A DNA stretch of 64,000 bases from a virus. Below, piece after piece: positions 1 to 64,000 of the stretch. The position numbers and the translations under genes are program-made. Numbering within the stretch: position 1 is the stretch's first letter; each line of letters begins with the position of its first letter. Under the pieces are notes generated by a model. That model was not told the DNA's origin. It made no database searches and saw nothing but the letters and a program-made list of their open reading frames with translations. The stretch lies in the IMG/VR virus record IMGVR_UViG_3300025598_002259, positions 1-64,000 of that record; one strand, 5' to 3'.

Positions 1-2
1 AA

Positions 3-554
3 TACCATCATTTAGAGTTTATAGGACGAACATATCAAGACGTAGTTTTAGAATATATAAATGATAGATATCCATTTGCTCGAGTTATAGATATTCGAGA
101 CCATTCAGAGCCGAATATACATGAAGGTCAAACTCTAGTACATTTATATAACCATTGTTTAAACAATGATGGAGCTGTTTTATATATGCATAGCAAAGGA
201 ATTACTAGAATAAATGTTCCTACTATGCATGATTGGCGGCGATATCTGCAACACTTTATGATTACCTGTTGGCAACGTTGTATTCAAAAAATCCCAGAAC
301 ATGACATAGTCACTGTTAAGTCTGAAAGTCTAGGAAACTTTTGGTGGGCAAATAACAATTTTATTAGAAAATTATCTAATCCTTTGTATTCTTCAGCTTA
401 TCTGCCTGATAAACCTCATCTTTGGGAAGGTACTCCTGAATACAGGTATGCATTTGAATTATGGTCGCTTCAAAATGCTAATATATGTTATGTACATGAT
501 TCCGGATCAGTTGTACATTATAAAGAATTTCATTCTCCGAAAGCTTATAGATAA
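3..554 (+). CDS. glycosyltransferase-like protein, 5'-truncated by window edge
   Basis: The reading frame is open from base 3 to the TAA at 552-554, so the start lies outside the window; about 183 residues are visible. The motif YMHSKG (near visible residue 61) followed by an aromatic-rich block containing GNFWWANNNFIRKL (about 111-124) is typical of phage and capsule-locus proteins that resemble nucleotide-sugar transferases. The protein at 9520-10203 has the same general character. The exact reaction is unknown. It is followed at once by a tRNA gene on the other strand. Confidence 0.6.
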   Translation, partial: YHHLEFIGRTYQDVVLEYINDRYPFARVIDIRDHSEPNIHEGQTLVHLYNHCLNNDGAVLYMHSKGITRINVPTMHDWRRYLQHFMITCWQRCIQKIPEHDIVTVKSESLGNFWWANNNFIRKLSNPLYSSAYLPDKPHLWEGTPEYRYAFELWSLQNANICYVHDSGSVVHYKEFHSPKAYR

Positions 555-555
555 C

Positions 556-631
556 TGGGGTGACTAGAGGGGATCGAACCCTCACTACCAGGGCCACAGC
601 CTAGTGTGCGAACCTCTACACTATAATCACC
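556..631 (-). tRNA. tRNA-His (GUG)
   Basis: A full cloverleaf with an encoded CCA end (556-558). The acceptor GTGATTA/TAGTCAC is preceded by G-1 opposite C73, the identity pair of tRNA-His. The anticodon stem CTAGG/CCTGG encloses the loop CTGTGGC (anticodon GTG), and the T-arm contains TTCGATC. All expected conserved positions are present, so it looks functional. Confidence 0.93.
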
Positions 632-632
632 A

Positions 633-1013
633 TTAAAACATTTTAAGTTGTTCAGGGTCTCTAGGTTTTTCTATTTCTTGCTTGGGAGAGTTTATAGGTT
701 CGGTAGGAGAAGATCTTATGATTTTTTTCTCTTTTTTACCATTTCGGAATATTTTGTCTACTTCGATTATTCCTTTACGATCGCAAATAAAATGATAGGT
801 TAAATTACGAGTAACTTCATAATAATAATGCCATCTATTTGTATGAGTAGTATCCGGAGTTAATTTATCTAAAAACACGCTAGCATGATATCCACCTTTT
901 AAAAAATCTCCATCAGATTTTAATAACGTGAATAAATGCTTTGCAACTAAATCTTTTTTATGATCTAATTCAATTAAAAGTTCTTTTATCTGCATTAAGT
1001 ATTTAGTAAACAT
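633..1013 (-). CDS. hypothetical protein
   Basis: I do not recognise this protein of about 126 residues. It is soluble and charged, with a lysine-rich tail ending in PEQLKMF. I chose the ATG at 1013 over an in-frame TTG at 1022. It overlaps the end of the cytochrome-b-like gene by 11 bases, so it is probably the last gene of the operon that starts with the outer-membrane protein at 2047. The tRNA-His gene lies immediately downstream. Confidence 0.6.
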   Translation of the reverse strand: MFTKYLMQIKELLIELDHKKDLVAKHLFTLLKSDGDFLKGGYHASVFLDKLTPDTTHTNRWHYYYEVTRNLTYHFICDRKGIIEVDKIFRNGKKEKKIIRSSPTEPINSPKQEIEKPRDPEQLKMF

Positions 1014-1452
1014 TAACGGCAATAATATGTATGATCGCCGCTATAATTAGCATGAAAACAAATGGTAAATGTGCTACATGCCATATACTAAATGCACGTT
1101 TAAATTGTGGACGATTATATAAAAATCTACCAATAACACCACTTATAGCAACAGTAATCATAGACCATAAAGCCATATTACTATTAAATGCGCCTAAATG
1201 GTATTGGCAATGATATAAAATTAATAAAGGTCCGTATAATCCTAAAAATATATGAGCGTTAAACCAACGATTAAGAGTTGGGGTCCAATCTAAAAATCTA
1301 TAACGTTTTCTTAAACTGTAAGTTAAAAGTAAGAGCATCATAGATGCTCCTACTATACCCATCCAATAACCCGCACCCGATTGTGGAGTCAAATAATCAT
1401 TTAATGGTAAAAACCAGCCTAGCAGACATAATAAGGCTGCAATTAATACCAT
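1003..1452 (-). CDS. small cytochrome-b-like membrane protein
   Basis: The 149-residue protein has about five hydrophobic segments (roughly residues 1-20, 27-46, 66-85, 93-111, 122-147). Several histidines lie in or beside them: FNAH near 67, YHCQYH at 81-86, WHVAH near 124-128 and IIHII near 142. This pattern is typical of di-heme b-type cytochromes and ferric-reductase-like membrane domains, which pass electrons across the inner membrane. Family assignment is inferred from topology and histidine placement. It sits 4 bases after an outer-membrane protein gene and overlaps the next gene, so it is probably translationally coupled. It may belong with the multiheme cytochromes near 61-64 kb. Confidence 0.55.
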   Translation of the reverse strand: MVLIAALLCLLGWFLPLNDYLTPQSGAGYWMGIVGASMMLLLLTYSLRKRYRFLDWTPTLNRWFNAHIFLGLYGPLLILYHCQYHLGAFNSNMALWSMITVAISGVIGRFLYNRPQFKRAFSIWHVAHLPFVFMLIIAAIIHIIAVNVY

Positions 1453-1456
1453 ATGA

Positions 1457-2047
1457 TTAGAATGAATGTGCTAGACCAATACCATACGTATGATAGTTAC
1501 TATCACCGTGTTCGCGTGCATACTTAACGGCGATCTGCCAACCGTCAGTAACATGATATCCAACTGAAAGACTATTTTCTACAGTACGATAAAGATCGCC
1601 AGATCCTACCGAATTTTCATTAAATGGTGTACGCAATCTTACGCCATATTTGATATCGACGTTAGTAATTTCGCTATACTTAAGTCCGGCTTCTACTACA
1701 TAAAAAGGAAAGTTTGGATGCGAGCTATCTGAACGACTCTTGTATCCTACTGCACCGGATACATAAGGATAAATCTCCAATAATGCAGCTGGGATAGAAT
1801 ATACTACTTTACCCTGAAAAAGTCCTTGATGTTTACTAGGATCAGTAACGACTTCATCTTCGATACGTCCTTCAACTGCTAGTCCTAGATCATTAAACTT
1901 ATATCCATAATTAGCACCGACAATATGATGGTTTTCATCGACACCGACCTTCTGTTTTTCTTGATAGTCAACACTAATATAATCGTCAGCTAAAGCTAAA
2001 TTTGCAAATCCCATGCAAGCAATAACTGAAATAATAAACTTATTCAT
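1457..2047 (-). CDS. outer-membrane beta-barrel protein
   Basis: A clear signal peptide (about residues 1-21, MNKFIISVIACMGFANLALA) is followed by alternating polar/aromatic strands and a C-terminal phenylalanine (GLAHSF), the usual beta-signal of outer-membrane barrels. At about 196 residues it would form a small barrel of 8 strands or so. I chose the ATG at 2047 because AGGAG lies 7 bases upstream; the TTG one codon earlier is less likely. It is the first gene of a three-gene operon with the cytochrome-b-like protein. Function, for example a pore or adhesin, is not determined. Confidence 0.7.
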   Translation of the reverse strand: MNKFIISVIACMGFANLALADDYISVDYQEKQKVGVDENHHIVGANYGYKFNDLGLAVEGRIEDEVVTDPSKHQGLFQGKVVYSIPAALLEIYPYVSGAVGYKSRSDSSHPNFPFYVVEAGLKYSEITNVDIKYGVRLRTPFNENSVGSGDLYRTVENSLSVGYHVTDGWQIAVKYAREHGDSNYHTYGIGLAHSF

Positions 2048-2102
2048 CAATAATCTCCTTTGTGTTTCTGTAAACTGTCTGCTGTTTACTTATCACACAT
2101 AG

Positions 2103-2179
2103 TGGCGCCCCCGGAGAGATTCGAACTCCCAACTTCTTGGTTCGAAGCCAAGCACTCTGATCCATTGAGTTACGGAGGC
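2103..2179 (-). tRNA. tRNA-Arg (UCG)
   Basis: Acceptor GCCTCCG/CGGGGGC, discriminator G and an encoded CCA at 2103-2105. The anticodon stem CTTGG/CCAAG holds the loop CTTCGAA, anticodon TCG, reading CGA arginine codons. The T-arm has a normal TTCGAAT loop. It is part of the tRNA cluster transcribed leftwards. Confidence 0.93.
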
Positions 2180-2186
2180 ATTGAAA

Positions 2187-2260
2187 TGGTAGGTCCAGAG
2201 GGTAATGCTCCCTCTTCTACTGGTTAAAAGCCAGTTGCTTCACTTTAAAGCTTTGAACCC
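2187..2260 (-). tRNA. aberrant tRNA-Lys-like element (UUU anticodon, elbow-less)
   Basis: All four stems pair: acceptor GGGTTCA/TGGACCT, D-stem GCTT/AAGC, anticodon stem ACTGG/CCAGT around CTTTTAA (anticodon TTT), and T-stem GAGGG/CCCTC; discriminator A and CCA are encoded. However, the T-loop is AGCATTA instead of the near-universal TTCRANY, and the D-loop lacks the GG pair. These are the two partners of the tRNA elbow, lost together. It could be a divergent tRNA, a decoy for tRNA-Lys-specific anticodon nucleases, or a decaying gene. Confidence 0.6.
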
Positions 2261-2266
2261 ATATCC

Positions 2267-2342
2267 TGGTACCATCTTCCGGAATTGAACCGGAGACACA
2301 CAGATTTTCAGTCTGCTGCTCTACCAACTGAGCTAAGATGGC
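2267..2342 (-). tRNA. tRNA-Phe (GAA)
   Basis: Canonical cloverleaf: acceptor GCCATCT/AGATGGT, discriminator A, encoded CCA; D-loop with GTTGGTAGAGC; anticodon loop TGAAAAT (GAA); T-loop TTCAATT. It lies 6 bases from the Lys-like element and 5 from tRNA-Asp, so the transcript is tightly packed. Confidence 0.94.
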
Positions 2343-2347
2343 AAATG

Positions 2348-2422
2348 TGGCGGTTCCAAGGGGAGTCGAACCCCTCACTTCGACGTGACAAGCCGATGTA
2401 TTAACCGATATACTATGGAACC
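2348..2422 (-). tRNA. tRNA-Asp (GUC)
   Basis: Acceptor GGTTCCA/TGGAACC, discriminator G, encoded CCA. Anticodon stem TCGGC/GTCGA with loop TTGTCAC gives anticodon GTC. T-arm GGGG/CCCC with loop TTCGACT. Regular in every conserved position. Confidence 0.93.
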
Positions 2423-2426
2423 AAAT

Positions 2427-2504
2427 TGGCGCTCCCGGCAGGATTCGAACCTGCGTTTTCCGACTGAGAATCGGACGTTCTGGGCCCTTCTAAACTATGG
2501 GAGC
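2427..2504 (-). tRNA. tRNA-Glu (CUC)
   Basis: Acceptor GCTCCCA/CGGGAGC (one A-C mismatch at the last pair), discriminator G, encoded CCA. D-stem GTTT/GAAC with a GGG-containing loop, anticodon stem TCCGA/TCGGA with loop TTCTCAG (anticodon CTC), and T-loop TTCGAAT. The CUC anticodon reads GAG, which is uncommon in an AT-rich genome. Confidence 0.88.
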
Positions 2505-2517
2505 ATAAAATTAGTCT

Positions 2518-2580
2518 TGGTCGCCGTAGAAGGGCTTTTCTCGCATCCAAGTATGCGCTACCGATTAACGATGGTAGAAC
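2518..2580 (-). other. degenerate tRNA-like fragment ending in CCA
   Basis: Between tRNA-Glu and the next element is a stretch ending in GGCGACCA, with hairpins CTACC/GGTAG (2558-2577) and CGCAT/ATGCG (2542-2557, 6-nt loop). The GGTAGCGC and TTGG strings recall the D-arm and anticodon of tRNA-Pro(UGG). I could not find the 5' strand of an acceptor stem, so this is either a decayed tRNA or chance. Confidence 0.25.
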
Positions 2581-2590
2581 CGTTGCAATT

Positions 2591-2694
2591 TGGTGCAGCA
2601 GATAGGATTCGAACCTACATCAAGGTGCAACCGTTACATTGGATCCATGTAGACAGGATTGGCCACCACTAGCCCATTACGCACTTACTGCCGC
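2591..2694 (-). other. long tRNA-like element, 104 nt, anticodon not assignable
   Basis: A perfect 7-bp acceptor (GCGGCAG/CTGCTGC with one GU pair), discriminator A, CCA (2591-2593) and a normal T-arm GTAGG/CCTAT with loop TTCGAAT. The interior is 15-25 nt longer than in usual class II tRNAs. Two rival anticodon arms can be drawn: ATCCT/TGGAT around GTCTACA (CUA, with a T-T mismatch) or TACAT/ATGTA around GGATCCA. A variable-arm-like hairpin TGTAA-CGG-TTGCA is also present. Confidence 0.45.
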
Positions 2695-2700
2695 ATTATT

Positions 2701-2774
2701 TGGCGTACACGGAGATCATTTCAATCGTCTTTCACTCTCTTATGAGAGTACCCTCAATCTTCAGGCTCGTGTAC
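2701..2774 (-). other. aberrant tRNA-Met-like element (CAU-containing loop)
   Basis: A perfect acceptor GTACACG/CGTGTAC, discriminator G and an encoded CCA in a 74-nt unit. The central arm is ACTCT/AGAGT around CATAAG (6-nt loop) or an 8-nt loop with one pair fewer, so CAU is present but not in a standard 7-nt loop. The D-stem is about 3 bp, the T-stem about 3 bp, and the T-loop TGAAATG lacks TTC. Like the Lys-like element it lacks elbow contacts. Confidence 0.45.
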
Positions 2775-2781
2775 ATAAACT

Positions 2782-2866
2782 TGGTGGGTAAGGTAGGATT
2801 CGCACCTACTCAGTCAGGACGTTTGATTTACAGTCAAATCCGGCTCTCTCACTCCGGCGCTTACCC
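2782..2866 (-). tRNA. tRNA-Tyr (GUA)
   Basis: Class II tRNA of 85 nt: acceptor GGGTAAG/CTTACCC, discriminator A, CCA at 2782-2784, anticodon stem TTTGA/TCAAA with loop CTGTAAA (GTA), long variable arm, and T-arm TAGG/CCTA with loop TGCGAAT. It is the promoter-proximal member of the leftward tRNA cluster. Confidence 0.9.
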
Positions 2867-2874
2867 AAATAATT

Positions 2875-2902
2875 TATATAGTAAAGCATACTATCTAAAC
2901 AA
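2875..2902 (-). promoter_or_regulatory. possible promoter of the tRNA cluster
   Basis: TTGTTT and TATATA separated by 16 bases lie just upstream of tRNA-Tyr on the same strand. The match is moderate. An overlapping TATATAAAT string could also serve as a late-type promoter. The rest of 2867-3031 holds only small hairpins and no convincing gene. Confidence 0.4.
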
Positions 2903-3031
2903 TAGACTTTGCTATATATGTTTCGGATTTTAATCCCTGCGTTTTCGCCACAGGTTTGATCCCCGATTCCGCCCTTTCGCAGCATGTTTATAGTGCGCTG
3001 CAGGGTCCTCGTTACCCTATTTTCACACTGC

Positions 3032-3066
3032 TAAAAACAAAAAACCCTGGGTTTTTAATCCAGGGT
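3032..3066 (-). terminator. rho-independent terminator
   Basis: The stem ACCCTGG/CCAGGGT (3044-3050 with 3060-3066) is followed on the minus strand by an uninterrupted T-rich tract of 12 bases. It ends the short unit that carries the 46-codon ORF. Confidence 0.85.
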
Positions 3067-3094
3067 CCTTTAAGTGTTTTTAGATGTTTTGTTG

Positions 3095-3235
3095 TTACTC
3101 TAACATCTCACTTCCGGACCCTGTACTCCCTTCTTGGCCGCGATCATATGAATAGTTCATAATTGGCGACCAAGCGGGTATGAAACCCGCTTTAAAGGTC
3201 TTACTATTATGAGTTCTATATGTCTTTGCGTTCAT
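3095..3235 (-). CDS. small protein, 46 aa, in its own transcription unit
   Basis: The ORF starts at an ATG (3235) with AAGGA six bases upstream and reads MNAKTYRTHNSKTFKAGF then a Gly/Ser-rich stretch, ending ...GSEMLE. It resembles nothing I know; there is no signal peptide or membrane segment. A consensus sigma70 promoter lies 48 bases upstream and a strong terminator 29 bases downstream, giving a compact monocistronic unit of about 245 nt. The interior can also form a 9-bp stem (CTTGGTCGC/GCGGCCAAG), so an RNA function cannot be excluded. Confidence 0.5.
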   Translation of the reverse strand: MNAKTYRTHNSKTFKAGFIPAWSPIMNYSYDRGQEGSTGSGSEMLE

Positions 3236-3282
3236 TACTATTCCTTGTTTATTAACATCTACGCATTTTAGCGTAGTCTTTT

Positions 3283-3311
3283 AATATACGTTTATTTATC
3301 TCTGTTGTCAA
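3283..3311 (-). promoter_or_regulatory. sigma70-type promoter, TTGACA-N17-TATATT
   Basis: -35 TTGACA (3306-3311), 17-base spacer, -10 TATATT (3283-3288); the start would be near 3276. The spacer contains GATAAATA, a near match to the late-type octamer seen elsewhere, so dual use is possible. Confidence 0.8.
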
Positions 3312-4159
3312 TAGTTAATTAATAAATTTTCTAAATCAACTAAATTAAATTCTGGAAAATATATTTTATCTTGCGGAAATTGGGCTAACAATACTTCTTT
3401 AAAATTCGGAACTAATTTGGTAGTATGTTCCATATAATGTTCTAAATGTTCATATCGTTCGGCCCTAAACAACCCAAATGCAATCCTAATTTGAGAAGGA
3501 TCTGTTAACATACGCGGGGTCAATTGATCTATATAAAATTCCAGGTGCTGGTCGCTTAGATAAAAAGGCAAGCATAAAGTACCATGAAACCCGAATGTGC
3601 TAAATCTTCCTCCGGGAATTTCTGCCGAAAATTTACTTGCTAATTGCAATGGCGCGTAATTAATACCTTGAGATTCTAACCAATTTCTATATAGATTACA
3701 TATATGTGTGTCCTCCATATAATTATTGTCCCCATATCCTGGAGGATCAAATACTAAACGATCATCTAGACATAGGTCACTTAGTTTTCGACTTCTAAGA
3801 GAAAATCCGCCATTTCCGACTCGATACCTCGGATCACCCCATGGCCACGGAGCTCCGATATAATCATATTTTAAAAAATCATTAGTCCATAAATTAGTAT
3901 CAATCGGCATACCATCATATTGAACTACTAAAAAGTGATCTGTATTGATATGCTTGCCTAATTCTTTTAGCATTAGATAGCTATAATCTCTTTTATTTGA
4001 AATTTCGTCTATTTTGACAAAATGACTTCCTGGATAAAAGTTTTTATCGCTAAGTACTAATACTTCTTTAGCACCAGTAACTTCTACTGCTAAATCGAGA
4101 GATTTAGCAGCTAAGGTATAATATGCGGTATCGACTATTGCTATAGTTAGGTTATTCAT
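3308..4159 (-). CDS. glycosyltransferase-like protein (DUF5672-type)
   Basis: The 283-residue protein shows the block YDYIGAPWPWGD followed by VGNGGFSLRSRKL and later EDTHIC. This is the pattern I associate with DUF5672, a family of predicted nucleotide-sugar transferases in phages and capsule loci. The acidic pair in QYDGMPID may act as the metal/nucleotide site, by analogy with DXD enzymes. It is the last gene of a leftward glycan cluster (8701 to 3308), only 8 bases after the preceding gene. Sugar donor and acceptor are unknown. Confidence 0.65.
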   Translation of the reverse strand: MNNLTIAIVDTAYYTLAAKSLDLAVEVTGAKEVLVLSDKNFYPGSHFVKIDEISNKRDYSYLMLKELGKHINTDHFLVVQYDGMPIDTNLWTNDFLKYDYIGAPWPWGDPRYRVGNGGFSLRSRKLSDLCLDDRLVFDPPGYGDNNYMEDTHICNLYRNWLESQGINYAPLQLASKFSAEIPGGRFSTFGFHGTLCLPFYLSDQHLEFYIDQLTPRMLTDPSQIRIAFGLFRAERYEHLEHYMEHTTKLVPNFKEVLLAQFPQDKIYFPEFNLVDLENLLINY

Positions 4160-4167
4160 AAATTATA

Positions 4168-5046
4168 TTATAACAAGAATACTTGACCTTGGTCAAGCAT
4201 CTTTGATTGATTTATCTTTGATTTATTTAAAATATCGAAATTTTTAAAAACAACGTCGATAGGACTTTTAAAAGGTCCATGATAAAAATGTGTAGCCCAA
4301 GGGGTAAAGATATATTCATGTCCACCTTTGATCCAAATATTATCTTTGGTAAAAATTTTAGTTGCAAAACAAGCTAGACTACTAGAACATAATATAGCCT
4401 GATATGCTTTGGAAATAATACTAAAGGTTTCTTTCAAAGTAGTTTTATTTGTTAAATCAACTAGGGTATTATGTATCGGCGGTGTTTTATCACTACGATT
4501 AACTACTACTCCCATTAAGTTATTTTTTTCTAGGTAATAAGTTATATTTGCCCAATCTGCTTCATTGAATTCTCTTCCGCAAATTTCAGCATCACTCCAT
4601 GGATGAATGACTACATATTTCTGAGGTAGATTAAATTTGTCGACCGAAGGCCAATTACCTTTAGTTGCAAATCTACTAGATTGAAATGCTAGCCCATTAA
4701 ACATTCTCTGTAATGTGGCATCTAAACTACAATCAAATATCTCATCTAATTCTAATTTACTTAAGTTTAAATTACACTTTGTGTTTAATTCGTGCTTCAT
4801 TCCGATATTCATAAAACTATCGCCGGGTTGCCAAGGACGAACAGGTCTTTCATTTGCCCAATTATCGAACATTACGATTTCTTCTTTCATATTCGGAAAA
4901 ATTAAATTCATATCAATGGCAGATCTAATTTCTTCTCTATTACGAGTCGCCCATAAAACAGAAGTTACATCGTCTTTCTGTTGCTCATTTAAAAAAGTTT
5001 CTGCGCCGATGAAGTCGCCTAATCCGCCTGTAAATAAAACTTTCAT
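4168..5046 (-). CDS. glycosyltransferase family 9-like protein
   Basis: The 292-residue protein starts MKVLFTGGLGDFIGAETFL, a glycine-rich N-terminal loop like that of heptosyltransferase-type (GT-B) enzymes. Its C-terminal half has VVIHPWSDAE and a CSSSLACFATKIF block, as in family 9, where the donor binds. AAAGGAT precedes the ATG. The surrounding genes are all glycan-related. Donor and acceptor cannot be told from sequence. Confidence 0.5.
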   Translation of the reverse strand: MKVLFTGGLGDFIGAETFLNEQQKDDVTSVLWATRNREEIRSAIDMNLIFPNMKEEIVMFDNWANERPVRPWQPGDSFMNIGMKHELNTKCNLNLSKLELDEIFDCSLDATLQRMFNGLAFQSSRFATKGNWPSVDKFNLPQKYVVIHPWSDAEICGREFNEADWANITYYLEKNNLMGVVVNRSDKTPPIHNTLVDLTNKTTLKETFSIISKAYQAILCSSSLACFATKIFTKDNIWIKGGHEYIFTPWATHFYHGPFKSPIDVVFKNFDILNKSKINQSKMLDQGQVFLL

Positions 5047-5048
5047 TT

Positions 5049-5735
5049 TTATCCTTTAAAATTTACTATAAAGTTATGTAAGGCGTATGCATCAGCATGT
5101 AGCCATCTTTGAGTATTACGCCATAACCAATGGTCTTTGTCTCTGTTACAAAATTTATCTTTTCTATCCCATAATTCATCTTTTATATCTACTAATAACG
5201 GAGTCTTAACATCGGTAATTCGATGATACCTACCTAACATTTTTGATATTTCTCTATACCACGTATCAACATACCAATGATGGAACTGCGGTGGAAGAAA
5301 ATATCCTAATGTTCTAACCCAATTTTTATGTATACAAAAATGCGGGCAATGATCTGCAGATAAAAATCCTCCTTCCCATGCTTGCCCTTCTACTGAAGGA
5401 AACACAAATGCAATCTTGTCTGGATAATTGTCAAAATGTTTTACAATCTTTGGAGCCCAATTCTCTGTTTCGAACCATCCATCGTGCCCAATTAAAAATA
5501 AGTAATCGTATTTTGCTTTTTCTGCCATCAAATTCCAGCTATATATAGGGCTCCGATCTGGGCCTACTAAAATGTATTTTGAATCTATAAGATCAAAATA
5601 TTGTTTTAATTTAGGATCATCGTCATTTAGATATAATTGAAGTTCAATCGGGGCTCCGGCTAGATCAATAGCTGAATTTATCATCTTAGCAGCTAATTCA
5701 GGTTGCCCTCTACTAGGACATAATACACTTATCAT
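5049..5735 (-). CDS. glycosyltransferase family 2-like protein
   Basis: The 228-residue protein starts ISVLCPSRGQPELAAKMI, then LQLYLNDDDPKL and FLIGHDGWFET, matching the GT-A fold with its nucleotide-binding start and acidic metal-binding motif. The tryptophan-rich C-terminus (HHWYVDTWYREISKML) is common in this group. It overlaps the preceding gene by an ATGA junction, showing translational coupling in the cluster. Confidence 0.6.
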   Translation of the reverse strand: MISVLCPSRGQPELAAKMINSAIDLAGAPIELQLYLNDDDPKLKQYFDLIDSKYILVGPDRSPIYSWNLMAEKAKYDYLFLIGHDGWFETENWAPKIVKHFDNYPDKIAFVFPSVEGQAWEGGFLSADHCPHFCIHKNWVRTLGYFLPPQFHHWYVDTWYREISKMLGRYHRITDVKTPLLVDIKDELWDRKDKFCNRDKDHWLWRNTQRWLHADAYALHNFIVNFKG

Positions 5736-6187
5736 ATTTTTTCTCTTATAACTTCTACATAATCACTACAAATGCCATAGCAATGTGTATTAAGATTTTC
5801 AAACTCCGGATCGTGCCATTCAGGCATAACATCTATACTAACTGATGTTAATTCTTTACCAGGGTAAGTCCAAATAAAATTATTGCTAGTTAGTACAAAG
5901 TCATCGTTTTGATGCCAAAAATATTTGTAAAATGTAGTAGAAGTTAGCCAACGTAATGCTGCTAAATTTTTAGCATGTATCCAGAAACTTGTACTATTAT
6001 TTTTTAAAAATTCTTCTTTAATTAAATATTGTGGATTATCGTGTCCTAACCATAGTTCGGAGTTAATAATCCATAAGTCAATTTCACAATCAAATCCTTG
6101 TTCGATTGCTTTTAAGAGCTGTTCAGGGTTGTTCTCAATATTTTTATCAGGACCTTGAGTAAGACCTCTATGTGCTATTAGTTTCAT
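5732..6187 (-). CDS. glycerophosphodiester phosphodiesterase-like protein
   Basis: The 151-residue protein begins MKLIAHRGLTQGPDKNIENNPEQL, the HRG...EN signature of the GDPD/PLC-like TIM-barrel family, then has CEIDLWII and LGHD, the expected catalytic EID and GHD motifs. It is shorter than typical GDPDs (about 250 residues), like related small proteins in capsule and phage glycan clusters. It may cleave or transfer phospho-sugar groups; the substrate is unknown. It lies between a methyltransferase and a glycosyltransferase with 4-base spacing or overlap. Confidence 0.6.
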   Translation of the reverse strand: MKLIAHRGLTQGPDKNIENNPEQLLKAIEQGFDCEIDLWIINSELWLGHDNPQYLIKEEFLKNNSTSFWIHAKNLAALRWLTSTTFYKYFWHQNDDFVLTSNNFIWTYPGKELTSVSIDVMPEWHDPEFENLNTHCYGICSDYVEVIREKI

Positions 6188-6191
6188 AAAT

Positions 6192-7325
6192 TTAAATAAA
6201 CTTTGTCGATGGGTTAATAGATAATAGCCCTTCTTTAACTTCGTTCGTATAAGAACTTAACCTAATTAATACTATCGGGCTTTCCAATCCTTTTAAACAT
6301 TCTGGGGATTTTACGACTAGATTAGTTCCATATAATCTTTTATTTTGCTTTGTAGGATCATTGTCGAGGATATTTATTATTTGAGATTCTTGCAAACCTA
6401 AATTTAACAGAACTTGAGATTGTATATGCGCTCCAAACAAATAAAAATTAGAATTCTTAATTTGATTTACTATTGACGTATAATCGTCGAGTAGATCGTT
6501 AATATAATTAGTATATAATATTTTAGGATAATCAAAGTATATATTATCTATCGATACTGTGTTTTTTATTTTTTTACAGTGTATAAAAATAGAATGAGTT
6601 TCGATGATTTTTTCTACAACTTCAAATCCGGTTTCGTTAAGTAAATATTCTAAAATCCGATCATCTACAAAAAAAGTATGTTCAAAATAAAAAGTGTTAG
6701 CAAACCCTTGTTCTGCCCAATATTTCATATTAGGTAGTGTTAGAAAGTGATTACCGTTATCAACAAGCATGCTATTAATTTTATTTAAAAAATTAATCGG
6801 ATTATATATATGTTCAAAAACATGAGAATGCACTATAGTATCATATTTTTGATCAGTAAAAAAATCTTCGAAAAAATTAGAAACATATGTTACACGAAAA
6901 TCTTTTAAATCTTGATTAGCAGTTGGATCTACAGATGTGTAATTAAATTTTTTATTACAGGATAAAAAATGATGCAAAAGATTGCCAGTTCCTCCACCTA
7001 TTTCTAGAATGTTTTGATAATCATGTTTAGAAATAAATTCATAAAATTTTCTATGATGTTTTTTCCATGTTTTTCCTACTGTCCCGGCATTATGATAATG
7101 TCTATAAAGTATCGATGGATCTATTAAATTAAGTAATTGAACATTTCCGGAACTTTTAGAATAGCCCCAATTCATATCGCAAAATAAATCTTCTGTATTA
7201 TCAGATAAATCAACGCATCCTGCATATATTGGAAAATTTTTAAAAGAATATAATAATTCTAAATCTTTTGATCCTGTTAGAACACATTCCGATCTCGGAA
7301 CAACTTTTAATGCATCTAGAATCAT
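6192..7325 (-). CDS. sugar C-methyltransferase-like SAM enzyme
   Basis: The 377-residue protein has the three-part layout of NDP-hexose C-methyltransferases. The N-terminal segment has paired cysteines (CVLTG, AGC, LFC) and GYSKSSGNVQLL. The central SAM domain has EIGGGTGNLLHHF near residue 105 and later HVFEHI. The C-terminal domain has YLFGAHIQSQVLL and a second nucleotide-fold-like part. It would methylate a nucleotide-linked sugar. It overlaps the upstream HAD/nucleotidyltransferase gene by 4 bases. The cysteine set is not fully canonical. Confidence 0.65.
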   Translation of the reverse strand: MILDALKVVPRSECVLTGSKDLELLYSFKNFPIYAGCVDLSDNTEDLFCDMNWGYSKSSGNVQLLNLIDPSILYRHYHNAGTVGKTWKKHHRKFYEFISKHDYQNILEIGGGTGNLLHHFLSCNKKFNYTSVDPTANQDLKDFRVTYVSNFFEDFFTDQKYDTIVHSHVFEHIYNPINFLNKINSMLVDNGNHFLTLPNMKYWAEQGFANTFYFEHTFFVDDRILEYLLNETGFEVVEKIIETHSIFIHCKKIKNTVSIDNIYFDYPKILYTNYINDLLDDYTSIVNQIKNSNFYLFGAHIQSQVLLNLGLQESQIINILDNDPTKQNKRLYGTNLVVKSPECLKGLESPIVLIRLSSYTNEVKEGLLSINPSTKFI

Positions 7326-8701
7326 TTTTCTAATGTTCCTTTTGAGAGAAAATAATTTAGATCCTCAGGAGTTCCGATTCCCCACATTTGTTTAACTTCT
7401 TTAATTCGGAATTTCTTTCTATCAGATATTGCTTCGTTGAATACTGGACATACATAGAATTCATTATTAACTCTAATATTTTTATCGATCATTTGTTCGG
7501 CATACTTAACATAGTCAGAACCTTTTTTCCAATAATAGATGCCTACAGTGGCGTTGTTACTAATCACTTTCTTTTCAGCAACTTCAACAACAAACCCGTC
7601 GTCTCCTAATCGAGCATAAGACCATTTCGGATGATGAGCATCAAATGTTAAAATTCCTCCATCTATATCATCAGCACTAAAAGCATACATGCATTCATTA
7701 CTATTCCAATCAACATATTGATCACTATTAGCAATTACTAATGGCTCCCCATTATTAATAAATTCTTTAGCTAATAATGTAGTACATGCCGCTCCTTCAG
7801 TAATCCCATCCACTTGCACAATATCGCAATTAGGTGAAATTAAATTTAAAAGATATTTTAGATTGTATTTTTCGTAGTGATCTTTTTGTACTATAAAGAT
7901 ATAATGAGCTTCTATATTGAGATTGTTTACTACAACCTCAATCATAGGTTTTCCTCCAACTTCAATTAACGGCTTAGGAAATGTATAACCTGCTTGTGCA
8001 AATCGGCTACCTGCACCTGCCATTGGAATTAACACGTTCATTTTTTTATTTCTCCAAGGAATCTTTTTGTAGGTTACTCCGTTTAAAATATCTATTGCTT
8101 CAGTTATTTTATCTTCGGTTAAATCGAAAGTATCTTTTACAGGCAATAAATGTGCTCCGCTATCTAATGCACCTTGCCTACCAATATGACTATCTTCAAT
8201 AATTACAGTATTTTTAGGTAAGCAATTTAATGCGGTCATACATTTCCAATACATTTCCGGAAATGGTTTAGTTCTTTTTACGTCTTCATTGCTAACAAAA
8301 TAATCTACATAAGATAAAACTCCGATACTAAGTAACGATAATTTAACTGTTTCCCTAATACTATTACTGGCAACAGCAATTTTAATACCTTGTTGAGAAA
8401 TTTCAGAGAACATCTTAATCAACTTGTCATCTTTAGAAAAATTACGTATAAGATCGAATGTAGATATTTGTTTATCTTTCCATATTTGATCAAAGTATTG
8501 TCTATCTAATCCTTTATTTTCAGATAGTAATTCTAATTTACGTGTAGTATTAAGACCATCATATGTGCTTAAATGTTCTTCTCGAGTAATAACATACTTC
8601 GTATCAATTTTTTCTAAGGCAGCATTAAGCGCATTATAGTGTAATTCTCTACTTTCGATCAAGACTCCGTCTAAATCGAATATTATTAACTTATTTGTCA
8701 T
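7322..8701 (-). CDS. HAD phosphatase-nucleotidyltransferase fusion
   Basis: Two enzymes in one 459-residue chain. Residues 1-210 are a HAD hydrolase with IIFDLDGVLIES (motif I), VASNS (motif II), KPFPEMYWKC (motif III lysine) and VIIEDSHIG (motif IV). Residues about 221-459 are a sugar-phosphate nucleotidyltransferase starting MNVLIPMAGAGSRFAQAG with FPKPLIEVGGKP. The pairing suggests dephosphorylation of one sugar phosphate and nucleotide activation in the same pathway. It is the first gene of the leftward glycan operon and precedes the methyltransferase with an ATGA overlap. Confidence 0.8.
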   Translation of the reverse strand: MTNKLIIFDLDGVLIESRELHYNALNAALEKIDTKYVITREEHLSTYDGLNTTRKLELLSENKGLDRQYFDQIWKDKQISTFDLIRNFSKDDKLIKMFSEISQQGIKIAVASNSIRETVKLSLLSIGVLSYVDYFVSNEDVKRTKPFPEMYWKCMTALNCLPKNTVIIEDSHIGRQGALDSGAHLLPVKDTFDLTEDKITEAIDILNGVTYKKIPWRNKKMNVLIPMAGAGSRFAQAGYTFPKPLIEVGGKPMIEVVVNNLNIEAHYIFIVQKDHYEKYNLKYLLNLISPNCDIVQVDGITEGAACTTLLAKEFINNGEPLVIANSDQYVDWNSNECMYAFSADDIDGGILTFDAHHPKWSYARLGDDGFVVEVAEKKVISNNATVGIYYWKKGSDYVKYAEQMIDKNIRVNNEFYVCPVFNEAISDRKKFRIKEVKQMWGIGTPEDLNYFLSKGTLEK

Positions 8702-8779
8702 GATTTATCTTTATAAATTCTTTATAAATTTTATTTATTATTATAGTAGCATATAATAAATAATTAGAAATAAGGTAAT

Positions 8780-9508
8780 ATGCACATGTCTTTAGATATA
8801 ACTTTAGTGATAACTAGCTGCGGTAGGCAAGATCTTTTATCAGAAACAGTGAAATCATTCGAGCAATATGCTCCTAATACATTAAGTGAGGTTATTATTG
8901 TAGAAGATAGTCCTATAGATAATAGTTTTGTCAAAGGATTAATGCCTTCTGTTCCATCATTTAATTTTTTAAATAGTCCGGTTACAAGAAGAGGACAATT
9001 ATTAAATATCGAATGGGCATATAGTCAGGTAAAAACCAAATATATATTTCATTGCGAAGATGATTGGAGATTTACTGCTCCTAAGTTTGTTGAAGATAGT
9101 TATAGAATTTTAGAATATTTTCCAGATTGTCTATTAGTACATTTAAGAAGTCATAAGGATCAATGGCAAGTTGATTTTAATAGAAGTTGGATCGAGGACG
9201 GAGAACATAAATTCATTGATGATCAAGGAGAACTTTCGTATTGGAGAGTTCGCCCGTGGATACAGCATGATGGCGGGTTTGGATTTACTTTTAATCCCGG
9301 ACTTCGAAGATTATCTGATTATCAACGAGTAGGAGGATTAACTACTCCTATTGCGACTAGATACGGGCCTTTTTTTAATAAAAAAGATGGGTGTTTAGTA
9401 GAAAGAACACATGCTGAAAATTATCAAAGATTAGGTATGTGGTGTGCTAGTTTAGAACCTGAAGGAAGAGTCGAACACATTGGGTGGCATCGACATATCC
9501 CAACATAA
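8780..9508 (+). CDS. glycosyltransferase family 2-like protein
   Basis: The 242-residue protein begins with ITLVITSCGRQDLLSETVKS, the usual GT-A start, then VIIVEDSP and the acidic motif FHCEDDWRF (EDDW) near residue 95, as in phage and bacterial family 2 members. The C-terminal part has GGFGFTFNPGLRR and ends HIGWHRHIPT. AAGG lies 5 bases before the ATG; an ATG two codons later is also possible. It starts a rightward group of three glycan genes divergent from the 8701 operon. Confidence 0.7.
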   Translation: MHMSLDITLVITSCGRQDLLSETVKSFEQYAPNTLSEVIIVEDSPIDNSFVKGLMPSVPSFNFLNSPVTRRGQLLNIEWAYSQVKTKYIFHCEDDWRFTAPKFVEDSYRILEYFPDCLLVHLRSHKDQWQVDFNRSWIEDGEHKFIDDQGELSYWRVRPWIQHDGGFGFTFNPGLRRLSDYQRVGGLTTPIATRYGPFFNKKDGCLVERTHAENYQRLGMWCASLEPEGRVEHIGWHRHIPT

Positions 9509-9519
9509 GGAATTTTATC

Positions 9520-10203
9520 GTGGATTTGAAATTATTTTATCATGTAACAGATCTCCCTGGTTGGGAAGATATTACTAATGAACAATTAGCTCGGGTAAAA
9601 AATAGCGGACTATTAGATAATTGCGAGCTACATATTAATTTGCATTTTAATCCGAATAGCTTTGATCAATTAAGAAAAGAATGGAACCAGTATTCAAATA
9701 TTGTTTGGTATTATTCTAAATATCAAAAAGAAGATTGGGAATTACCAACTTATGTCTTGATGCAACAAACAGCATTAAACACTGATAAAGAATTTTATGC
9801 TTTATATTTTAAACAAAAAGCTATTAATTATTATGAAAGGCAATGCGGTAAGGATTGGCGTAGACTGTTAGATTGGTTTTTAATAGACAATTGGCGTCAT
9901 ATGGTTGATAAATTAGACGAAGGAAATTATGATGTTGTAGGAATTAATAGAAAAGTCGATCACTGGGCAGGAAGTAGTGCTTGGTGTACTGCTAGTTTTT
10001 TACGTAAATGCCGCCCGATATTAGGCGTCGGAGCAGATGTTGGATATAAATCTCAATTAGGCAGAGATTCTTATAAACACGATGTAGAGTATTACTTTGC
10101 ATGGAATAACGATCGATATTATTCGTTTTTTGATAGTGGAAACACTAATCATTATATTGACGAATTTCCTGAAGAAATATACAATAGCTTTTTTAAGAAA
10201 TAA
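9520..10203 (+). CDS. glycosyltransferase-like protein
   Basis: I chose the GTG at 9520 because AAGGA lies eight bases upstream; the longer frame from 9484 would overlap the previous gene. The protein (about 227 residues) has LHINLHFNPNSF and repeated Trp/Tyr-rich segments, including DNWRHMVDKLDEGNYDVVG and GSSAWCTASFLRKC. The general pattern matches the partial protein at the window's left edge (HSKG type). It is probably a glycan-modifying enzyme, but no specific activity can be assigned. Confidence 0.5.
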   Translation: MDLKLFYHVTDLPGWEDITNEQLARVKNSGLLDNCELHINLHFNPNSFDQLRKEWNQYSNIVWYYSKYQKEDWELPTYVLMQQTALNTDKEFYALYFKQKAINYYERQCGKDWRRLLDWFLIDNWRHMVDKLDEGNYDVVGINRKVDHWAGSSAWCTASFLRKCRPILGVGADVGYKSQLGRDSYKHDVEYYFAWNNDRYYSFFDSGNTNHYIDEFPEEIYNSFFKK

Positions 10204-10204
10204 T

Positions 10205-10909
10205 ATGAAAATTTATTATAGATTTAGTTTTAATAATATGGCCGACCATAAAGGTAATACTAGGCAATCTCCTAATAGACCTCAGTGGTTTGATAAATGG
10301 AAATGTCTTGCTAACTTTTTAAATGTTTTTTCTTCGCATGATATCACAATAGTTGCTGATAGCATCGACGATTCTACATGGAATCGTCTTAATTCTTTAA
10401 ATCTCAAAACTGAAAGAACTAATTTCGGCTCAAATGCAGGTTCTTTTTTATATTCTTTAGAAAAATCTATTAAATTACCTGAAGATACAAAAGTTTACTT
10501 TGTAGAAGATGATTATTTACACCACGAAGGTGCTGATATTATTTTAGAGCAAGGTTTAGAATTATCAGCATATGTTAGTTTATATGACCATCCTGACAAA
10601 TATTGGAATGAAAACGCATCTCAACTATGTAAATTAATAATGAGTGAAGATTGCCATTGGAGAACTACAGGATCAACTACTATGACTTTTGGTAGTTATT
10701 CTAAATTTTTAAAAGAAGATTATTTAATTTTTAAAAAATGGTGTGGCGGGAATGATAAATGGACTCACGACTTTCAATTATTCTCTGAGTTAAGCGTAAA
10801 AAGAGGACTTATCACTCCGATTCCGGGGTATTCTACCACGTTAGATAATTGGGTTATTTCTAAAATGGTAGATTGGGAAGCAGTTCAAAATAGAACATCT
10901 CAATTATAA
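10205..10909 (+). CDS. glycosyltransferase-like protein
   Basis: The start is the ATG at 10205, one base after the previous stop; the longer open frame from 10097 lies inside that gene and is ignored. The 234-residue product has ITIVADSID, FGSNAGSFLYSLE and VYFVEDDYLHH. The EDDY motif corresponds to the metal site of GT-A enzymes seen also at 14356-15138. It converges tail to tail (10-base overlap) with the leftward gene at 10900. Confidence 0.6.
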   Translation: MKIYYRFSFNNMADHKGNTRQSPNRPQWFDKWKCLANFLNVFSSHDITIVADSIDDSTWNRLNSLNLKTERTNFGSNAGSFLYSLEKSIKLPEDTKVYFVEDDYLHHEGADIILEQGLELSAYVSLYDHPDKYWNENASQLCKLIMSEDCHWRTTGSTTMTFGSYSKFLKEDYLIFKKWCGGNDKWTHDFQLFSELSVKRGLITPIPGYSTTLDNWVISKMVDWEAVQNRTSQL

Positions 10910-11841
10910 GAATTCATTGTATCGATGAATTGCATAGCAAGAGCATCAGTGGTGCAATATTTTCTAAAATGATCTTGTATTTGATCGTTTAAATTAAACC
11001 ATTTATCAAACCCTGTACCTTCTTTAAACCATTCAACTCCGTTATGGTTAACAAGACTAAGAGCTTCTTTTAATTGCTCTTTAGGTAAAGTTTTCATTAT
11101 ATTTTCCGGACATTGATTTATATCTAAAAATAATGGAATGCAGTTATTGGCCATAATTTCATAATGCCTTAAACAATCCCATCCATTCTTCTTCATTGTA
11201 ATGCCGAATAAACTGTTTGCATATTGTTCGTAGTAAGGTCTTTCTTCTTTATAGATATAGCTAGAAGGATTTCTCGGATCCATAGGAGCAATGAATTCGC
11301 TCTTCTCTCTATAAACTGTTCCTATTTTTTCTCTAGGTATTGCAAAACTAATCGGGTGTAGACCAGGCGTTGACTCGTATAATTCTCTTTTAAAATATAT
11401 ACATTTGTCTATTAAATTAGGTTTAAGGTCTGACCAAAGATCTCCTCCATCAATATACGCTATTTTATTTTTAGGATAATGATTAGTCACTAATTCCCAA
11501 GATCCGGGTCTTAACCCGTAGTGTGTATAACCAAAAACTATAAAATCGTAATATTGATTACGTATCTTTGTTTCTATATCTGTACGATCTACATCCTTAT
11601 CACTACCTATACTTCGATAAATGCTAAAAGATTGATGACCGTACAATTTTGGATCTCTTTTTCCTGGACCGAAATCTTCATAATACATCCACCAAGCTCT
11701 TTCATATTCTACAATGTCATTTCCGAACTTATTACGTAACCCGTGTAATAACATATCAGTAAGGTAACAAGAGCCTCCAGACAATCCTTCAGGATAAGTA
11801 CCTCTAGGTGTTTGGGGCTCTCTAAGTATTAAAATCTTCAT
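10900..11841 (-). CDS. glycosyltransferase-like protein (GT-B type)
   Basis: A protein of about 313 residues starting MKILILREPQTPRGTYPEG. I prefer the ATG at 11841 over the GTG at 11853, which sits inside the end of the previous gene. The C-terminal part has GWDCLRHYEIMANNCIPLFLD, the donor-binding region of exostosin/GT-B-like enzymes (E followed by G/N, then IPL). It is the last gene of the leftward run 15138-10900. Donor and acceptor are unknown. Confidence 0.55.
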   Translation of the reverse strand: MKILILREPQTPRGTYPEGLSGGSCYLTDMLLHGLRNKFGNDIVEYERAWWMYYEDFGPGKRDPKLYGHQSFSIYRSIGSDKDVDRTDIETKIRNQYYDFIVFGYTHYGLRPGSWELVTNHYPKNKIAYIDGGDLWSDLKPNLIDKCIYFKRELYESTPGLHPISFAIPREKIGTVYREKSEFIAPMDPRNPSSYIYKEERPYYEQYANSLFGITMKKNGWDCLRHYEIMANNCIPLFLDINQCPENIMKTLPKEQLKEALSLVNHNGVEWFKEGTGFDKWFNLNDQIQDHFRKYCTTDALAMQFIDTMNSYN

Positions 11842-11843
11842 TA

Positions 11844-12695
11844 TTATAACCACTCTGTAGGTTCGAGAATCTCATAATTCCAATAATCTTGTACTACTTT
11901 TCCTGAATCAGGTAAAATTAAAGTTGAATACTTTTGTTTATTTTCTAACAGAAATTTAGGAAAATAGTTATCTAAATTAACTGCACACCATGTAACATTT
12001 TCCGGTCTGAAATGGTCTCTTCCTTCTTTAATATGTTTTTCAATATTAATATTTTCAGTAATATGAGGTTGGTTTATTTCAGTATGGCTAAAACTTTGTA
12101 TTTTATTTTTAACAAACTGTTCGTCTCCTGCCCATCCAAAATGCCATCCAGCGTGATGTAATGCTATAGTTTTTGATTTTCCAGGAAGTTCTTTACTATA
12201 CCTTATGTGATCTATATTAGTATTGGGAATTCCCCGAAAAGCTCTCCCCCATACTTTATAATGCCAATTAGGTTTAGTGTCTAGGTAATTAAATTTAAAA
12301 TAAAATACAGGCATAAGAAGCCCGTATAAATCATAATCAGTGTTCTTAATATAATCAAAAGTTTCTGGTCTTATAATTTCATCTACATCGGTAAGAGTAA
12401 TAATATCTTCTGATGTTGCATCTTTTAACCCATTTATTATTTGATTACGTTGCCAAGTTTCATTATGCCACGGATTAGAATACCTTAAGCTATGAGCTTT
12501 AATATAAACTATTTTATCTTCCCATTTTTTAAATCTATCCCAATTTAATTCTAAATTAAAATCTTTAGGTCTATTTGTAAAAGTATGATCCGCTTCTACT
12601 ATTACAAATTTATCGACATAATCATATAGAGTTGCTAAACGTAGTTCTAGCATGTCTATTTCATTATAGAATATAAAACAATCGAAGATTTTCAT
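11844..12695 (-). CDS. glycosyltransferase family 17 protein
   Basis: The 283-residue protein begins KIFDCFIFYNEIDMLELRL, then FVIVEADHTFTN, NETWQRNQI and DIITLTDVDEIIRPE. This is the pattern of family 17 (beta-1,4-N-acetylglucosaminyltransferase-like) proteins, with DVDE as the metal-binding acidic motif. It is a clear paralog of the next gene upstream (12692-13540) and overlaps it by 4 bases, suggesting a tandem duplication with diverged acceptors. Confidence 0.75.
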   Translation of the reverse strand: MKIFDCFIFYNEIDMLELRLATLYDYVDKFVIVEADHTFTNRPKDFNLELNWDRFKKWEDKIVYIKAHSLRYSNPWHNETWQRNQIINGLKDATSEDIITLTDVDEIIRPETFDYIKNTDYDLYGLLMPVFYFKFNYLDTKPNWHYKVWGRAFRGIPNTNIDHIRYSKELPGKSKTIALHHAGWHFGWAGDEQFVKNKIQSFSHTEINQPHITENINIEKHIKEGRDHFRPENVTWCAVNLDNYFPKFLLENKQKYSTLILPDSGKVVQDYWNYEILEPTEWL

Positions 12696-13540
12696 TTTTG
12701 ATCCTTAATATCTAATATATTACCCGGAATATAACTAGATACCGTTTCTTCCGGATCTGGTAAAATAAATTGACTAAACTTTTCTTTATTATCTAATAGA
12801 TACTTTGGAAAATATCCATCTAGTTTAACAGGTCTCCAAAAAGACCCAGGTCTTATATGATCAGTGCCTGCGGCAATATGTTTATCAATATCAATACTAT
12901 TTAAAATAGGAGGAATATTTAATTCGGAATGACTGAAACTTCCTAATTTATTTTTAACAAATTTTTCATCTCCAATCCACCCAAAATGCCATCCAGCATG
13001 CTCTAACCATACAGATTCTTTACCAGGAACTCCGTCTGAATATCGCATATCGTTATGATTACTCTTCCAACCTCTAAACGCTTTCCCCCACGGAGCGTAA
13101 TGACCCCCGACTGGTCTAGTATCTATATAATTAAATTTGAAGTAAGCTCCTAATAACCATAATTTATAAAATCCATAATCTGTATTTCTCATGAACTCTA
13201 TAGCTTCAGGTCTTACAATTTCGTCTAAATCAGTGACAATTATTACGTCATCTTTCTCAACATGATCCCAAACCTTACTAAATTGCTCTCTCTGCCACTG
13301 TTCATTATCCCAAGGATTAGGCCAATTTGGACAGTTTTCAGTTTTAATATATGTAATTTTGTCTAGCCAAGGAGCATATCTATCTTTATGTTTTTCAAAA
13401 TTAAAACCTTTATATACTCCCGAATATGTTCGATCGCCTTCGACGATAATAAATTCATCTACATGATCATACATAGTACCTAATCTTAATTCTAAAACAT
13501 CGTATTCATTCCAAAAAGGAATACTGTCAATGATTTTCAT
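12692..13540 (-). CDS. glycosyltransferase family 17 protein, paralog
   Basis: The 282-residue protein has the same order of motifs as its neighbour: IDSIPFWNEYDVLELRL, FIIVEGDRTYSG, DNEQWQREQF, DVIIVTDLDEIVRPE and AGWHFGWIGDEKFVKNK. The two share about half of their residues by eye. Family 17 enzymes add N-acetylglucosamine to glycans; whether that holds here is unknown. It overlaps the upstream exostosin-like gene by 14 bases. Confidence 0.75.
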   Translation of the reverse strand: MKIIDSIPFWNEYDVLELRLGTMYDHVDEFIIVEGDRTYSGVYKGFNFEKHKDRYAPWLDKITYIKTENCPNWPNPWDNEQWQREQFSKVWDHVEKDDVIIVTDLDEIVRPEAIEFMRNTDYGFYKLWLLGAYFKFNYIDTRPVGGHYAPWGKAFRGWKSNHNDMRYSDGVPGKESVWLEHAGWHFGWIGDEKFVKNKLGSFSHSELNIPPILNSIDIDKHIAAGTDHIRPGSFWRPVKLDGYFPKYLLDNKEKFSQFILPDPEETVSSYIPGNILDIKDQK

Positions 13541-14363
13541 TTATAAAATTTCCTATTTTATTTTTTAAATTAACGAGATATTCTGTCCACCAAGTATAAG
13601 TAGAAATTCTTAAATTTTCTAAAGAATTTAAATCCTTCATTAAATCATTTATTAATTGAGGAGCGTGAGCCCAATCATCGATCATCAACAAAGGATTAGG
13701 ACCAAATAACTTTTCCCAATAAGGATCACTTTCTACAATAGGTATAGCCCCCATCTGCAAAGCTTCTGTTGTTCGAAAAGTGTCTTGATTAAAATTTCCT
13801 CTCGGAGATGGAACAAATATACTGTCATTATATAATTCAGCCATTTGAGTAGGATTACAGGCATGTCCTAAAAAAGGACCCCATATTTGACCACTTTTTT
13901 TAAAATAAGACATTCCATTGGGAACGGTGCTCATATAATGCGCCATAGCAGGCCGAGTAGTTTTTTCAACGTGCCCAGTAAAACTCCAAACATATTTCCT
14001 ATCATATACAGTTTTTACTTCAGTATTATAAGGATACATAATATTCCAACCTAAAGGAATAGTCATTACATTAGAAGTTTCTTCTATAAAATAATTTCTT
14101 AATACAAACTTTACCTTTGAATAAAAATTCCTTGAATCATTATAATATTCATCGCTAAGGTGAATTAGCCCAAGATCATACCCAAACTTTTCTAAATATT
14201 CTTCTATTTTTACTGTAGAGTTAAAAACTACTATTCTGTTATCTATTTTTTTCTCGAATTTATAATCAGTAGTAGTTACGTGAGGAATGTCGTTGAATAA
14301 AAATTCAATCCAATCTCTCTCCCAAGAGTTATCTCGATCACATAACCATATAATATTAAACAT
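13527..14363 (-). CDS. exostosin-like glycosyltransferase
   Basis: The 278-residue protein has YVWSFTGHVEKTTRPAM in the middle, followed by FVPSPRGNFNQDTFRTTEAL and AIPIVESDPYWEKLFG, the donor-site signature of exostosin/GT47-like proteins (SPRG...E..G..P). Such enzymes are common in capsule, LPS and giant-virus glycan clusters. It overlaps both neighbours by 8-14 bases within the leftward operon. Confidence 0.7.
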   Translation of the reverse strand: MFNIIWLCDRDNSWERDWIEFLFNDIPHVTTTDYKFEKKIDNRIVVFNSTVKIEEYLEKFGYDLGLIHLSDEYYNDSRNFYSKVKFVLRNYFIEETSNVMTIPLGWNIMYPYNTEVKTVYDRKYVWSFTGHVEKTTRPAMAHYMSTVPNGMSYFKKSGQIWGPFLGHACNPTQMAELYNDSIFVPSPRGNFNQDTFRTTEALQMGAIPIVESDPYWEKLFGPNPLLMIDDWAHAPQLINDLMKDLNSLENLRISTYTWWTEYLVNLKNKIGNFINENH

Positions 14364-15138
14364 TATTTTTCCATAGAGCCGGAGTATTGTCCCAAAGATT
14401 ATTAAAATCTAAATAAGGATCTTTACCTGATTCATCCATAATATGAAAAGCTAATCCAGGAATAGGACTAAACAACATCACATCAGGTTTGTTCCAGACT
14501 AAATTAATTGATTGATTTTCAACCCAGTCAGCTTTACGTAATGTAAGATTTACTACATCTTTAAAATGATGTTCGTATTTTTTATAAATTAGCTTACTGG
14601 CCATACAAGTATATGTGGTATGCTTTACTGTTCTATAATGACGATAGGGCCCTAATAACAAGATGCTTTCGTATATTTCAAATCGATATCTCCAAATGTC
14701 ATCGTGGGGGTTGATTGCAACCATTTGACCGGTGTTACCTTCAAATTGATCTAAACTATCGATCATATCTTGGATAGCTTCTGGTTTATGTAGATAATCA
14801 TCTTCTACATGATACCAAAGATCATCGGCTTTTTTTTCTACTAAATCATAGACTAGCCCCATAGTATATCCATTTCCAGTACCGCCTGTTACATTTGTAA
14901 AATATGTTGGAAATTTACACTTGGATAAAATTTGTTTAATGTCTGAAATGCAAGATACAGAACTATTATCATCTAAAACAAATAATTCAACTTGATGTCC
15001 TTTAACCTGATTGATACTATTAATCAAACTGCTTACACAAACATTAATAATTTCCGGTTTTGTTGCATTTACAAATCGTTTACCGTGGGCAGAAAATACA
15101 CTTCCGCATGTTCTTAATATTATAGTTAATTTTCTCAT
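14356..15138 (-). CDS. glycosyltransferase family 2-like protein
   Basis: The 260-residue protein starts LTIILRTCGSVFSAHGKRF, then VELFVLDDNSS (nucleotide-binding DD) and DDLWYHVEDDYLH (acidic metal site EDDY). This places it in the GT-A superfamily close to the gene at 10205. It is the first gene of the leftward run 15138-10900. Confidence 0.65.
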   Translation of the reverse strand: MRKLTIILRTCGSVFSAHGKRFVNATKPEIINVCVSSLINSINQVKGHQVELFVLDDNSSVSCISDIKQILSKCKFPTYFTNVTGGTGNGYTMGLVYDLVEKKADDLWYHVEDDYLHKPEAIQDMIDSLDQFEGNTGQMVAINPHDDIWRYRFEIYESILLLGPYRHYRTVKHTTYTCMASKLIYKKYEHHFKDVVNLTLRKADWVENQSINLVWNKPDVMLFSPIPGLAFHIMDESGKDPYLDFNNLWDNTPALWKNNV

Positions 15139-15188
15139 TTTTATATTTTTCTTTATTATCTTTACTTATAGTTTTTAATATATTAAGT

Positions 15189-15214
15189 GCTTACTTTTTG
15201 AAGTAAGCTATAAT
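15189..15214 (+). promoter_or_regulatory. inverted repeat abutting a TATAAT box
   Basis: A perfect 8-bp inverted repeat with a 4-base loop (GCTTACTT/AAGTAAGC, 15189-15208) touches a TATAAT (15209-15214) upstream of the gene at 15244. No good -35 box is present. The repeat might bind an activator or repressor. It is not followed by a T-tract on either strand. Confidence 0.4.
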
Positions 15215-15243
15215 TTTAAATAATAATATTAAGGATATCTTTT

Positions 15244-15525
15244 ATGGACCAATTTTTTAATCTAGTAGCACAATTAGGATTTCCAATTGCAGCAGCATGT
15301 GCAGGAGGTTATTTTGTATTTTTAACCTTAAAGTTTATTTTAGCAGGAGTAACCAGTAGTGTCAATGGAATGAAAGGCATTATTACTGCTCTCGATAATC
15401 GAGTTAAAACTATGAATCATGATGTTATTAGAATAGATACTATTGTTTCAAATGCACTCGGATTGCGACCAGATGTCGATAGAATCGCTAGAGCAGACGG
15501 AAAAAATGATGCTCGAAGAGATTAA
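15244..15525 (+). CDS. small membrane protein, holin/YvrJ-like
   Basis: The 93-residue protein has one N-terminal membrane helix (GFPIAAACAGGYFVFLTLKFI, about 12-32) followed by a charged, heptad-rich segment (ALDNRVKTMNHDVIRIDTIV). The layout GFP-hydrophobic-coil is that of small YvrJ/BhlA-type phage membrane proteins, some of which behave as holins. The gene at 16848 has the same layout and is a paralog. Confidence 0.5.
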   Translation: MDQFFNLVAQLGFPIAAACAGGYFVFLTLKFILAGVTSSVNGMKGIITALDNRVKTMNHDVIRIDTIVSNALGLRPDVDRIARADGKNDARRD

Positions 15526-15559
15526 TAACTCAGTGTAACAATTATTTAATATCCGCATA

Positions 15560-15567
15560 TATAAATA
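15560..15567 (+). promoter_or_regulatory. T4-late-like promoter octamer TATAAATA
   Basis: An exact TATAAATA, 25 bases before the ATG at 15593. In T4-like phages this octamer is the whole late promoter, recognised by phage-encoded sigma and clamp-loaded co-activators. No -35 box is seen here. Confidence 0.6.
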
Positions 15568-15592
15568 CTGATATACCACCGCGAGATATCCC

Positions 15593-16651
15593 ATGACAAA
15601 AAAAGTTTTATTCATTCTCAAAAGACGAGATGATTATAATCCCATCTCTCATAGTCCTATAGGTCTAAGTACAGGACTTTATAATTCAGCTAATTTTATG
15701 CATGAAATGTTACTTAGTGCAGGAATTAATTCTGCATTAGAAGTAGCAATAGATAATAACTGTATCGATCGTTTGGTAACAAAGCATCGACCTACTCATG
15801 TTATTATCGAAGCATTGTGGGTAGTTCCTAGTAAATTTGCAATACTTAATAAGTTACATCCTAAAGTTCGTTGGATCGTAAGATTACATAGCGAAATGCC
15901 TTTTATGGCCGGTGAAGGAATGGCCATGAATTGGATCGGTGATTATGTGACATATAATAACATCGACATAGGAATCAATGCTCCAAGGATGTTAGGCGAG
16001 ATAAAGGAGTATTTGAAAGTGGCAAAAAATTGGTCCGACGATGAAACAAATCGAAGAATAATTTATATGCCTAATTATTATCCGAATGATTATAAGATTA
16101 AAAAATATAGTCCTAACAAATACTGGATCAATGTAGCTTGTTTCGGAGCTGTTCGTCCTTTAAAAAATCATTTATTACAAGCATTTGCTGCTTTAAAATT
16201 TGCTAATAAAATCAATCGTCAATTAAGATTTCATATTAATGGCGGGCGTATTGAAATGAAGGGCGATCCTGTAATGAATAATCTTAAATCATTATTTCAA
16301 CATTTAAGTGATCAAGGACACCAAATGATTATGCACGATTGGGCTCCTAGAGAAGAATTTTTAAAAATTTGTGCAGCAATGGATATTGGTATGCAATGCA
16401 ATTTTAGTGAAACATTTAACATTGTAAGTGCAGACTTGATTAGTCAAGGTGTACCAATTATTGGATCTAAAGAAATACCTTGGTCAACTAGGTTCTTTAA
16501 TGCTGATCCTACAGATAGTGATAATATTGCGGATGTTATGTTACGAACACATCAGTATGCTTTTGTTAACGTTTGGAAAAATCAGAGAAATTTAGATAAG
16601 TATACACAAACAACCAAAGACATTTGGATTGATTATTTTAAAGGAGATTAA
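15593..16651 (+). CDS. glycosyltransferase (GT4/GT-B type)
   Basis: The 352-residue protein has VLFILKRRDDYNPISHSPIG at the N-terminus, CFGAVRPLKNHLLQAFAA in the linker region, and the donor-binding block QCNFSETFNIVSADLISQGVPIIGS (E and GVP positions conserved). These are hallmarks of family 4-like GT-B glycosyltransferases. A late-type promoter octamer precedes it, and it sits beside small phage proteins, so it may act late, for example on virion glycans. Confidence 0.75.
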   Translation: MTKKVLFILKRRDDYNPISHSPIGLSTGLYNSANFMHEMLLSAGINSALEVAIDNNCIDRLVTKHRPTHVIIEALWVVPSKFAILNKLHPKVRWIVRLHSEMPFMAGEGMAMNWIGDYVTYNNIDIGINAPRMLGEIKEYLKVAKNWSDDETNRRIIYMPNYYPNDYKIKKYSPNKYWINVACFGAVRPLKNHLLQAFAALKFANKINRQLRFHINGGRIEMKGDPVMNNLKSLFQHLSDQGHQMIMHDWAPREEFLKICAAMDIGMQCNFSETFNIVSADLISQGVPIIGSKEIPWSTRFFNADPTDSDNIADVMLRTHQYAFVNVWKNQRNLDKYTQTTKDIWIDYFKGD

Positions 16652-16652
16652 A

Positions 16653-16847
16653 ATGAAGCATAAAGTTAAAACTCATAATTGGATTGCTGGTACTTTACGT
16701 GCTAGAGAGTATCTTTTTGAAAGTTTTGAAGAAGCTATAAGATTTTTAAATGGCAGAAACAATCATTCAGCAAAAATATTTAATGAAGAAGGACAGGTAG
16801 TACATGAAGTATTTTATCGTCCAGAACCTGATAATACTTACGCTTAA
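16653..16847 (+). CDS. small hypothetical protein, 64 aa
   Basis: Start at the ATG 16653, placed by AAAGGAG nine bases upstream; the longer frame from 16629 would run into the previous gene. The protein (KVKTHNWIAGTLRAREYLFE...) is soluble and has no motif I recognise. It is wedged directly between two genes and its stop touches the next ATG, so it is part of the same operon. Confidence 0.6.
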   Translation: MKHKVKTHNWIAGTLRAREYLFESFEEAIRFLNGRNNHSAKIFNEEGQVVHEVFYRPEPDNTYA

Positions 16848-17171
16848 ATGAGTGATATAGTCGATTTAATTAATAAGTATGGATTCCCTATAGTAGCTGC
16901 AGGCGGAATGGGGTATCTAATCTATTATGTTTGGGAATGGGCAACTAAAGAGATTAAACCGGTATTAAGTGAATCAAATACGGTTCTTATTGCCTTAATA
17001 GATCGAATACGTATGCTTGATAATGATTTAATTAGATTAAACCAAAAAGTAACTACAGTGTTACATTTACGTGGAAAAACTATTGAGAGAGAACGTGTCG
17101 AAGCAGAGCAAACAATAAATAAAATTAAGAAAACAGAGGACGATAATACTGCATCTGCAGGAGAATCATAA
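16848..17171 (+). CDS. small membrane protein, paralog of the 15244 gene
   Basis: The 107-residue protein has YGFPIVAAGGMGYLIYYVW as a single membrane helix (about 11-29), then a predicted coiled coil (LSESNTVLIALIDRIRMLDN) and a charged tail. Layout and several residues match the protein at 15244, pointing to duplication. It starts on the base after the previous stop. A holin-like or virion membrane role is possible but unproven. Confidence 0.5.
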   Translation: MSDIVDLINKYGFPIVAAGGMGYLIYYVWEWATKEIKPVLSESNTVLIALIDRIRMLDNDLIRLNQKVTTVLHLRGKTIERERVEAEQTINKIKKTEDDNTASAGES

Positions 17172-17182
17172 GGTAATAAACT

Positions 17183-17509
17183 ATGGCAACATTTACATGG
17201 AACATCGATCGTATGGAATCTTATCCTTTAATCGGGGATAGGCCGAATATTGTTTATACTGTTTATTGGTCGTGTACAGGAAATGACACAGATGTTAATG
17301 GAAATCCATGTGTAGCTGCTCAAACCGGTTATTGTAATATTCCTTATAATCCTGATACATATGTACCTTATGAATCGCTAACACAAGATGTTGTATTATC
17401 ATGGGTGTGGGCGTACGGTTCTGATAAAACTGTAATTGAAACTATGGTTCAAGATAAATTAAACATTTTAATGAACCCAGTGGTGGCGACTCCACTTCCT
17501 TGGGCTTAA
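17183..17509 (+). CDS. conserved phage-type protein
   Basis: The 108-residue protein (TFTWNIDRMESYPLIG..., then VVYWSC-like VYTVYWSCTGND and DVVLSWVWAYGSDK) has a beta-rich look and resembles short proteins frequent in T4-like aquatic phages. Function is unknown; a virion component is possible. It overlaps tail to tail with the leftward DUF6356-like gene by 4 bases. Confidence 0.55.
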   Translation: MATFTWNIDRMESYPLIGDRPNIVYTVYWSCTGNDTDVNGNPCVAAQTGYCNIPYNPDTYVPYESLTQDVVLSWVWAYGSDKTVIETMVQDKLNILMNPVVATPLPWA

Positions 17510-17649
17510 TCTGTTTTACACAGCATATCACTAGCTTTGTGTTTCCAAATATTCGGAAACAATCCGTGTACTAATAATACTATTGCAATTGTCCAGGCTC
17601 TTGCCCAATGTTGTAAGTAACTCATATGTACTTCTTCTAAATGTGTCAT
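17506..17649 (-). CDS. small membrane protein, DUF6356-like, 47 aa
   Basis: Read directly from the minus strand: start ATG 17649, stop TAA 17508-17506. The product contains YLQHWARAWTIAIVLLVHGL and FPNIW, resembling the short DUF6356 family (EH...A...G....VHGLFP). Its ATG overlaps the stop of the cyclase gene as ATGA, so it is translationally coupled as the last gene of the curli-like operon. Function is unknown. Confidence 0.55.
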   Translation of the reverse strand: MTHLEEVHMSYLQHWARAWTIAIVLLVHGLFPNIWKHKASDMLCKTD

Positions 17650-19673
17650 TTGCTTGTTGCCCTATATACACCGTCCCAATCTAACGGAACGTCTCCATGC
17701 ATGCGTTCTAGCATCATTTCATAATACTTGTGCATTTCGCCGTTCCACCCTTTATCACGTAATTCTTCAGCATAAAAACGTGCGCCTACCCACATACCTG
17801 CTCTGTAAGCATCTAAGAACTTTTCGTGTAACAACCAAGCCATGGCATCGTCAATAGGTGCTACAGTATAAATCTTAACGGGATCTTTTTTACCCTTAAC
17901 AGCAATTAAATCTAGTTCAATTAATGGATACGCATCCATTACATATTCTGCTGTTTTCGGCCCGAGAACAATCTTGACACCATAGGGCTTACTTTGTCCT
18001 TCCAAACGACTCGCAAGATTAACGCCGTCCCCAAGACAAGTATAATCAAAACGCTGACTACTCCCCATATTGCCAACCACAACAGTATCAGTGTTAATGC
18101 CAAGGCCCATTCCAAACTCTGGAACACCTTCTTTAGCGATTTCTGCATTAAAATTCTCCAAATCTTTTAACATAGCTAATGCAGTTTTTACAGCATGTTT
18201 AGCATGGTCAGCATCATCTAACGGTGCGTTCCAGAATGCCATTTGTGCATCACCAATGTACTTATCTAATGTTCCTTCGTTCTCTATAATTTTTGCAGTC
18301 ATTGCAGTCATATAGCGATTCATTATTTTAGTAAGTCCTTGTACATCTTTACCATAGTGCTCGCTAATACCCGTGAATCCTCTTACATCGGTAAACATAA
18401 TACTAAGTTCACGTGATTCGCCGCCTAGCTTTAATAACTCAGGATTTTTTTGTAGTTTCTCAACCATTGCAGGACTCAAGTACGTGCCAAACTGTTTCTT
18501 TATTTGTTGCTTCTGCAAATATTCACTGACGAATTTAATTCCATAGGCATGGAGTGACACAAGGATGATTGCAACAACAAAAGCACTAATATCAAAAAGC
18601 CAAAGATAATGGCTAAAAAGATAATAGCTGCCAACGATTCCTGCACCCAATAAAACAACGATCGAACCCAGTCCTGCATAAACCCACCTCGTTAATATTA
18701 ATAATATAATACCTGCTAATAAAATAACACCTATTTCTAATCCATCTGCGTAATCAGGACGCTGTATTGTTACACCATTTATCATAGTTCCTAATACTGC
18801 TGCTTGCATATCCTGTGGATATACTGCACCTCGTGCTGTTGGTACAGGATTAGCGATACCTGAAGCAGTAGGTCCTATTATAACAATTGCACCATTAAAA
18901 TCCTTAGGCAAATCTGTTATAGAAATCTGTTGATTTTGCTGACTCCAATCAACCCATATACGTCCTAAACTATCTGTAGAGATAGGACCAAATGCAGGTA
19001 TACGCATTTTCTCTACACCATTTTCATTAAGTTTAACTTGAAATGTAGTATCATTACCGGCCACACGTAATGTTTCCATAGCTAACGAGGGATATAATTT
19101 TCCATTGACTGCAGCAATTAAAGGCACACGACGATTAACACCGTCAATTTCCGGCATGGTGTTTACGCTACCTATACCTATAGCATTTTCTTCTAATGCA
19201 GGAATATTAGCAATTAAACCCGGATACTGTACAATACGGTCTAAGTAATTTGAACCCATGACAGCACTTCCGGGTGCGCGGGGTAAGTTTTTATTTTTTT
19301 CTGATGGAATATTGGTTAATACTACAGGATACTTTTTCATCATATCCGATAATGCAGCATCACCGCCCATGCGATCGTTTTCAGACATTACAATGTCTAA
19401 TACAACTAATCCTGCATGACGATTATATAACTCTTGTATAATGTCGGCATATACATTGCGAGGCAAAGGCCATTGTCCATAATGATCTAGTGCGGCCTCG
19501 TCAATATTAACTGTAACAATATTGTTTGATGTAGGTGCTTTGTGAGTAATTAATGTATCAAAATATCTAAGGCGCACACTTTCAACAAAGCTAGGATCCG
19601 CAATTCTAACTGCTACTACTAAAAAAAGTGTAAGTAGTGCAGTCCATGGACTCAACAGAATTTTTTTAAACAT
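17646..19673 (-). CDS. CHASE2-domain class III adenylate/guanylate cyclase
   Basis: The 675-residue protein has an N-terminal membrane helix, a CHASE2 sensor (about 30-310, starting ESVRLRYFDTL), three further helices (about 315-385) and a C-terminal class III cyclase domain. The metal-binding aspartates are in FTDVRGF and DKYIGDAQMAFW, the latter with the purine-contacting lysine. The transition-state Asn/Arg pair is in NLASRLE. Catalytic residues are intact, so it should make cAMP or cGMP in response to a periplasmic signal. It follows a FecR-domain protein, a pairing often seen in proteobacteria, and would link curli production to second-messenger signalling. Confidence 0.9.
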   Translation of the reverse strand: MFKKILLSPWTALLTLFLVVAVRIADPSFVESVRLRYFDTLITHKAPTSNNIVTVNIDEAALDHYGQWPLPRNVYADIIQELYNRHAGLVVLDIVMSENDRMGGDAALSDMMKKYPVVLTNIPSEKNKNLPRAPGSAVMGSNYLDRIVQYPGLIANIPALEENAIGIGSVNTMPEIDGVNRRVPLIAAVNGKLYPSLAMETLRVAGNDTTFQVKLNENGVEKMRIPAFGPISTDSLGRIWVDWSQQNQQISITDLPKDFNGAIVIIGPTASGIANPVPTARGAVYPQDMQAAVLGTMINGVTIQRPDYADGLEIGVILLAGIILLILTRWVYAGLGSIVVLLGAGIVGSYYLFSHYLWLFDISAFVVAIILVSLHAYGIKFVSEYLQKQQIKKQFGTYLSPAMVEKLQKNPELLKLGGESRELSIMFTDVRGFTGISEHYGKDVQGLTKIMNRYMTAMTAKIIENEGTLDKYIGDAQMAFWNAPLDDADHAKHAVKTALAMLKDLENFNAEIAKEGVPEFGMGLGINTDTVVVGNMGSSQRFDYTCLGDGVNLASRLEGQSKPYGVKIVLGPKTAEYVMDAYPLIELDLIAVKGKKDPVKIYTVAPIDDAMAWLLHEKFLDAYRAGMWVGARFYAEELRDKGWNGEMHKYYEMMLERMHGDVPLDWDGVYRATSK

Positions 19674-20981
19674 TTAAGGTCCTTGCTTAACAGTAACAGT
19701 ACCGCAAGTGGTTACGCATGTTTGCGTTATACTGTAAACCTGACCTCCTGTTTGGGTTAGATTAACACTCGCAGGTGCTCCTTGATTATTTAGTACTATG
19801 GTAGCAGCGTTATTAGTATTGCCGCTTTGATTGACCACTGCGCTATTACCATTACCAGTTTCTGTTACATTAAGATAATGTTGTCCTGTTCCTGTTTGAT
19901 TAGTAGTAATTGTATTATTATTTCCGGTAATACTAGCAAATATCTGCTTTTGTGTATTGTTACTTTGAACAATACCTACAGTATTATAATTGCCATTAAT
20001 CACAGCTTCTAAGAAATGTCCTACGCTACCTCCATCATTTGTTTGACTAGTAGTAACTGTATTACCTATACCATTAACGCCCACTAATTGATAATTATTA
20101 CCGGCACTAATGCCATTGATATCGTAACCTTCTGTTATTGTAACAGTATTGTTTCCGCCTACTACATTAAGGTCTAACTCATTTTTTCCTAAACTATTAA
20201 GATTGCCTTGATTAATATTAATTGTATTATTGCCGTTTTGTATATTAGCAAATTGTTGTCCAATGCCAGTAATTAGATTATTTGACCCGATTTGCTGTAC
20301 CGTAATTTTATCATTGTCACCACTTTGCCTTATGTAAATAGCATTACCTGAAATAGTAGTATTATTAAATTTAGTAACATCAGCCTGTTGCGCTGCAGTT
20401 ATACTGCTAGAATAAGTTATAACAGTTCTATACAAGTCTCCAGCAGGAATATTGGTAATAGTACTACCAACATTCCAATATAATTGCATACCGTACCCGC
20501 CACTATTATTGTAGTACCAAGCATCGACTGCATACAATTGACCAACTACCATAGTAGTTGATCCGCTAGCATTAGATGATCCATTCCAGTTAACTGAACA
20601 ACTACAACCTTGTTCTTTCCAATTATTAATCACGTAAGTGCCATTCAACGCTAGGCTAAACCCATCATCGCTTTGATCATAAAAAGTTACATTAACGCTA
20701 GTTCCTGCGGATAAATTAGCAGTAGGCATAATTTCTATATAACCTGTAATATGCACCATAATCATGTTAGTTCTACTAGCACCTAACATGCCGCCACTAT
20801 TAGGAATATAAAAGGTGTTTAACACTCCTGTAGTAGCTACAGGATAAGCGGTAGTTGAACGTGTAGGAGTAGGGCCTGCAGTTTCGTAGTAGCTAGTGTA
20901 TGTTAATCCAGATAACCCCCCGACATCAGCAAATACTGTGTTAGATAATAGTAAGAATAAAGTTAAGAAAAACTTTTTCAT
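19674..20981 (-). CDS. secreted PA14-like/curlin-repeat fusion protein
   Basis: A signal peptide (about 1-18) is followed by a PA14-like beta domain (about 25-185, containing DQSDDGFSLALNG, GYGMQLYWN). Residues about 205-435 are curlin-type repeats of the form N-x(4-5)-Q-x-G, for example AIYIRQSGDNDKITVQQIG. PA14 domains usually bind carbohydrates, so this could tether or cap an amyloid fibre on a glycan. Two CxC-type pairs near the ends may form disulfides. It sits between fecR and the cyclase genes with a 1-base stop/start overlap. Confidence 0.7.
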   Translation of the reverse strand: MKKFFLTLFLLLSNTVFADVGGLSGLTYTSYYETAGPTPTRSTTAYPVATTGVLNTFYIPNSGGMLGASRTNMIMVHITGYIEIMPTANLSAGTSVNVTFYDQSDDGFSLALNGTYVINNWKEQGCSCSVNWNGSSNASGSTTMVVGQLYAVDAWYYNNSGGYGMQLYWNVGSTITNIPAGDLYRTVITYSSSITAAQQADVTKFNNTTISGNAIYIRQSGDNDKITVQQIGSNNLITGIGQQFANIQNGNNTININQGNLNSLGKNELDLNVVGGNNTVTITEGYDINGISAGNNYQLVGVNGIGNTVTTSQTNDGGSVGHFLEAVINGNYNTVGIVQSNNTQKQIFASITGNNNTITTNQTGTGQHYLNVTETGNGNSAVVNQSGNTNNAATIVLNNQGAPASVNLTQTGGQVYSITQTCVTTCGTVTVKQGP

Positions 20982-22186
20982 TAATTTTGCCTTGTAGTTA
21001 TAATTGTGTTGCCGCCTTGATTAATTCTATTTACTACTGTAACTGTTCCTTGTGTTTGTGTAATTACGCTATTTTGATCTCGAGGAGTAATTGCACATAC
21101 TGTGTTATTACTACTGTCTGTGCGACATATTTCTACTTGCTGTGTATCAATTGTAGCAACTGCCCCGCTTGTAGCTGTATAATCAGGTATGATAGTGTTT
21201 TTAACAGGAGTGATCGATGAAGAATTATTATTGTTAATAGGAGTAGCATTAATTTGTACACTAACCATATCCAATACAATATTTAATGTTTCGTTATCTA
21301 AAAACGTATTAGGCGTTGCAGGCTGCTCTGCTTTAACTGCTACGGGTTTTACTGCTACAGTTGTTGCAGGTTGTTCAGTAGTGGTCCAGCTATCTGTTGG
21401 CTGTGTATTTGATTCAACTTGTGGTTTCTCTGTATCAAGTTTTACTGTGGTTGTTATTAAAGCAGTTGCAAGCCCACCTTTTGCTTCTCTTTCTGCACGT
21501 TCTTGTGCTATTTTTATCTGTGGTGGTGGACTAAGTATTAGCATATTGCTAATAGCATTTTCGTTTAATTTTAAAATAACCGGCTTTAAAGGAAATGTAT
21601 TTGCAGATAAAACTCTTGTTGCTTGGAATGGTTTATCTAATGTGACTGAACCTGCATCTGTTATTACTTCGATTTTTCCTGTTTTACATTCTACTTCGTA
21701 ATCTATAGGATTAGCATTAGGGCAGCTGGGTAATAATATAATTGTACTTTCGCCTAATTCAGCTACTGTAGTAGTAAAATCAGTTCCTCGTACTGCAATA
21801 GTTGCAGTAGGGGTGCGTAAATTTACAGCATTAGGGTTATTATGTGCAATAATTCCAGATGCATACCTAACAGTACCTGATGCCATGTTAAGTGCTAATC
21901 GATTGGGTTTCTTACCTTTGGGATCGTACACAAAGTCGTCAATAACTAGTTTGGAGTTTTCGCTTACTTGTACTTTAGTGTCATCTTCGAATACAATACC
22001 AACTTTGCCATGTTTAGTATTAACTATATCTGCCATTTCAACACCAGTGCCTGTTATACCTGTTAGTGTTGCTTTATCTCTTTGTATTACTGCAGGTGTT
22101 TGAGACATCTCAGTAATTTGACCTACTGCGGCTATACAGTTCAAAGAAATTGAAACTAATATAGCCGTCAGTAGAATCTTTTTCAT
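20981..22186 (-). CDS. FecR-domain secreted protein
   Basis: The 401-residue protein has a signal peptide and a FecR domain at about 40-165, with VGIVFEDDTKVQVSENSKLVIDDF split across HGKVGIVFEDD and KLVIDDFVYDP, then GTVRYASGII and TPTATIAVRGTDF, all typical. The rest is low-complexity Pro/Thr-rich sequence, consistent with an extracellular or periplasmic linker. FecR-domain proteins often pair with CHASE2 kinases or cyclases as signal input. Gene order supports a regulatory or scaffold role for the curli-like fibres. Confidence 0.75.
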   Translation of the reverse strand: MKKILLTAILVSISLNCIAAVGQITEMSQTPAVIQRDKATLTGITGTGVEMADIVNTKHGKVGIVFEDDTKVQVSENSKLVIDDFVYDPKGKKPNRLALNMASGTVRYASGIIAHNNPNAVNLRTPTATIAVRGTDFTTTVAELGESTIILLPSCPNANPIDYEVECKTGKIEVITDAGSVTLDKPFQATRVLSANTFPLKPVILKLNENAISNMLILSPPPQIKIAQERAEREAKGGLATALITTTVKLDTEKPQVESNTQPTDSWTTTEQPATTVAVKPVAVKAEQPATPNTFLDNETLNIVLDMVSVQINATPINNNNSSSITPVKNTIIPDYTATSGAVATIDTQQVEICRTDSSNNTVCAITPRDQNSVITQTQGTVTVVNRINQGGNTIITTRQN

Positions 22187-22187
22187 A

Positions 22188-23108
22188 TTAACGGTGTGTT
22201 TGTGTTATATTGAATGTATTACTATTTCCATTGCTCTGAATATTGGCAAGATTATTGCCGCCGAGCGCTGATTGAGTTATATTAAATACATTACCACTGC
22301 CATTACCGCCGAGTGTTAATGTGTTATCATAAACACCACTTTGAGCAATAACCATAGTATTGGCAGATCCGTTAAATGCTCCGACTGCGGTAATTCCTGA
22401 GGAATTATAACCACCGACTGTAACATTATCGCCTAAAGCTCCGCCACTTTGACTAATAGTAATACCATCAGTTGCACCGTTAGTCGATACATTAACTGTA
22501 CCATTAACAGTTTGAGATGTTACACTACCTTGACTTAAACTAAAGCTATTGTTAGCTCCACCGACCATGCTAACTGTATCGACGTTGTTTGTGCCGTTAA
22601 TAACAGCAGAAACCATATTACCATTACCGCCAGCAGTTACAGCAGTAAATGAGTTACCGCTACCTAGCATATTGATATTAGTATATGAAGAATCGCCTGT
22701 TTGATTAACAGAAATAACGTTATTGGCGCTAACGCCTAACCCATCGTTGTTACTATTGATAGTAGCATTAGCATTATTACCAGTTACACTATAGTTAAAG
22801 CTATTTCCGGATACTGCGGCTTTAGTAGATGAACTAGTCTGTACACCAAAGCTTAATGTATCGCCGGTACCAACTTGATTGATGTTAACAATATTGCTGT
22901 TACCTTTAACAATTGCTGCATTTTGTAATGTACCCGAGCCTGTGCTTGGAATACCTTGTACAATGTTGCCGGCACCATCCTGAGTAACAGTTACACTAGT
23001 ATTGTTACCAGATTGATTAATGTAAATTGTGTTATCTCCTGCATATGCTGTTGTAACAAATAATGTTGCAGCAACAACACTTGCAAGAATTGAATTAAAC
23101 TTTTTCAT
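22188..23108 (-). CDS. curlin-repeat amyloid subunit (CsgA/CsgB-like)
   Basis: The 306-residue protein has a signal peptide (1-23) and then a repetitive Asn/Gly/Gln/Ser-rich chain with the curlin signature N-x-x-x-I/V-x-Q-x-G, for example IYINQSGNNTSVTVTQDG and ANIQSNGNSNTFNITQ. It is about twice the size of CsgA. Curlin subunits are exported unfolded through CsgG and polymerise outside the cell. It lies directly after csgG-like and before fecR, supporting its identity. Confidence 0.8.
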   Translation of the reverse strand: MKKFNSILASVVAATLFVTTAYAGDNTIYINQSGNNTSVTVTQDGAGNIVQGIPSTGSGTLQNAAIVKGNSNIVNINQVGTGDTLSFGVQTSSSTKAAVSGNSFNYSVTGNNANATINSNNDGLGVSANNVISVNQTGDSSYTNINMLGSGNSFTAVTAGGNGNMVSAVINGTNNVDTVSMVGGANNSFSLSQGSVTSQTVNGTVNVSTNGATDGITISQSGGALGDNVTVGGYNSSGITAVGAFNGSANTMVIAQSGVYDNTLTLGGNGSGNVFNITQSALGGNNLANIQSNGNSNTFNITQTHR

Positions 23109-23117
23109 ATCTGCTCC

Positions 23118-24038
23118 TTAAAAGTTTTTTATTTCACCAGTTTTGACTGCAACATCCGCAGGTACCTTAGGTGAATTATTCATTCCTACAGGTATTGTTG
23201 GCGTTCCTCCCAACGGTGCAGATTGTGGTATTTGGGACTGTGCAGTCGTTTTATAATCCCAAATAGATTTACGCTCGCCTTCTTTAATTAACTCTATTAC
23301 TGCTGCCTCTATTGTGGTCTTTACTGCAATAGTAGGTGCTTCGTTCATTGTTATTCCTCCTTCTAATTCGAAAGGTGCTGTTCCATCGTGCTTCATTTTT
23401 AATACTGCAAAACTATCAGCAGTGCTTAACACTATCTTAGTTACATTAACAGATGCTAGTACCTTTCCGGTGTTTACCGATACTGCCCTTAAACTTATAG
23501 TTACGATGTCTTTGCTATACTGTGTTTGTTTACCAGTACCTAACCAATTGTTAGCATAACCGCCAGATTCTAAGCTACTGTCGTAACCCATAATGCCTCC
23601 TTCCAATATAATTCCGGCGAAGGTTAACGGCATAAGTTTTTCTGCGTCTTTGCCTTCGTATGCATCACGCATCTGTTTGATAATTAATCTTTCTTTAGTT
23701 AAATCATCAATATTACTTCTTTCAACAACATCAAACCATTCACCGTGCCCGACTTCTTGTAGTGCACGTATTAAAAACGCATCTGCACCTTGTGTCACTG
23801 CTGTAGAAAAGCTAGCCACACCTGGTACTGTTTTACGTTGTCCAGTCTTGTCTTGAAAGTTATATATTGCTACAGTAATTTTACCGTTCTTAGGAGGAGG
23901 TACACGATCAAACTCTCTTTGCATAGTATCTGCCATAGGAGTAGGATCATATTTTATTTTCGACAGTTGGTCGAACCGTTGCATAGTCGCACATCCTGCT
24001 AGCACTAATGTGCTAACAAGTAAAATCAATAAACGCAT
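23118..24038 (-). CDS. csgG: curli secretion channel CsgG-like lipoprotein
   Basis: The 306-residue protein starts with a lipoprotein signal (LLILLVSTLVLAGCAT; lipidated Cys near 15). KITVAIYNFQDKTGQRK follows near residue 54, then GEWFDVVERSNIDDLTKERLI and GIILEGGIMGYDSS, the conserved blocks of CsgG. CsgG forms a nonameric outer-membrane pore for curli subunits. The YDSSLESGGYANNWLG region matches the constriction and beta-hairpin zone. It lies directly after csgF-like. Confidence 0.9.
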   Translation of the reverse strand: MRLLILLVSTLVLAGCATMQRFDQLSKIKYDPTPMADTMQREFDRVPPPKNGKITVAIYNFQDKTGQRKTVPGVASFSTAVTQGADAFLIRALQEVGHGEWFDVVERSNIDDLTKERLIIKQMRDAYEGKDAEKLMPLTFAGIILEGGIMGYDSSLESGGYANNWLGTGKQTQYSKDIVTISLRAVSVNTGKVLASVNVTKIVLSTADSFAVLKMKHDGTAPFELEGGITMNEAPTIAVKTTIEAAVIELIKEGERKSIWDYKTTAQSQIPQSAPLGGTPTIPVGMNNSPKVPADVAVKTGEIKNF

Positions 24039-24040
24039 TG

Positions 24041-24496
24041 TTAGCCTCCTGTTCCTGTTATATTAAACGAGCCTAGAGGAACTGTGATTGTAGTTACATT
24101 ACCTAGCGAATCTGTTACTTGCAATGTAATGTTAGAACCGTTATTTTGCCAGAAGATTGTATTCCCTTCGAAATTAATATTACCGCTAGTTTTATCTCCA
24201 CCGGCAAACATAGCAGTGGCAAGATTCTGTCCTATCTGCGCATAAATTCTTGATTCAAGATTTGTAAGGAATTGATTAATTGGAGTATTAGCCGCGGCAT
24301 TTTTAGCAGCTTGCGCTGCTGCTTCTAATGCTTGTTGTATTTGTTGTGCACGAGTATAGGCTTCATTTTCTAATGTTACTTGATATGAACCGTAACCTTG
24401 CCCATTAAATGAAGGACTTTTGAAAGAAAAATCAGGTAGGGCTGCTGATGATGCGGTAGCATAAAATGCTAATAAAATAAGTGATTTACATCTCAT
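24041..24496 (-). CDS. csgF: curli assembly factor CsgF-like protein
   Basis: A 151-residue protein with a signal peptide and then PDFSFKSPSFNGQGYGSYQVTL, the part of CsgF that plugs the CsgG pore (CsgF begins with a similar F-x-N-PSFGG segment). A helical middle and a C-terminal beta part follow, ending in NITGTGG. AGGAG lies six bases before the ATG. It is the first gene of the operon, 20 bases after a late-like promoter octamer. No csgE or csgC homolog is seen. Confidence 0.8.
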   Translation of the reverse strand: MRCKSLILLAFYATASSAALPDFSFKSPSFNGQGYGSYQVTLENEAYTRAQQIQQALEAAAQAAKNAAANTPINQFLTNLESRIYAQIGQNLATAMFAGGDKTSGNINFEGNTIFWQNNGSNITLQVTDSLGNVTTITVPLGSFNITGTGG

Positions 24497-24516
24497 CGGT
24501 TACTCCTATATGCGAA

Positions 24517-24524
24517 TATTTACA
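24517..24524 (-). promoter_or_regulatory. late-like octamer TGTAAATA before the curli-like operon
   Basis: One mismatch from TATAAATA, 20 bases upstream of the csgF-like ATG and on the same strand. If real, the curli genes are expressed with the late phage genes. Confidence 0.4.
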
Positions 24525-24568
24525 GAGAGGTCGATGAGAGTTAAACTAGTAGATATTACGTTAAATAC

Positions 24569-25243
24569 TTACTTAACTTCAGGAAACATGACATTTTGGA
24601 CAAAATAGTTTGCTTCGTCAGGCGTAAGTCCAAGATGTTGCATAGTACGAGCATTGTGAGGATTTAATTTCTGTTGCTGGCAATAAAAATTTTGTTCTTT
24701 AGAAAAATCTCCAGTAGGAAATGTAGTCGATCCTACATTATTAATATAGTAATTTAAATTTTCTAATGACATACTGATCAATTGATCAATTTCTTCTTCG
24801 GTATTAATTGCACCAGCAGCAATAATTGCAGGACTAAAGATCGATTGTGCCCATTCTGGTAATTCTCTAGGACGTCTCCAAGTTAATTTTTCTACTTGTT
24901 TTTCAAACCAAAGCATCATGGAATGATTGGGATCTACTGTTTTTGAAAAATCGTGAAAAGCTCCACTGATCTTTGTTTCGCCTGCAATGATATCTAGCCC
25001 GAATATCGGGCTAGTATCTTGTAAGTAAGGAAATATACAACAATGGAATAGATAGAGTCCTCTGGACTCTCTGGCGTCAACTATATTAACGTGGGCTCTT
25101 CTAAAATTGTTATTACGAAATACATAATCTCGCCAAATTAATGTAGGATGTTCTTCTTTGCTAACATCCGAATCTTTTTCTAATCTAGAAATAAATTTAT
25201 TAGAAAAATCTATAACTTTATTAAAGCACAATCCAGGGATCAT
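24569..25243 (-). CDS. ferredoxin-dependent bilin reductase (PcyA/PcyX/PebS family)
   Basis: The 224-residue protein has the FDBR core SPIFGLDIIAGETKISGAFHDF, whose HD pair holds the catalytic aspartate of this family. SPAIIAAG and the C-terminal YCQQQKLNPHNARTMQHLG (QKxN..T...L) are also family marks. FDBRs reduce biliverdin IX-alpha with electrons from ferredoxin. Phage members are known in cyanophages (PebS) and in phages of non-photosynthetic hosts (PcyX). It overlaps the heme oxygenase gene by 23 bases, so the two steps are coupled. The exact bilin product cannot be told from sequence. Confidence 0.85.
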   Translation of the reverse strand: MIPGLCFNKVIDFSNKFISRLEKDSDVSKEEHPTLIWRDYVFRNNNFRRAHVNIVDARESRGLYLFHCCIFPYLQDTSPIFGLDIIAGETKISGAFHDFSKTVDPNHSMMLWFEKQVEKLTWRRPRELPEWAQSIFSPAIIAAGAINTEEEIDQLISMSLENLNYYINNVGSTTFPTGDFSKEQNFYCQQQKLNPHNARTMQHLGLTPDEANYFVQNVMFPEVK

Positions 25244-25760
25244 AATCTTCCATCATTTTTATTGCCCAATGAAATGCCGTATTAGCTTCTTTAGCTAACC
25301 TGTCATCGAGTAGTTTTCTAATATTAGAAATTGTAGTTATAGGATCTGCAAATTCTAAATTGCGGTGACTTCCTGGCAAAATCTTTTTAATCATCTGACC
25401 GCCATGTAAATCTCCCATATGCCATGTATACAAATGTGCAATAACTCTATCTCGATCAGGGTAAAGGCTCATAATATATTGATAATAGTCTAATGTAACT
25501 TTACGATAAGTAGGAGTAACATGCTCAGCTACCATTTCTTTATAATCTTCTAGCAATAAGAAAGTTCTCTTAATACCCGGAATCTCATCAAGTATACCAA
25601 GTTCATCTGCACAACTTTCGATTGCATTATAAAATAAACTTTTTTGATATGTCCAATCAGCCCAAACATTTAAGGGCATCTTACCTTTAAACACTGCTTT
25701 CATAAATTTTGTTTTTTCAGCAGCGGTATGACTATCTTTGGTTAAATCTTTTAAACTCAT
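25221..25760 (-). CDS. heme oxygenase
   Basis: The 179-residue protein starts with LTKDSHTAAEKTKFMKAVF, placing the axial heme-ligand histidine at residue 11. It has LYTWHMGDLHGGQMIKKI near 115-132, the distal helix (GDLSGGQ in most homologs, with His for Ser here). It would open heme to biliverdin, CO and iron. The next gene uses biliverdin, so the pair forms a heme-to-bilin cassette. Length is slightly short compared with bacterial HO-1 (about 200-240). Confidence 0.88.
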   Translation of the reverse strand: MSLKDLTKDSHTAAEKTKFMKAVFKGKMPLNVWADWTYQKSLFYNAIESCADELGILDEIPGIKRTFLLLEDYKEMVAEHVTPTYRKVTLDYYQYIMSLYPDRDRVIAHLYTWHMGDLHGGQMIKKILPGSHRNLEFADPITTISNIRKLLDDRLAKEANTAFHWAIKMMEDYDPWIVL

Positions 25761-25779
25761 TTTATTTTTACTTTATTGT

Positions 25780-26445
25780 TTATGGAGGAAAAAACGAATG
25801 AGGACACGATCCTCTACGACCCGGCGGGAATAAATGATTCATATCTACAGGAACCATATGATCCACTAAATTGTATAATTTTAAATTAGCAAAACACATT
25901 TGTTCGCTATTGAATAATACTCCGTTATTGTATAGAAAATCAAAATTTACGTAGATAGAAGAATATCTATCCATAATGTATGAGGTTCCATATGCAAAAT
26001 AATCACAGATAATGCCGTCTTCTCCCATACGTTCCGATGGAAGATATATTTTATCTTTTTCCATATTATTTAAATCCGGAACAAAATTAATTGCAGAATC
26101 AAATCGGTTCCTAATAACTACATCATATGTAAAATTATTCTGAATTTCGTATTCTTTTTTTAACTGAAATGACTTGAACAAAGAGTAAAATTGAAAAAAT
26201 GTTGTTTTTCTAAAATGTTCAGAAGCCGAATAGGGATATCTATTAAGAGGATAGTTTTCATTAACTAACGATTCGGATTTATATAATTTTGGTTTATATA
26301 AAGAGACTGCATCATCTAAATTTGGATCATCCCATGTATGGAAAAAGATATCAGTATCAAACTTGCTTAGAACATTCCTTTCAATATACTCATATATATC
26401 TTTATAAGTCCTTAATTGACCGTTAAAACAAAGTGCTACTTTCAT
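25780..26445 (-). CDS. glycosyltransferase-like protein
   Basis: The 221-residue protein begins KVALCFNGQLRTYKDIYEYI, then TDIFFHTWDD and YDVVIRNRFDSAI. This is the pattern of a family of small putative glycosyltransferases seen in phage and marine-bacterial glycan loci (CxSGQ/NGQ start, FxHTW, RxD). It ends in a Pro/Arg-rich segment. It lies between clpS and the heme oxygenase gene with very short gaps. Confidence 0.55.
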   Translation of the reverse strand: MKVALCFNGQLRTYKDIYEYIERNVLSKFDTDIFFHTWDDPNLDDAVSLYKPKLYKSESLVNENYPLNRYPYSASEHFRKTTFFQFYSLFKSFQLKKEYEIQNNFTYDVVIRNRFDSAINFVPDLNNMEKDKIYLPSERMGEDGIICDYFAYGTSYIMDRYSSIYVNFDFLYNNGVLFNSEQMCFANLKLYNLVDHMVPVDMNHLFPPGRRGSCPHSFFPP

Positions 26446-26447
26446 AA

Positions 26448-26750
26448 TTATTCTGCTTCGACTTTAAACTGAAGCGGAAACCCGTTTTCTTTAGAGACCG
26501 AAACAGCTTCTATTTGCTTTTGTTCTGCAATTTCAAAGGTATAAATTCCTGCCACCCCACTGCCTTCATTATGAATCTGCATCATAATTTTTGCAGCAGA
26601 GGTTTCTGAATGCTTAAAAATGGTAACTAAAATAGCTACAACAAAGTCCATAGGAGTATAATCATCATTGAGTATTAATACTTTATACTTTTTAGGCTCT
26701 TTAATTCTACTTCGTACAGATTCTTTATTTGCCACAGCTGAGTCAGCCAT
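26448..26750 (-). CDS. clpS: Clp protease adaptor ClpS
   Basis: The 100-residue protein has YKVLILNDDYTPMDFVVAIL (residues about 22-41), whose Asn-Asp pair recognises N-degron residues. KIMMQIHNEGSGVAGIYTFE with the binding-pocket histidine and AEQKQIEAV follow, all ClpS signatures. ClpS delivers N-end-rule substrates to ClpA(P). No ClpA gene is seen in the window, so it would have to act on the host ClpAP, perhaps redirecting it. Confidence 0.92.
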   Translation of the reverse strand: MADSAVANKESVRSRIKEPKKYKVLILNDDYTPMDFVVAILVTIFKHSETSAAKIMMQIHNEGSGVAGIYTFEIAEQKQIEAVSVSKENGFPLQFKVEAE

Positions 26751-26788
26751 TATTAACTCCGTATTTTTAAAAATATATTATAACATAA

Positions 26789-26815
26789 AGGGTGAGAGAA
26801 TTGCTCTCTCACCCT
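26789..26815 (-). terminator. hairpin between hsp20 and clpS
   Basis: A 10-bp inverted repeat (AGGGTGAGAG/CTCTCACCCT) just after the hsp20 stop. The following bases are T/A-rich but lack a clean T-run on the minus strand, so termination may be partial. Confidence 0.55.
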
Positions 26816-26823
26816 GTTTTAAA

Positions 26824-27276
26824 TTACTCAGACTTAATCTTTAGCAAACGAGGGTTAAGCGCCTCAGGAACTATTCGATTAAGTTCAATGCTTAATACAC
26901 CATTCTTAATTCTAGCATCGCCAACTTCAATATGTTCTGCCAACGGCAGAATTCGAGTAAAATTACGCCCTGCTAGCCCTCGATGAATGTATTGAACATT
27001 TTCATCTTCTTTACCCTCAACCTCTCCTCGAATAATTAACTGATTCTGATCGACCTCAACTGTGATCTCTTTTGGATCAAAACCAGTTACAGCAATCTGA
27101 ACCTCGTAAGTATCCTTGTCATGCTTTAAAATATTGTATGGGGGATAATTTGATCCGATTGAATTAGCAAAATGCTGCTCAAAATCAGTAAACAAATTAT
27201 CAAACCCTACAAGGGCTCTGTTTAGAGCATTTAGTGTATTAGTATCAAAACGAACTTGTCTTACTAGTTGATTCAT
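26824..27276 (-). CDS. small heat-shock protein Hsp20/IbpA family
   Basis: The 150-residue protein has an alpha-crystallin domain from about 35 to 135 (NYPPYNILKHDKDTYEVQIA, then GRNFTRILPLAEHIEV and KNGVLSIELNRIVP). It also has a C-terminal IxI-like motif region (NPRLLKI). Hsp20 chaperones hold unfolding proteins; in T4-like aquatic phages they are common, presumably to help virion assembly or stress tolerance. The upstream region carries both a sigma70-like and a late-type promoter. Confidence 0.92.
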   Translation of the reverse strand: MNQLVRQVRFDTNTLNALNRALVGFDNLFTDFEQHFANSIGSNYPPYNILKHDKDTYEVQIAVTGFDPKEITVEVDQNQLIIRGEVEGKEDENVQYIHRGLAGRNFTRILPLAEHIEVGDARIKNGVLSIELNRIVPEALNPRLLKIKSE

Positions 27277-27335
27277 ATATTTTCTCCTTTAAAAAGTAAG
27301 AATTGTTGTAGAGCCTTTTAGGTCATCTACAACAC

Positions 27336-27369
27336 TATTTATATTATACAAATATTTTTAATATGTCAA
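27336..27369 (-). promoter_or_regulatory. overlapping sigma70-like and late-type promoters of hsp20
   Basis: TTGACA (27364-27369) and TATAAT (27343-27348) are 15 bases apart, slightly short for sigma70. An exact TATAAATA (27336-27343) overlaps the -10 box. Expression both early and late is plausible. Confidence 0.55.
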
Positions 27370-27376
27370 ATAGATA

Positions 27377-28150
27377 TCACACTTTCATTTTAGTCACAGC
27401 ATCAATTAATGCATCATGTAAAGAACGCATTAGCCCAAATTCAGGAATAACACAAGTTGATCTACCCGAACGTGTTACGGCTGCAAATTCCTCCTTAGTA
27501 TAATATTGAGGATTTTCAATTCCCATAATGTCTGCTAATTCAGGCATAGTAATAGCACCTTGATTGATTAAATTATGAGGGCCTGTTTCGTTTTGTTCGA
27601 TAAGATTACATGCTACTAAAACTGCTTCGTCTAAATCAGTCATACTGTTCTTTCCTAGATCTACTAGTTTACCATTATTACTATATTTGTAAACTTTAGT
27701 TAGATAGTTTTTAGCTTCATTAACTCCGGTAAATGGCATTCTAATTCTAAAAACTAATGCTTTGTCTTTTAAGAACATGTCAGAAATTCCTTTACTAACC
27801 GAGTAAGTACTTCCGAAATAATTAGGATCAGCTTCTACATCAGTGATCACTCCTTCATATATACAACCACTAGAAAAATGAGCAAATTTTACATTATGCT
27901 GCTGACATAAATTATATAACTCAATAGGAAATAATGCATTTCCTTTATAGGTTTCAACTTTAATTAATTCGCATCCATCTACATTAGGAGTTCCGGTTAC
28001 CCCTGCAGCATTAATTACCCAATCATAATCATTAGTTACAGCATCGTTAATATCAGTATGAGAAACAAGTTTACAGACATGTCCTCTGTGATTTAATTCA
28101 GCAAACATCTTATTTCCAGTCCACCCTCTACCTACTACTAGTAGTTTCAT
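27377..28150 (-). CDS. NAD-dependent sugar reductase/epimerase (RmlD-like)
   Basis: The 257-residue SDR protein begins KLLVVGRGWTGNKMFAEL (glycine-rich NAD site), has INAAGVTGTPNVDGCE, the strand FAHFSSGCIYEG (Ser of the catalytic triad), and Y-x3-K in YSVSKG. This fits dTDP-4-dehydrorhamnose reductases and related enzymes. Its start overlaps the end of rmlA by 23 bases. With rmlB and rmlA it could complete a dTDP-6-deoxyhexose pathway, though the final sugar is not certain. Confidence 0.7.
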   Translation of the reverse strand: MKLLVVGRGWTGNKMFAELNHRGHVCKLVSHTDINDAVTNDYDWVINAAGVTGTPNVDGCELIKVETYKGNALFPIELYNLCQQHNVKFAHFSSGCIYEGVITDVEADPNYFGSTYSVSKGISDMFLKDKALVFRIRMPFTGVNEAKNYLTKVYKYSNNGKLVDLGKNSMTDLDEAVLVACNLIEQNETGPHNLINQGAITMPELADIMGIENPQYYTKEEFAAVTRSGRSTCVIPEFGLMRSLHDALIDAVTKMKV

Positions 28151-29036
28151 TTTTAATCATCTCCGTTAGATAAATCCCGTAATCATTTTTATTATTCCAA
28201 GAGTTGGTAAATTTCTCTATGTTTTCTGCTGAGACCCAACTATTGGTGTAAGCTATTTCGTGTGGAGATCCTACAAGAAATCCCTGATAATCTTGCACAG
28301 TTTTAACAAACATTGCAGCTTCTAATAATGACGTAGATGTTCCTGTGTCAAACCAGGAAATTCCTCTCAATAGCTTTTGTACATCTAATTGATTTTTTTG
28401 ATGGTAAAGTCTAATTAGATCTACCATTTCTAATTCATTTCTATCACTAAATGTCAATTGTTTACTTTTTTCGGCAACATCGTTCGGAAAAAAATACAAA
28501 CCAGTGATTGCGTGATTTGATTTAGGAGCAAGAGGCTTTTCAACTATGGCTTCTATTTTTCCGTGCTTGTCAAATTCTACAACTCCGAAACGACTAGGAT
28601 CTTTAACTTGTTGTAAAAAGATCTGTGCAATTTTAGGATTCTTCTTTGCGTTTTGTAAAATTTGTGTAAATCCCGAACCGTAAAATATATTATCACCAAG
28701 TATTAAACTTACATTATTAAAATCTTTTAAATCATAATTTTGATCAGCAATTAAAAATGCTTCAGGTAACCCATTTGGAGCGGCCTGAGTTGCGATTTTA
28801 ATTTCGATTCCTAATTCTTTTTTTGAATTTTTAAATAAAGACTCGAATATAGTTTTTTCGTGAGGATTAGTAATTATTAATATCTGCTTTATATCAGCTA
28901 ACATTAATACACTAAGAGGATAGTAAATTAACGGCTTATCATAAACTGGTAAGATCTGTTTAGATACTGCTAATGTGGCCGGATATAGTCTTGTTGACTT
29001 ACCTGCCGCTAATATTATTCCTAAAGTTTTTGGCAC
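28128..29036 (-). CDS. rmlA: glucose-1-phosphate thymidylyltransferase
   Basis: The 302-residue protein has LGIILAAGKSTRLYPATLAV at the N-terminus (pyrophosphorylase signature GGxGTRL variant), KQILPVYDKPLIYYPL and LILGDNIFYGSGF, as in RmlA. It makes dTDP-glucose from dTTP and glucose-1-phosphate. Translation appears to start at a GTG (29036) within the end of rmlB, with a 38-base overlap and GAGG upstream. Confidence 0.9.
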   Translation of the reverse strand: MPKTLGIILAAGKSTRLYPATLAVSKQILPVYDKPLIYYPLSVLMLADIKQILIITNPHEKTIFESLFKNSKKELGIEIKIATQAAPNGLPEAFLIADQNYDLKDFNNVSLILGDNIFYGSGFTQILQNAKKNPKIAQIFLQQVKDPSRFGVVEFDKHGKIEAIVEKPLAPKSNHAITGLYFFPNDVAEKSKQLTFSDRNELEMVDLIRLYHQKNQLDVQKLLRGISWFDTGTSTSLLEAAMFVKTVQDYQGFLVGSPHEIAYTNSWVSAENIEKFTNSWNNKNDYGIYLTEMIKNETTSSR

Positions 29037-30009
29037 GAGCTTCTACCTCTGTAATCCACTCGGTATTGTTTATATACCAGTCGATAGTTTGTTCTAGACC
29101 TTTATTTAAGTCGATCTTAGGAGCCCAACCTAATTCTTTGAGTATTTTAGTATTATCGATATCATATCTAAAATCGTGTCCTTTTCGATCTGTAACAAAT
29201 TTTAGTAATTTGTGATCTATCTTCATATAATCCAAAATCATTTTAGATAATGACAAATTGTCTAATTGACAATTTCCGCCAATGTTATATTTTTCTCCAG
29301 GCACTCCATCTTCTATCACTCTAATGAGAGCATCGCAGTGATCTAAAACATGTAACCAATCTCTAATATTTGATCCTTTTCCGTAAACTGGTATAGACTC
29401 TTTTCTTAGAGCTTTAGTAATAATAACAGGAATAAACTTTTCTGGATATTGATATGGTCCATAGTTGTTCGAACAGTTAGTAATAATGTTATTCATTCCA
29501 TAAGTATGATGATACGCATTAACTAGATGATCCGACGATGCTTTACTAGCAGAATATGGTGATCTAGGATTGTAAGGAGTGGCCTCTGTAAATGGAGGAT
29601 CCTTTAAAGATAAACTACCGTATACTTCGTCAGTAGAAACATGTATAAATTTATAATTCCATTCTACGGTATTTCTAATTGCTTCTAATAGAGATAAAGT
29701 TCCTAATACATTTGTTTTTATAAATGGAGATGAATCTTCTATAGATCGATCTACATGACTTTCTGCAGCCATATGAATGATACGATCGGGTCTATATTGT
29801 TTTAATAATTGTGTAATGATCTGCCGATCGTTAATATCTGCACAGATAAAATGATAATTTTCATTTTTAATATTTCTAAGATTGCCTATGTTTCCTGCAT
29901 AAGTTAACTTATCAACATTAATTACTGTCTCGTTTGGAAACAGTTGCAAATATCTATGTACAAAATTAGAACCAATAAACCCGCAACCACCTGTAATTAA
30001 TAAAGACAT
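28999..30009 (-). CDS. rmlB: dTDP-glucose 4,6-dehydratase
   Basis: The protein of about 336 residues starts SLLITGGCGFIGSNFVHRYL (NAD-binding GxxGxxG), has HVSTDEVYGSL (catalytic Thr-Asp-Glu) and SPYSASKASSDHLV (Tyr-x3-Lys), all diagnostic of RmlB. I chose the ATG at 30009 because AAGG lies 5 bases upstream; the GTG at 30015 overlaps the Shine-Dalgarno sequence. First gene of rmlB-rmlA-rmlD-like, supplying activated deoxysugar to the many glycosyltransferases. Confidence 0.92.
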   Translation of the reverse strand: MSLLITGGCGFIGSNFVHRYLQLFPNETVINVDKLTYAGNIGNLRNIKNENYHFICADINDRQIITQLLKQYRPDRIIHMAAESHVDRSIEDSSPFIKTNVLGTLSLLEAIRNTVEWNYKFIHVSTDEVYGSLSLKDPPFTEATPYNPRSPYSASKASSDHLVNAYHHTYGMNNIITNCSNNYGPYQYPEKFIPVIITKALRKESIPVYGKGSNIRDWLHVLDHCDALIRVIEDGVPGEKYNIGGNCQLDNLSLSKMILDYMKIDHKLLKFVTDRKGHDFRYDIDNTKILKELGWAPKIDLNKGLEQTIDWYINNTEWITEVEARAKNFRNNISGR

Positions 30010-30018
30010 AACCACCTT

Positions 30019-30327
30019 CTAAAAAAAGTAGTTATACACAGTCTTATTATCATCGATTGATTTCCGAATTTTATCAACTATGTCTTGAATCCCTGAAAGA
30101 TCTTCTTCATAAAAGAATTCGAATGTTTCTTCTTTATCAGAATAACGTAATGCCCATAAGGTATAATCCCGTTCGCTTACTTCAAGCATATAACTGAATG
30201 ATATCATTACTTGGAATGTATTAGGATCGAGTTTGTGTTTTTTTGGGATATACTTAATATATTTTGCAGAGCTACAACATTTAGCAATCCACCCAAGCTC
30301 TTCGATAGTGTCTGCTATCAACTCCAT
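30019..30327 (-). CDS. hypothetical protein, 102 aa
   Basis: I do not recognise it. The protein is mixed alpha/beta with a cysteine pair near 17-18 and ends YNYFF. It overlaps the end of the upstream gene by 10 bases, so it is in the same operon as the small proteins up to the metallophosphoesterase at 32041. Confidence 0.55.
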   Translation of the reverse strand: MELIADTIEELGWIAKCCSSAKYIKYIPKKHKLDPNTFQVMISFSYMLEVSERDYTLWALRYSDKEETFEFFYEEDLSGIQDIVDKIRKSIDDNKTVYNYFF

Positions 30328-30701
30328 TTTAATACAGCCATAGTAGCTAGTTTTTCTTTACCTTTGCGGAATCGTAGATATAGTCTAGCAGTTATTTGGT
30401 CACCGCTATCTTTTTCTGTATCTAATTCCCAATCCCAATCTATACCTTTAATCCCTGCTTGTTTTTCTAACCATGGACGATAAGATTGATCTAATTCGTC
30501 AGTAGGTACAATAGCATGTATTACGTTATCCTCTTTAAATGACCTATATGTTGGATGGCGAGGATCTTTTATGTTCTTAGGCCATGCAACAGCAATACGT
30601 GCACCAGTCATATATTTCCACCATAATCTTTTAATAAAAAATGGACGTCGATCTGTGCCTAAATAAAAATGATAATGTCTCTCAATCATTTTATAAAACA
30701 T
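30318..30701 (-). CDS. hypothetical protein, 127 aa, C-terminal LKW(S) family
   Basis: Function unknown. Rich in aromatic and basic residues (RHYHFYLG, RLWWKYMTG). The C-terminus ARLYLRFRKGKEKLATMAVLKWS resembles the ends of the next two proteins: a YxxF strand, a charged turn, then LLK(W/F)(S/T). This points to a small family of paralogs sharing one C-terminal fold. It is in the operon below the metallophosphoesterase. Confidence 0.55.
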   Translation of the reverse strand: MFYKMIERHYHFYLGTDRRPFFIKRLWWKYMTGARIAVAWPKNIKDPRHPTYRSFKEDNVIHAIVPTDELDQSYRPWLEKQAGIKGIDWDWELDTEKDSGDQITARLYLRFRKGKEKLATMAVLKWS

Positions 30702-30711
30702 ATAATACCTA

Positions 30712-30936
30712 TTATGTAAATTTTAATAAAAAAAGTAAATGATCATGTTTATTTCTAAAGTAAAGAGTACAGCCTTTATAAAACCAAGGTATTGATTTAT
30801 CTTGTTGAGCTATTTCCCACGGAACTGTTTCACCATGTTTTTTAGTCAAATATTTTAATAAATTTTCAACCATGACTATTGGTTGATCTAGCTCAACCAT
30901 GTATAAAGTTTCTTCTTCAGGTTCTAAATCATTCAT
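30712..30936 (-). CDS. hypothetical protein, 74 aa, C-terminal LKF(T) family
   Basis: I chose the ATG at 30936, which overlaps the preceding stop as ATGA; the GTG at 30942 is less likely. The protein ends TLYFRNKHDHLLFLLKFT, close to the tails of the flanking genes at 30318 and 30933. Function unknown; such proteins with an LKWG/LKFG-like end are frequent in T4-like aquatic phages. Confidence 0.55.
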   Translation of the reverse strand: MNDLEPEEETLYMVELDQPIVMVENLLKYLTKKHGETVPWEIAQQDKSIPWFYKGCTLYFRNKHDHLLFLLKFT

Positions 30937-31223
30937 GACCACTTTAATAAAAACATAGTATATTCGGATTGACTATTAAACACAAAATAGATTTCAAATT
31001 TTCCGCTTTTAGGATGGTCTATTTCTATTTCAACCCCTGCATATTCTTTAAACCAACGTACACGGGCAGCATCGTCTGCTAGAAAAAAATCTAGATGATT
31101 AGCTTCGGGATCTTTTTTCACCATCCGATCTTGTACATGTAGTCTAATTTTATGAAAAATCGGAGTGATAGATTTAGCTTTAATACGAATTTTCTTATTT
31201 TGTTTTCGAAAAAATCTAAACAT
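30933..31223 (-). CDS. hypothetical protein, 96 aa, C-terminal LKW(S) family
   Basis: A basic N-terminus (RFFRKQNKKIRIKAKS) is followed by an alpha/beta domain ending EIYFVFNSQSEYTMFLLKWS. The tail is shared with the next two genes downstream. The start overlaps the metallophosphoesterase stop (TAATG). Function unknown. Confidence 0.55.
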   Translation of the reverse strand: MFRFFRKQNKKIRIKAKSITPIFHKIRLHVQDRMVKKDPEANHLDFFLADDAARVRWFKEYAGVEIEIDHPKSGKFEIYFVFNSQSEYTMFLLKWS

Positions 31224-32041
31224 TACAACTCCACCGTAAAACCGGGATCAAACCCATTATCTTCTTCATAAGGAACATATCCTCTAGGGTTACATACCAC
31301 TCGAGTATCTCCAATTTGATAATCTGACTTGTCATGCATATGTCCGTGAACCCATAGACAAATATTAGGGCGATCTAAAATAAAATCTTCTAGACGACTC
31401 ATATACCCGCCATTCATTAAATTATCATGTTTATAATAATCATGAACGCTCATTTCACTTGGCGCATGATGCGTCATGATAACAAACTTACGATCCTTAT
31501 TTTGCTCAAGAACAATCTTAAAATATTCTAAACTGCGTCTGTGCTCAGATACAGTAAACGAAGGTTTAAGTTTATGGTACATATCATGTAGGTGTCCTTT
31601 TTGAGTGATTTGTTGATAATCACTCATACATTGCTTGACATGATACTCGGTTAAAGGATCTCCACGATTTAAATCAGTCCATAGCGTAGCACCCATAAAC
31701 ATAATGCCATTATAATCTACTACATCATTTTCTAAAATGGTAAGATTTTTAGGCATCATATACTCAAGATCCTGACGAGTATTCTGATAGACGCTTCTGT
31801 AATGTTCGTGGTTACCCATCACGTAAAACACACGATCGTACTTAGCACACTCATAGTGAAAGAACTCTGAGCATGCATATGCACGATTAGGCTCGTTAGA
31901 TAATAGTTTGGTACTATGAAAATGCTTACGAATATTGCGAACCTCGGCAATATCCCCAGAAAGAATCAAAACTTCTCCACCAGGCAACTCTTGATAGCCG
32001 CCGACATCTAAATGCAAGTCACTTACGATATTGATTTTCAT
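31223..32041 (-). CDS. calcineurin-like metallophosphoesterase
   Basis: The 272-residue protein has the full metal-binding set: SDLHLD (residues 7-12), LSGDIAE, VMGNHEHY, MTHHAPS and WVHGHMHD. It is a phosphodiesterase/phosphatase of the Icc/YfcE type; nucleic acid or nucleotide substrates are possible. A consensus sigma70 promoter ends 7 bases before the ATG, so the mRNA would have almost no leader. It heads an operon of small genes. Confidence 0.88.
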   Translation of the reverse strand: MKINIVSDLHLDVGGYQELPGGEVLILSGDIAEVRNIRKHFHSTKLLSNEPNRAYACSEFFHYECAKYDRVFYVMGNHEHYRSVYQNTRQDLEYMMPKNLTILENDVVDYNGIMFMGATLWTDLNRGDPLTEYHVKQCMSDYQQITQKGHLHDMYHKLKPSFTVSEHRRSLEYFKIVLEQNKDRKFVIMTHHAPSEMSVHDYYKHDNLMNGGYMSRLEDFILDRPNICLWVHGHMHDKSDYQIGDTRVVCNPRGYVPYEEDNGFDPGFTVEL

Positions 32042-32047
32042 AATGTA

Positions 32048-32076
32048 ATTATACTTGGAATTACCATTGGTGTCAA
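32048..32076 (-). promoter_or_regulatory. consensus sigma70 promoter, TTGACA-N17-TATAAT
   Basis: Perfect -35 (32071-32076), 17-base spacer and perfect -10 (32048-32053). The predicted start falls at or within a few bases of the ATG at 32041, implying a leaderless or near-leaderless message. Confidence 0.85.
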
Positions 32077-32085
32077 TTATTTAAG

Positions 32086-32583
32086 GGGCGAAAGGATTCG
32101 CCCGTGATTTCGCTCTCGCTCATCACCTTTTTTCTTAAGAGAAATGATTACCTAGATTCACAGGTCATACTTCGCCCAGAACAGGGCGAAGATTTCTAAC
32201 GAATATTACCTGAGTTCGTTAGTCACTAACATTCGGAAATTGCATTTCTGCGCAGAAGCGGTTAGCCTGTACTTCTTATTCCTAACTTCAATCTAACGGG
32301 ATACTATATACCGATGTCAGCAGATATACAGTATTTGTGGTTGTATCTTTTTCACAGAGCCACTATCTTTGAGCCATTGAAAATTTTTCACTTAGCCAAA
32401 CGAATTATTAAAGGCATATTCCGTCATCATCCCCGAAGGGGTAGTGGCTGAGCTCCTGTCAACACACAGGATTTCTGTCCCCGCGACTGTTTTGTCCGGT
32501 TATCATAGGCACCCGAAATTAGCCGGTGCGAGCTTAAGCGTTGATTGATATGCCTATGTTTGTGCCAGTGAATGTGCCTTAGT
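32086..32583 (-). ncRNA. candidate large structured noncoding RNA, about 500 nt
   Basis: This 500-bp gap has no ORF of note on either strand but many long inverted repeats: GGGCGAA/TTCGCCC (32086-32103), CTTCGCCC/GGGCGAAG (32170-32191), CTAACGAA/TTCGTTAG (32196-32222), a 12-bp stem at 32301-32334, TCCTGT/ACAGGA (32454-32471), and long-range CATAGGCA/TGCCTATG (32504-32558), plus a UUCG-like hairpin near 32435. A sigma70 promoter on the minus strand starts it near 32583 and the last hairpin could end it. It does not look like tmRNA, RNase P or 6S RNA to me. Confidence 0.65.
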
Positions 32584-32589
32584 TGATAT

Positions 32590-32619
32590 AATATAAAACA
32601 AATCTTAGGGTAAAGTCAA
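32590..32619 (-). promoter_or_regulatory. sigma70-type promoter of the large ncRNA
   Basis: TTGACT (32614-32619), 18-base spacer, TATATT (32590-32595) on the minus strand, directed into the structured region. The predicted start is near 32583. Confidence 0.6.
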
Positions 32620-32648
32620 CAAATAAATATTTCAAACGGGACTAAAAC

Positions 32649-33068
32649 ATGAATAAAATTAAAAAAGCTCTTTGGTTTGCATTAGGTATTATATTTTTAG
32701 GTATAGCATATTTAGGTACATTTGTTCCCGGGTTGCCTTGGTCAACTCCTGCTATTTTAGCCACATGGTGTTTTAGTAAGAGTTCAGAAAAATTCCATAA
32801 CTATATGCTTAATCATAAACTTTTTGGACCAGTTATACGCAACTGGAGTGAGGGCAGGGTATTTCCTACCATTGCTAAATGGCTAATGTTTGCAAGTATG
32901 GATTTTAGTTTGATTCTAATCTATTGGCGCACACACAATTGGAAATTGTGTTTAGGTCTAAGCATATTCTTTGCTACTATATTACTTTGGGCAAGTAGAC
33001 TTCCTGGAAATCGTATTGAAGCAGATCGTAGAAAAGCTGCTGGAGAAAAACTAGGTTGGTTCAAATAA
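32649..33068 (+). CDS. inner-membrane protein, DUF454/YbaN-like
   Basis: The 139-residue protein has FVPGLPWSTPAILATWCFSKSSEKFHNYML, given here as the FVPGLP-T-AILA and SSEKFH motifs of the YbaN (DUF454) family, and about three membrane helices (8-30, 35-50, 90-125). YbaN proteins are small bacterial membrane proteins of uncertain role. It is one of the few rightward genes in this part and ends at a strong hairpin shared with the convergent lipoprotein gene. Likely host-derived. Confidence 0.8.
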   Translation: MNKIKKALWFALGIIFLGIAYLGTFVPGLPWSTPAILATWCFSKSSEKFHNYMLNHKLFGPVIRNWSEGRVFPTIAKWLMFASMDFSLILIYWRTHNWKLCLGLSIFFATILLWASRLPGNRIEADRRKAAGEKLGWFK

Positions 33069-33069
33069 G

Positions 33070-33093
33070 AGAAAGGGCCCTAAGGCCCTTTCT
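33070..33093. terminator. bidirectional hairpin between convergent genes
   Basis: A 10-bp perfect stem (AGAAAGGGCC/GGCCCTTTCT) with a 4-base loop lies right after the DUF454 stop and just beyond the end of the leftward lipoprotein gene. It could terminate both. Confidence 0.7.
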
Positions 33094-33114
33094 ATATTAT
33101 CGACTAGTGCAGTC

Positions 33115-33603
33115 TTACTTTAATGGAAACGGACTAACAATAACACGCGGCTCAACATATAGCGGCGTGGGCTTTTTAGTCTCCGGGTTTAAACAAAGCA
33201 CCCAAGTACCGTCAGCCGCAGCAGGACTATACAATCCATTAGGATCAGCCTGAGCAATAGTGGTCAGTACGTGATAGTTATCACCAACTGCCTTTTGTGG
33301 GTTGGTATACTGTGTGGCATAAGGAATGCCAAATCCAACCGAATCACACAACTTCCTAAGATTGTTGTTCATGTCAACAACATAAGTGATGGTGGTAATA
33401 TTCTGATCGCGTAGTTCGAGAATTTCTTTTAACATGCGTTTTTCGGCAAAATTAACAATGCCAGGCATGCCTACGCTCTGTACGGCCTGCAGACTCATCT
33501 GCTCCTGTTTTTGTTTTTCAATTTGAGTAGAACTCTGAGGACCTTCTTCACAACCAGAAAGCATGATAGCCGAAGCAGCAACAATCGAAATAAACTTATT
33601 CAT
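33115..33603 (-). CDS. secreted lipoprotein
   Basis: The start is the ATG at 33603 (TTGGAG upstream), giving a lipoprotein signal FISIVAASAIMLSGCEE with Cys near residue 18. The longer frame to 33672 overlaps the upstream gene. The mature part (about 145 residues) has a helical stretch then TTITYVVDMNNNLRKLCDS and GTWVLCLNPETKKP. No family is recognised. It is the last of three genes for secreted or membrane proteins. Confidence 0.65.
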   Translation of the reverse strand: MNKFISIVAASAIMLSGCEEGPQSSTQIEKQKQEQMSLQAVQSVGMPGIVNFAEKRMLKEILELRDQNITTITYVVDMNNNLRKLCDSVGFGIPYATQYTNPQKAVGDNYHVLTTIAQADPNGLYSPAAADGTWVLCLNPETKKPTPLYVEPRVIVSPFPLK

Positions 33604-33614
33604 ATAAACTCCAA

Positions 33615-34082
33615 TTAAGGTGAAAGAGTAGTGACCCATTGGGTACGCGGGGGATTTCCCGCAGTAGTCCATTGGCTATTAACAATATAATAACCGTTTG
33701 TATAGGTATGTAAATACGATTGATTATTCGGCACAGCAAAAACGCCAGTCAAATAATTAACCTGCGTACATCCATTATTAACCGCTAAACTGGAAGAAAT
33801 CAACGTACCGTCACTGGCCCATGTAGCATTATAGACGCTGGCGTAATATACGGTGTGTACACCACCTCTACCACTTCCAACAGTAGCATAACCAACATAT
33901 TCGATTTGTCCGCGAACTGTGCCGTTGCCGTCAATAGATGTAGCAACGACATTGGTGGTCCATGGGTTACTGGAGCACGGCGGTGCTACACTAGGATCTC
34001 CCTTGAGAGAAACATAAGTTGTAGCATTGGCAGAGCCAATTGCTAAAAAACTTGTAGCAATAACACTAATAAACTTATTCAT
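33615..34082 (-). CDS. secreted protein of unknown function
   Basis: The 155-residue protein has a signal peptide (FISVIATSFLAIGSANA, cleaved near 20) and a Ser/Thr/Asn/Tyr-rich beta-type mature chain with two cysteines. The signal sequences of this and the next gene are alike (MNKFIS), as in the outer-membrane protein at 1457. Function unknown; surface exposure is likely. Confidence 0.6.
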   Translation of the reverse strand: MNKFISVIATSFLAIGSANATTYVSLKGDPSVAPPCSSNPWTTNVVATSIDGNGTVRGQIEYVGYATVGSGRGGVHTVYYASVYNATWASDGTLISSSLAVNNGCTQVNYLTGVFAVPNNQSYLHTYTNGYYIVNSQWTTAGNPPRTQWVTTLSP

Positions 34083-34093
34083 ATAATCCCCTT

Positions 34094-34417
34094 TTAATTT
34101 GACTTCAAACTTTCATAAAACATTCGCAAATGAGGTGGCAATTTCTCAATGTCGTAAGTTGAAAAACGATCAAGAATTACACCACGCAACAGAACCTTGT
34201 GTTCTGCATCTGCATTAATATAATCAGCCTCTAGCCCAGAAAGATCACGAATCATGCCATCGTTATACTGTTGGCTTTCATGAAATACCTGATTATCTAC
34301 GGCTGTATAACGGGGGGCAAAAAACTTATACATTCCATACCCACCGAATGCTAGTGCAAAAACGGCCGCACCAGCAAGAGCAAGACCACCAATTCCTACA
34401 CCGACTTCTTTAATCAT
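34094..34417 (-). CDS. membrane-anchored protein, 107 aa
   Basis: I chose the ATG at 34417; the TTG at 34432 is part of the TTGGAG ribosome-binding site. One N-terminal membrane helix (about 5-32, Gly/Ala-rich) is followed by a soluble helical domain (ESQQYNDGMIRDLSGLEAD). No family is recognised. First gene of the three-gene secreted/membrane unit. Confidence 0.6.
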   Translation of the reverse strand: MIKEVGVGIGGLALAGAAVFALAFGGYGMYKFFAPRYTAVDNQVFHESQQYNDGMIRDLSGLEADYINADAEHKVLLRGVILDRFSTYDIEKLPPHLRMFYESLKSN

Positions 34418-34441
34418 ATATATTAACTCCAATTAAAGTTA

Positions 34442-34472
34442 GAAAAACTAGGTCCTATTTCTAGGACCTAGT
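34442..34472 (-). terminator. terminator of the Ro/TROVE gene
   Basis: An 11-bp perfect stem (ACTAGGTCCTA/TAGGACCTAGT) with a GAAA loop followed by TTTTTC on the minus strand, two bases after the TROVE stop codon. Confidence 0.9.
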
Positions 34473-34474
34473 GG

Positions 34475-35875
34475 TTACTGAATAACTGCGTAACGCGAGT
34501 TATTCAAAGTCTTCAACATCACTGCTGTTGGATTGAAATCCTCAGCAGCCAAGATCGAAGTCATAATCGACGGGCTGAAACCCGAGACTAGAGCAACGCC
34601 CTTGTCATTGTGCTTGACTGGAACGTTGCCTGCTCGTGCATGCAGATTCCAGAACACAATCTTCGGCACAGCGTAACCAGCCTTCTCATACTTACGCTCG
34701 ATCATCTGCATAGCAGAGTCGTCGTAACGAATGCACTGGTTGAACTCCATGTCCGATAGGATGAGAATATACTTTGGCATATCCTCAGCAGCAACCTTAC
34801 CCTTAACAGCATACTTGAGAATCGAATCAAAGGCGCTGTGCAGGTTAGTGCTCATGCCCCATTCGGCCTGCTGTAGCTGATTGAGCTTCGAGATCAAATT
34901 GCCCTTGAGCACTTCAATCTTCGACTGCTCGCTAAAGGTCAAGAACATATCCTTAAATGGACCAGTGTTCTTATCAGCAAGGTACAATCCCAAGCTAACC
35001 GAAACGTCCATGCAAGTCAAATTCTTGTTACCACCAACCGGCGAGCTCATAGAGCCCGACACGTCAACCACAGGAAGAACCAACTGGTCTCCAATGTAGT
35101 TAGGCAAAGCATCCCACTGAGCCTGGATGACAGTGTCATCGCCACCAAAGGTGCGAGCCTTGATAACATCGTACGGGTAAACCGCACCAGCGTTAACCTT
35201 AGCCTCACCAGTGGACAACTTAATCTTGTAGGTCTCATAACCCATAGGATCATGCTTCTTGAATGCCTTCTGATAACGGCTAGCAGCCAAGCTAGGTACA
35301 TGGCTGTAGTTGATCTCAGTCCACTCATTCGCACACATGTTCTGCTCGACAACCTTAGTCAAGTTGACTAGAGTCTTGCGGTAAGTCTTAGGAGTCATGC
35401 CAAGCGCATTACGCAACTCAGCAGTCTTCTCGCCCTTACGTGGCATCCACTTAGCACAGAGACCGTTGCCAGCCTTAAGTGCAGCATGGATGAGATCAAA
35501 AGACATGCTCTTGACTTCCGGATCGTGCTCAAAAATCAACAGGTCGTCCCAGCGGCCGAACTCAGCCAAATGCGGAAGCACACGCTTCAACACATCCGGG
35601 TTCTTACGCTCAAGGCTGAGCAAGACCTTGCGAACAAGGTCGCGCTCACCTGCACCGCCACGAACGTCGCGAGCCCACATGAGCAAGCGAAGAGCCAAAG
35701 TCTCATCTTCGGCTAGCGCACGATGAAACTCGGCGCTCAAATCCTTGCCACGGCTTGCGCCGATTGCAAAGAACAAATCAACAAGATTGCTCTTGCTGGA
35801 ATCGAAAGTCTTCATACCATTTGCGGTACGAGTTTCCATCTGTACATCTTTCACTGCATCTACAAACATATTCAT
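34475..35875 (-). CDS. rsr: Ro60-like TROVE domain RNA-binding protein
   Basis: The protein of about 466 residues has an N-terminal TROVE HEAT-repeat ring (FFAIGASRGKDLSAEF, RDVRGGAGERDLVRK, LPHLAEFGRWDDLL). Its C-terminal von Willebrand A domain has the metal site VVDVSGSMSSP near 270. Ro proteins bind misfolded RNAs and Y RNAs and, with PNPase, remodel RNA under stress. I chose the third in-frame ATG (35875), seven bases after AAGGAG. A Y-RNA-like gene and a consensus promoter lie directly upstream. Its base composition is less AT-rich than its neighbours, suggesting recent transfer. Confidence 0.92.
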   Translation of the reverse strand: MNMFVDAVKDVQMETRTANGMKTFDSSKSNLVDLFFAIGASRGKDLSAEFHRALAEDETLALRLLMWARDVRGGAGERDLVRKVLLSLERKNPDVLKRVLPHLAEFGRWDDLLIFEHDPEVKSMSFDLIHAALKAGNGLCAKWMPRKGEKTAELRNALGMTPKTYRKTLVNLTKVVEQNMCANEWTEINYSHVPSLAASRYQKAFKKHDPMGYETYKIKLSTGEAKVNAGAVYPYDVIKARTFGGDDTVIQAQWDALPNYIGDQLVLPVVDVSGSMSSPVGGNKNLTCMDVSVSLGLYLADKNTGPFKDMFLTFSEQSKIEVLKGNLISKLNQLQQAEWGMSTNLHSAFDSILKYAVKGKVAAEDMPKYILILSDMEFNQCIRYDDSAMQMIERKYEKAGYAVPKIVFWNLHARAGNVPVKHNDKGVALVSGFSPSIMTSILAAEDFNPTAVMLKTLNNSRYAVIQ

Positions 35876-35963
35876 CTTCATTCTCCTTACAGGTTAAGAC
35901 TAGTTTAACGTCCTAGCAGACAAGCTTTTTTTAAATGCGGAACTTAAACCTAATTTAAAAACA

Positions 35964-36061
35964 GGATAGCTTTCTACTTTTTGATTTGAGTGAGAAATCG
36001 AAACTCACCTTGCTGGCGCGAAGCCTGCACGCGAAGTTTTGTGGATTTGCTGTAACTATCC
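35964..36061 (-). ncRNA. probable Y RNA partner of the Ro protein
   Basis: A 98-nt segment closed by GGATAG/CTATCC (36061-36056 with 35969-35964). It contains two hairpins: TGCAGGC/GCCAGCA with an A-A mismatch (36011-36029), and GTGAG/CTCAC around a T-loop-like TTTCGATTT (35990-36008). Bacterial Y RNAs are about this size, have a terminal stem and a tRNA-like module, and are usually encoded beside rsr. A consensus promoter lies 22 bases upstream. The Ro-binding motif itself was not verified. Confidence 0.65.
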
Positions 36062-36082
36062 TTAATTTCAAACTATGCAGAT

Positions 36083-36111
36083 ATTATAATTAACTTTTAC
36101 CTAACTGTCAA
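36083..36111 (-). promoter_or_regulatory. consensus sigma70 promoter, TTGACA-N17-TATAAT
   Basis: Perfect -35 (36106-36111) and -10 (36083-36088) hexamers with a 17-base spacer; the start near 36076 would give an RNA beginning just before the Y-RNA-like fold and continuing into the TROVE gene. Confidence 0.88.
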
Positions 36112-36315
36112 CTACTTTTTTGTACCTGCCAAAATAGATAAATCTTTAATATCTGGATTCTTTTTATAAATCCTTTGTATATTTTTATAATGACGATACT
36201 TTTGGTAAAAGTCAATAAATTTGATAAAAGGAAATGCTAATACCAAAACTACGAGTAACAAAACAGCTAATGGATAGAGCCAAACCCAATGGTACCCTAG
36301 TTTCGGATCTCGCAT
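36112..36315 (-). CDS. small membrane protein, 67 aa
   Basis: A single strong membrane helix (about 12-33, WLYPLAVLLLVVLVLAFPFI) with a basic Tyr-rich tail (KYRHYKNIQRIYKK). It starts 3 bases after the peroxiredoxin stop, so it is probably co-transcribed. Function unknown. Confidence 0.6.
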   Translation of the reverse strand: MRDPKLGYHWVWLYPLAVLLLVVLVLAFPFIKFIDFYQKYRHYKNIQRIYKKNPDIKDLSILAGTKK

Positions 36316-36318
36316 TAC

Positions 36319-36849
36319 TTATCCCTTAAGATAAGCAAGTACATTTTCTGGGCTAGTTTCGCCGTACGGGTCGCTGCTAAAATTGTCCTCACGTCCGGGC
36401 TCATCGAAAATCTTTTCGATTACACCGTCGTTAACAACAGCGGCATAGCGATGACTGCGATAGCCAAACCCAATTGCACTCTTATCAACAAGGCGACCCA
36501 TTAGACGAGTAAACTGTCCGGTACCGTCGGGAATAACCTTAACATTCTTAATACCCAAGTGGCGAGCCCATTCGTTCATAACAAATGCATCGTTAACACT
36601 AATGCAATAGATTTCATCTACGCCCGAACTCTTAAATTCATTATATCCTTCTTCAAACCCAGGAAGTTGCTTTGACGAGCAAGTAGGTGTAAATGCTCCT
36701 GGAAGGCTAAAAAGAACTACTCGCTTGCCAGCAAACAAATCCTGTGTAGTCTTGGCAACAAACTCACCGCCGATTGGGCATCCTCCGTCTTCAGTAGGTT
36801 CATCGCCCTCGCGGAACATAAATGTAACATTTGGAACTGTCCAATTCAT
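36319..36849 (-). CDS. peroxiredoxin, Prx5 family
   Basis: The 176-residue protein has VVLFSLPGAFTPTCSSKQLP, given by its core PGAFTPTC with the peroxidatic cysteine near 57, then GVDEIYCISVNDAFVMNEWA with a second cysteine and the conserved arginine later (GYRSHRY). It reduces peroxides, usually with glutaredoxin or thioredoxin. A phage copy would protect the infected cell from oxidative stress, which fits the redox theme of the window. A sigma70 promoter lies 40 bases upstream. Confidence 0.92.
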   Translation of the reverse strand: MNWTVPNVTFMFREGDEPTEDGGCPIGGEFVAKTTQDLFAGKRVVLFSLPGAFTPTCSSKQLPGFEEGYNEFKSSGVDEIYCISVNDAFVMNEWARHLGIKNVKVIPDGTGQFTRLMGRLVDKSAIGFGYRSHRYAAVVNDGVIEKIFDEPGREDNFSSDPYGETSPENVLAYLKG

Positions 36850-36888
36850 TATATTTCTCCTTTTAATGTTGTATCTAATAACTGAGAT

Positions 36889-36917
36889 AGTATATAATTG
36901 TTAAAAATAAAAGTCAA
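36889..36917 (-). promoter_or_regulatory. sigma70-type promoter of the peroxiredoxin gene
   Basis: TTGACT (36912-36917), 17-base spacer, TATACT (36889-36894), one mismatch in each hexamer. Start near 36882. Confidence 0.75.
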
Positions 36918-37462
36918 CTACCAGTTTTACCAATTTCTTTTTTAATAGTATTAAGATAGCCTAAAATAATCTGTTGTCCTTCGGCGCTCATATCTCGGAA
37001 CAAATCAACTATACTAGCTCTACGTTCATTATCACTATTAGCATCACTTTTACTTTCATTTAGTCGTTTGCATCGTATGCGAAAGTTTTCAGGCCCATTT
37101 TTATTAGTATCGATACTTTTAGGTTGTACATGATCTAGATTTGGAAAATGCATAGGGTTTCTTGTAATTCTATTTTTACCCTTTCCCCAATCGTAGTAAT
37201 AAACATGAAAACCGTCATCCCATTTAACAGAATCGTGTTTATGCATTTGAAAAAACTCTTCTGTTTGTTCGTTAGTCCATTTATATTCTTTTCTATAATA
37301 CCCGTAAAGAGCTACTCTAAATAGTATATGCGGGTCCTCTGCATGTTCTAGTACATAGTTAAAAATGCCTTTACTAAAATAAGTATTTTCATCGTATTCT
37401 AAACTTATCGTTCTTGATAAGATGGCATGATTAATATCGTCGTGAGATAGATTATCTTCCAT
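36914..37462 (-). CDS. HNH endonuclease-like protein
   Basis: The 182-residue protein has the block MHFPNLDHVQPKSID followed by ENFRIRCKRLNESKSD, which matches an HNH-type core (D-H, then N, then a final basic/Asn position). The zinc-binding cysteines of many HNH enzymes are absent. The N-terminal 90 residues are aromatic and acidic with no known motif. It is the last gene of the operon from 39610. It could be a homing- or restriction-type nuclease. Confidence 0.5.
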   Translation of the reverse strand: MEDNLSHDDINHAILSRTISLEYDENTYFSKGIFNYVLEHAEDPHILFRVALYGYYRKEYKWTNEQTEEFFQMHKHDSVKWDDGFHVYYYDWGKGKNRITRNPMHFPNLDHVQPKSIDTNKNGPENFRIRCKRLNESKSDANSDNERRASIVDLFRDMSAEGQQIILGYLNTIKKEIGKTGS

Positions 37463-37473
37463 TCTTTTTCCTT

Positions 37474-38232
37474 TTAAACTTTTTCTCCGTAATTAACAAT
37501 AGCCCATCGATAATTATTTTCGTAAGAATTTATTTTCATAATAGCATCGCCTCGAATATCATGAAAATATAATTGAGCATTAGTTCGAGTATGTAAGCTG
37601 TCTACTAAACAATGGAAACTTGAAGCTACACAGTGTATCTCCTCAGCGTGTTCTATTAATTTAATATATTGCATCATATTATCGGTTATGTTATCTTTAA
37701 CTTCGATAACTTTATAATTTGGCAAATTTTTAGCAGATCTAAATCTTTCTATATTAATAGGTATTCCATTAGGAAATTTTGAAGAACTTCTATGCACTAA
37801 AATATATCGTTCTCCTTGACTCAGATTATTGTATAATTCTTCTGCTCCTTCTACACGTTTCGGAGGTCTAAAGTTTGTATAACGATAGGAAAATGGTATT
37901 TCATAATTTGCATATGTCTGAACATCCCATAATACGGCAGATAATTCGTTATTGATATTTTTAGTTCTTATTAAATCTGTAGGCAAGATTCTGGCTAATT
38001 TATGATCATTAACATATTGATTCTCGCCCTCATCATAATGCCTCAACGGAATAACTTTTATGTTAGGAAAATCTTGATATAAACAAGATAAGGTTTTATA
38101 GAAATGAGGCCAAACAGGAACATGCAATTCTAAACATCTATCAGCGAAATAATGGACCGCGCCGTTATTAACAAAACTATCGCCTAATCCTAGCGGACCG
38201 ACATAAAACAGCCTATCAAATATTTTACTCAT
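37474..38232 (-). CDS. glycosyltransferase-like protein
   Basis: The 252-residue protein starts FDRLFYVGPLGLGDSFVNNG, a GT-B-type glycine loop similar to that of the family 9-like protein at 4168, and has YILVHRSSSKFPNG and CVASSFHCLVDSLHT in the donor-site position. It overlaps the upstream exonuclease gene by 8 bases. It is the only glycan gene inside a nuclease operon. Confidence 0.5.
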   Translation of the reverse strand: MSKIFDRLFYVGPLGLGDSFVNNGAVHYFADRCLELHVPVWPHFYKTLSCLYQDFPNIKVIPLRHYDEGENQYVNDHKLARILPTDLIRTKNINNELSAVLWDVQTYANYEIPFSYRYTNFRPPKRVEGAEELYNNLSQGERYILVHRSSSKFPNGIPINIERFRSAKNLPNYKVIEVKDNITDNMMQYIKLIEHAEEIHCVASSFHCLVDSLHTRTNAQLYFHDIRGDAIMKINSYENNYRWAIVNYGEKV

Positions 38233-38752
38233 TCTTTTTTAATTGTGAATATATATTTTGTACGCCGATCGCCTGTCTTTTAGCATCCTCCAGCGCATTA
38301 TGTAAATTTCCTTTGGGCATATTTGAATTAAATCCTAAATCAAATAAAGTCCTTGTATCTCTCAGATCCCAAAACTTCCAAGGAAATTCTCTATTTAATT
38401 GACGGTATAAATTTTCTATGATCATAAGATCAAATACCGATCCATGACTCCAAAATTTATTACATCCATATGCAAACTTGTGAAATTGATCTATAGCATC
38501 TGAAACTTTAACTCTATTATCAGTATTAAAAGCTTCTTCTATAATTTTAGGATCTTGTTTAGACCACCAATCCAATGTATTAGGATCGATTGATCTTTTT
38601 AAAAGATCTTGATCATCTAAATCGAATTTAATATAAAGTTCATCTATGATTCCTTTATTAAAAGGATCAAAATGTACAGCTCCTAATGTTAAAATAACTG
38701 CATCGGGAGTAACTGACAATGTTTCTAAATCCACCATTAAATGTTTTGACAT
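38225..38752 (-). CDS. DEDDh 3'-5' exonuclease (Rv2179c/DnaQ-like)
   Basis: The 175-residue protein has MVDLETLSV (Asp8/Glu10, motif I), FWSHGSVFDLMIIENL (motif II) and LHNALEDAKRQA (His/Asp of motif III), the full DEDDh set. Small proteins of this type are 3'-5' exoribonucleases or DNA proofreading exonucleases and are common in phages. Its stop touches the neighbouring gene's end with no spacing. Confidence 0.85.
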   Translation of the reverse strand: MSKHLMVDLETLSVTPDAVILTLGAVHFDPFNKGIIDELYIKFDLDDQDLLKRSIDPNTLDWWSKQDPKIIEEAFNTDNRVKVSDAIDQFHKFAYGCNKFWSHGSVFDLMIIENLYRQLNREFPWKFWDLRDTRTLFDLGFNSNMPKGNLHNALEDAKRQAIGVQNIYSQLKKNE

Positions 38753-39610
38753 TTAAGATATTACCTCTTTATTCTCTAAAGCTTTTACAAAAATTTTAAA
38801 CGCAGATATAGCATCTGCAGTATGCAATACTTTTTCACCATTAACATATGCTCTTGATTTTTGGAATTTGGCTTCGAGGTTATTTTTCTTGCAAATCTCT
38901 ACAAAACTTTTTCTAAAAGTCTCTGTATCGGCCTTTCCTGCATGCCAAATATCTACAAAATATCCTTCACTATTATAAGGAGAAATTCCTACATTCATAC
39001 CTGAATCACCTACGTTATTCTTGCTGACATAACGTCCTGTAACATTAGTAAACAAACCAGGGTTATCATTAAAAATCTGTTGAAGGTGTTCTGCTTTATT
39101 TTGATCTTTTTCTGAAGAAGATGTTAATTTACGAATTACTTTTTTATCATTAAGATTGCTTGGGCGAATTAACGGAATAAATTCACAATGTGTATGTCCG
39201 TTATGTTCGAATATTATAACGCTAATCAACGTGATTCGTAATGGCGTGTTTTCGTTAAGCCATTTTACGAAACCTTTAATATGCTCGTCAGCATCTTCAC
39301 AAATCAATACACCATCGTCGCATTGTTTATCATACATGTAATATGTGATTTTGCTGGCGTGAACACTGTCAAGCCAGCCAGAAGCATCCTGGCTTTCAAT
39401 AACTAGTACTGTCTCGTTAGATTCGTCTCGAACTACTAGGTCTACTCTTTTAGAATGAGTAGTGTGTTCTTCAGGTGTTATTGAATAACCGTCTTCGTAA
39501 CTAAGGTCTAAAGAAGTTAACAAACGACGAACTGTTTCTAGATCATTTGAAATAAATTTGGTAAAAAAAACTTCTCCACCAAATGCATCTTTAATATTAG
39601 TACGCTTCAT
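38753..39610 (-). CDS. PD-(D/E)XK nuclease-like protein
   Basis: The 285-residue protein has VDLVVRDESNETVLVIESQ (near 55-72), the D-(x)n-E-x-Q/K signature of restriction-like nucleases in the form seen in DUF4268-type proteins, followed by SVHASKITYYMY and DGVLICED. The C-terminal half (about 190-285) is a separate alpha/beta domain. It is first in the operon 39610-36914 and has its own consensus promoter. Roles in host DNA attack or counter-defence are possible but not shown. Confidence 0.55.
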   Translation of the reverse strand: MKRTNIKDAFGGEVFFTKFISNDLETVRRLLTSLDLSYEDGYSITPEEHTTHSKRVDLVVRDESNETVLVIESQDASGWLDSVHASKITYYMYDKQCDDGVLICEDADEHIKGFVKWLNENTPLRITLISVIIFEHNGHTHCEFIPLIRPSNLNDKKVIRKLTSSSEKDQNKAEHLQQIFNDNPGLFTNVTGRYVSKNNVGDSGMNVGISPYNSEGYFVDIWHAGKADTETFRKSFVEICKKNNLEAKFQKSRAYVNGEKVLHTADAISAFKIFVKALENKEVIS

Positions 39611-39636
39611 GTATGCCTTATATTATATAATAAAAT

Positions 39637-39665
39637 ATTATATGATACAAGGCAAATATTGTCAA
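39637..39665 (-). promoter_or_regulatory. consensus sigma70 promoter, TTGACA-N17-TATAAT
   Basis: Perfect hexamers (39660-39665 and 39637-39642) at 17-base spacing, start near 39630, upstream of the nuclease operon. An AT-rich stretch lies between it and the ATG. Confidence 0.88.
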
Positions 39666-39666
39666 A

Positions 39667-39873
39667 TTAATCGTAACGAGCAATAACGTTTAATTCTTTT
39701 TGTTTCTTACGCCATCGAGCTTTTGCAGCAGCCTTAGCTTTTCTTCTAGCGACTGTAGGCTTTTCATAATATTGTCTTTCTAGAACTTCAATTAAAATAC
39801 CACTATCCTCTACTTTCTTTTTAAATTTTCTTAAAGCAGAATTAATATTACCATCTTTTACATATACTTTCAT
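39667..39873 (-). CDS. rpsU: ribosomal protein bS21
   Basis: The 68-residue protein shows the bS21 pattern: VKDGNINSALRKFKKKVEDSG at the N-terminus, ERQYYEKPTVARRKAKAAAKAR, then a basic tail. bS21 sits at the mRNA exit of the 30S subunit and helps Shine-Dalgarno pairing; phage copies are thought to enter host ribosomes and favour phage messages. Its ATG overlaps the clpX stop as ATGA. Confidence 0.95.
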   Translation of the reverse strand: MKVYVKDGNINSALRKFKKKVEDSGILIEVLERQYYEKPTVARRKAKAAAKARWRKKQKELNVIARYD

Positions 39874-41102
39874 AGTTTATTTTCTTTTTTACTCTTATTA
39901 AAAATTAGCGTTGCTGGCTCGCCGGCCACCGCCTCTTTAGTTATCACAATTTTATTAAGGCCTCTTGAAACTAGATCCACGGCATCAAATTGATAAGGAA
40001 GCAATATTTTTTCTAAAATATTCTTCAATCCTCTAGCATTAGTCTGTAGATTTTTTGATTTATTGGCAATATCTTCAAGAGCATCATTATTAAATTCTAG
40101 AGTAATACCATCTAACTCAAACAAGTATCGATATTGTGATATTAAACTATTTTTAGGTTCTTTTAGAATTCTTACTAGATCTTTAATATCTAATTCTTCA
40201 ACATTAGTAATTAACCCAAAACGACCGACGAATTCTGGAATCATTCCAAATGTAATCAAATCTTTAGTGGTAACATCACAATAATTAGCAGCTAAATTTT
40301 TATTAGTTAATTTCGACCCAAATCCTACACTACTTGTTGTATTTCTACGACTAATAATTTTATCTAATCCGACAAATGCTCCACCACAAATAAACAAGAT
40401 ACTACTAGTATCAACCTCAATCATTTCTCCTCGAGGGTGTTTACGTTTATCAGCAGCGGGCACACGTACAATAGAACCTTCAATCATTTTAAGCAATGAC
40501 TGTTGCACACCTTCGCCGCCTACGTCTCTGGTAAGACTAACATTTTCGCCTTTGCGGCTTAATTTGTCAATTTCATCAACATAAATGATTCCATGTTTGG
40601 CTCGATCTATATCTCCGTCTGCTGCAGAAATAAGACGATTTAAAATACTTTCAACATCATCACCTACATATCCTGCTTCGGTTAAACCGGTAGCATCACA
40701 AATAGCAAAAGGAACATCTAGATATTCTGATAATTTCTTAGCCAACATTGTTTTTCCACACCCAGTTGGACCTAAGAGTAATACATTGGTTTTTTCTATT
40801 TGAATATCTTTATTATAATTATGAATTCTTTTGAAATGCTGACATACCGCTACACTTAAAGCAATTTTAGCATCTTCTTGTCCTATTACGTATTGATCTA
40901 AATATTCTTTTATTCTTACTGGATTATAAATTTCTTTAGAATTTTCTAAAGGGAATTTTTTGATTTTTTCTTCATCTAACATATCTTGGCATAGTTCTAC
41001 ACAACTATTGCAAATAGCTGCAGAATCGCCTACGATTAATTTTTTAACATCTTCTTTAGATTTGTTACAAAAATCACAATAATGAGTTTTATTTTTTTCC
41101 AC
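39870..41102 (-). CDS. clpX: ATP-dependent unfoldase ClpX
   Basis: The 410-residue protein has an intact N-terminal zinc domain (CDFCNK...CNSCVELC), Walker A GPTGCGKTML near 112, the pore loop GYVGDD, the Walker B region IIYVDEIDKL, an RKH loop (ADKRKHPRG) and a sensor/arginine-finger region (EFVGRFG). The ClpP-docking loop reads VGFGS where bacterial ClpX has IGF, so docking on host ClpP is plausible. The zinc domain binds adaptors and SspB-type tails. With the phage tmRNA and ClpS it suggests redirected proteolysis. It overlaps the upstream gene by 14 bases. Confidence 0.95.
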   Translation of the reverse strand: MEKNKTHYCDFCNKSKEDVKKLIVGDSAAICNSCVELCQDMLDEEKIKKFPLENSKEIYNPVRIKEYLDQYVIGQEDAKIALSVAVCQHFKRIHNYNKDIQIEKTNVLLLGPTGCGKTMLAKKLSEYLDVPFAICDATGLTEAGYVGDDVESILNRLISAADGDIDRAKHGIIYVDEIDKLSRKGENVSLTRDVGGEGVQQSLLKMIEGSIVRVPAADKRKHPRGEMIEVDTSSILFICGGAFVGLDKIISRRNTTSSVGFGSKLTNKNLAANYCDVTTKDLITFGMIPEFVGRFGLITNVEELDIKDLVRILKEPKNSLISQYRYLFELDGITLEFNNDALEDIANKSKNLQTNARGLKNILEKILLPYQFDAVDLVSRGLNKIVITKEAVAGEPATLIFNKSKKENKL

Positions 41103-41481
41103 TGGTTACTCTTTCTAAAAAATCAGTCATGCTATCAACTCTACTTAAATTAATATGACTATATAATTCTGCTACATTATTATCATTAGTCATATAATAT
41201 ACATTAGGTTTAGATAATATATAGCCTATCAAATAACTAGTTATAGCTGACATATTATTTACATTAACTAACTTATAATCACTACAAGAAAGGCTATGTA
41301 ACAGCCAAGGGACGTTAGGCTCTCCACTATAGAAGTATATATTAAATGAATCGTCTGTATCTTCTTTGAGCCATTGTGTAATTTGTTCTTGATCAGTTTC
41401 ATTTAAATCAATAAACAATACGCTCTTCTGATCATTTTGAAAAATATCTGGAGGAGTGATAAGTGTAATTTTAGCCGGCAT
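41089..41481 (-). CDS. hypothetical protein, 130 aa
   Basis: An alpha/beta protein with hydrophobic strands (SVLFIDLNE, NIYFYSGEP) and a helical C-terminus. I recognise no family. It overlaps clpX by 14 bases and the membrane protein gene by 11, so translation is coupled. A role alongside ClpX is possible only from context. Confidence 0.55.
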   Translation of the reverse strand: MPAKITLITPPDIFQNDQKSVLFIDLNETDQEQITQWLKEDTDDSFNIYFYSGEPNVPWLLHSLSCSDYKLVNVNNMSAITSYLIGYILSKPNVYYMTNDNNVAELYSHINLSRVDSMTDFLERVTSGKK

Positions 41482-42619
41482 CTTTTAATCCTTTCTTAAC
41501 TTCTGCTTTGATTTCTTCAGGAACTTGATAGAAAGGTAAAATGCCACTTTTAACTCTTTTAACCATATCTTTAATATTACGTTCGGATGTAGCGAGATAA
41601 TCTTTTTCGCTAATTACATTACTAACATTTTTCCACATCCCACTTTCATTTTGTTCTTCATTTTGAACATAAGAACTAGTAGTTTCTGATTTCCCCTCAA
41701 CGCCTTTTTCTGCAGCATCGATCATGGAGTTCCATAAATCTACCGGATCTTGGGAAGAATTGGTAGGATCATCGATCTTTTTAAATTGTTGAAAACTATA
41801 TTGACTGGCTAATAATAGTATCACTGCTAACGGATCAAACACTAAAATAAGAATTAAAATAACCCAAGTGACTGCCCTTTCTAAAATACTAGGATCAGTA
41901 TTACCATAAACAAAGGCTGCTATATATCTAATAGGGCCAACTTCGGATTCGACTTTACGAGATTCAGCAGCAATTGGTGCTCTTTCATCATTAAGCAATG
42001 AAATGTGTTTTTGTGATTCGGAAATTTCTGATAATAATCTCGATCTTTCTTCAGCTTGTGTATGTCTTAATCTTACCGCACGGCTTGCTCCCTGTTCGTC
42101 GTTTGATCTTTCCATCAACTGATCGACAGCAGTATCCATTTGTTTTAATGCTTTACGATTTGTTTCTATGTTTTCTCGTTCGGTTTTGATTTTTTCATCA
42201 TAGACTGCAATGCGTGCAGCTACGTCGCCACTGACTAGGCTTTGGTCGCTATGTGCTTTGCTGAGAAAGCCGAAGATACCCATACTGGTGATTAGCATGA
42301 GTACTACAATAGCTGCTATTAAGTAGCCTTTGACAGCAGTCGGAGCAATAGCCCAATTTTGCTTGAGCCATACTGTAGCAACTAGTTTGCTAATTTCTAA
42401 TGTAACGCCCATTACAATAATAGGTACTACCGCTGCTGAGAATATTGCAGTTAATCCTGAAACAGAATAATAAACTGCAACTGCTGAAATTGCTAGTCCG
42501 GAAAGTAAAGTCAAATAGGCTACGATCTTATTGGATAAGGTATTCATGGAAATATTTATTTCCTGAATTGCGGCCTTATCCTTTTTCTTTCTCCTGCGTT
42601 TACGCTTAAAAAGCTTCAC
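41471..42619 (-). CDS. phage membrane protein with coiled-coil, 382 aa
   Basis: Starts at a GTG with GAGGAT six bases upstream. A basic head is followed by three membrane helices (about 30-52, 57-85, 95-118), a long periplasmic coiled coil (about 130-225), a fourth helix (about 240-265) and a charged cytoplasmic tail. The topology resembles DUF4407-type proteins. Function unknown; it may sense or alter the envelope. Confidence 0.6.
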   Translation of the reverse strand: MKLFKRKRRRKKKDKAAIQEINISMNTLSNKIVAYLTLLSGLAISAVAVYYSVSGLTAIFSAAVVPIIVMGVTLEISKLVATVWLKQNWAIAPTAVKGYLIAAIVVLMLITSMGIFGFLSKAHSDQSLVSGDVAARIAVYDEKIKTERENIETNRKALKQMDTAVDQLMERSNDEQGASRAVRLRHTQAEERSRLLSEISESQKHISLLNDERAPIAAESRKVESEVGPIRYIAAFVYGNTDPSILERAVTWVILILILVFDPLAVILLLASQYSFQQFKKIDDPTNSSQDPVDLWNSMIDAAEKGVEGKSETTSSYVQNEEQNESGMWKNVSNVISEKDYLATSERNIKDMVKRVKSGILPFYQVPEEIKAEVKKGLKDAG

Positions 42620-42620
42620 A

Positions 42621-43010
42621 CTATCCTCGTCGCATACGACTAATAGATATCATTTCTTCTTCATTAATCACGGGCACAGCGTTACTCTTATGCATAGTAG
42701 CAATACCTTTAATAAGAGTGCCGGTATATTTACGTTCGGGAGGCCTAGCGCAGGGTGCCCAAGTAGACTCTACACTTTTAATTTCTCGAGTAGCATCTTG
42801 TCGAGGAGCGTTATACAATGGTTTATAACTGGTAGACATAAACCCTTTCTTGTTGGTCTTAGTTGTCTTTACATTATATTCTCGATACAGAGCTTCTTGC
42901 TGTTCTCGAGCTAACTCACTACGGCGCTTATGTTCAGCAGATGCCCACTTCTTTTTGCCTTTCTTCTTACCAGTAGTAGTAAGAGCAGGATGTGCTAAAT
43001 GCATTGACAT
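42621..43010 (-). CDS. basic hypothetical protein, 129 aa
   Basis: Very basic N-terminus (TGKKKGKKKWASAEHKRRS) and a conserved-looking central part (YKPLYNAPRQDATREIKSV). Such proteins occur in T4-like aquatic phages next to structural or host-takeover genes. Nucleic-acid binding is likely from charge, but no family is known. Its start overlaps the upstream stop (TAATG). Confidence 0.55.
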   Translation of the reverse strand: MSMHLAHPALTTTGKKKGKKKWASAEHKRRSELAREQQEALYREYNVKTTKTNKKGFMSTSYKPLYNAPRQDATREIKSVESTWAPCARPPERKYTGTLIKGIATMHKSNAVPVINEEEMISISRMRRG

Positions 43011-43345
43011 TACTTACCCTCGTTATTAAATTCTGAAATACTTTCGATAAATTTCATATCTTCTTCGCTAGGCAGATACCAACGGTTTTCTTTGAAATTC
43101 CAATGACGGGTATCATGTAAATCAAAGTTAAAATAGAATCCAAGAATACCGACGAAAATATGTAGTCCTGCATGATCTGTTTTAAAAGTTAGATTAAAAG
43201 AAAAATCCACTATAATATCATTAATAATTCCGCAATGGAAATCAATAACTTTATTTTTGGAAACTTTCCGATTTTTTTCGTAACAATTATTATGAATAGG
43301 GTTGTTAATTAGAGGATTTCGTAAGCCAAAAGAAAAGTCAATCAT
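43010..43345 (-). CDS. hypothetical protein, 111 aa
   Basis: I chose the ATG at 43345, which overlaps the upstream stop as ATGA; an ATG 12 bases earlier is also open. The protein has FNFDLHDTRHWNFKENRWYLPSE split around DLHDTRHWN, a motif seen in conserved phage proteins. Function unknown. Confidence 0.55.
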   Translation of the reverse strand: MIDFSFGLRNPLINNPIHNNCYEKNRKVSKNKVIDFHCGIINDIIVDFSFNLTFKTDHAGLHIFVGILGFYFNFDLHDTRHWNFKENRWYLPSEEDMKFIESISEFNNEGK

Positions 43346-44643
43346 TCTGTACCCCATTTAGTTACAACTTCAATGCCACACTTTTTCAAAAATGCATCTG
43401 GTAAAATACCGCCTGCATTAACAATAATAGCATTGTTCTCTATAATGCGCAAGTCATCTTTACCAATTTGGAGAATAACATAATCCTCACCGATTTGTTG
43501 TACATTAGAATTTAGGATTACTTCTAAATTACCTTTTTTAACAGCACGATCTACACGTTGTCTATTAGCCGGTTTAGCTCTTTGAAAAGCTGTACCACGA
43601 TATGATAAGGTAACATGATTACTAGGATCTGCTTCAGCAATACTAGCCGCAGCTTCTAATGCACTATCACCGCCACCTACTACTAATATATGCGCGCCTT
43701 TATATTGTTCAGGATCAATAAGCCTATAAACTACTTTTGGTAAATCTTCGCCCGGCACATCTAGTGTTCTCGGGCTACCACGACGACCGATAGATAATAA
43801 TACATTGGTAGCACGATATGTACCTAATAAGGATGTGATGGTGAATCCTGTATCGTCCTTAACTACGCTTTCTACACGCTCATTAAATTTGAAATTTAGA
43901 TTGTGTAGTTGACGTTGTTCATCCCAAAACTTTAATAGTTCTTCTTTGGTGGTATTTCTAAAATGTACTTTCCCAATAACAGGCAAAGTAACTGGCTGTG
44001 TCATGACTAGCTTTCTACGTGGGTATTTAAAAACTGTTCCACCCAACGAATCTTGTTCAAGGATTAGATAGGTAAGCTTTTCACTAATTGCAGTAAAAGC
44101 CGCACCAATTCCAGCAGGGCCGCCCCCAACAATAATAAGATCATACTGATTTTTCCCACGATCACAATTCTTAGCAATATTTTCAACAGCTTCTCTCCCT
44201 TGAGTTAAAGCGTTTTTGATTAATCCCATGCCACCTAATTCACCAGCAACATAGAGTCCGTTAACATTAGTTTCGAATGTGGGCTTAACCACTGGTAAAT
44301 CTACACCACGACGCGCAGTACCAAATACTAAAGTAATTGCATCAACAGGGCAAGCTAACTTACAAGCACCATGGCCGATGCATTCGGTAGGACTAGTGAG
44401 AACTGCTTTTCCATTAATTAACCCTAGTACATGATGGTGACTTTCAGGGCAGGCTTTGACACAACCGCCGCAGCCGATGCATTGGTCACTATCAATTACT
44501 GGATGCATCGAAACAGTCTCTGTTAAACCTGCTTCTACCGCATCTTCTAATACTGCTATTGACTTTTTATGAGTTTTTCTTTTCTTTTTAAGATAGAAAA
44601 TAATTACAATGGCAATAAATGCTAGATATATTAATGCGAACAT
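43342..44643 (-). CDS. membrane-anchored FAD/[4Fe-4S] NAD(P)-dependent oxidoreductase
   Basis: The 433-residue protein has one N-terminal membrane helix (1-19), a ferredoxin-like domain with CIGCGGCVKACP (about 57-68) and CIGHGACKLACP (about 87-98, His replacing the second Cys), then a two-dinucleotide-fold flavoprotein: DLIIVGGGPAGIGAAF (FAD) and ILVVGGGDSALEAA (NAD(P)H). It resembles thioredoxin-reductase-type flavoproteins but lacks their CxxC active site. It would pass electrons from NAD(P)H through FAD and FeS to a membrane partner. The partner may be a quinone or the b-type cytochrome. Confidence 0.85.
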   Translation of the reverse strand: MFALIYLAFIAIVIIFYLKKKRKTHKKSIAVLEDAVEAGLTETVSMHPVIDSDQCIGCGGCVKACPESHHHVLGLINGKAVLTSPTECIGHGACKLACPVDAITLVFGTARRGVDLPVVKPTFETNVNGLYVAGELGGMGLIKNALTQGREAVENIAKNCDRGKNQYDLIIVGGGPAGIGAAFTAISEKLTYLILEQDSLGGTVFKYPRRKLVMTQPVTLPVIGKVHFRNTTKEELLKFWDEQRQLHNLNFKFNERVESVVKDDTGFTITSLLGTYRATNVLLSIGRRGSPRTLDVPGEDLPKVVYRLIDPEQYKGAHILVVGGGDSALEAAASIAEADPSNHVTLSYRGTAFQRAKPANRQRVDRAVKKGNLEVILNSNVQQIGEDYVILQIGKDDLRIIENNAIIVNAGGILPDAFLKKCGIEVVTKWGTE

Positions 44644-44948
44644 TATGCAGCGATTGATTCCTTATTAGATAATACTTGAATCAATGGCCAATTCTTTTTG
44701 CTAATACCAGTGAATCGTAAAATTTCACCACCAGCAGCAATCTTAAAAGACCCAGCAACTACCCAAATTTCATTTCCTGATGTATCCGTTCCGGCTAGTT
44801 TGCGTACAACCCCATTAATAATACCATCATCGGTAGTCTTACCCTTATTCCACTGATAGAAGGCACTATTACCTTGCCAACGTTCTGCAAATCCGCTAGA
44901 ATCTAGACAAAATTGTTCTAAAGAATACAACGTATTAATTGCTGACAT
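44643..44948 (-). CDS. hypothetical protein, 101 aa
   Basis: A soluble beta-rich protein (NEIWVVAGSFKIAAGGEILRF) with one cysteine. No family is recognised. It is the first gene of the operon that carries the FAD/FeS oxidoreductase, ClpX and bS21, and its stop overlaps the next start (TAATG). Confidence 0.55.
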   Translation of the reverse strand: MSAINTLYSLEQFCLDSSGFAERWQGNSAFYQWNKGKTTDDGIINGVVRKLAGTDTSGNEIWVVAGSFKIAAGGEILRFTGISKKNWPLIQVLSNKESIAA

Positions 44949-44966
44949 ACTATTCTCCTTTTAAAA

Positions 44967-44999
44967 CACTATTATAGTGGTAAAAGGTTTTATCGTCAA
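44967..44999 (-). promoter_or_regulatory. sigma70-type promoter with palindrome over the -10 box
   Basis: TTGACG (44994-44999), 17-base spacer, TATAAT (44971-44976). A 13-base palindrome CACTATTATAGTG (44967-44979) covers the -10 box and could be an operator. The unit downstream runs through to bS21. Confidence 0.75.
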
Positions 45000-45007
45000 C
45001 TAAGATT

Positions 45008-45163
45008 TTACCGAATTATAGTCCATTTTGGATTAAAGTACTTGCCTTCGTGTTTCCGTTTAAAAATCTTACTGTATTCGATTAGGGTTAATTCACGCTG
45101 ACGTTCTAAATCATGCTCTAAACAAGCACGATACATTTTCTTTACTAGTTTAGATTGCTTCAT
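45008..45163 (-). CDS. small basic protein, 51 aa
   Basis: Start ATG 45163, 21 bases after an exact late-type promoter octamer; the longer frame to 45226 runs over that promoter and is rejected. The protein is Lys/Arg-rich (KQSKLVKKMYRACLEHDLER) and may bind nucleic acid. No family is recognised. Confidence 0.6.
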   Translation of the reverse strand: MKQSKLVKKMYRACLEHDLERQRELTLIEYSKIFKRKHEGKYFNPKWTIIR

Positions 45164-45183
45164 TTTAGTACTCCCTATAAAAC

Positions 45184-45191
45184 TATTTATA
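45184..45191 (-). promoter_or_regulatory. T4-late-like promoter octamer TATAAATA
   Basis: Exact match, 20 bases before the ATG at 45163 on the same strand. No -35 box is seen. Confidence 0.65.
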
Positions 45192-45239
45192 AAAGAGTTA
45201 CTGGTTACGGTTCCAGTGACACCCAATATTTGTGTCCGG

Positions 45240-45989
45240 TTATTTTTCTGTAGTCCAGGTAACGATTTCCCAGTGTCCGTTGTGATGTTCGACTAAGGCA
45301 GTCATAGATTCGACCCAATCGCCGTCATTCATATATACAACACCGTCGATTTCTTTAATTTCTGCATGATGTATGTGTCCACAAATTACACCATCAAATC
45401 CTCGTTTCTTACAATAAGCAGCAAGATTGCGTTCGAATTGAAACATAAAATCAACTGCTTTCTTAACACGTTGTTTTAGATATTTGCTTAAGCTCCAGTA
45501 ACCAAATCCCATACGATGTCTAATCCAATTAAACTTATTGTTTAGCGATAATACAACATCATAAGCACGATCGCCTAAAAAACTAATCCAAGGAGCTAAT
45601 CTCGTAATGCCATCGAACAAATCTCCATGTGTTAACAAATAACGACGTCCATCAACGCCGACATGTTCGGTTTGGTTAACAATTTCTACATGTCCAAACG
45701 CAATATTGTATTGTAATAATGGTCTTAAAAATTCATCATGGTTACCGGCTATATAAACTACTCTTGTATCGCGTTTAGCATGACCTAAAATTCTACGAAT
45801 AACATTAGTATGACTTTGTTTCCATTTCCAACGATTTTGTTGAATTTTCCAGGCATCAATAATATCGCCTACAAGATAAAGTGTTTCACAACTGTTATTC
45901 TTAAGAAAGTTATTAAGTTGTTCAGCCTTGCAGTCTTTAGTGCCTAAATGCACATCACTAATACAGATGGTACGATATGTTTTTTTCAT
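45240..45989 (-). CDS. UDP-2,3-diacylglucosamine hydrolase-like metallophosphatase
   Basis: The 249-residue protein has all calcineurin-type metal motifs: ISDVHLGTKD, LVGDIIDAW, IAGNHDEFL, LTHGDLFDG and ICGHIHHAEI. The layout with TRLAPWISFLGDRAYD matches the LpxH/LpxH2-type family that removes UMP from UDP-diacylglucosamine in lipid A synthesis. Related proteins may act on other nucleotides. It has its own promoter and no operon partner on its 5' side. Confidence 0.8.
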   Translation of the reverse strand: MKKTYRTICISDVHLGTKDCKAEQLNNFLKNNSCETLYLVGDIIDAWKIQQNRWKWKQSHTNVIRRILGHAKRDTRVVYIAGNHDEFLRPLLQYNIAFGHVEIVNQTEHVGVDGRRYLLTHGDLFDGITRLAPWISFLGDRAYDVVLSLNNKFNWIRHRMGFGYWSLSKYLKQRVKKAVDFMFQFERNLAAYCKKRGFDGVICGHIHHAEIKEIDGVVYMNDGDWVESMTALVEHHNGHWEIVTWTTEK

Positions 45990-46000
45990 AGCAATATTTA

Positions 46001-46029
46001 ACTATAAAAACATTACAATAGTATTACAA
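46001..46029 (-). promoter_or_regulatory. sigma70-type promoter of the LpxH-like gene
   Basis: TTGTAA (46024-46029), 17-base spacer, TATAGT (46001-46006). The -35 box overlaps the T-tract of the upstream terminator. Confidence 0.55.
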
Positions 46030-46058
46030 AAAATAATAGGCTCCGAAGAGCCTATTAT
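46027..46058 (-). terminator. terminator, likely the original end of the tmRNA gene
   Basis: An 11-bp perfect stem (ATAATAGGCTC/GAGCCTATTAT) with a UUCG-type loop, followed on the minus strand by TTTTTTG. It lies beyond the homing endonuclease gene, as expected if that gene was inserted into the tmRNA. Confidence 0.85.
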
Positions 46059-46120
46059 CGATCGTTCTGTTACCGAGTGATCAAACTCTGTTTACTAGAC
46101 TGCAATTAAGCAGCTAGAGC
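46059..46120 (-). other. displaced tmRNA tail with a second ALAA-stop tag end
   Basis: On the minus strand this stretch begins GCTCTAGCTGCTTAA (46120-46106), encoding A-L-A-A-stop. This nearly repeats the tag end GCTCTAGCAGCATGA of the tmRNA at 46883-46897, and it runs into the terminator at 46027-46058. I read it as the original end of the tag and 3' tail of the coding piece, cut off by the inserted homing endonuclease gene. Confidence 0.55.
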
Positions 46121-46131
46121 TAAATAATAAT

Positions 46132-46845
46132 ATGAATTATGAAAAAATTTATAAAAATTTAATGGAAGCTGCTAAAACAAGAAATAGTTCTATGAAAGAT
46201 GTGCATAGTCATCATATTATACCAAGATGTATTGGTGGTAAAGATTCACCAGACAATTTAGTTAATTTAACTTTTAGAGAACATTTTGTTGCTCATTTAT
46301 TATTAGCTAAAATATACGGTGGAAAATTGTGGCACGCTGTTAAAATGATGGGCGCTGTACATGGTTATACAGGAAGGATGTATGCAGTTGCCAAGAAAAA
46401 ACATTCTTCAATGTTATCTATTCAAAATCAAAAGAAAAGAAAACCTAAAGAAACTCGACATTATAAATGTTACGAATGCGATAAAGAAATTATTCGTATC
46501 GAATTTGTACATCGCCCTAGTAAAGAAAGATATTTTTGTTCTATCAAATGTAGGAATAAGTTTTGTGCAAAAAACAGACCATCAAGAAAAGGAACTTCAT
46601 TATCCCACATTCCGAAAAGAACTGCTTGGAACAAAGGTAAATCAAGCCCGATGAAAGGTAGATCGATTAAAGGACACCCTGCATGGAACAAGGGTGTACA
46701 TAATCCGTTAGGATCTATTAATGGAAAAAAAGGAGCAGATAAACTCTCTAAAACTGCTAAAGGTAGGAAAAAGCAGTATCGCGAGGATGGATCTTGGACA
46801 TGGGTTTATCCTAATAGGAATACTGGGGACCAAAGTCCCCAGTAG
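46132..46845 (+). CDS. HNH homing endonuclease with NUMOD3-type motifs
   Basis: The 237-residue protein has an HNH core in HSHHIIPRCIGGKDSPDNLVNL with H and N ligands (HHII, DNLVNLT, HFVAH). A Cys4 zinc motif follows (CYECDKEI...CSIKCRNKFC), then repeated DNA-binding NUMOD3-like motifs (RTAWNKGKSSPMKGR, HPAWNKGVHNP). This is the build of a free-standing homing endonuclease. It is antisense to the tmRNA and lies between its tag and terminator. The last codons lie in the hairpin that follows the tmRNA coding piece. Confidence 0.9.
   Translation: MNYEKIYKNLMEAAKTRNSSMKDVHSHHIIPRCIGGKDSPDNLVNLTFREHFVAHLLLAKIYGGKLWHAVKMMGAVHGYTGRMYAVAKKKHSSMLSIQNQKKRKPKETRHYKCYECDKEIIRIEFVHRPSKERYFCSIKCRNKFCAKNRPSRKGTSLSHIPKRTAWNKGKSSPMKGRSIKGHPAWNKGVHNPLGSINGKKGADKLSKTAKGRKKQYREDGSWTWVYPNRNTGDQSPQ
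46822..46843 (-). terminator. hairpin at the present 3' end of the tmRNA coding piece
   Basis: A 9-bp perfect stem (ACTGGGGAC/GTCCCCAGT) with a 4-base loop. On the minus strand it is followed by TATTCC, not by a clean T-run. It may be an RNA-stabilising or terminator hairpin. Confidence 0.55.
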
Positions 46846-47081
46846 GTAACTTATTTGACAAGGCGTTTCCTGCCCCGTTGGATCATGCTGCTAGAGCAAT
46901 GTCTCCAAAATAATCGTCATTTGCTGCGATTATAGTTTTTGCGCTGATTGCGTCAGTCGCCTCTCGGGTAGCTTTCAGGTTATTACTTGCTCTGTCGAAG
47001 CCAAATACACCCCCATAGTTGGTGGAGGTGAGCGGAGTCGAACCGCTGTCCAAAACACCTTTAGCTAAAAGTTTACTACCA
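46844..47081 (-). ncRNA. ssrA: circularly permuted (two-piece) tmRNA
   Basis: On the minus strand the acceptor piece comes first: T-arm AGCGG/CCGCT with loop TTCGACT, then CACCTCC-A-CCA (to 47020). A 5-base spacer (47015-47019) is followed by the 5' half GGGGGTG (47014-47008) and a typical TTCGAC motif. GGGGGTG pairs with CACCTCC and includes the G3-U70 alanine identity pair. The tag starts at GCA 46927 after TAATC and reads AANDDYFGDIALAA, stop TGA 46885-46883. This order is the permuted form known from alpha-, beta- and cyanobacterial lineages. Exact piece ends are not certain. Confidence 0.88.
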
Positions 47082-47225
47082 TTAATTCTTATTTTCTTTT
47101 GTATTATCAACGCTAGGCATACTAGCACCGCCAGATGATGAACCCGACGAAGAAGAGCCGCTATTTCGAGTAACAAGATAAATTGCTGCACCGATTACAA
47201 CTAAAAGTACGATTAATGTAAACAT
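47082..47225 (-). CDS. small membrane protein, 47 aa
   Basis: Start ATG 47225 with AAAGGAG eight bases upstream; stop TAA 47084-47082. The product is one membrane helix (FTLIVLLVVIGAAIYLV) and a Ser/Gly-rich tail (RNSGSSSSGSSSGGASM). The stop touches the tmRNA acceptor piece, and both may share the promoter at 47247-47275. Function unknown. Confidence 0.65.
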   Translation of the reverse strand: MFTLIVLLVVIGAAIYLVTRNSGSSSSGSSSGGASMPSVDNTKENKN

Positions 47226-47246
47226 CTTAGTCTCCTTTAAAGAACT

Positions 47247-47275
47247 ATTGTAATATTATTTAATATAAAATGCAA
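47247..47275 (-). promoter_or_regulatory. sigma70-type promoter before the small protein and tmRNA
   Basis: TTGCAT (47270-47275), 17-base spacer, TACAAT (47247-47252); start near 47240. Confidence 0.6.
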
Positions 47276-47285
47276 GACATTTATA

Positions 47286-48125
47286 TTAAACTTGGCTAGG
47301 TCTCCACAATCCTACTAATGTACTCCCGGGTTTATTATTAGCTAGTGTCCACCCTCCTGGCCAAGCGATAGATACTGTGCTATCAGATGGGTTATTGTTA
47401 TTTGTTGCTCTACTATTTTGATTCCCTCCACAAAAAGTATATCTACCATTTTGTGCGGTGTATATAAAATTCACATGATTATGTCCGCTATAATCCCAAA
47501 GAGCAATATCTCCAGGTTGACCTTGATCTAACGGAACAGATGTTGCACTCCATCTTGATGGAGAATTTTCAATCGCAATAGCTCCCGCTTCGGGACACCA
47601 TTTGTACCCACATTGTTTAAGAGTAAAGTTAACAAATCCCATGCACCAAGGTGTAACATCGTGTAATATGACCGAGCCCAAGCCCAGGCTTTTCCATATA
47701 CCTATGATATTAGGATTATCAATTCCTGTGGTTTGATAAGTTCTACTCCATTGCCCATTTTCGGCCTCTACTAAACGGTCAGCTAAGAAAGGAATAAGGC
47801 CACCAGTAAATGTTGCAGTTGAAATCACTCCGGTTGCGGTTGAAATTTGTGGTGGAGTACCCTGATAGGTAGATTGTATTGCACCTTGTGCCACTGCATC
47901 TGCCGGCATAGCAAATGTACTAGTACTTGATAGATAAGCTGAATCATTATTATTAATTTGCTCAACAATCAACGGATCTATTGTTACTCCGCCAACAGTG
48001 ATATCTCCGACAAATGCAGCACTTTGCTGCGGTTTGTTCCACAATGCTACAGCAACATTATTAACAAAAACGTTTTTACTATAAAAAACGTCTCCTATCA
48101 ACCCAATACCGGAAACGTAAGGCAT
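47286..48125 (-). CDS. virion-type protein with PAAR-like start and CHAP/TIGR02594-like peptidase domain
   Basis: Residues about 10-45 (GDVFYSKNVFVNNVAVALWN) resemble PAAR-like tip motifs. The C-terminal half (about 150-279) has WCMGFVNFTLKQCG (catalytic Cys), GQPGDIALWDYSGHNHVNFI (catalytic His) and YTFCGGNQ, the layout of TIGR02594/CHAP amidases. A spike or tail protein that opens peptidoglycan during entry, or an endolysin, is likely. It is followed by structural-type genes on the same strand. Confidence 0.75.
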   Translation of the reverse strand: MPYVSGIGLIGDVFYSKNVFVNNVAVALWNKPQQSAAFVGDITVGGVTIDPLIVEQINNNDSAYLSSTSTFAMPADAVAQGAIQSTYQGTPPQISTATGVISTATFTGGLIPFLADRLVEAENGQWSRTYQTTGIDNPNIIGIWKSLGLGSVILHDVTPWCMGFVNFTLKQCGYKWCPEAGAIAIENSPSRWSATSVPLDQGQPGDIALWDYSGHNHVNFIYTAQNGRYTFCGGNQNSRATNNNNPSDSTVSIAWPGGWTLANNKPGSTLVGLWRPSQV

Positions 48126-48141
48126 AAGTTATTCCTTTAAC

Positions 48142-48435
48142 TTATTTACCTAGTGCAATGCCTGTTGTTCTCTGTATATAAAGATCTGCAGCATCTTTTT
48201 CAGTTGCCAACGGTGCAGTCATTATTGCATGTTTGGCAAATGATATTGTATTCGAATTAACGGTAAACATGAAAGGAACAAGATCAACTCCTTTTTGTGT
48301 AGGAATTAAAGCTCGTGGTTTGTTAAGGCAAATAAAATGGGCATCTTCACTTTCAAATCTTCCGACTATTTCTTCACCGGCATTGGTACGTATAGTTACA
48401 ACTTCTCCAATACTGGCACCTTTAGTAATTAACAT
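48142..48435 (-). CDS. conserved phage-type protein, 97 aa
   Basis: A beta-rich protein starting LITKGASIGEVVTIRTNAG and EIVGRFESED, which recalls Sm-like or small structural folds. No family is certain. It is in the leftward run of virion-related genes, directly upstream of the CHAP protein. Confidence 0.5.
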   Translation of the reverse strand: MLITKGASIGEVVTIRTNAGEEIVGRFESEDAHFICLNKPRALIPTQKGVDLVPFMFTVNSNTISFAKHAIMTAPLATEKDAADLYIQRTTGIALGK

Positions 48436-48446
48436 TTTTGTTTCCT

Positions 48447-48830
48447 TTATAGTTCGCCACTTTCTGCTAACTTAAGCAATAGACTATAATGTTCGTATGC
48501 TTTTTGCACTGCGGCATATTTTGTTCTCAAATATTTTTCTTGATGTTTCTGTTTCATTATAGTTTCGAACATATTATAATGACCAGTTTCTTTTAAATTA
48601 TTAAAAACCTGTTGTTCAAACTCTGCCAAACGCTCTAATTCGCTAAAAGCAATTTCTACAATATATAGAGGTTCTGTTTCTAATGTTACATCTTCATATA
48701 CTATGTTATAATCTGCAGGATTTTGAAAATACTTTATATTTTGCTTAGTCCATCGGTGCGCTCTTTTATTTGTATCGATAATGTTTACACCATGTCGAGT
48801 ACACCAATCCTTAAAATTATCTACGTTCAT
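48447..48830 (-). CDS. phage-type protein, 127 aa, coiled C-terminus
   Basis: An acidic/helical protein whose end KYAAVQKAYEHYSLLLKLAE is very similar to the end of the protein at 48956 (EALKKAYNHYKMLEALCEL). The shared KAY-HY motif suggests an interaction module or paralogous tails. Function unknown. Confidence 0.55.
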   Translation of the reverse strand: MNVDNFKDWCTRHGVNIIDTNKRAHRWTKQNIKYFQNPADYNIVYEDVTLETEPLYIVEIAFSELERLAEFEQQVFNNLKETGHYNMFETIMKQKHQEKYLRTKYAAVQKAYEHYSLLLKLAESGEL

Positions 48831-48969
48831 TTAACTTTTCCATGTCATTTCGTCTGCGAGCATTTTCTCTTTCAAGAAATAGAATCTTTTTATATAGAGA
48901 ATCTAGCAAACGATTTTGTCGTTTAACCATATCCTCTAATTCCGCAATCTTTGTTTCATTCGTTTTCAT
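48817..48969 (-). CDS. small coiled-coil protein, 50 aa
   Basis: Read directly from the minus strand: ATG 48969, stop TAA 48819-48817. The chain is a single heptad-rich helix (KIAELEDMVKRQNRLLDSLY). It overlaps both neighbours (13-14 bases), as is common in phage operons. The Shine-Dalgarno is weak. Coding is supported by position and composition only. Confidence 0.5.
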   Translation of the reverse strand: MKTNETKIAELEDMVKRQNRLLDSLYKKILFLERENARRRNDMEKLNERR

Positions 48970-49396
48970 TTTCATTAACTGGAAGTTCGCATAATGCTTC
49001 GAGCATTTTATAATGATTATATGCTTTTTTTAGTGCTTCAAATTGTTCGAGCTTGTTAGGATCTGGAACTAGTATAGCAAGACGTTGTTCTATTTTATTA
49101 AACATTTCTTTAAGACTGCGTCCCTGCCACTTAATATCGCCATCAATTTCGGCATCACCGGTTACTTTAAGACTTCCGTTATTAGTTGAATTCAAAGAAG
49201 CATTGTAAAAGTTCGACGACCATGCTGATGCTGTTCCGCCACTAGTTATTGTTACGTTAGGCGAAGATCCAACCGGACCGCCGGCATTTATACCATAATT
49301 AAATTGATATTGCAAAGGATCATAAACAGCCATATTAGTAAAATATGGCTGACCATTAATTATAGCATCGATTTTATTTTTTGTTTCTTCGTCCAT
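48956..49396 (-). CDS. virion-type protein, 146 aa
   Basis: Residues 40-100 are Gly/Ser/Asn-rich and end in GSLKVTGDAEIDGDIKWQG, a short beta-repeat typical of phage fibre or spike proteins. The C-terminus is a helix with the KAYNHY motif shared with the neighbour at 48447. A structural role is likely. It lies directly after the glutaredoxin gene. Confidence 0.6.
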   Translation of the reverse strand: MDEETKNKIDAIINGQPYFTNMAVYDPLQYQFNYGINAGGPVGSSPNVTITSGGTASAWSSNFYNASLNSTNNGSLKVTGDAEIDGDIKWQGRSLKEMFNKIEQRLAILVPDPNKLEQFEALKKAYNHYKMLEALCELPVNENENE

Positions 49397-49399
49397 AAA

Positions 49400-49624
49400 T
49401 TATGCAGCTAGTTTTTTAGCGAGATCATCAAACCCGCCGACTAGATCGTTGTCAAAGAAAATTTGTGGAACTGTCCTTGCATTTGGTACAGCTTCTAACA
49501 ATTGTTCTTTAGTCCAACCATTATTAATATTACGTTCTTCGAACGCAATATCTTTAGACTTAAGCAATGCCTTGGCCTTTTCACAATAGGTACAACCGTT
49601 TTTACTCCAAATAACTACCTTCAC
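49400..49624 (-). CDS. glutaredoxin
   Basis: I chose the GTG at 49624 (AAGGAG eight bases upstream); the ATG upstream at 49672 lies inside nrdB. The 74-residue protein has VIWSKNGCTYCEKAKALL (redox CTYC), ARTVPQIFFDN (cis-Pro loop) and LVGGFDDL, full glutaredoxin signatures. Downstream of nrdA and nrdB, it should supply reductant to the phage ribonucleotide reductase, and perhaps to the Prx5 peroxiredoxin. Confidence 0.92.
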   Translation of the reverse strand: MKVVIWSKNGCTYCEKAKALLKSKDIAFEERNINNGWTKEQLLEAVPNARTVPQIFFDNDLVGGFDDLAKKLAA

Positions 49625-49634
49625 TGTATTCTCC

Positions 49635-50735
49635 TTATAGGTCTGGTAATTCATCATATGTAACAGCATCACTCATTACACCAATAACATAGTTTGTTGA
49701 TTCTGTTTCTTGTAATGCTGATTGTTTTTTATTAATATTGATATGTTTATTAAACCAGGGAATTGGACTAGTTCTAGGATGGTCTTCCTGATACTTAATA
49801 CCGATATCCTTGAGTTTAGTATATGCAGTATAATCAACAAAGTCTTTAAGTATATTGGCGTTAAGTCCGATTACCACACCTTTGCGGAATAGATAATCTG
49901 CCCACAATTTTTCTTCTTGTATAACTTCCATATACATTGAATACACTTCTTCTTGACATTCTTGAGAAATTTGTACAAATGCAGGATCATCCTTAGTAAC
50001 ATTATTAATTAGCCATGCAGTCCATTCAGTATGTAAAATTTCATCTTGTAAAATAAGACTAATAATATTTCCATTACCAATAAAGATTTTATTTTCGACC
50101 ATTGCAAGGCTAGTAGCAAAGCTAACCATAAAGCGTAATGCTTCTAATGCATAACTTGCATGTAGAGCTAGCCAAATAGCTTTCTTATGATCGTAAACCG
50201 GAATGTTTTCGCCTAATTCTCGACGCATGTTAAGAACATGCAATTCTTCGTAGTAACGTCCGATTCCAGCAGCCATGCCGGCAATTTCTGTAGTGTCATG
50301 AATTTTATTAAATTCATCCTTAGGTACTCCATAGATATTACGTATAATATGACTATAGCTCTTACTATGGATGGATGTTTCAAAAAAGCTCCATGTAAGA
50401 GTTAATGCTTCTAATTCCGGAATAGACGTGACTGGTCCAAATACCTGGAAAGGGGCACGCCCTTGAATACTATCAAGAGCTGTTTGACGAAGTAGATTAC
50501 TTGTGAAAATATGTTTAACTGCATCACTGGCCTCCTTATGATCGATTTTATCTTTCGTGAGACTGATTTCTTCTGGAACCCAAAAGAATCCGCGGGCTAA
50601 TTCTTCATACTTCTGCAACTTAGGATACTTAACTTCTTCAAAACGCTGCACAGTTACTGGTCCAGCAGGATCCAAAAACATTGTACGTTTTAGATAGTTA
50701 GTAGGGGTAGCGAAATCGTATTGTAGCTTACTCAT
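49635..50735 (-). CDS. nrdB: ribonucleotide reductase class Ia beta subunit
   Basis: The 366-residue protein has the iron/radical motif FFETSIHSKSYSHI with the radical tyrosine in SKSY, and the second iron-ligand pair in LQDEILHTEW. It holds the diferric-tyrosyl cofactor and pairs with NrdA to make deoxynucleotides for phage replication. It is 10 bases after nrdA and carries the usual hydrophobic C-terminal part (VTYDELPDL) that docks on NrdA. Confidence 0.95.
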   Translation of the reverse strand: MSKLQYDFATPTNYLKRTMFLDPAGPVTVQRFEEVKYPKLQKYEELARGFFWVPEEISLTKDKIDHKEASDAVKHIFTSNLLRQTALDSIQGRAPFQVFGPVTSIPELEALTLTWSFFETSIHSKSYSHIIRNIYGVPKDEFNKIHDTTEIAGMAAGIGRYYEELHVLNMRRELGENIPVYDHKKAIWLALHASYALEALRFMVSFATSLAMVENKIFIGNGNIISLILQDEILHTEWTAWLINNVTKDDPAFVQISQECQEEVYSMYMEVIQEEKLWADYLFRKGVVIGLNANILKDFVDYTAYTKLKDIGIKYQEDHPRTSPIPWFNKHININKKQSALQETESTNYVIGVMSDAVTYDELPDL

Positions 50736-50745
50736 AATTTACACC

Positions 50746-53079
50746 TTAAAGTTTGCAGGCTATGCAATCATCTGCCGAATCATCGTAAATTGTAACAGGC
50801 TCTGATACTGTAAGTCTATCACTTTGGCTATTAATCATAGTTTTACTACCGACTTTGTTTATCAAACTATAATATATAGTTTTCAAACCCCAACGATATG
50901 CCAACATTAGATTTTTAGCAATTAGTGTAGCAGGAATTTTACCTTCGGCAAAATATGCAGGGTTATAAAAAGTATTTGTACTAATACTTTGATCGATGTA
51001 TACAGCTAATACAGCAGCAGTTTTAAGATATTCTACACAATCTTTTTGATCCCACATTAACTGATACCGGTTCTTGTAACGTTTATACTCAGGAACAACT
51101 TGTACAAATGATCCAGCTTTGCTTTCTTTGACGCTAATTAACTCCATAGGCATTTCAATGCCATTAGTACTGTTAAGTACAACGCTGCTTGATTCAACTG
51201 GTGCAATTGCCATGAGTGTAGCATTACGAATACCGTACTTTTTTAGATTCTCTCGCAACCCCTCCCAATCAAGATTAGTGCTAGGTTCAAAGTTAGTTAA
51301 TTCATCGACATTTTTATTTCGACGTTCCCAAGGGAATATGCCTTGTCCGTAATACGTATATTGACTACGTTCGCATGCTCCTCGTTCACGAGCAAGCTCA
51401 ACGCTCATCTCTGTAAGATAAAACGCCTGATGTTCCATCCAACGCTTAACTTCTGCTAGTGCTTCTGGATCACCGTATTTCAGATTCTTTCTAGCATGCC
51501 AAAAAGCTAAATTAGTAATACCTACACCTAACGGTTCAAATTCTTTATTAGCCAATCGACTCTGTATACTGAGGAAATCTTGATAGTTAAGTAAATTACT
51601 TAAACTACGAACCAATATTCTACAGGCCTTTCGCATATCGGCTGGGTTACGAAACGATCCCCAATTAATAGATCCTAATGTACAAAGAGCAATACGTCCT
51701 GTTTCATCGTCGATACGTTGGAATGGTCGAGTAGGCAATAAGATTTCTTGGCAAAGGTTGCTTTGATAGATAGGATCGGTATCTGAATTAAATGGTCCTT
51801 GACTAATTACATTATCGATATTAACAAGGTAGATACGACCAGTATCAGTTCTCTCTTTGAGAATTCCGTTCTTAAACATCTCTTCCGACGACAACACTTT
51901 CTTTTTCTTGGTTTTATCTTGTTCGTATTTGAGATAAAGCTTTTCAAAATCTTTACTATTTCGGTAATAGGCTTCGTATAGATCCGGAACCTCGTGAGGA
52001 TCGAATAATGTAATGTTTTCACCATTCTTATAGCGACGCCAAAAAAGAGCAGATACAACTACAGAATAATCCATTTGACGTACACGAGTTTCTTCTGTAC
52101 CTTGATTATTTTTTAATACAATAAGATCTTCAAATTGTGCATGCCAAATAGGGAATGTCACTGTGCATGATGCATTGCGTATACCGCCTTGACTACAACT
52201 ACGTAAATCAGCAAACCATTTCTTTAGAAATGGGACTAGACCTGTATGTTTAATTTCTCCATTTCGAATTGGAGCTCCGACAGGTCGAATACGTCCAAGT
52301 TCGAGACCAATGCCAGCTCTTTTGCTAGCATATTTTGCCATCATTTCTCCACTAGCAAAGATGCTATCTAATGTATCATCTGAACTAATAAGTACACAGC
52401 TACTAAACTGCTTAGTAGTGGTCCCAAGACCCGCAAGAACAGGCGTAGCCAAAGTAAATTGTCCTTCCGATGCACATTCATAATATTCCTTTACTAGCTT
52501 TAATCGAATATCTTTTGGCTCATCGTGAAAGGCAGTCGCTGCTGCAATCGCATAACGTACTTGAGGTGTTTCATAGATTTGTCCTGTAGCACGATTTTGC
52601 ACCAAATATTTTTCTGCTAGTTGTTCAATTGCTGCAAATGTATAATTCTCATCTTTAGTATGATCGATGAATAGATCGATAATGTTCCATTCATCCTCGG
52701 TATACCATGACAATAAGTCTCGAGTGTACATTCCTGCTGCAACATTTTTTTTGACGATTTCATAGAGTTTTGGAGGCTCATATTCACCGTATACTTCTTT
52801 ACGTAGCATACTAACACGTTGTCTGCCGGCTACATATTGATAATTGGTATTGTTAATTTCTGGGTTCTCATTTTCGTCAATGAGATTGACCATAGCTTTT
52901 AATAATAATTCATCAATGGTCTTAGTACTCATTCCATCATGTAGTTCTAATTTAGCATTAATTTCGATCATAGATGGACTAACTCCATCTATACCGCTGC
53001 ATCCATATGCTACTTGCCTTTGAATCTTAGAAATATCTAAAGGGACTTTCTCCCCATTTCTTTTTACAACAGTAATCAT
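50746..53079 (-). CDS. nrdA: ribonucleotide reductase class Ia alpha subunit
   Basis: The 777-residue protein has an N-terminal ATP-cone (VVKRNGEKVPLDISKIQ), QFSSCVLI (redox Cys), YQSNLCQEILLP (thiyl-radical Cys and Glu), GRIALCTLGSINWG (second redox Cys) and a C-terminal CIACKL tail that receives electrons from glutaredoxin. All catalytic residues are present. Large phages commonly carry nrdA/nrdB. The presence of the ATP-cone implies overall allosteric control. Confidence 0.96.
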   Translation of the reverse strand: MITVVKRNGEKVPLDISKIQRQVAYGCSGIDGVSPSMIEINAKLELHDGMSTKTIDELLLKAMVNLIDENENPEINNTNYQYVAGRQRVSMLRKEVYGEYEPPKLYEIVKKNVAAGMYTRDLLSWYTEDEWNIIDLFIDHTKDENYTFAAIEQLAEKYLVQNRATGQIYETPQVRYAIAAATAFHDEPKDIRLKLVKEYYECASEGQFTLATPVLAGLGTTTKQFSSCVLISSDDTLDSIFASGEMMAKYASKRAGIGLELGRIRPVGAPIRNGEIKHTGLVPFLKKWFADLRSCSQGGIRNASCTVTFPIWHAQFEDLIVLKNNQGTEETRVRQMDYSVVVSALFWRRYKNGENITLFDPHEVPDLYEAYYRNSKDFEKLYLKYEQDKTKKKKVLSSEEMFKNGILKERTDTGRIYLVNIDNVISQGPFNSDTDPIYQSNLCQEILLPTRPFQRIDDETGRIALCTLGSINWGSFRNPADMRKACRILVRSLSNLLNYQDFLSIQSRLANKEFEPLGVGITNLAFWHARKNLKYGDPEALAEVKRWMEHQAFYLTEMSVELARERGACERSQYTYYGQGIFPWERRNKNVDELTNFEPSTNLDWEGLRENLKKYGIRNATLMAIAPVESSSVVLNSTNGIEMPMELISVKESKAGSFVQVVPEYKRYKNRYQLMWDQKDCVEYLKTAAVLAVYIDQSISTNTFYNPAYFAEGKIPATLIAKNLMLAYRWGLKTIYYSLINKVGSKTMINSQSDRLTVSEPVTIYDDSADDCIACKL

Positions 53080-53113
53080 GTACTTTAACCCTTAACTTAC
53101 TTTAAATGAATAT

Positions 53114-53548
53114 TTACCAAGGATAGTGTACATCAATATTGTTTTCAATATACAATTCCTGATCAATATCTATAGCTTTAACTGCATTATTTTTATCGTA
53201 GTTCAAGACAAATTTATTGTCTATGAATACAAGATTATACAGTTTTGTTTTAGAATAATCAACCATGGTTTTAACTTCGATTAAGGAATCCTTAAATCTT
53301 TCTGTAAATTTTAAGGTATATCCTATCATAAGTGCTAGGGTAAAATCATCATATTTGTTTTCTACAATGATTTCCCAAGGGGTAGGCCAAGTTTTTTTAT
53401 TAAAGGGATCTACCCTATGATTGAATGAAATTTGCGGAGCATCTTGCCAAAATAAAGAAATGGCAGTATAAGGGTCGTCGCATTGATCGAGATTTTTTCT
53501 AAAATCGACCCAGATGGACAACCTCTCTTCTGGAGATTTATTAAACAT
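53114..53548 (-). CDS. conserved phage-type protein, 144 aa
   Basis: A soluble mixed protein (EERLSIWVDFRKNLDQCDDP, WPTPWEIIVENKYDDFT) of a type repeatedly seen in T4-like aquatic phages. I do not know its function. It is flanked by the tail-fibre gene and nrdA with short gaps. Confidence 0.55.
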   Translation of the reverse strand: MFNKSPEERLSIWVDFRKNLDQCDDPYTAISLFWQDAPQISFNHRVDPFNKKTWPTPWEIIVENKYDDFTLALMIGYTLKFTERFKDSLIEVKTMVDYSKTKLYNLVFIDNKFVLNYDKNNAVKAIDIDQELYIENNIDVHYPW

Positions 53549-53549
53549 T

Positions 53550-55190
53550 TTATTGTAATTGAGTATATCTATAATTTAAAAACCCAGTGTAATTAGGACT
53601 TGTATAATAAAGTTCTACTAGGTTAGTACTAGTATTTAAGCTAGCATCAAATGTAACATACCCATCATCTGGCCCGGAATATGAATAACTGTCAGTCAAA
53701 GAGGCATCACCTAATACCCCTATCACAATAGTTAGTTGTCCTGTTCTAATAGTAGTTGATACATTTAAATTGTATTCAATACGTGTAGATTGCGCTGGAC
53801 TGCTATAAGGGAATCTAGATAGTAATACATTATTTGTCGACAAAATGATTTGTGCGGAGTATGCACCGGGACTTTGGACATAAGAAGTACCACTTACAAT
53901 TGTGGTAGTTGATGCATAATTTGTAGAGGTGCTATTAACAATGTCGTATCTAGAATTATAATCTCCAATTGATACATTTCCCTGTGTTAGGAAACTAATA
54001 ACTGGAGTAACCTGATTACGATCATTATTTGTATTATTTCCTACATTATTAAAGATATTAAATGCACTGACATGGTGTGTTGGTTTATTAATAGAATTAC
54101 TGCCTACGTATATTCCTTCTCTTTCGACGTAATAAAATTTATTATTTTCGATTCTACTTCTTAAAGGACCAGTAAAGTTATTTGCTGCTACGGTTTCAGC
54201 ATACACAACTCCTCGATTCAAATTTCTAAATCTTGAATTTACAACGATAGAATCTTCCATGTCGTAATTAGATTTAATCCCGTAATATAAGTTATCAAAG
54301 CTACAATTTTCTATAATTAAATCTTGTGTAGTAATAGGTCCTTGACCTCTAATTTCTAAACCAGTGTAGTTTGAATCAGCTATTTGTCCAGCACCTGCAG
54401 TATAATTACCTAAAAACTGTACTCCGCTAATAACACAGTCAGTGCCACAATCAGCTCTCAATAATGGTAATGTATAAGTTCCATTAATATCATTTAAACT
54501 TGTGTCATATTTCAAAGTCATGTCTTTTATAACAATTTTAGTAGGACGAGTAGGACCTAAAATATTGGTTTGATTATCTACGAAAATTACATAGCTATTA
54601 TGGACACTAGTCTGGTCAGCATATTGCATTAATGGGATAGACGTTGTTACTAAATTAAGAATCGTTTTTCCCGGCCCATCACCTACAATGATAACATTAG
54701 GTGGAAGATAAATGGTGCTTTCGATATTATAGATACCAGCTGGCACATATAGTGTTACTAAACTTTCATTTCCTAATGAACCCTTAACTGTTGCGTTTAG
54801 ATATAGGCTTTCAATGGCTGCTCTAAAATATTGAGCATTAGGTGTAGTTCCATTACCTATTGCTCCATAGCTTAATACACTTACTTCATCGTCTAATTTG
54901 CTCTGTAATGATCTAGAAACTGTATTAGCAAGAGAAACATTAGGTATATGTCCGACTAAGGTATATAAAGTCGAACTAGTAATAGAACCATTGTAAAGGT
55001 TAATAAGATCATTTTCGGTCAATAAGCGTGTATTATCATTGTTAACCGCACCTTCACTAATGCTTTTTCCAATGTACAGATTTTCGGTATCTTCTGCCCA
55101 TCCAAATTCGCCCGGCGATAAAGTAGGAGTACCAGTTACTTTTTCCTGCCCGCGACGTACTTGTATTTTGGCTATTTCAATTACGGCCAT
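53550..55190 (-). CDS. tail-fibre/spike protein with beta-helix domain
   Basis: The 546-residue protein begins IAKIQVRRGQEKVTGTPTLS and GEFGWAEDTENLYIG, the common N-terminal module of phage fibre proteins. From about residue 105 (VLSYGAIGNGTTPNAQYFRA) it has a pectate-lyase-3-like beta-helix with many short parallel strands (IENCSFDNLYYGI, VNSRFRNLNRGVV). The C-terminal 110 residues are a beta domain. This is a receptor-binding or depolymerising spike. A late-type promoter octamer lies just upstream. Confidence 0.85.
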   Translation of the reverse strand: MAVIEIAKIQVRRGQEKVTGTPTLSPGEFGWAEDTENLYIGKSISEGAVNNDNTRLLTENDLINLYNGSITSSTLYTLVGHIPNVSLANTVSRSLQSKLDDEVSVLSYGAIGNGTTPNAQYFRAAIESLYLNATVKGSLGNESLVTLYVPAGIYNIESTIYLPPNVIIVGDGPGKTILNLVTTSIPLMQYADQTSVHNSYVIFVDNQTNILGPTRPTKIVIKDMTLKYDTSLNDINGTYTLPLLRADCGTDCVISGVQFLGNYTAGAGQIADSNYTGLEIRGQGPITTQDLIIENCSFDNLYYGIKSNYDMEDSIVVNSRFRNLNRGVVYAETVAANNFTGPLRSRIENNKFYYVEREGIYVGSNSINKPTHHVSAFNIFNNVGNNTNNDRNQVTPVISFLTQGNVSIGDYNSRYDIVNSTSTNYASTTTIVSGTSYVQSPGAYSAQIILSTNNVLLSRFPYSSPAQSTRIEYNLNVSTTIRTGQLTIVIGVLGDASLTDSYSYSGPDDGYVTFDASLNTSTNLVELYYTSPNYTGFLNYRYTQLQ

Positions 55191-55211
55191 ATCTAATTCT
55201 CCAATATTAGA

Positions 55212-55219
55212 TATTTATC
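55212..55219 (-). promoter_or_regulatory. late-like octamer GATAAATA before the tail-fibre gene
   Basis: One mismatch from TATAAATA, 21 bases upstream of the ATG at 55190. It lies between the exonuclease gene end and the fibre gene. Confidence 0.5.
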
Positions 55220-55236
55220 GAGTTATGAGAGATAAT

Positions 55237-55932
55237 TTATTTGGCGTAATATTCTTCGACTTTACCTAGCCACATATCTTCATATTTGGCAAAATCGTCA
55301 GGCCATAGATCAAATTGTTGATATACTAAATCTCTAGAGCACATAAAAATATGTCCTTCTCGGATATCTGTACCGTAGACTTGATTGTGTGCTAATATAT
55401 ATGCAACTAATTGAATTTTATAATCATCTACCCACTCTTCTTTTTTAGGTTTATTTGTCTGTTTATAATCACAAATCGACGGATTTCCTTTATAAACCGC
55501 TACTAAATCAGTCGTTCCGGAGTATAAACCGGGGTAGTACAAAGACTGCTCCATTGCCCACACTTCGTTAACATCTACAAGGCCATATTCAATAATACGG
55601 TTAGCCATATCATTAGCTTTAACATGTACGGGATTATTTCCCGGCATTCGAGGTAACCCGGTTAAAAACCTTTCTAGATTAGCATGCATAGCTGTTCCTA
55701 CACCTGCTGCTTCTGTGGTGATCTGTTGTGCCTTTGCTTCTCCCACACGTTTCTTCCATTCATTTAAGTGCGTCATATCTTTGGTTGCACTTAGAATAGT
55801 AGTGACACTAGGAATACGTTCGCCATCGGGTGTTTCGTATACTCTTTTACGTGTTACAGGATCATTAATTTGACGGCAATTTTTGTACTGGAATTTTTCC
55901 ACAAAAGGTGGAGGGTTTATAGTTATAGTCAT
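55237..55932 (-). CDS. PD-(D/E)XK exonuclease, MGME1/Cas4-like
   Basis: The 231-residue protein has PSVTTILSATKD, a helix with GTAMHANLERFL, SGTTDLVAVY (catalytic Asp) and ICDYKQTNK (D-x-K/Q motif), then QLVAYILAHNQVYG. This is the form of MGME1-like exonucleases found in many T4-like aquatic phages. It would degrade single-stranded DNA ends during recombination or host DNA breakdown. Confidence 0.8.
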   Translation of the reverse strand: MTITINPPPFVEKFQYKNCRQINDPVTRKRVYETPDGERIPSVTTILSATKDMTHLNEWKKRVGEAKAQQITTEAAGVGTAMHANLERFLTGLPRMPGNNPVHVKANDMANRIIEYGLVDVNEVWAMEQSLYYPGLYSGTTDLVAVYKGNPSICDYKQTNKPKKEEWVDDYKIQLVAYILAHNQVYGTDIREGHIFMCSRDLVYQQFDLWPDDFAKYEDMWLGKVEEYYAK

Positions 55933-55970
55933 ACAACTAATTATAACAAATAAAAAGAATTAATGCAAGT

Positions 55971-56255
55971 TTAGATAAAAGAAGAAGCGTCAGCGCTAGG
56001 AGTCGCTGGTTTAATTCCTTGATTTAGTAATATACCATTTTCGTTATAATTGTTTACTACTGTTTTAAATTTTGGCTCGTTCTTTTTGAATATACTGTCG
56101 AATGTATAATAATCCATTTCTCTATCAGGAGTCGACAACGCATTAAAAGGAAGCTTGTTCTTACCTCGAGCTGCAAAATTTCTCAAGGTAAGATACAATG
56201 CATCTACATCAGCATTAGCACCGTCTAGTGGAGCTTCAAACTCAAATAATCTCAT
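55971..56255 (-). CDS. conserved phage-type protein, 94 aa
   Basis: The protein (MRLFEFEAPL..., LYLTLRNFAARGKNK) starts like several small proteins of T4-like aquatic phages. Function unknown. Its ATG overlaps the upstream stop as ATGA, so it is co-translated with the 409-residue protein. Confidence 0.5.
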   Translation of the reverse strand: MRLFEFEAPLDGANADVDALYLTLRNFAARGKNKLPFNALSTPDREMDYYTFDSIFKKNEPKFKTVVNNYNENGILLNQGIKPATPSADASSFI

Positions 56256-57481
56256 TTTGACAGCTTAGTCATTAATGAATGAGCTTCGGCTAACCGACGA
56301 GCTTTTGATCTTTCAATACTTTCTCTCTTCTCTCTACCTGCGATTTCAGCACCACCGGCTGCAGCATCGCTAGCTCCGAATTCATCGCTCATTTCTGCAT
56401 TAACATTCATACTGTCATCGCTTGCTGCAGGAACAGCTTCTGGTGGTGCTCCCATAGGTTGCTGAGGAAGTTCACCGCCTGCTAATTGTGCGACTGCGCT
56501 GCTGATAACTTCTCTAGTTTGAGTCAACGTATCTAATGCTTGTTTAAGTGCAGGTTCGATCCCTTGTTTAAATGCTGTAGATTCAGCTTCTCCGAAGTTT
56601 TTACGAATACTATCAGATAGGTCGATCATGGATTTAGTTTGCATAGTTCCGAGACGTTGCATAAAGTTAGTGATATCAGTTACCATGTCTGCAGCAATGC
56701 TAATATCTTTAGCTTTATCTTCTTCATTTTCTCTAATCAAATGTTTTAGAGATTCAATTATAACAGTATAATTTCTTCTACGAATTGCATCTTCTTTAAC
56801 TTTCTTAGATTTCTTACCTTTCTTATTATAAGGTTTATTCTTTGTTTTAGCGATAGCTTTCTTCTTACTCATTCCGCTTTTTTTCATGCGTGCAATTTGT
56901 ACGTCAGCGAAATCATTATCTCCATCGCCATCTTGATCGACCTTTTTAGATTCATAAGTTTTCATTTCAATTCCTTCATTCTGGTAACCAGACATGGTTG
57001 TTATATTGTATTTACCATTATACGTAGCAGATAAAGACTCTCTGACTTTTTTCTTTTTCTTCTTCATCGCCTTACTTAATAATTTAGTGCCTGTATCTTT
57101 TTTATTAAATTCTTTAGCAACACTAGTTTTAATTCCTACTTTTTTTGCAAACGCAGGATCATGAGCGGCTGCAGCCATAGTTCTTGCTTGTTTTTCAGTT
57201 TTAGATTTTTCAGTAAGAACAGATTCGCCTAACATTTCTTTAATTCGACTATTAATAATTTCTAAAGTATGTTTATCTTTTTGATAATCTTCATTAGCTA
57301 ATAGATCATTAAATCCGGCTTGACCTTCTGTCTGGCTAAGTTTTGTTCTAATAATATTACGATAATTTTCTAGTTCTTCTCTGGTATATTTGTCGAGATT
57401 AATTTTGACACCGAATTTCTTAAACATATTTTCGTTTAATACTTTACTAGAAATTTGAGAATTGAAATCTGTTGTTTTCAT
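56252..57481 (-). CDS. phage-type protein, 409 aa, prohead-core-like
   Basis: A highly charged, largely helical protein with Lys-rich (AMKKKKKKVRESL) and Ala/Gln/Pro-rich segments. It has a calcium-loop-like DQDGDGDNDFADVQIARMKK near 195-214 (D-x-D-x-D pattern). Proteins of this composition near structural genes of T4-like aquatic phages are thought to be prohead core or virion-internal proteins. This is inferred from composition. A late-like octamer lies upstream. Confidence 0.5.
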   Translation of the reverse strand: MKTTDFNSQISSKVLNENMFKKFGVKINLDKYTREELENYRNIIRTKLSQTEGQAGFNDLLANEDYQKDKHTLEIINSRIKEMLGESVLTEKSKTEKQARTMAAAAHDPAFAKKVGIKTSVAKEFNKKDTGTKLLSKAMKKKKKKVRESLSATYNGKYNITTMSGYQNEGIEMKTYESKKVDQDGDGDNDFADVQIARMKKSGMSKKKAIAKTKNKPYNKKGKKSKKVKEDAIRRRNYTVIIESLKHLIRENEEDKAKDISIAADMVTDITNFMQRLGTMQTKSMIDLSDSIRKNFGEAESTAFKQGIEPALKQALDTLTQTREVISSAVAQLAGGELPQQPMGAPPEAVPAASDDSMNVNAEMSDEFGASDAAAGGAEIAGREKRESIERSKARRLAEAHSLMTKLSK

Positions 57482-57506
57482 AATTTAACCCAAAAAGTTG
57501 ATAAAG

Positions 57507-57514
57507 TATTTATC
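57507..57514 (-). promoter_or_regulatory. late-like octamer GATAAATA
   Basis: 25 bases upstream of the ATG at 57481, overlapping the end of the upstream gene. One mismatch from TATAAATA. Confidence 0.45.
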
Positions 57515-57974
57515 GCATTCGTCTAAGTTTTTCGAAGTTAAGTAAAATATATTTTTTAGCAGATTCGGCTCTTATTTGTGCAGTTTCTTGCTTTATCAAT
57601 AAAGCATCACATTTATCGTAATCTTTTTTATTTAAAAGAGATTTGAATATTCTAGAATAATTTAAATCTTCGAAATAACTATATCCATATTGCTGATCAT
57701 TTTCTAAAATTTTAGAATTAATTTTTTTTCCTAACGCCAACGAGTTCGCAATAATCAGCGCAGTTTGCGGCAGATTAATTTTTTCATATAAAATATTATT
57801 TCGCAAATCGGTAATAGTAAAAAATACATTATTTTTACATATAAAATAATTACCTATTTTCACTCTTCCATCTTTACTTTCAGAAGGAATTACGTAACCT
57901 TTTTCTCTCAATGTTTCTTTTATTTCGAAAGCAAGGTCTGTAAGTTTTTTATAAAGTTTTTTTTCTGTTAGCAT
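57510..57974 (-). CDS. hypothetical protein, about 154 aa
   Basis: I prefer the ATG at 57974; a GTG at 58001 would overlap the upstream gene by 53 bases. Neither has a clear ribosome-binding site. The product is helical and charged (TEKKLYKKLTDLAFEIKETL) with no motif I recognise. Part of the leftward virion-region operon. Confidence 0.5.
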   Translation of the reverse strand: MLTEKKLYKKLTDLAFEIKETLREKGYVIPSESKDGRVKIGNYFICKNNVFFTITDLRNNILYEKINLPQTALIIANSLALGKKINSKILENDQQYGYSYFEDLNYSRIFKSLLNKKDYDKCDALLIKQETAQIRAESAKKYILLNFEKLRRMR

Positions 57975-58167
57975 GATTTTTAAGTTTAAGGTCTTTTCCA
58001 CTATTAGTTATTTCATAAACATGTTTTCTAACTAAATTTTGGGCAATCCATGTATCATGCTCATCTAAACTAGAAAGAGAAATTAAATCATGATGTTTAT
58101 CAACAAAAAGTCTTTCTTCATTGTTTAAAATAATCGTGATATCTTCTAGTAAATGACAAATTTTCAT
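57949..58167 (-). CDS. hypothetical protein, 72 aa
   Basis: A small acidic-then-basic protein (MKICHLLEDITIILNNEERL). No family is recognised. It starts 1 base after the preceding stop and overlaps the next gene, consistent with phage operon packing. Confidence 0.5.
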   Translation of the reverse strand: MKICHLLEDITIILNNEERLFVDKHHDLISLSSLDEHDTWIAQNLVRKHVYEITNSGKDLKLKNHANRKKTL

Positions 58168-58168
58168 A

Positions 58169-58405
58169 TTAATGTGATTTAGACAAAATTACCACGAGTG
58201 TTGATAAGACTCCTGCAACTACTGTTCCAGCGGTTCCTACTAAAACTCTAATCATACTCATATGGCTTTTTTCTATTACTTCTTGAAGTGTACTGACCTT
58301 TTTCTCGATATTGTCTAATCTATTTTCGAGTGTTGCGTAACGTAACGCACATAATGCAACGTGTGTTTCTAAATTTTCAGATTCTATTGTCGACGGGTCC
58401 GGCAT
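58169..58405 (-). CDS. small membrane protein, XhlA/holin-accessory-like
   Basis: The 78-residue protein has a coiled coil (RLDNIEKKVSTLQEVIEKS, about 30-48) followed by one C-terminal membrane helix (VLVGTAGTVVAGVLSTLVVIL). This coil-plus-helix layout is that of XhlA-type hemolysin/holin accessory proteins. Location beside virion genes fits a role in lysis. Sequence evidence is limited to topology. Confidence 0.55.
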   Translation of the reverse strand: MPDPSTIESENLETHVALCALRYATLENRLDNIEKKVSTLQEVIEKSHMSMIRVLVGTAGTVVAGVLSTLVVILSKSH

Positions 58406-58422
58406 TGTTAGTATCTCCTACT

Positions 58423-58872
58423 TTAATCAACATTTTCATGAGCCTCAGGTTGCCTAACAGTTGCCTTAATAATTGTATTTCTATACTGAGCGTTGTCTAA
58501 ATTAAACACCGCTTTTGTAATATTTATCGTTTCTGTTAAATTTTGAATGATAGGAACTTGGTTTACGTCATTTAATAAAAGACCGATAATATTTCCTTCA
58601 TCATCTTGATAGGCCGAAGATCGATCTGTATTAAATTTAAAGGTCCATACCCGATGATTTCCTTTATATTTGCTACCAAATCCTAATCCTTTAATATCTA
58701 TATTCTCAACAATAGGAGGATCATGCCATTCTATATTACTTCTTAACCCGACACATTGCTGTAATGTGGTCCAATTTTTATATTGATTTTGTTCTAGATC
58801 TGTTCCGTACCCGACTCTAGCAACTTCGGGCTTGGTAATGTCGATCAATGTTTTAATTTCGATAATTTCCAT
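58423..58872 (-). CDS. conserved phage-type protein, 149 aa
   Basis: A beta-rich protein (EIIEIKTLIDITKPEVARVG, then GNHRVWTFKFNTDRSSAY). It resembles proteins repeatedly found in T4-like aquatic phages, function unknown. An exact late promoter octamer lies 26 bases before its ATG, so it is probably a late gene. Confidence 0.55.
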   Translation of the reverse strand: MEIIEIKTLIDITKPEVARVGYGTDLEQNQYKNWTTLQQCVGLRSNIEWHDPPIVENIDIKGLGFGSKYKGNHRVWTFKFNTDRSSAYQDDEGNIIGLLLNDVNQVPIIQNLTETINITKAVFNLDNAQYRNTIIKATVRQPEAHENVD

Positions 58873-58898
58873 TATATACCTACTTTATTAGTTATAGG

Positions 58899-58906
58899 TA
58901 TTTATA
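58899..58906 (-). promoter_or_regulatory. T4-late-like promoter octamer TATAAATA
   Basis: Exact match, 26 bases upstream of the ATG at 58872. It directly follows the terminator of the upstream gene, so it starts a new unit. Confidence 0.68.
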
Positions 58907-58908
58907 AT

Positions 58909-58939
58909 CAAAAAAAAAGGCGACCATAAAGATCGCCTT
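58909..58939 (-). terminator. rho-independent terminator
   Basis: Stem AAGGCGA/TCGCCTT followed on the minus strand by a run of eight or more T. It ends the gene at 58964-59434 and insulates the next late promoter. Confidence 0.9.
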
Positions 58940-58963
58940 CTTTTGGTTTATTAACTGTTGTTA

Positions 58964-59434
58964 TTAATAACTTACGCTATTTGAAATAACACCTACGCTA
59001 ACAGTTGCGCTATTTAAACTGATGCCATTAACTCTACCTAGAGCTTGCACAGCGTCTGTTAAAGAACGATATGTGCTTGTGTTAGGCGATCCGTCAGTTG
59101 GACCTAATCCTAAATAGCCTGGGCTAAACTGATCAACACCTAGTGTTTCTAAAGCAAAGTTCATTGTGTAAGGCACTGCGCTTGTGTTCAACGAACCAAC
59201 GCGGCTAATTGTAGCAAACTGTGAAAGTGCAACGCGGAATAACTGATCAAAAGCTTGACCAGCTGATGTTCCAGTAGTTGCAGAATTTCCTGCAGTACCA
59301 TTTGCACCTGCATAATCAGCCCAAACATTTGCGCTATCAGCACTGGCAAAAGTGATGTAAAAATCTGTTAAACCAACGCCTGCAAAGTTCTTTGGTGCTA
59401 ATAAACCACCATGAACGCGACTAATTCCAGCCAT
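58964..59434 (-). CDS. virion-type protein, 156 aa
   Basis: An Ala/Gly/Ser/Thr-rich protein (GISRVHGGLLAPKNFAGVGL, then SADSANVWADYAG) that resembles abundant small structural proteins of aquatic T4-like phages. It sits in its own unit between a late-like octamer and a strong terminator, as expected for a highly expressed virion component. The exact role (decoration, tail tube, other) is unknown. Confidence 0.6.
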   Translation of the reverse strand: MAGISRVHGGLLAPKNFAGVGLTDFYITFASADSANVWADYAGANGTAGNSATTGTSAGQAFDQLFRVALSQFATISRVGSLNTSAVPYTMNFALETLGVDQFSPGYLGLGPTDGSPNTSTYRSLTDAVQALGRVNGISLNSATVSVGVISNSVSY

Positions 59435-59480
59435 AATTTTCTCCTTAAATTGTGATAGCCTTTTGGGCTAATCATACAAA

Positions 59481-59488
59481 TATTTATC
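59481..59488 (-). promoter_or_regulatory. late-like octamer GATAAATA
   Basis: 46 bases upstream of the ATG at 59434; one mismatch from TATAAATA. Together with the terminator at 58909 it frames a single-gene late unit. Confidence 0.5.
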
Positions 59489-59518
59489 AACAATTGATAA
59501 AAAACTACAAATAGGCGT

Positions 59519-59818
59519 TTAATCGTCTTGTTTTGCGTCTCCGTTGACTATCTTAAGAGTCTTCGAAAGCTCTTTGTTTTCTTTAATTTTTCTTATTCCT
59601 CTTGTAAATTTAGATCCATCGCTACTTTTAATGCTGTTGATAAACCTTCTTTCTAATTCATAAGCAATTTCAGGATCAAATGTTTCCTTGATATGTTTTA
59701 AAAAGTTTATAGCAGAATCTATGATATGGCTGGCTCTAGATTCTAGAATAGTTTCTTTATTTTTTTTATCAGCAAATTCATTTAATTCGTCTAATAAGCT
59801 TTTAGTTTTCTTTTGCAC
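59519..59818 (-). CDS. hypothetical protein, 99 aa
   Basis: A helical, charged protein (KSLLDELNEFADKKNKETIL) beginning at a GTG with AAGG about ten bases upstream. AATAAATA, a weak late-like octamer, lies at 59843-59850. No family is recognised. Confidence 0.5.
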   Translation of the reverse strand: MQKKTKSLLDELNEFADKKNKETILESRASHIIDSAINFLKHIKETFDPEIAYELERRFINSIKSSDGSKFTRGIRKIKENKELSKTLKIVNGDAKQDD

Positions 59819-59886
59819 GATAATCTAACCTTTTGTTCCAAATATTTATTCATTTTATTTTTTTATTCTTTTTGATAAGATCTAAA

Positions 59887-59915
59887 TTGATTATTAATGC
59901 AGCGCAACATATAAT
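59887..59915 (+). promoter_or_regulatory. sigma70-type promoter, TTGATT-N17-TATAAT
   Basis: -35 TTGATT (59887-59892), 17-base spacer, perfect -10 (59910-59915); start near 59922, ahead of two small rightward genes. Confidence 0.75.
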
Positions 59916-59944
59916 AAATAAGGACACACACAAAGGAGAGACAG

Positions 59945-60082
59945 ATGATTAAACAGTTTTTTAGTAAACTATTAGAAATCTATGCACATGGCCTCGAAAC
60001 CAATGGCCGCAATCTTGCAGCAATTTATACTGCGATGTGGCCCGACTTAGTAAAAGCTCAAACAACAAAGGAACAGATATAA
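59945..60082 (+). CDS. small protein, 45 aa
   Basis: ATG at 59945 with AAAGGAG eight bases upstream, stop TAA 60080-60082. The product (IKQFFSKLLEIYAHGLETNG, then a helical end) has no known family. The good promoter and ribosome-binding site argue that it is real. Confidence 0.65.
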   Translation: MIKQFFSKLLEIYAHGLETNGRNLAAIYTAMWPDLVKAQTTKEQI

Positions 60083-60198
60083 TGTATTACACAACTATTA
60101 CTGCCTTTGCAAATTGGTATTTTATAAATCGTTGGCAACCTGTGACCGAAGACGAAGTTGAATGGGTTACAAAACCTGCTAAGAAATCTTGTAATTAA
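60082..60198 (+). CDS. small protein, 38 aa
   Basis: ATG overlaps the previous stop (TAATG) and AAAGGAA lies nine bases upstream. The product contains TAFANWYFINRWQPVTEDEV and is rich in Trp/Tyr. Function unknown. Translational coupling with the 45-residue gene supports expression. Confidence 0.6.
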   Translation: MYYTTITAFANWYFINRWQPVTEDEVEWVTKPAKKSCN

Positions 60199-60217
60199 TT
60201 ACAGTATTATGTATAAT
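60189..60217 (+). promoter_or_regulatory. sigma70-type promoter, TTGTAA-N17-TATAAT
   Basis: -35 TTGTAA (60189-60194), 17-base spacer, perfect -10 (60212-60217), start near 60224, ahead of the gene at 60247. Confidence 0.65.
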
Positions 60218-60246
60218 AGTTAACATACACACAGAAGGAAAATAAA

Positions 60247-60522
60247 ATGTCGTTGAATGATTACACCCCTAAAGCCCCCGAAGTTAAGTTTAATAAGAAT
60301 GGCTACGAAATTCGTACAGATATTCTTAGCATGGCTAAGGATCTAGTTGAAGCTGAGTATAGTGCTAAGTTTGCCGGTTGGGAAATGAGTTCTCATGTTG
60401 ATGAGAAAACTGGCCAATTGGTTTCTACAGTTGCTATGCCAGAATTTCCTGGTCTAGATCAAGTATTAGCAACTGCAGAAAAAATGTATGCATTTGTTAA
60501 TGCCGGCGCATCAAAGAAGTAA
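60247..60522 (+). CDS. conserved phage-type protein, 91 aa
   Basis: A soluble protein (LNDYTPKAPEVKFNKNGYEI, then GLDQVLATAEKMYAFVNAG) with AGAAGGA before the ATG. Similar short proteins occur in T4-like aquatic phages; function unknown. It forms its own unit with a sigma70 promoter and a strong terminator, suggesting abundant early expression. Confidence 0.6.
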   Translation: MSLNDYTPKAPEVKFNKNGYEIRTDILSMAKDLVEAEYSAKFAGWEMSSHVDEKTGQLVSTVAMPEFPGLDQVLATAEKMYAFVNAGASKK

Positions 60523-60565
60523 AAGTGGCATAGCCTATAATAAAAATAAATTACTTCGTGATAGT

Positions 60566-60595
60566 AAAACGCCCCTTTCGGGGCGTTTTATTTTG
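60566..60595. terminator. bidirectional terminator
   Basis: A 10-bp perfect stem (AAAACGCCCC/GGGGCGTTTT) with a TTTC loop and T-runs on both strands, between the convergent gene at 60247 and the cytochrome gene at 60606. Confidence 0.92.
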
Positions 60596-60605
60596 GCCTT
60601 AAACT

Positions 60606-61421
60606 TTAGATTGATTTAAGACGAACGCCAATTAAACTAGCTAAACGCTGTTTCATCATTTTCTTGATCATTTTGTCATCAATTATAGATGCACATTTGA
60701 AGCTAGCATTAATGCTGTGACAAGTTTCACAGGCATCGCTAGTAGCAGGATGTCCCGGAGCATAGTCGACTTTACCTAATGCAGGATGATGTGATCCATC
60801 ATGGCAGCTTACACAACCGGTTGTAATACCATTGTGAATTACATTAATTGGAATATGCCAATCAGCATTAGTATGCGTAATACTTTGATTAGTATCCATT
60901 GGAGTATGGCAAGTGCCACATTCTGCAGTGGTTACAATGTGGTTAATATCCTTACCCATTGCTCCGTAGCTGACAAAATTACCATTGTGGCATGAACTAC
61001 AAGCCTGTCCACTGACACTAGAGTGGGTCATGGACCACGATGCAGTAAAGCTTGTGGTATTATGACAAGCATCGCAATTAGTATTACCGATTGGTGGGTG
61101 ATTGGCCGAACGTCCAATAGTTTGTGCAGAAATCTGCCCAGTAGGGCTACCATTATGGCAAGTTGCACAAATTTTTGGAGTACCTAGATAGATGCCACCA
61201 GCATGACAACTGGCGCAACTACTGCACTTACCAGTAGATAAGTGCGCGCCTGTTAACGGAAAATTCGGGTGAATGGTTTCATAAAGACTGCATTCAGCAG
61301 CATCAGCGGTATCTGAGAACATCAACATTGATCCTGCTGCTACTGTAGGCACAGTAATATAGGATAACGCTAATGCAAGTGTCATAACCATTGAAGTTAA
61401 GAGCGTTTTAATTTTTTGCAC
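60606..61421 (-). CDS. secreted heptaheme cytochrome c
   Basis: The 271-residue protein starts at a GTG behind a perfect AGGAGG, with a signal peptide cleaved near residue 41. It has seven CxxCH heme-binding motifs: CASCH, CATCH, CDACH, CSSCH, CGTCH, CVSCH and CETCH, with extra histidines as likely sixth ligands. It is a c3/NrfB-like electron carrier in the periplasm or at the outer membrane. It shares the start of its mature part (LTGAHLSTGKC) with the pentaheme protein upstream, so the two are paralogs. A basic tail after the last motif is unusual. Confidence 0.92.
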   Translation of the reverse strand: MQKIKTLLTSMVMTLALALSYITVPTVAAGSMLMFSDTADAAECSLYETIHPNFPLTGAHLSTGKCSSCASCHAGGIYLGTPKICATCHNGSPTGQISAQTIGRSANHPPIGNTNCDACHNTTSFTASWSMTHSSVSGQACSSCHNGNFVSYGAMGKDINHIVTTAECGTCHTPMDTNQSITHTNADWHIPINVIHNGITTGCVSCHDGSHHPALGKVDYAPGHPATSDACETCHSINASFKCASIIDDKMIKKMMKQRLASLIGVRLKSI

Positions 61422-61476
61422 GATAGCAAACCTCCTCTAGGTTTCAACTATTTAGCAAAAATAATAGTATAAGCAA

Positions 61477-62004
61477 CTATCCGTCGAACTGAGAACTGTT
61501 AGGACTATGGCAATAATTACAATCAACACTAGTTACTATAACTTTAACACCATTCTTTGTCACAGTAGTAGGATGCCCGTTGCCTTTACCCTGCGCTCCA
61601 TAGCTAGTATATTGACCATTATGACACCCATCACATCGAACAGTGGGATAGCCCGTATTGTGTATCATGGTTTGAGTAATACCGGTTAGGCTATTAAATG
61701 CAGTAGTATTATGGCATCCCGCACAATCTAATAATAGGGTAGGTAAATGTTTCGAACTACGACCTACTGTCATACGACTAGGATCACCATTATGGCAGGC
61801 AATACATGTTCTAGGAGTTCCATTCCAAACAGCCGCACCTGCAGGAATATGACAAGTTCCGCAACTAGTACATTTGCCTGTGCTTAGATGAGCACCAGTT
61901 AACGGCCACAAAGGGTGTAATTTCTCATATGCAGTACATTCTGCACCTAATACTTTAGGAGAAATTAATAATAGAAAAAATAAAACTATAGTCCTAAAAA
62001 TCAT
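61477..62004 (-). CDS. secreted pentaheme cytochrome c
   Basis: I chose the ATG at 62004, which gives a signal peptide IFRTIVLFFLLLISPKVLGA; the longer frame to 62064 runs into the porin gene. There are five CxxCH motifs: CGTCH, CIACH, CAGCH, CDGCH and CNYCH. The mature start LHPLWPLTGAHLSTGKC matches the heptaheme protein. It overlaps the porin gene's end by 11 bases, so both are translated together, as in porin-cytochrome conduits. Confidence 0.9.
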   Translation of the reverse strand: MIFRTIVLFFLLLISPKVLGAECTAYEKLHPLWPLTGAHLSTGKCTSCGTCHIPAGAAVWNGTPRTCIACHNGDPSRMTVGRSSKHLPTLLLDCAGCHNTTAFNSLTGITQTMIHNTGYPTVRCDGCHNGQYTSYGAQGKGNGHPTTVTKNGVKVIVTSVDCNYCHSPNSSQFDG

Positions 62005-64000
62005 GTCTAAATCCGATATAAAAACTTTGATTTGTATTGGTTGGAGTATTATATAACACATCATTAGTTTTTGTCAACGATCTTGAATATTGCGCTTCGA
62101 GAGTAGTTTTATCGCTGATAGCATAAAACCCTCTTAATAATGCAGATATTGTGTCTATTTTACCATAATTTTCATTGATAGAATCATATCTAAGAATAGT
62201 TGAAATACTGTTTCTATTCTTATCGCCGAATTTATAATTGTCAGCAAATGTAACATAGGATGAACGTCTACCGCCAGTCGAATCGTTAACAGCAAATTCT
62301 ATATTATTATTAATAGATCCGATATTTTCGCCTTTTAAGTGTGTAGTTAATGAATAGTTTTGTTTGTCGCCCACCTGTATTGGTACTGATGCAAAATTTG
62401 AATTTAAATTAAATCCCGGAACAGTAGATAAATTAGTTGATTGCGCATCTATTGTTAATTCCCAATTTTTATTAATCTTTTCTCTTAATCCTAACACAGT
62501 TGATGTTGCAATAGGAGTAGATTTATCAATATAACTATATATTTCGCTAGCTGTTAATCCAGATTTAAGTAGTAGATCCCCGATCGAGTTATAATATTGT
62601 TTATCTAATGATAATTCGCCGAGATTAAGTGCAACATCTCCATACGGCATTGGGGTACGTCGTCTTTCAAATATAGCAAACGCATCGAAGTTTTTGGCAT
62701 AGTAAGTACCTTGGAAAGAAATCAAATTAAGACTACGATAAACAGTATCGTATTCGGTTCTTAATAAGAAACTTTCTTTGTTTGTTCTATAATCTACGCT
62801 ATTTCCGATAGCCATACGTTCTAATAATCCGTCAGCTACTCCTCTATTAAAATAAATTCCTGTACCCCAATCATTGTTAATTCTCCAATCAAATTCAACA
62901 CCTTCAAATATTCTTTTAGTTTGAGATCCCGATCCAGTGATAGGGTTACCAGCAGCTAATGATAATTTTAAATCATCTGTAATTCTAATATTAGTAGATA
63001 GCCCATCAAATTTTCCAACAGCTCCTGCTACACTAGATTGTCTTCCTGCGCGAATATTATATCCTTTAAATGTATTAGCGAAGTCTACATAAGCATTTGA
63101 TAGATTTGTTCTATTACCATTTGTTTCACTAAAGTCTTTTACTTGTGAAAATCTCACACGAGCTGATAATTCATATTCATTGTGTGTTTCTTTTAATGAG
63201 GCTTGTACGCCTGAAATTAAGTTAATTTGTTCTGCTTTTTGAGTGCTGCCTTCATTAGAATTTTTAGTTACATAAAGGTAATCTGAAGTGTTTCCATTAA
63301 AATCAAAACTATCACCTTGGTGAGGTGTTTTTGTTTTATTAATTTTACCTATTGTAAATCCTGTAGGTTCTAATATTTCTAATGACATTAAACGCTGTCT
63401 TACTCGAGTTCTATCTTCATCATCTTCTGTGTATAGTGCTAGATAACGCTGATATTCCTTCATAGCTTTATTATAATTCTTTGATTTTTCGTAAGCATAA
63501 CCTAACATTTCGTGTGCTTCTTTTGCATCTGCAGGAGATTGTGTAGAAATAATAGATTTTAAATCAGCAATGGCTTGCTCGAATGTTCCTGATCTTTCTA
63601 ACAATAATGTTTTGGCTTCTGCTAATAATTCTTCAGCAGGTCTATTATCAAATACAACAATAGGTTGTTTAACTCCATCATCGTCGTCATCAATATTAGG
63701 TTTTTCAGCTTCTAAAGTAATAGGATTTGTATTAATTGTATGTGCATTACCGGTTAAGAAGAATCTAGAAAGTTTAGTACCTATAGATTCTTTTTTTATC
63801 TTAGGAATTGTCGTAGGAATATTTTCTAAAACAGAGTTAGATTCTAAAGTAGAATTAGCAGCTTCATTTATTATATCATTATTTGGAACAGATTCTTTGA
63901 CATCGACACAACTAGTTGCATATAATGCAGTAGCTAATAGAGCCGCAATTTCTTTTTTTAGTAGTCGAGATTTAGTTTTTTTGTCACTAACTACTTTTTG
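61994..64000 (-). CDS. outer-membrane TPR/beta-barrel lipoprotein, conduit porin, 5'-truncated
   Basis: The frame is open to the window edge (64000), so the N-terminus is incomplete. Visible features: a lipoprotein-type segment AALLATALYATSC; TPR-like helices (AKEAHEMLGYAYEKSKNYNKA); then about 400 residues of alternating strands ending in SFYIGFRHDF with a terminal phenylalanine, the mark of an outer-membrane barrel. Followed by two multiheme cytochromes, it fits the porin of a porin-cytochrome complex (MtrB-like in role, not in sequence). Confidence 0.7.
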   Translation of the reverse strand, partial: QKVVSDKKTKSRLLKKEIAALLATALYATSCVDVKESVPNNDIINEAANSTLESNSVLENIPTTIPKIKKESIGTKLSRFFLTGNAHTINTNPITLEAEKPNIDDDDDGVKQPIVVFDNRPAEELLAEAKTLLLERSGTFEQAIADLKSIISTQSPADAKEAHEMLGYAYEKSKNYNKAMKEYQRYLALYTEDDEDRTRVRQRLMSLEILEPTGFTIGKINKTKTPHQGDSFDFNGNTSDYLYVTKNSNEGSTQKAEQINLISGVQASLKETHNEYELSARVRFSQVKDFSETNGNRTNLSNAYVDFANTFKGYNIRAGRQSSVAGAVGKFDGLSTNIRITDDLKLSLAAGNPITGSGSQTKRIFEGVEFDWRINNDWGTGIYFNRGVADGLLERMAIGNSVDYRTNKESFLLRTEYDTVYRSLNLISFQGTYYAKNFDAFAIFERRRTPMPYGDVALNLGELSLDKQYYNSIGDLLLKSGLTASEIYSYIDKSTPIATSTVLGLREKINKNWELTIDAQSTNLSTVPGFNLNSNFASVPIQVGDKQNYSLTTHLKGENIGSINNNIEFAVNDSTGGRRSSYVTFADNYKFGDKNRNSISTILRYDSINENYGKIDTISALLRGFYAISDKTTLEAQYSRSLTKTNDVLYNTPTNTNQSFYIGFRHDF

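Follow-up and report, generated by a model that had tools for sequence, protein, structure and literature searches.

A putative miniaturised PCC3-like porin-cytochrome conduit encoded by a T4-like phage lineage

Results

A phage gene set resembling porin-cytochrome conduits

A minus-strand operon for a TPR-containing porin and two multiheme cytochromes lies at the right end of the 64,000-nucleotide stretch of viral DNA analysed here (the window). Together with a distant inner-membrane protein (IMP) gene and, in this lineage, an oxidoreductase gene, it is best explained as a phage-borne, miniaturised porin-cytochrome conduit of the PCC3 type, which would allow extracellular electron transfer by freshwater betaproteobacteria, probably methylotrophs, during infection (estimated probability about 0.66). 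This explanation rests on the observed gene content, homology, conservation, viral location and purifying selection. An earlier note on this DNA had read the operon as a porin-cytochrome conduit, and that reading is supported by the homology of the porin to Methylophilaceae PCC3 porins and by the additional IMP and oxidoreductase genes, although electron transfer itself has not been shown.

Operon layout and expression signals

The operon follows a GH19-type endolysin gene on the minus strand, in the order porin, cyt1, cyt2, and then a GC-rich hairpin (Table 1). Inspection of the sequence to the right of the window showed that the porin gene begins 180 bases past its end, with the GH19 gene beyond. 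The overlap of the first two genes was also verified, the likely ATG of cyt1 overlapping the porin stop (ATGATTTTTAG). The hairpin, flanked by A/T runs, is located between cyt2 and a convergent gene (60247-60522); it was read in the sequence and was not among the hits of the terminator scan. Standard sigma-70 promoter and terminator scans yielded no more matches than shuffled sequence, and no enrichment was seen for the restricted late motif ATAAATACNNT. The shorter motif ATAAATA was found upstream of ORFs at 12 of its 18 sites in the whole record (5% expected) and may be a late promoter in this group of phages. As this late-promoter-like motif stands directly upstream of the GH19-porin-cyt1-cyt2 unit, its position suggests late expression of the unit.

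Table 1 Predicted features of the conduit gene set (nucleotide positions refer to the window)
Feature	Position	Strand	Description
Porin	61994..64000, gene runs on to record 64180	-	TPR + outer-membrane beta-barrel, 728 aa
Porin, N-terminal region	residues 1 to ~175		low confidence
Porin, TPR region	residues ~182-270
Porin, barrel region	residues ~291-727		22 predicted strands
cyt1	61477..62004	-	predicted secreted pentaheme c-type cytochrome, 175 aa, likely ATG start; 5 CxxCH; Cytochrome_C7 (Pfam) 5.4e-8
cyt2	60606..61421	-	predicted secreted heptaheme c-type cytochrome, 271 aa, GTG start 61421; 7 CxxCH; Cytochrome_C7 (Pfam) 3.8e-10
Hairpin	60566..60589		likely terminator, AAAACGCCCC-GAAA-GGGGCGTTTT, read in sequence
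IMP	1003..1452	-	inner-membrane protein, 149 aa; profile E 6.8e-57
Small barrel protein	1457..2050	-	outer-membrane beta-barrel protein adjoining IMP; OMP_b-brl 5.8e-4, below cut-off
Oxidoreductase	43342..44643	-	2x[4Fe-4S] + FAD/NAD(P) pyridine-nucleotide oxidoreductase, 433 aa; Pfam

The porin and the two cytochromes

The porin had been described as an outer-membrane barrel with TPR and lipoprotein features. A model of the whole protein was weak over the first 175 residues, and the TPR-barrel part (residues 172-728) was refolded with a deeper alignment of 16 related sequences. The resulting model contained five helices and 22 strands in or around the barrel, with a mean pLDDT of 84 and a pTM of 0.64, which supports a barrel without showing its closure; the TPR feature was matched by Pfam TPR at 4e-5. 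The best PDB fold matches were the outer-membrane barrels FimD, MOMP, OmpM1, AlgE and Occ, all with low TM-scores (at most ~0.5), so that the kind of protein is clear from the model and no close relative has been solved. The lipoprotein feature proved weak: an ATSC lipobox-like site does follow a hydrophobic stretch at residue 78, but the preceding N-terminus is unusually long and the site is not conserved in one relative (L013). In the window lineage the first ~175 residues, which are poorly predicted, replace the ordinary signal peptide of three related porins (L014, L032 and L109). Export of the porin is unproven because of this odd N-terminus, in which about 75 residues precede the hydrophobic stretch. 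A conserved extension, MSHxSVLxxxNFEQLLNEDNFSNLL, was observed in this lineage (residues 1-175; window 63656-64000 on to record 64180). Pfam and NCBIfam scans of the porin returned no MtrB- or BcsC-type family, only generic TPR hits, and an MtrB/BcsC-type porin was dropped for want of a family match. A role as host-range or superinfection factor was also dropped, as no homology supported it.

All 12 reported CxxCH motifs were recovered, as compared with a mean of 0.04-0.07 and a maximum of 2 in shuffled versions of the same proteins. When the DNA of the record was searched for the heme pattern, 14 hits lay on the minus strand and 12 of them fell within the operon; the reversed pattern, serving as a control, gave one hit per strand. 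The paralogy of cyt1 and cyt2 was confirmed (41% over 168 residues, E 2e-40), and both have signal-peptide-like N-termini. Three additional cysteines (C44, C66 and C243) are invariant in cyt2, and the last heme motif of cyt1 is CxxxCH in some relatives. With 31-33 residues per heme, the two proteins are about as dense as the wire-like MtrA (~33).

Inner-membrane components

A search for more redox genes, recommended in the earlier note, found the IMP and the oxidoreductase, both inside the window. The IMP displays five hydrophobic peaks, SGVIG, WFNAH-x13-H and WHVAH-x13-H, and its match to DUF4405 (2.7e-5) was just below the cut-off. The IMP described for PCC3/PCC4 has five TM helices together with SGXXG and two copies of WX3HX13H, and two b hemes and a quinone link were inferred for it (He et al. 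2017, PMC5566968). In the phage IMPs, SGXXG and the pair of WX3HX13H motifs are all present, and the window protein is, judged by its motifs, a candidate quinone-linked PCC3-type cytochrome, probably diheme-b. IMP homologs were first seen beside the operon in three viral loci (L013, L014 and L032). The gene was identified in six operon-bearing records, including all three of at least 265 kb in that search; it is 59 kb from the operon in the window and ~67 kb in the 328-kb relative G006, and adjacent to it in G004, G005, G007 and G012. Since no IMP was detected in several viral records, among them the large records G588, G594, G595 and G590 with porin and heptaheme genes, such phages may use the IMP of the host. 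The small barrel protein adjoining the IMP is a possible accessory; its counterpart in G006 (62%) adjoins the IMP as well.

The oxidoreductase is 50-55% identical to genes adjoining the IMP in bacterial loci, including 52% to the gene beside the PCC3 IMP in one Methylophilaceae MAG, and such a gene adjoins the IMP in 22/22 strong-IMP Methylophilaceae loci. It is a candidate electron entry point. Its presence in G000 (the record studied here), G001, G006 and G008 and its absence from G004, G005 and G012 indicate that it is an optional part. No CcmA or CcmB homologs were found in G000, G004 and G006, and the host must therefore supply cytochrome c maturation.

Comparison with PCC3 and other known systems

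Among 187 Methylophilaceae genomes, the porin occurred in 23, a strong IMP in 22 and both in 21, and the viral porin profile matched the PCC3 porins of this family at 1e-61 to 1e-117. The fully read clusters, comprising oxidoreductase, IMP, a 27-heme MHC, a 34-68-heme MHC, porin, ccmA and ccmB, fit the published PCC3 definition (PMC5566968). The phage set has in common with PCC3 (He et al. 2017, PMC5566968; PMC10734462; Methylotenera) the homologous TPR porin, the IMP, the Fe-S/FAD oxidoreductase and two predicted secreted multiheme cytochromes. Among the features that define PCC3, the porin (22 predicted strands, pLDDT 84, profile match) and the IMP motifs (five hydrophobic peaks, SGXXG, two WX3HX13H) are met, whereas heme number, IMP length and clustering are not. 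The phage cytochromes have 7 and 5 hemes, in contrast to 34-68 and 27 in Methylophilaceae and to the published 10-35 or more (median 34) for the extracellular and 21-27 for the periplasmic MHC (PMC5566968). The phage IMP, at 149 aa, is shorter than the defined length of about 300 aa (259-314 aa in the bacteria) and is without the ~110-aa loop, and the IMP and oxidoreductase genes lie away from the operon in the record instead of in a single cluster. Owing to these three departures, the phage set is a PCC3-like variant and not PCC3 proper. Linked ccm genes, present in PCC3, are also lacking.

The proposed conduit would work like MtrCAB, MtoAB and PioAB, with a barrel and a multiheme cytochrome across the outer membrane, and the phage set resembles them in residues per heme. 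No MtrB/PioB- or MtrA-type family was among the Pfam and NCBIfam hits, only a sub-threshold Mtrc-MtrF_II-IV_dom hit for cyt1, and the phage proteins hold 5 + 7 hemes and are not decaheme. Borgs have archaeal hosts and are not tailed phages; without an outer membrane, there is no porin conduit. Multiheme cytochromes are reported on these giant extrachromosomal elements of Methanoperedens (PMC9605863).

Proposed electron path and alternative roles

In the proposed conduit, the oxidoreductase and the diheme-b IMP would receive electrons from NAD(P)H or quinol, and a penta- or heptaheme cytochrome would carry them through the periplasm. They would then cross the outer membrane via the porin, with a heme protein sitting inside the barrel or attached to it. 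The extracellular acceptor might be humic quinones or Fe(III), for example, and electrons could also flow inwards, taken up from Fe(II). Heme attachment would proceed via the host Ccm system. The benefit could be an electron sink that keeps redox balance and energy supply in the infected host where oxygen is scarce. Heme binding, localisation, electron flow, its direction and the benefit are inferred or unproven, as is the host. Several points count against a conduit: PCC3 itself is a bioinformatic proposal of unproven function, there is no experiment on the phage set, and 5-7 hemes have not been shown to be enough to span the periplasm or a barrel of 22 strands. The absence of a detectable IMP from some large records, of the oxidoreductase from three and of ccmA/ccmB from three adds to these.

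The cytochromes might instead be periplasmic electron buffers or carriers, in oxidative stress or c-type respiration, with a separate role for the porin and no extracellular electron transfer. Both proteins are short and have neither lipoprotein anchors nor recognisable surface domains, which would suit such a role, as would the records without an IMP. This explanation is nevertheless unlikely, though the strongest of the alternatives, in view of the coupling of porin and cyt1 by overlapping codons and the co-occurrence of porin and cytochromes in every locus with both flanks readable. Furthermore, the porin belongs to the same family as those of the PCC3 clusters, and a buffer would not need a dedicated barrel.

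A less probable alternative is that the TPR barrel forms a pore which serves export or blocks the surface, and that the cytochromes merely assist it. Such a pore could export polysaccharide, exclude superinfecting phages or time lysis, as has been suggested for phage CsgGF. The TPR-plus-barrel architecture recalls the logic of PgaA/BcsC, and AlgE and FimD were among the PDB fold hits. CsgG/CsgF genes, whose pore role was proposed by the Melnitz authors, are also on the phage. However, no polysaccharide-porin family was hit; for the exopolysaccharide TPR porins BcsC and PgaA there was no family-specific barrel match, only generic TPR. The neighbours of the bacterial homologs are MHC and ccm genes rather than genes for polysaccharides, and the IMP motifs are redox motifs.

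Distribution, mobility and selection

The family comprises 21 IMG/VR loci on ~15 distinct contigs, the longest of 369 kb, in which cytochrome and porin are kept together; a Gp23 (T4-type) capsid is also encoded by seven of these contigs (G004, G005, G006 and four more). Porin homologs were found in 14 viral loci, besides the Methylophilaceae genomes mentioned above. The heptaheme family was detected in only 1 of 399 sampled Burkholderiales genomes, a Methylophilaceae MAG, and when 84,980 genomes were scanned with a pattern, the same MAG was the only close relative found. From this restriction, the short cytochromes appear to be mainly viral, one MAG having them together with the porin. The viral-type cassette of this MAG (L040 9974-12932) has a different gene order, heptaheme-porin-pentaheme, lies near a transposase-like gene and was possibly captured from a phage. 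A phylogenetic tree of the porins grouped the 14 viral sequences with the MAG porin (85/93, not a firm split) and separated the 19 chromosomal PCC3 porins (98/98).

In G004, the homologs of the 60247 gene and the GH19 gene stand just 69 bp apart with no operon between them; the operon is located ~80 kb away, adjoining the IMP and downstream of the curli/CHASE2-cyclase region. This layout implies that the cassette moves as a unit. The dN/dS values of 0.04-0.17, obtained with synonymous sites partly saturated in some pairs, show that the operon genes are maintained under purifying selection. Host-gene capture by phages occurs, and a similar cassette exists in the Methylophilaceae MAG; even so, recently captured passenger DNA without a selected function is a highly improbable explanation, given these dN/dS values, the deep viral group in the porin tree and the recurrence in ~15 contigs.

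Phage identity and assembly soundness

The window corresponds to bases 1-64000 of a 69,875-base IMG/VR virus record (IMGVR_UViG_3300025598_002259), which is a fragment of a ~330-kb T4-like phage. Sixty-one of its genes were matched in G006 (328 kb), mostly in collinear order, and 61 in G004 (326 kb), also a collinear relative. The T4-like jumbo phage markers, terminase and Gp23-type capsid, are absent from the 70-kb fragment itself and were found in its relatives G004, G005 and G006. Synteny with the 326-328-kb records holding these genes confirms the phage origin assumed for the operon. An assembly chimera joining phage and bacterial DNA, or bacterial contamination, was ruled out as far as is possible without reads, since the porin and cytochromes are 100% identical in two other assemblies and the operon region has a collinear homologous region in G006, and a chimera would stand only if all assemblies shared one artefact.

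The record also contains a curli/signalling locus (window 17646-24496) encoding a CHASE2-adenylate cyclase, a PA14 protein, a FecR protein, CsgG and CsgF, as in Methylophilales phage Melnitz and Pelagibacter phage HTVC008M. The cyclase is 38-40% identical to those of the two phages, which are marine and ~141-147 kb in size; no cytochrome, porin or IMP match was found in the phage collection that includes both. In G004 (L013), the genes for a curlin-repeat protein and a CHASE2 cyclase immediately precede the electron-transfer genes. Window 3308-15138 and the record beyond 65527 contain many genes of the glycosyltransferase-like and sugar-nucleotide kinds, one of which encodes a giant glycosyltransferase with multiple domains and a length of at least 1448 aa.

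Host

The host is probably a Methylophilaceae methylotroph, a freshwater betaproteobacterium. This assignment is favoured, though unproven, because the closest cellular cassette is in a Methylophilaceae MAG, the CHASE2-cyclase is closest to that of methylophage Melnitz, which infects OM43 methylotrophs, and the tmRNA is of betaproteobacterial type. The tmRNA is permuted (window 46792-47124; Rfam RF04321/RF01850), and a two-piece tmRNA has also been reported in Melnitz. Methylotenera with PCC genes has been described in a humic lake, together with the electron-accepting capacity of lake water (He et al. 2019, PMC6344600). A Polynucleobacter host stays possible, given a Polynucleobacter-1 RNA on the phage (RF01718, 83 bits; window 32390-32534). 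This RNA had no match in 187 Methylophilaceae genomes, and the controls were likewise without a match.

Discussion

The metabolic genes known from phages for the most part enhance individual enzymes or photosystems. As far as the searched literature shows, no tailed phage has been reported to carry a multi-gene electron conduit across the cell envelope. The earlier remark that no well-described phage carries such a set holds: no report of a phage-borne porin-cytochrome conduit was found in that literature, and cyt2, porin and IMP had no match in 50,697 GenBank phages.

A broader proposal would be that a widespread jumbo T4-like phage lineage of freshwater betaproteobacteria carries a complete inner-membrane-to-surface conduit and uses it to make infected cells respire extracellularly, or take up electrons, so that viruses would take an active part in the redox cycling of iron and humic substances. 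We regard this as tentative, with odds slightly short of even. The set, with 12 hemes and a short IMP, is a minimal PCC3-like version that would be easier to express and test than the bacterial versions with 60-100 hemes, the function of which is still conjectural. If the conduit is real, viral metabolic reprogramming would extend to extracellular respiration, and viruses would be connected with the redox cycling of iron and humic matter and with one-carbon metabolism in lakes poor in oxygen.
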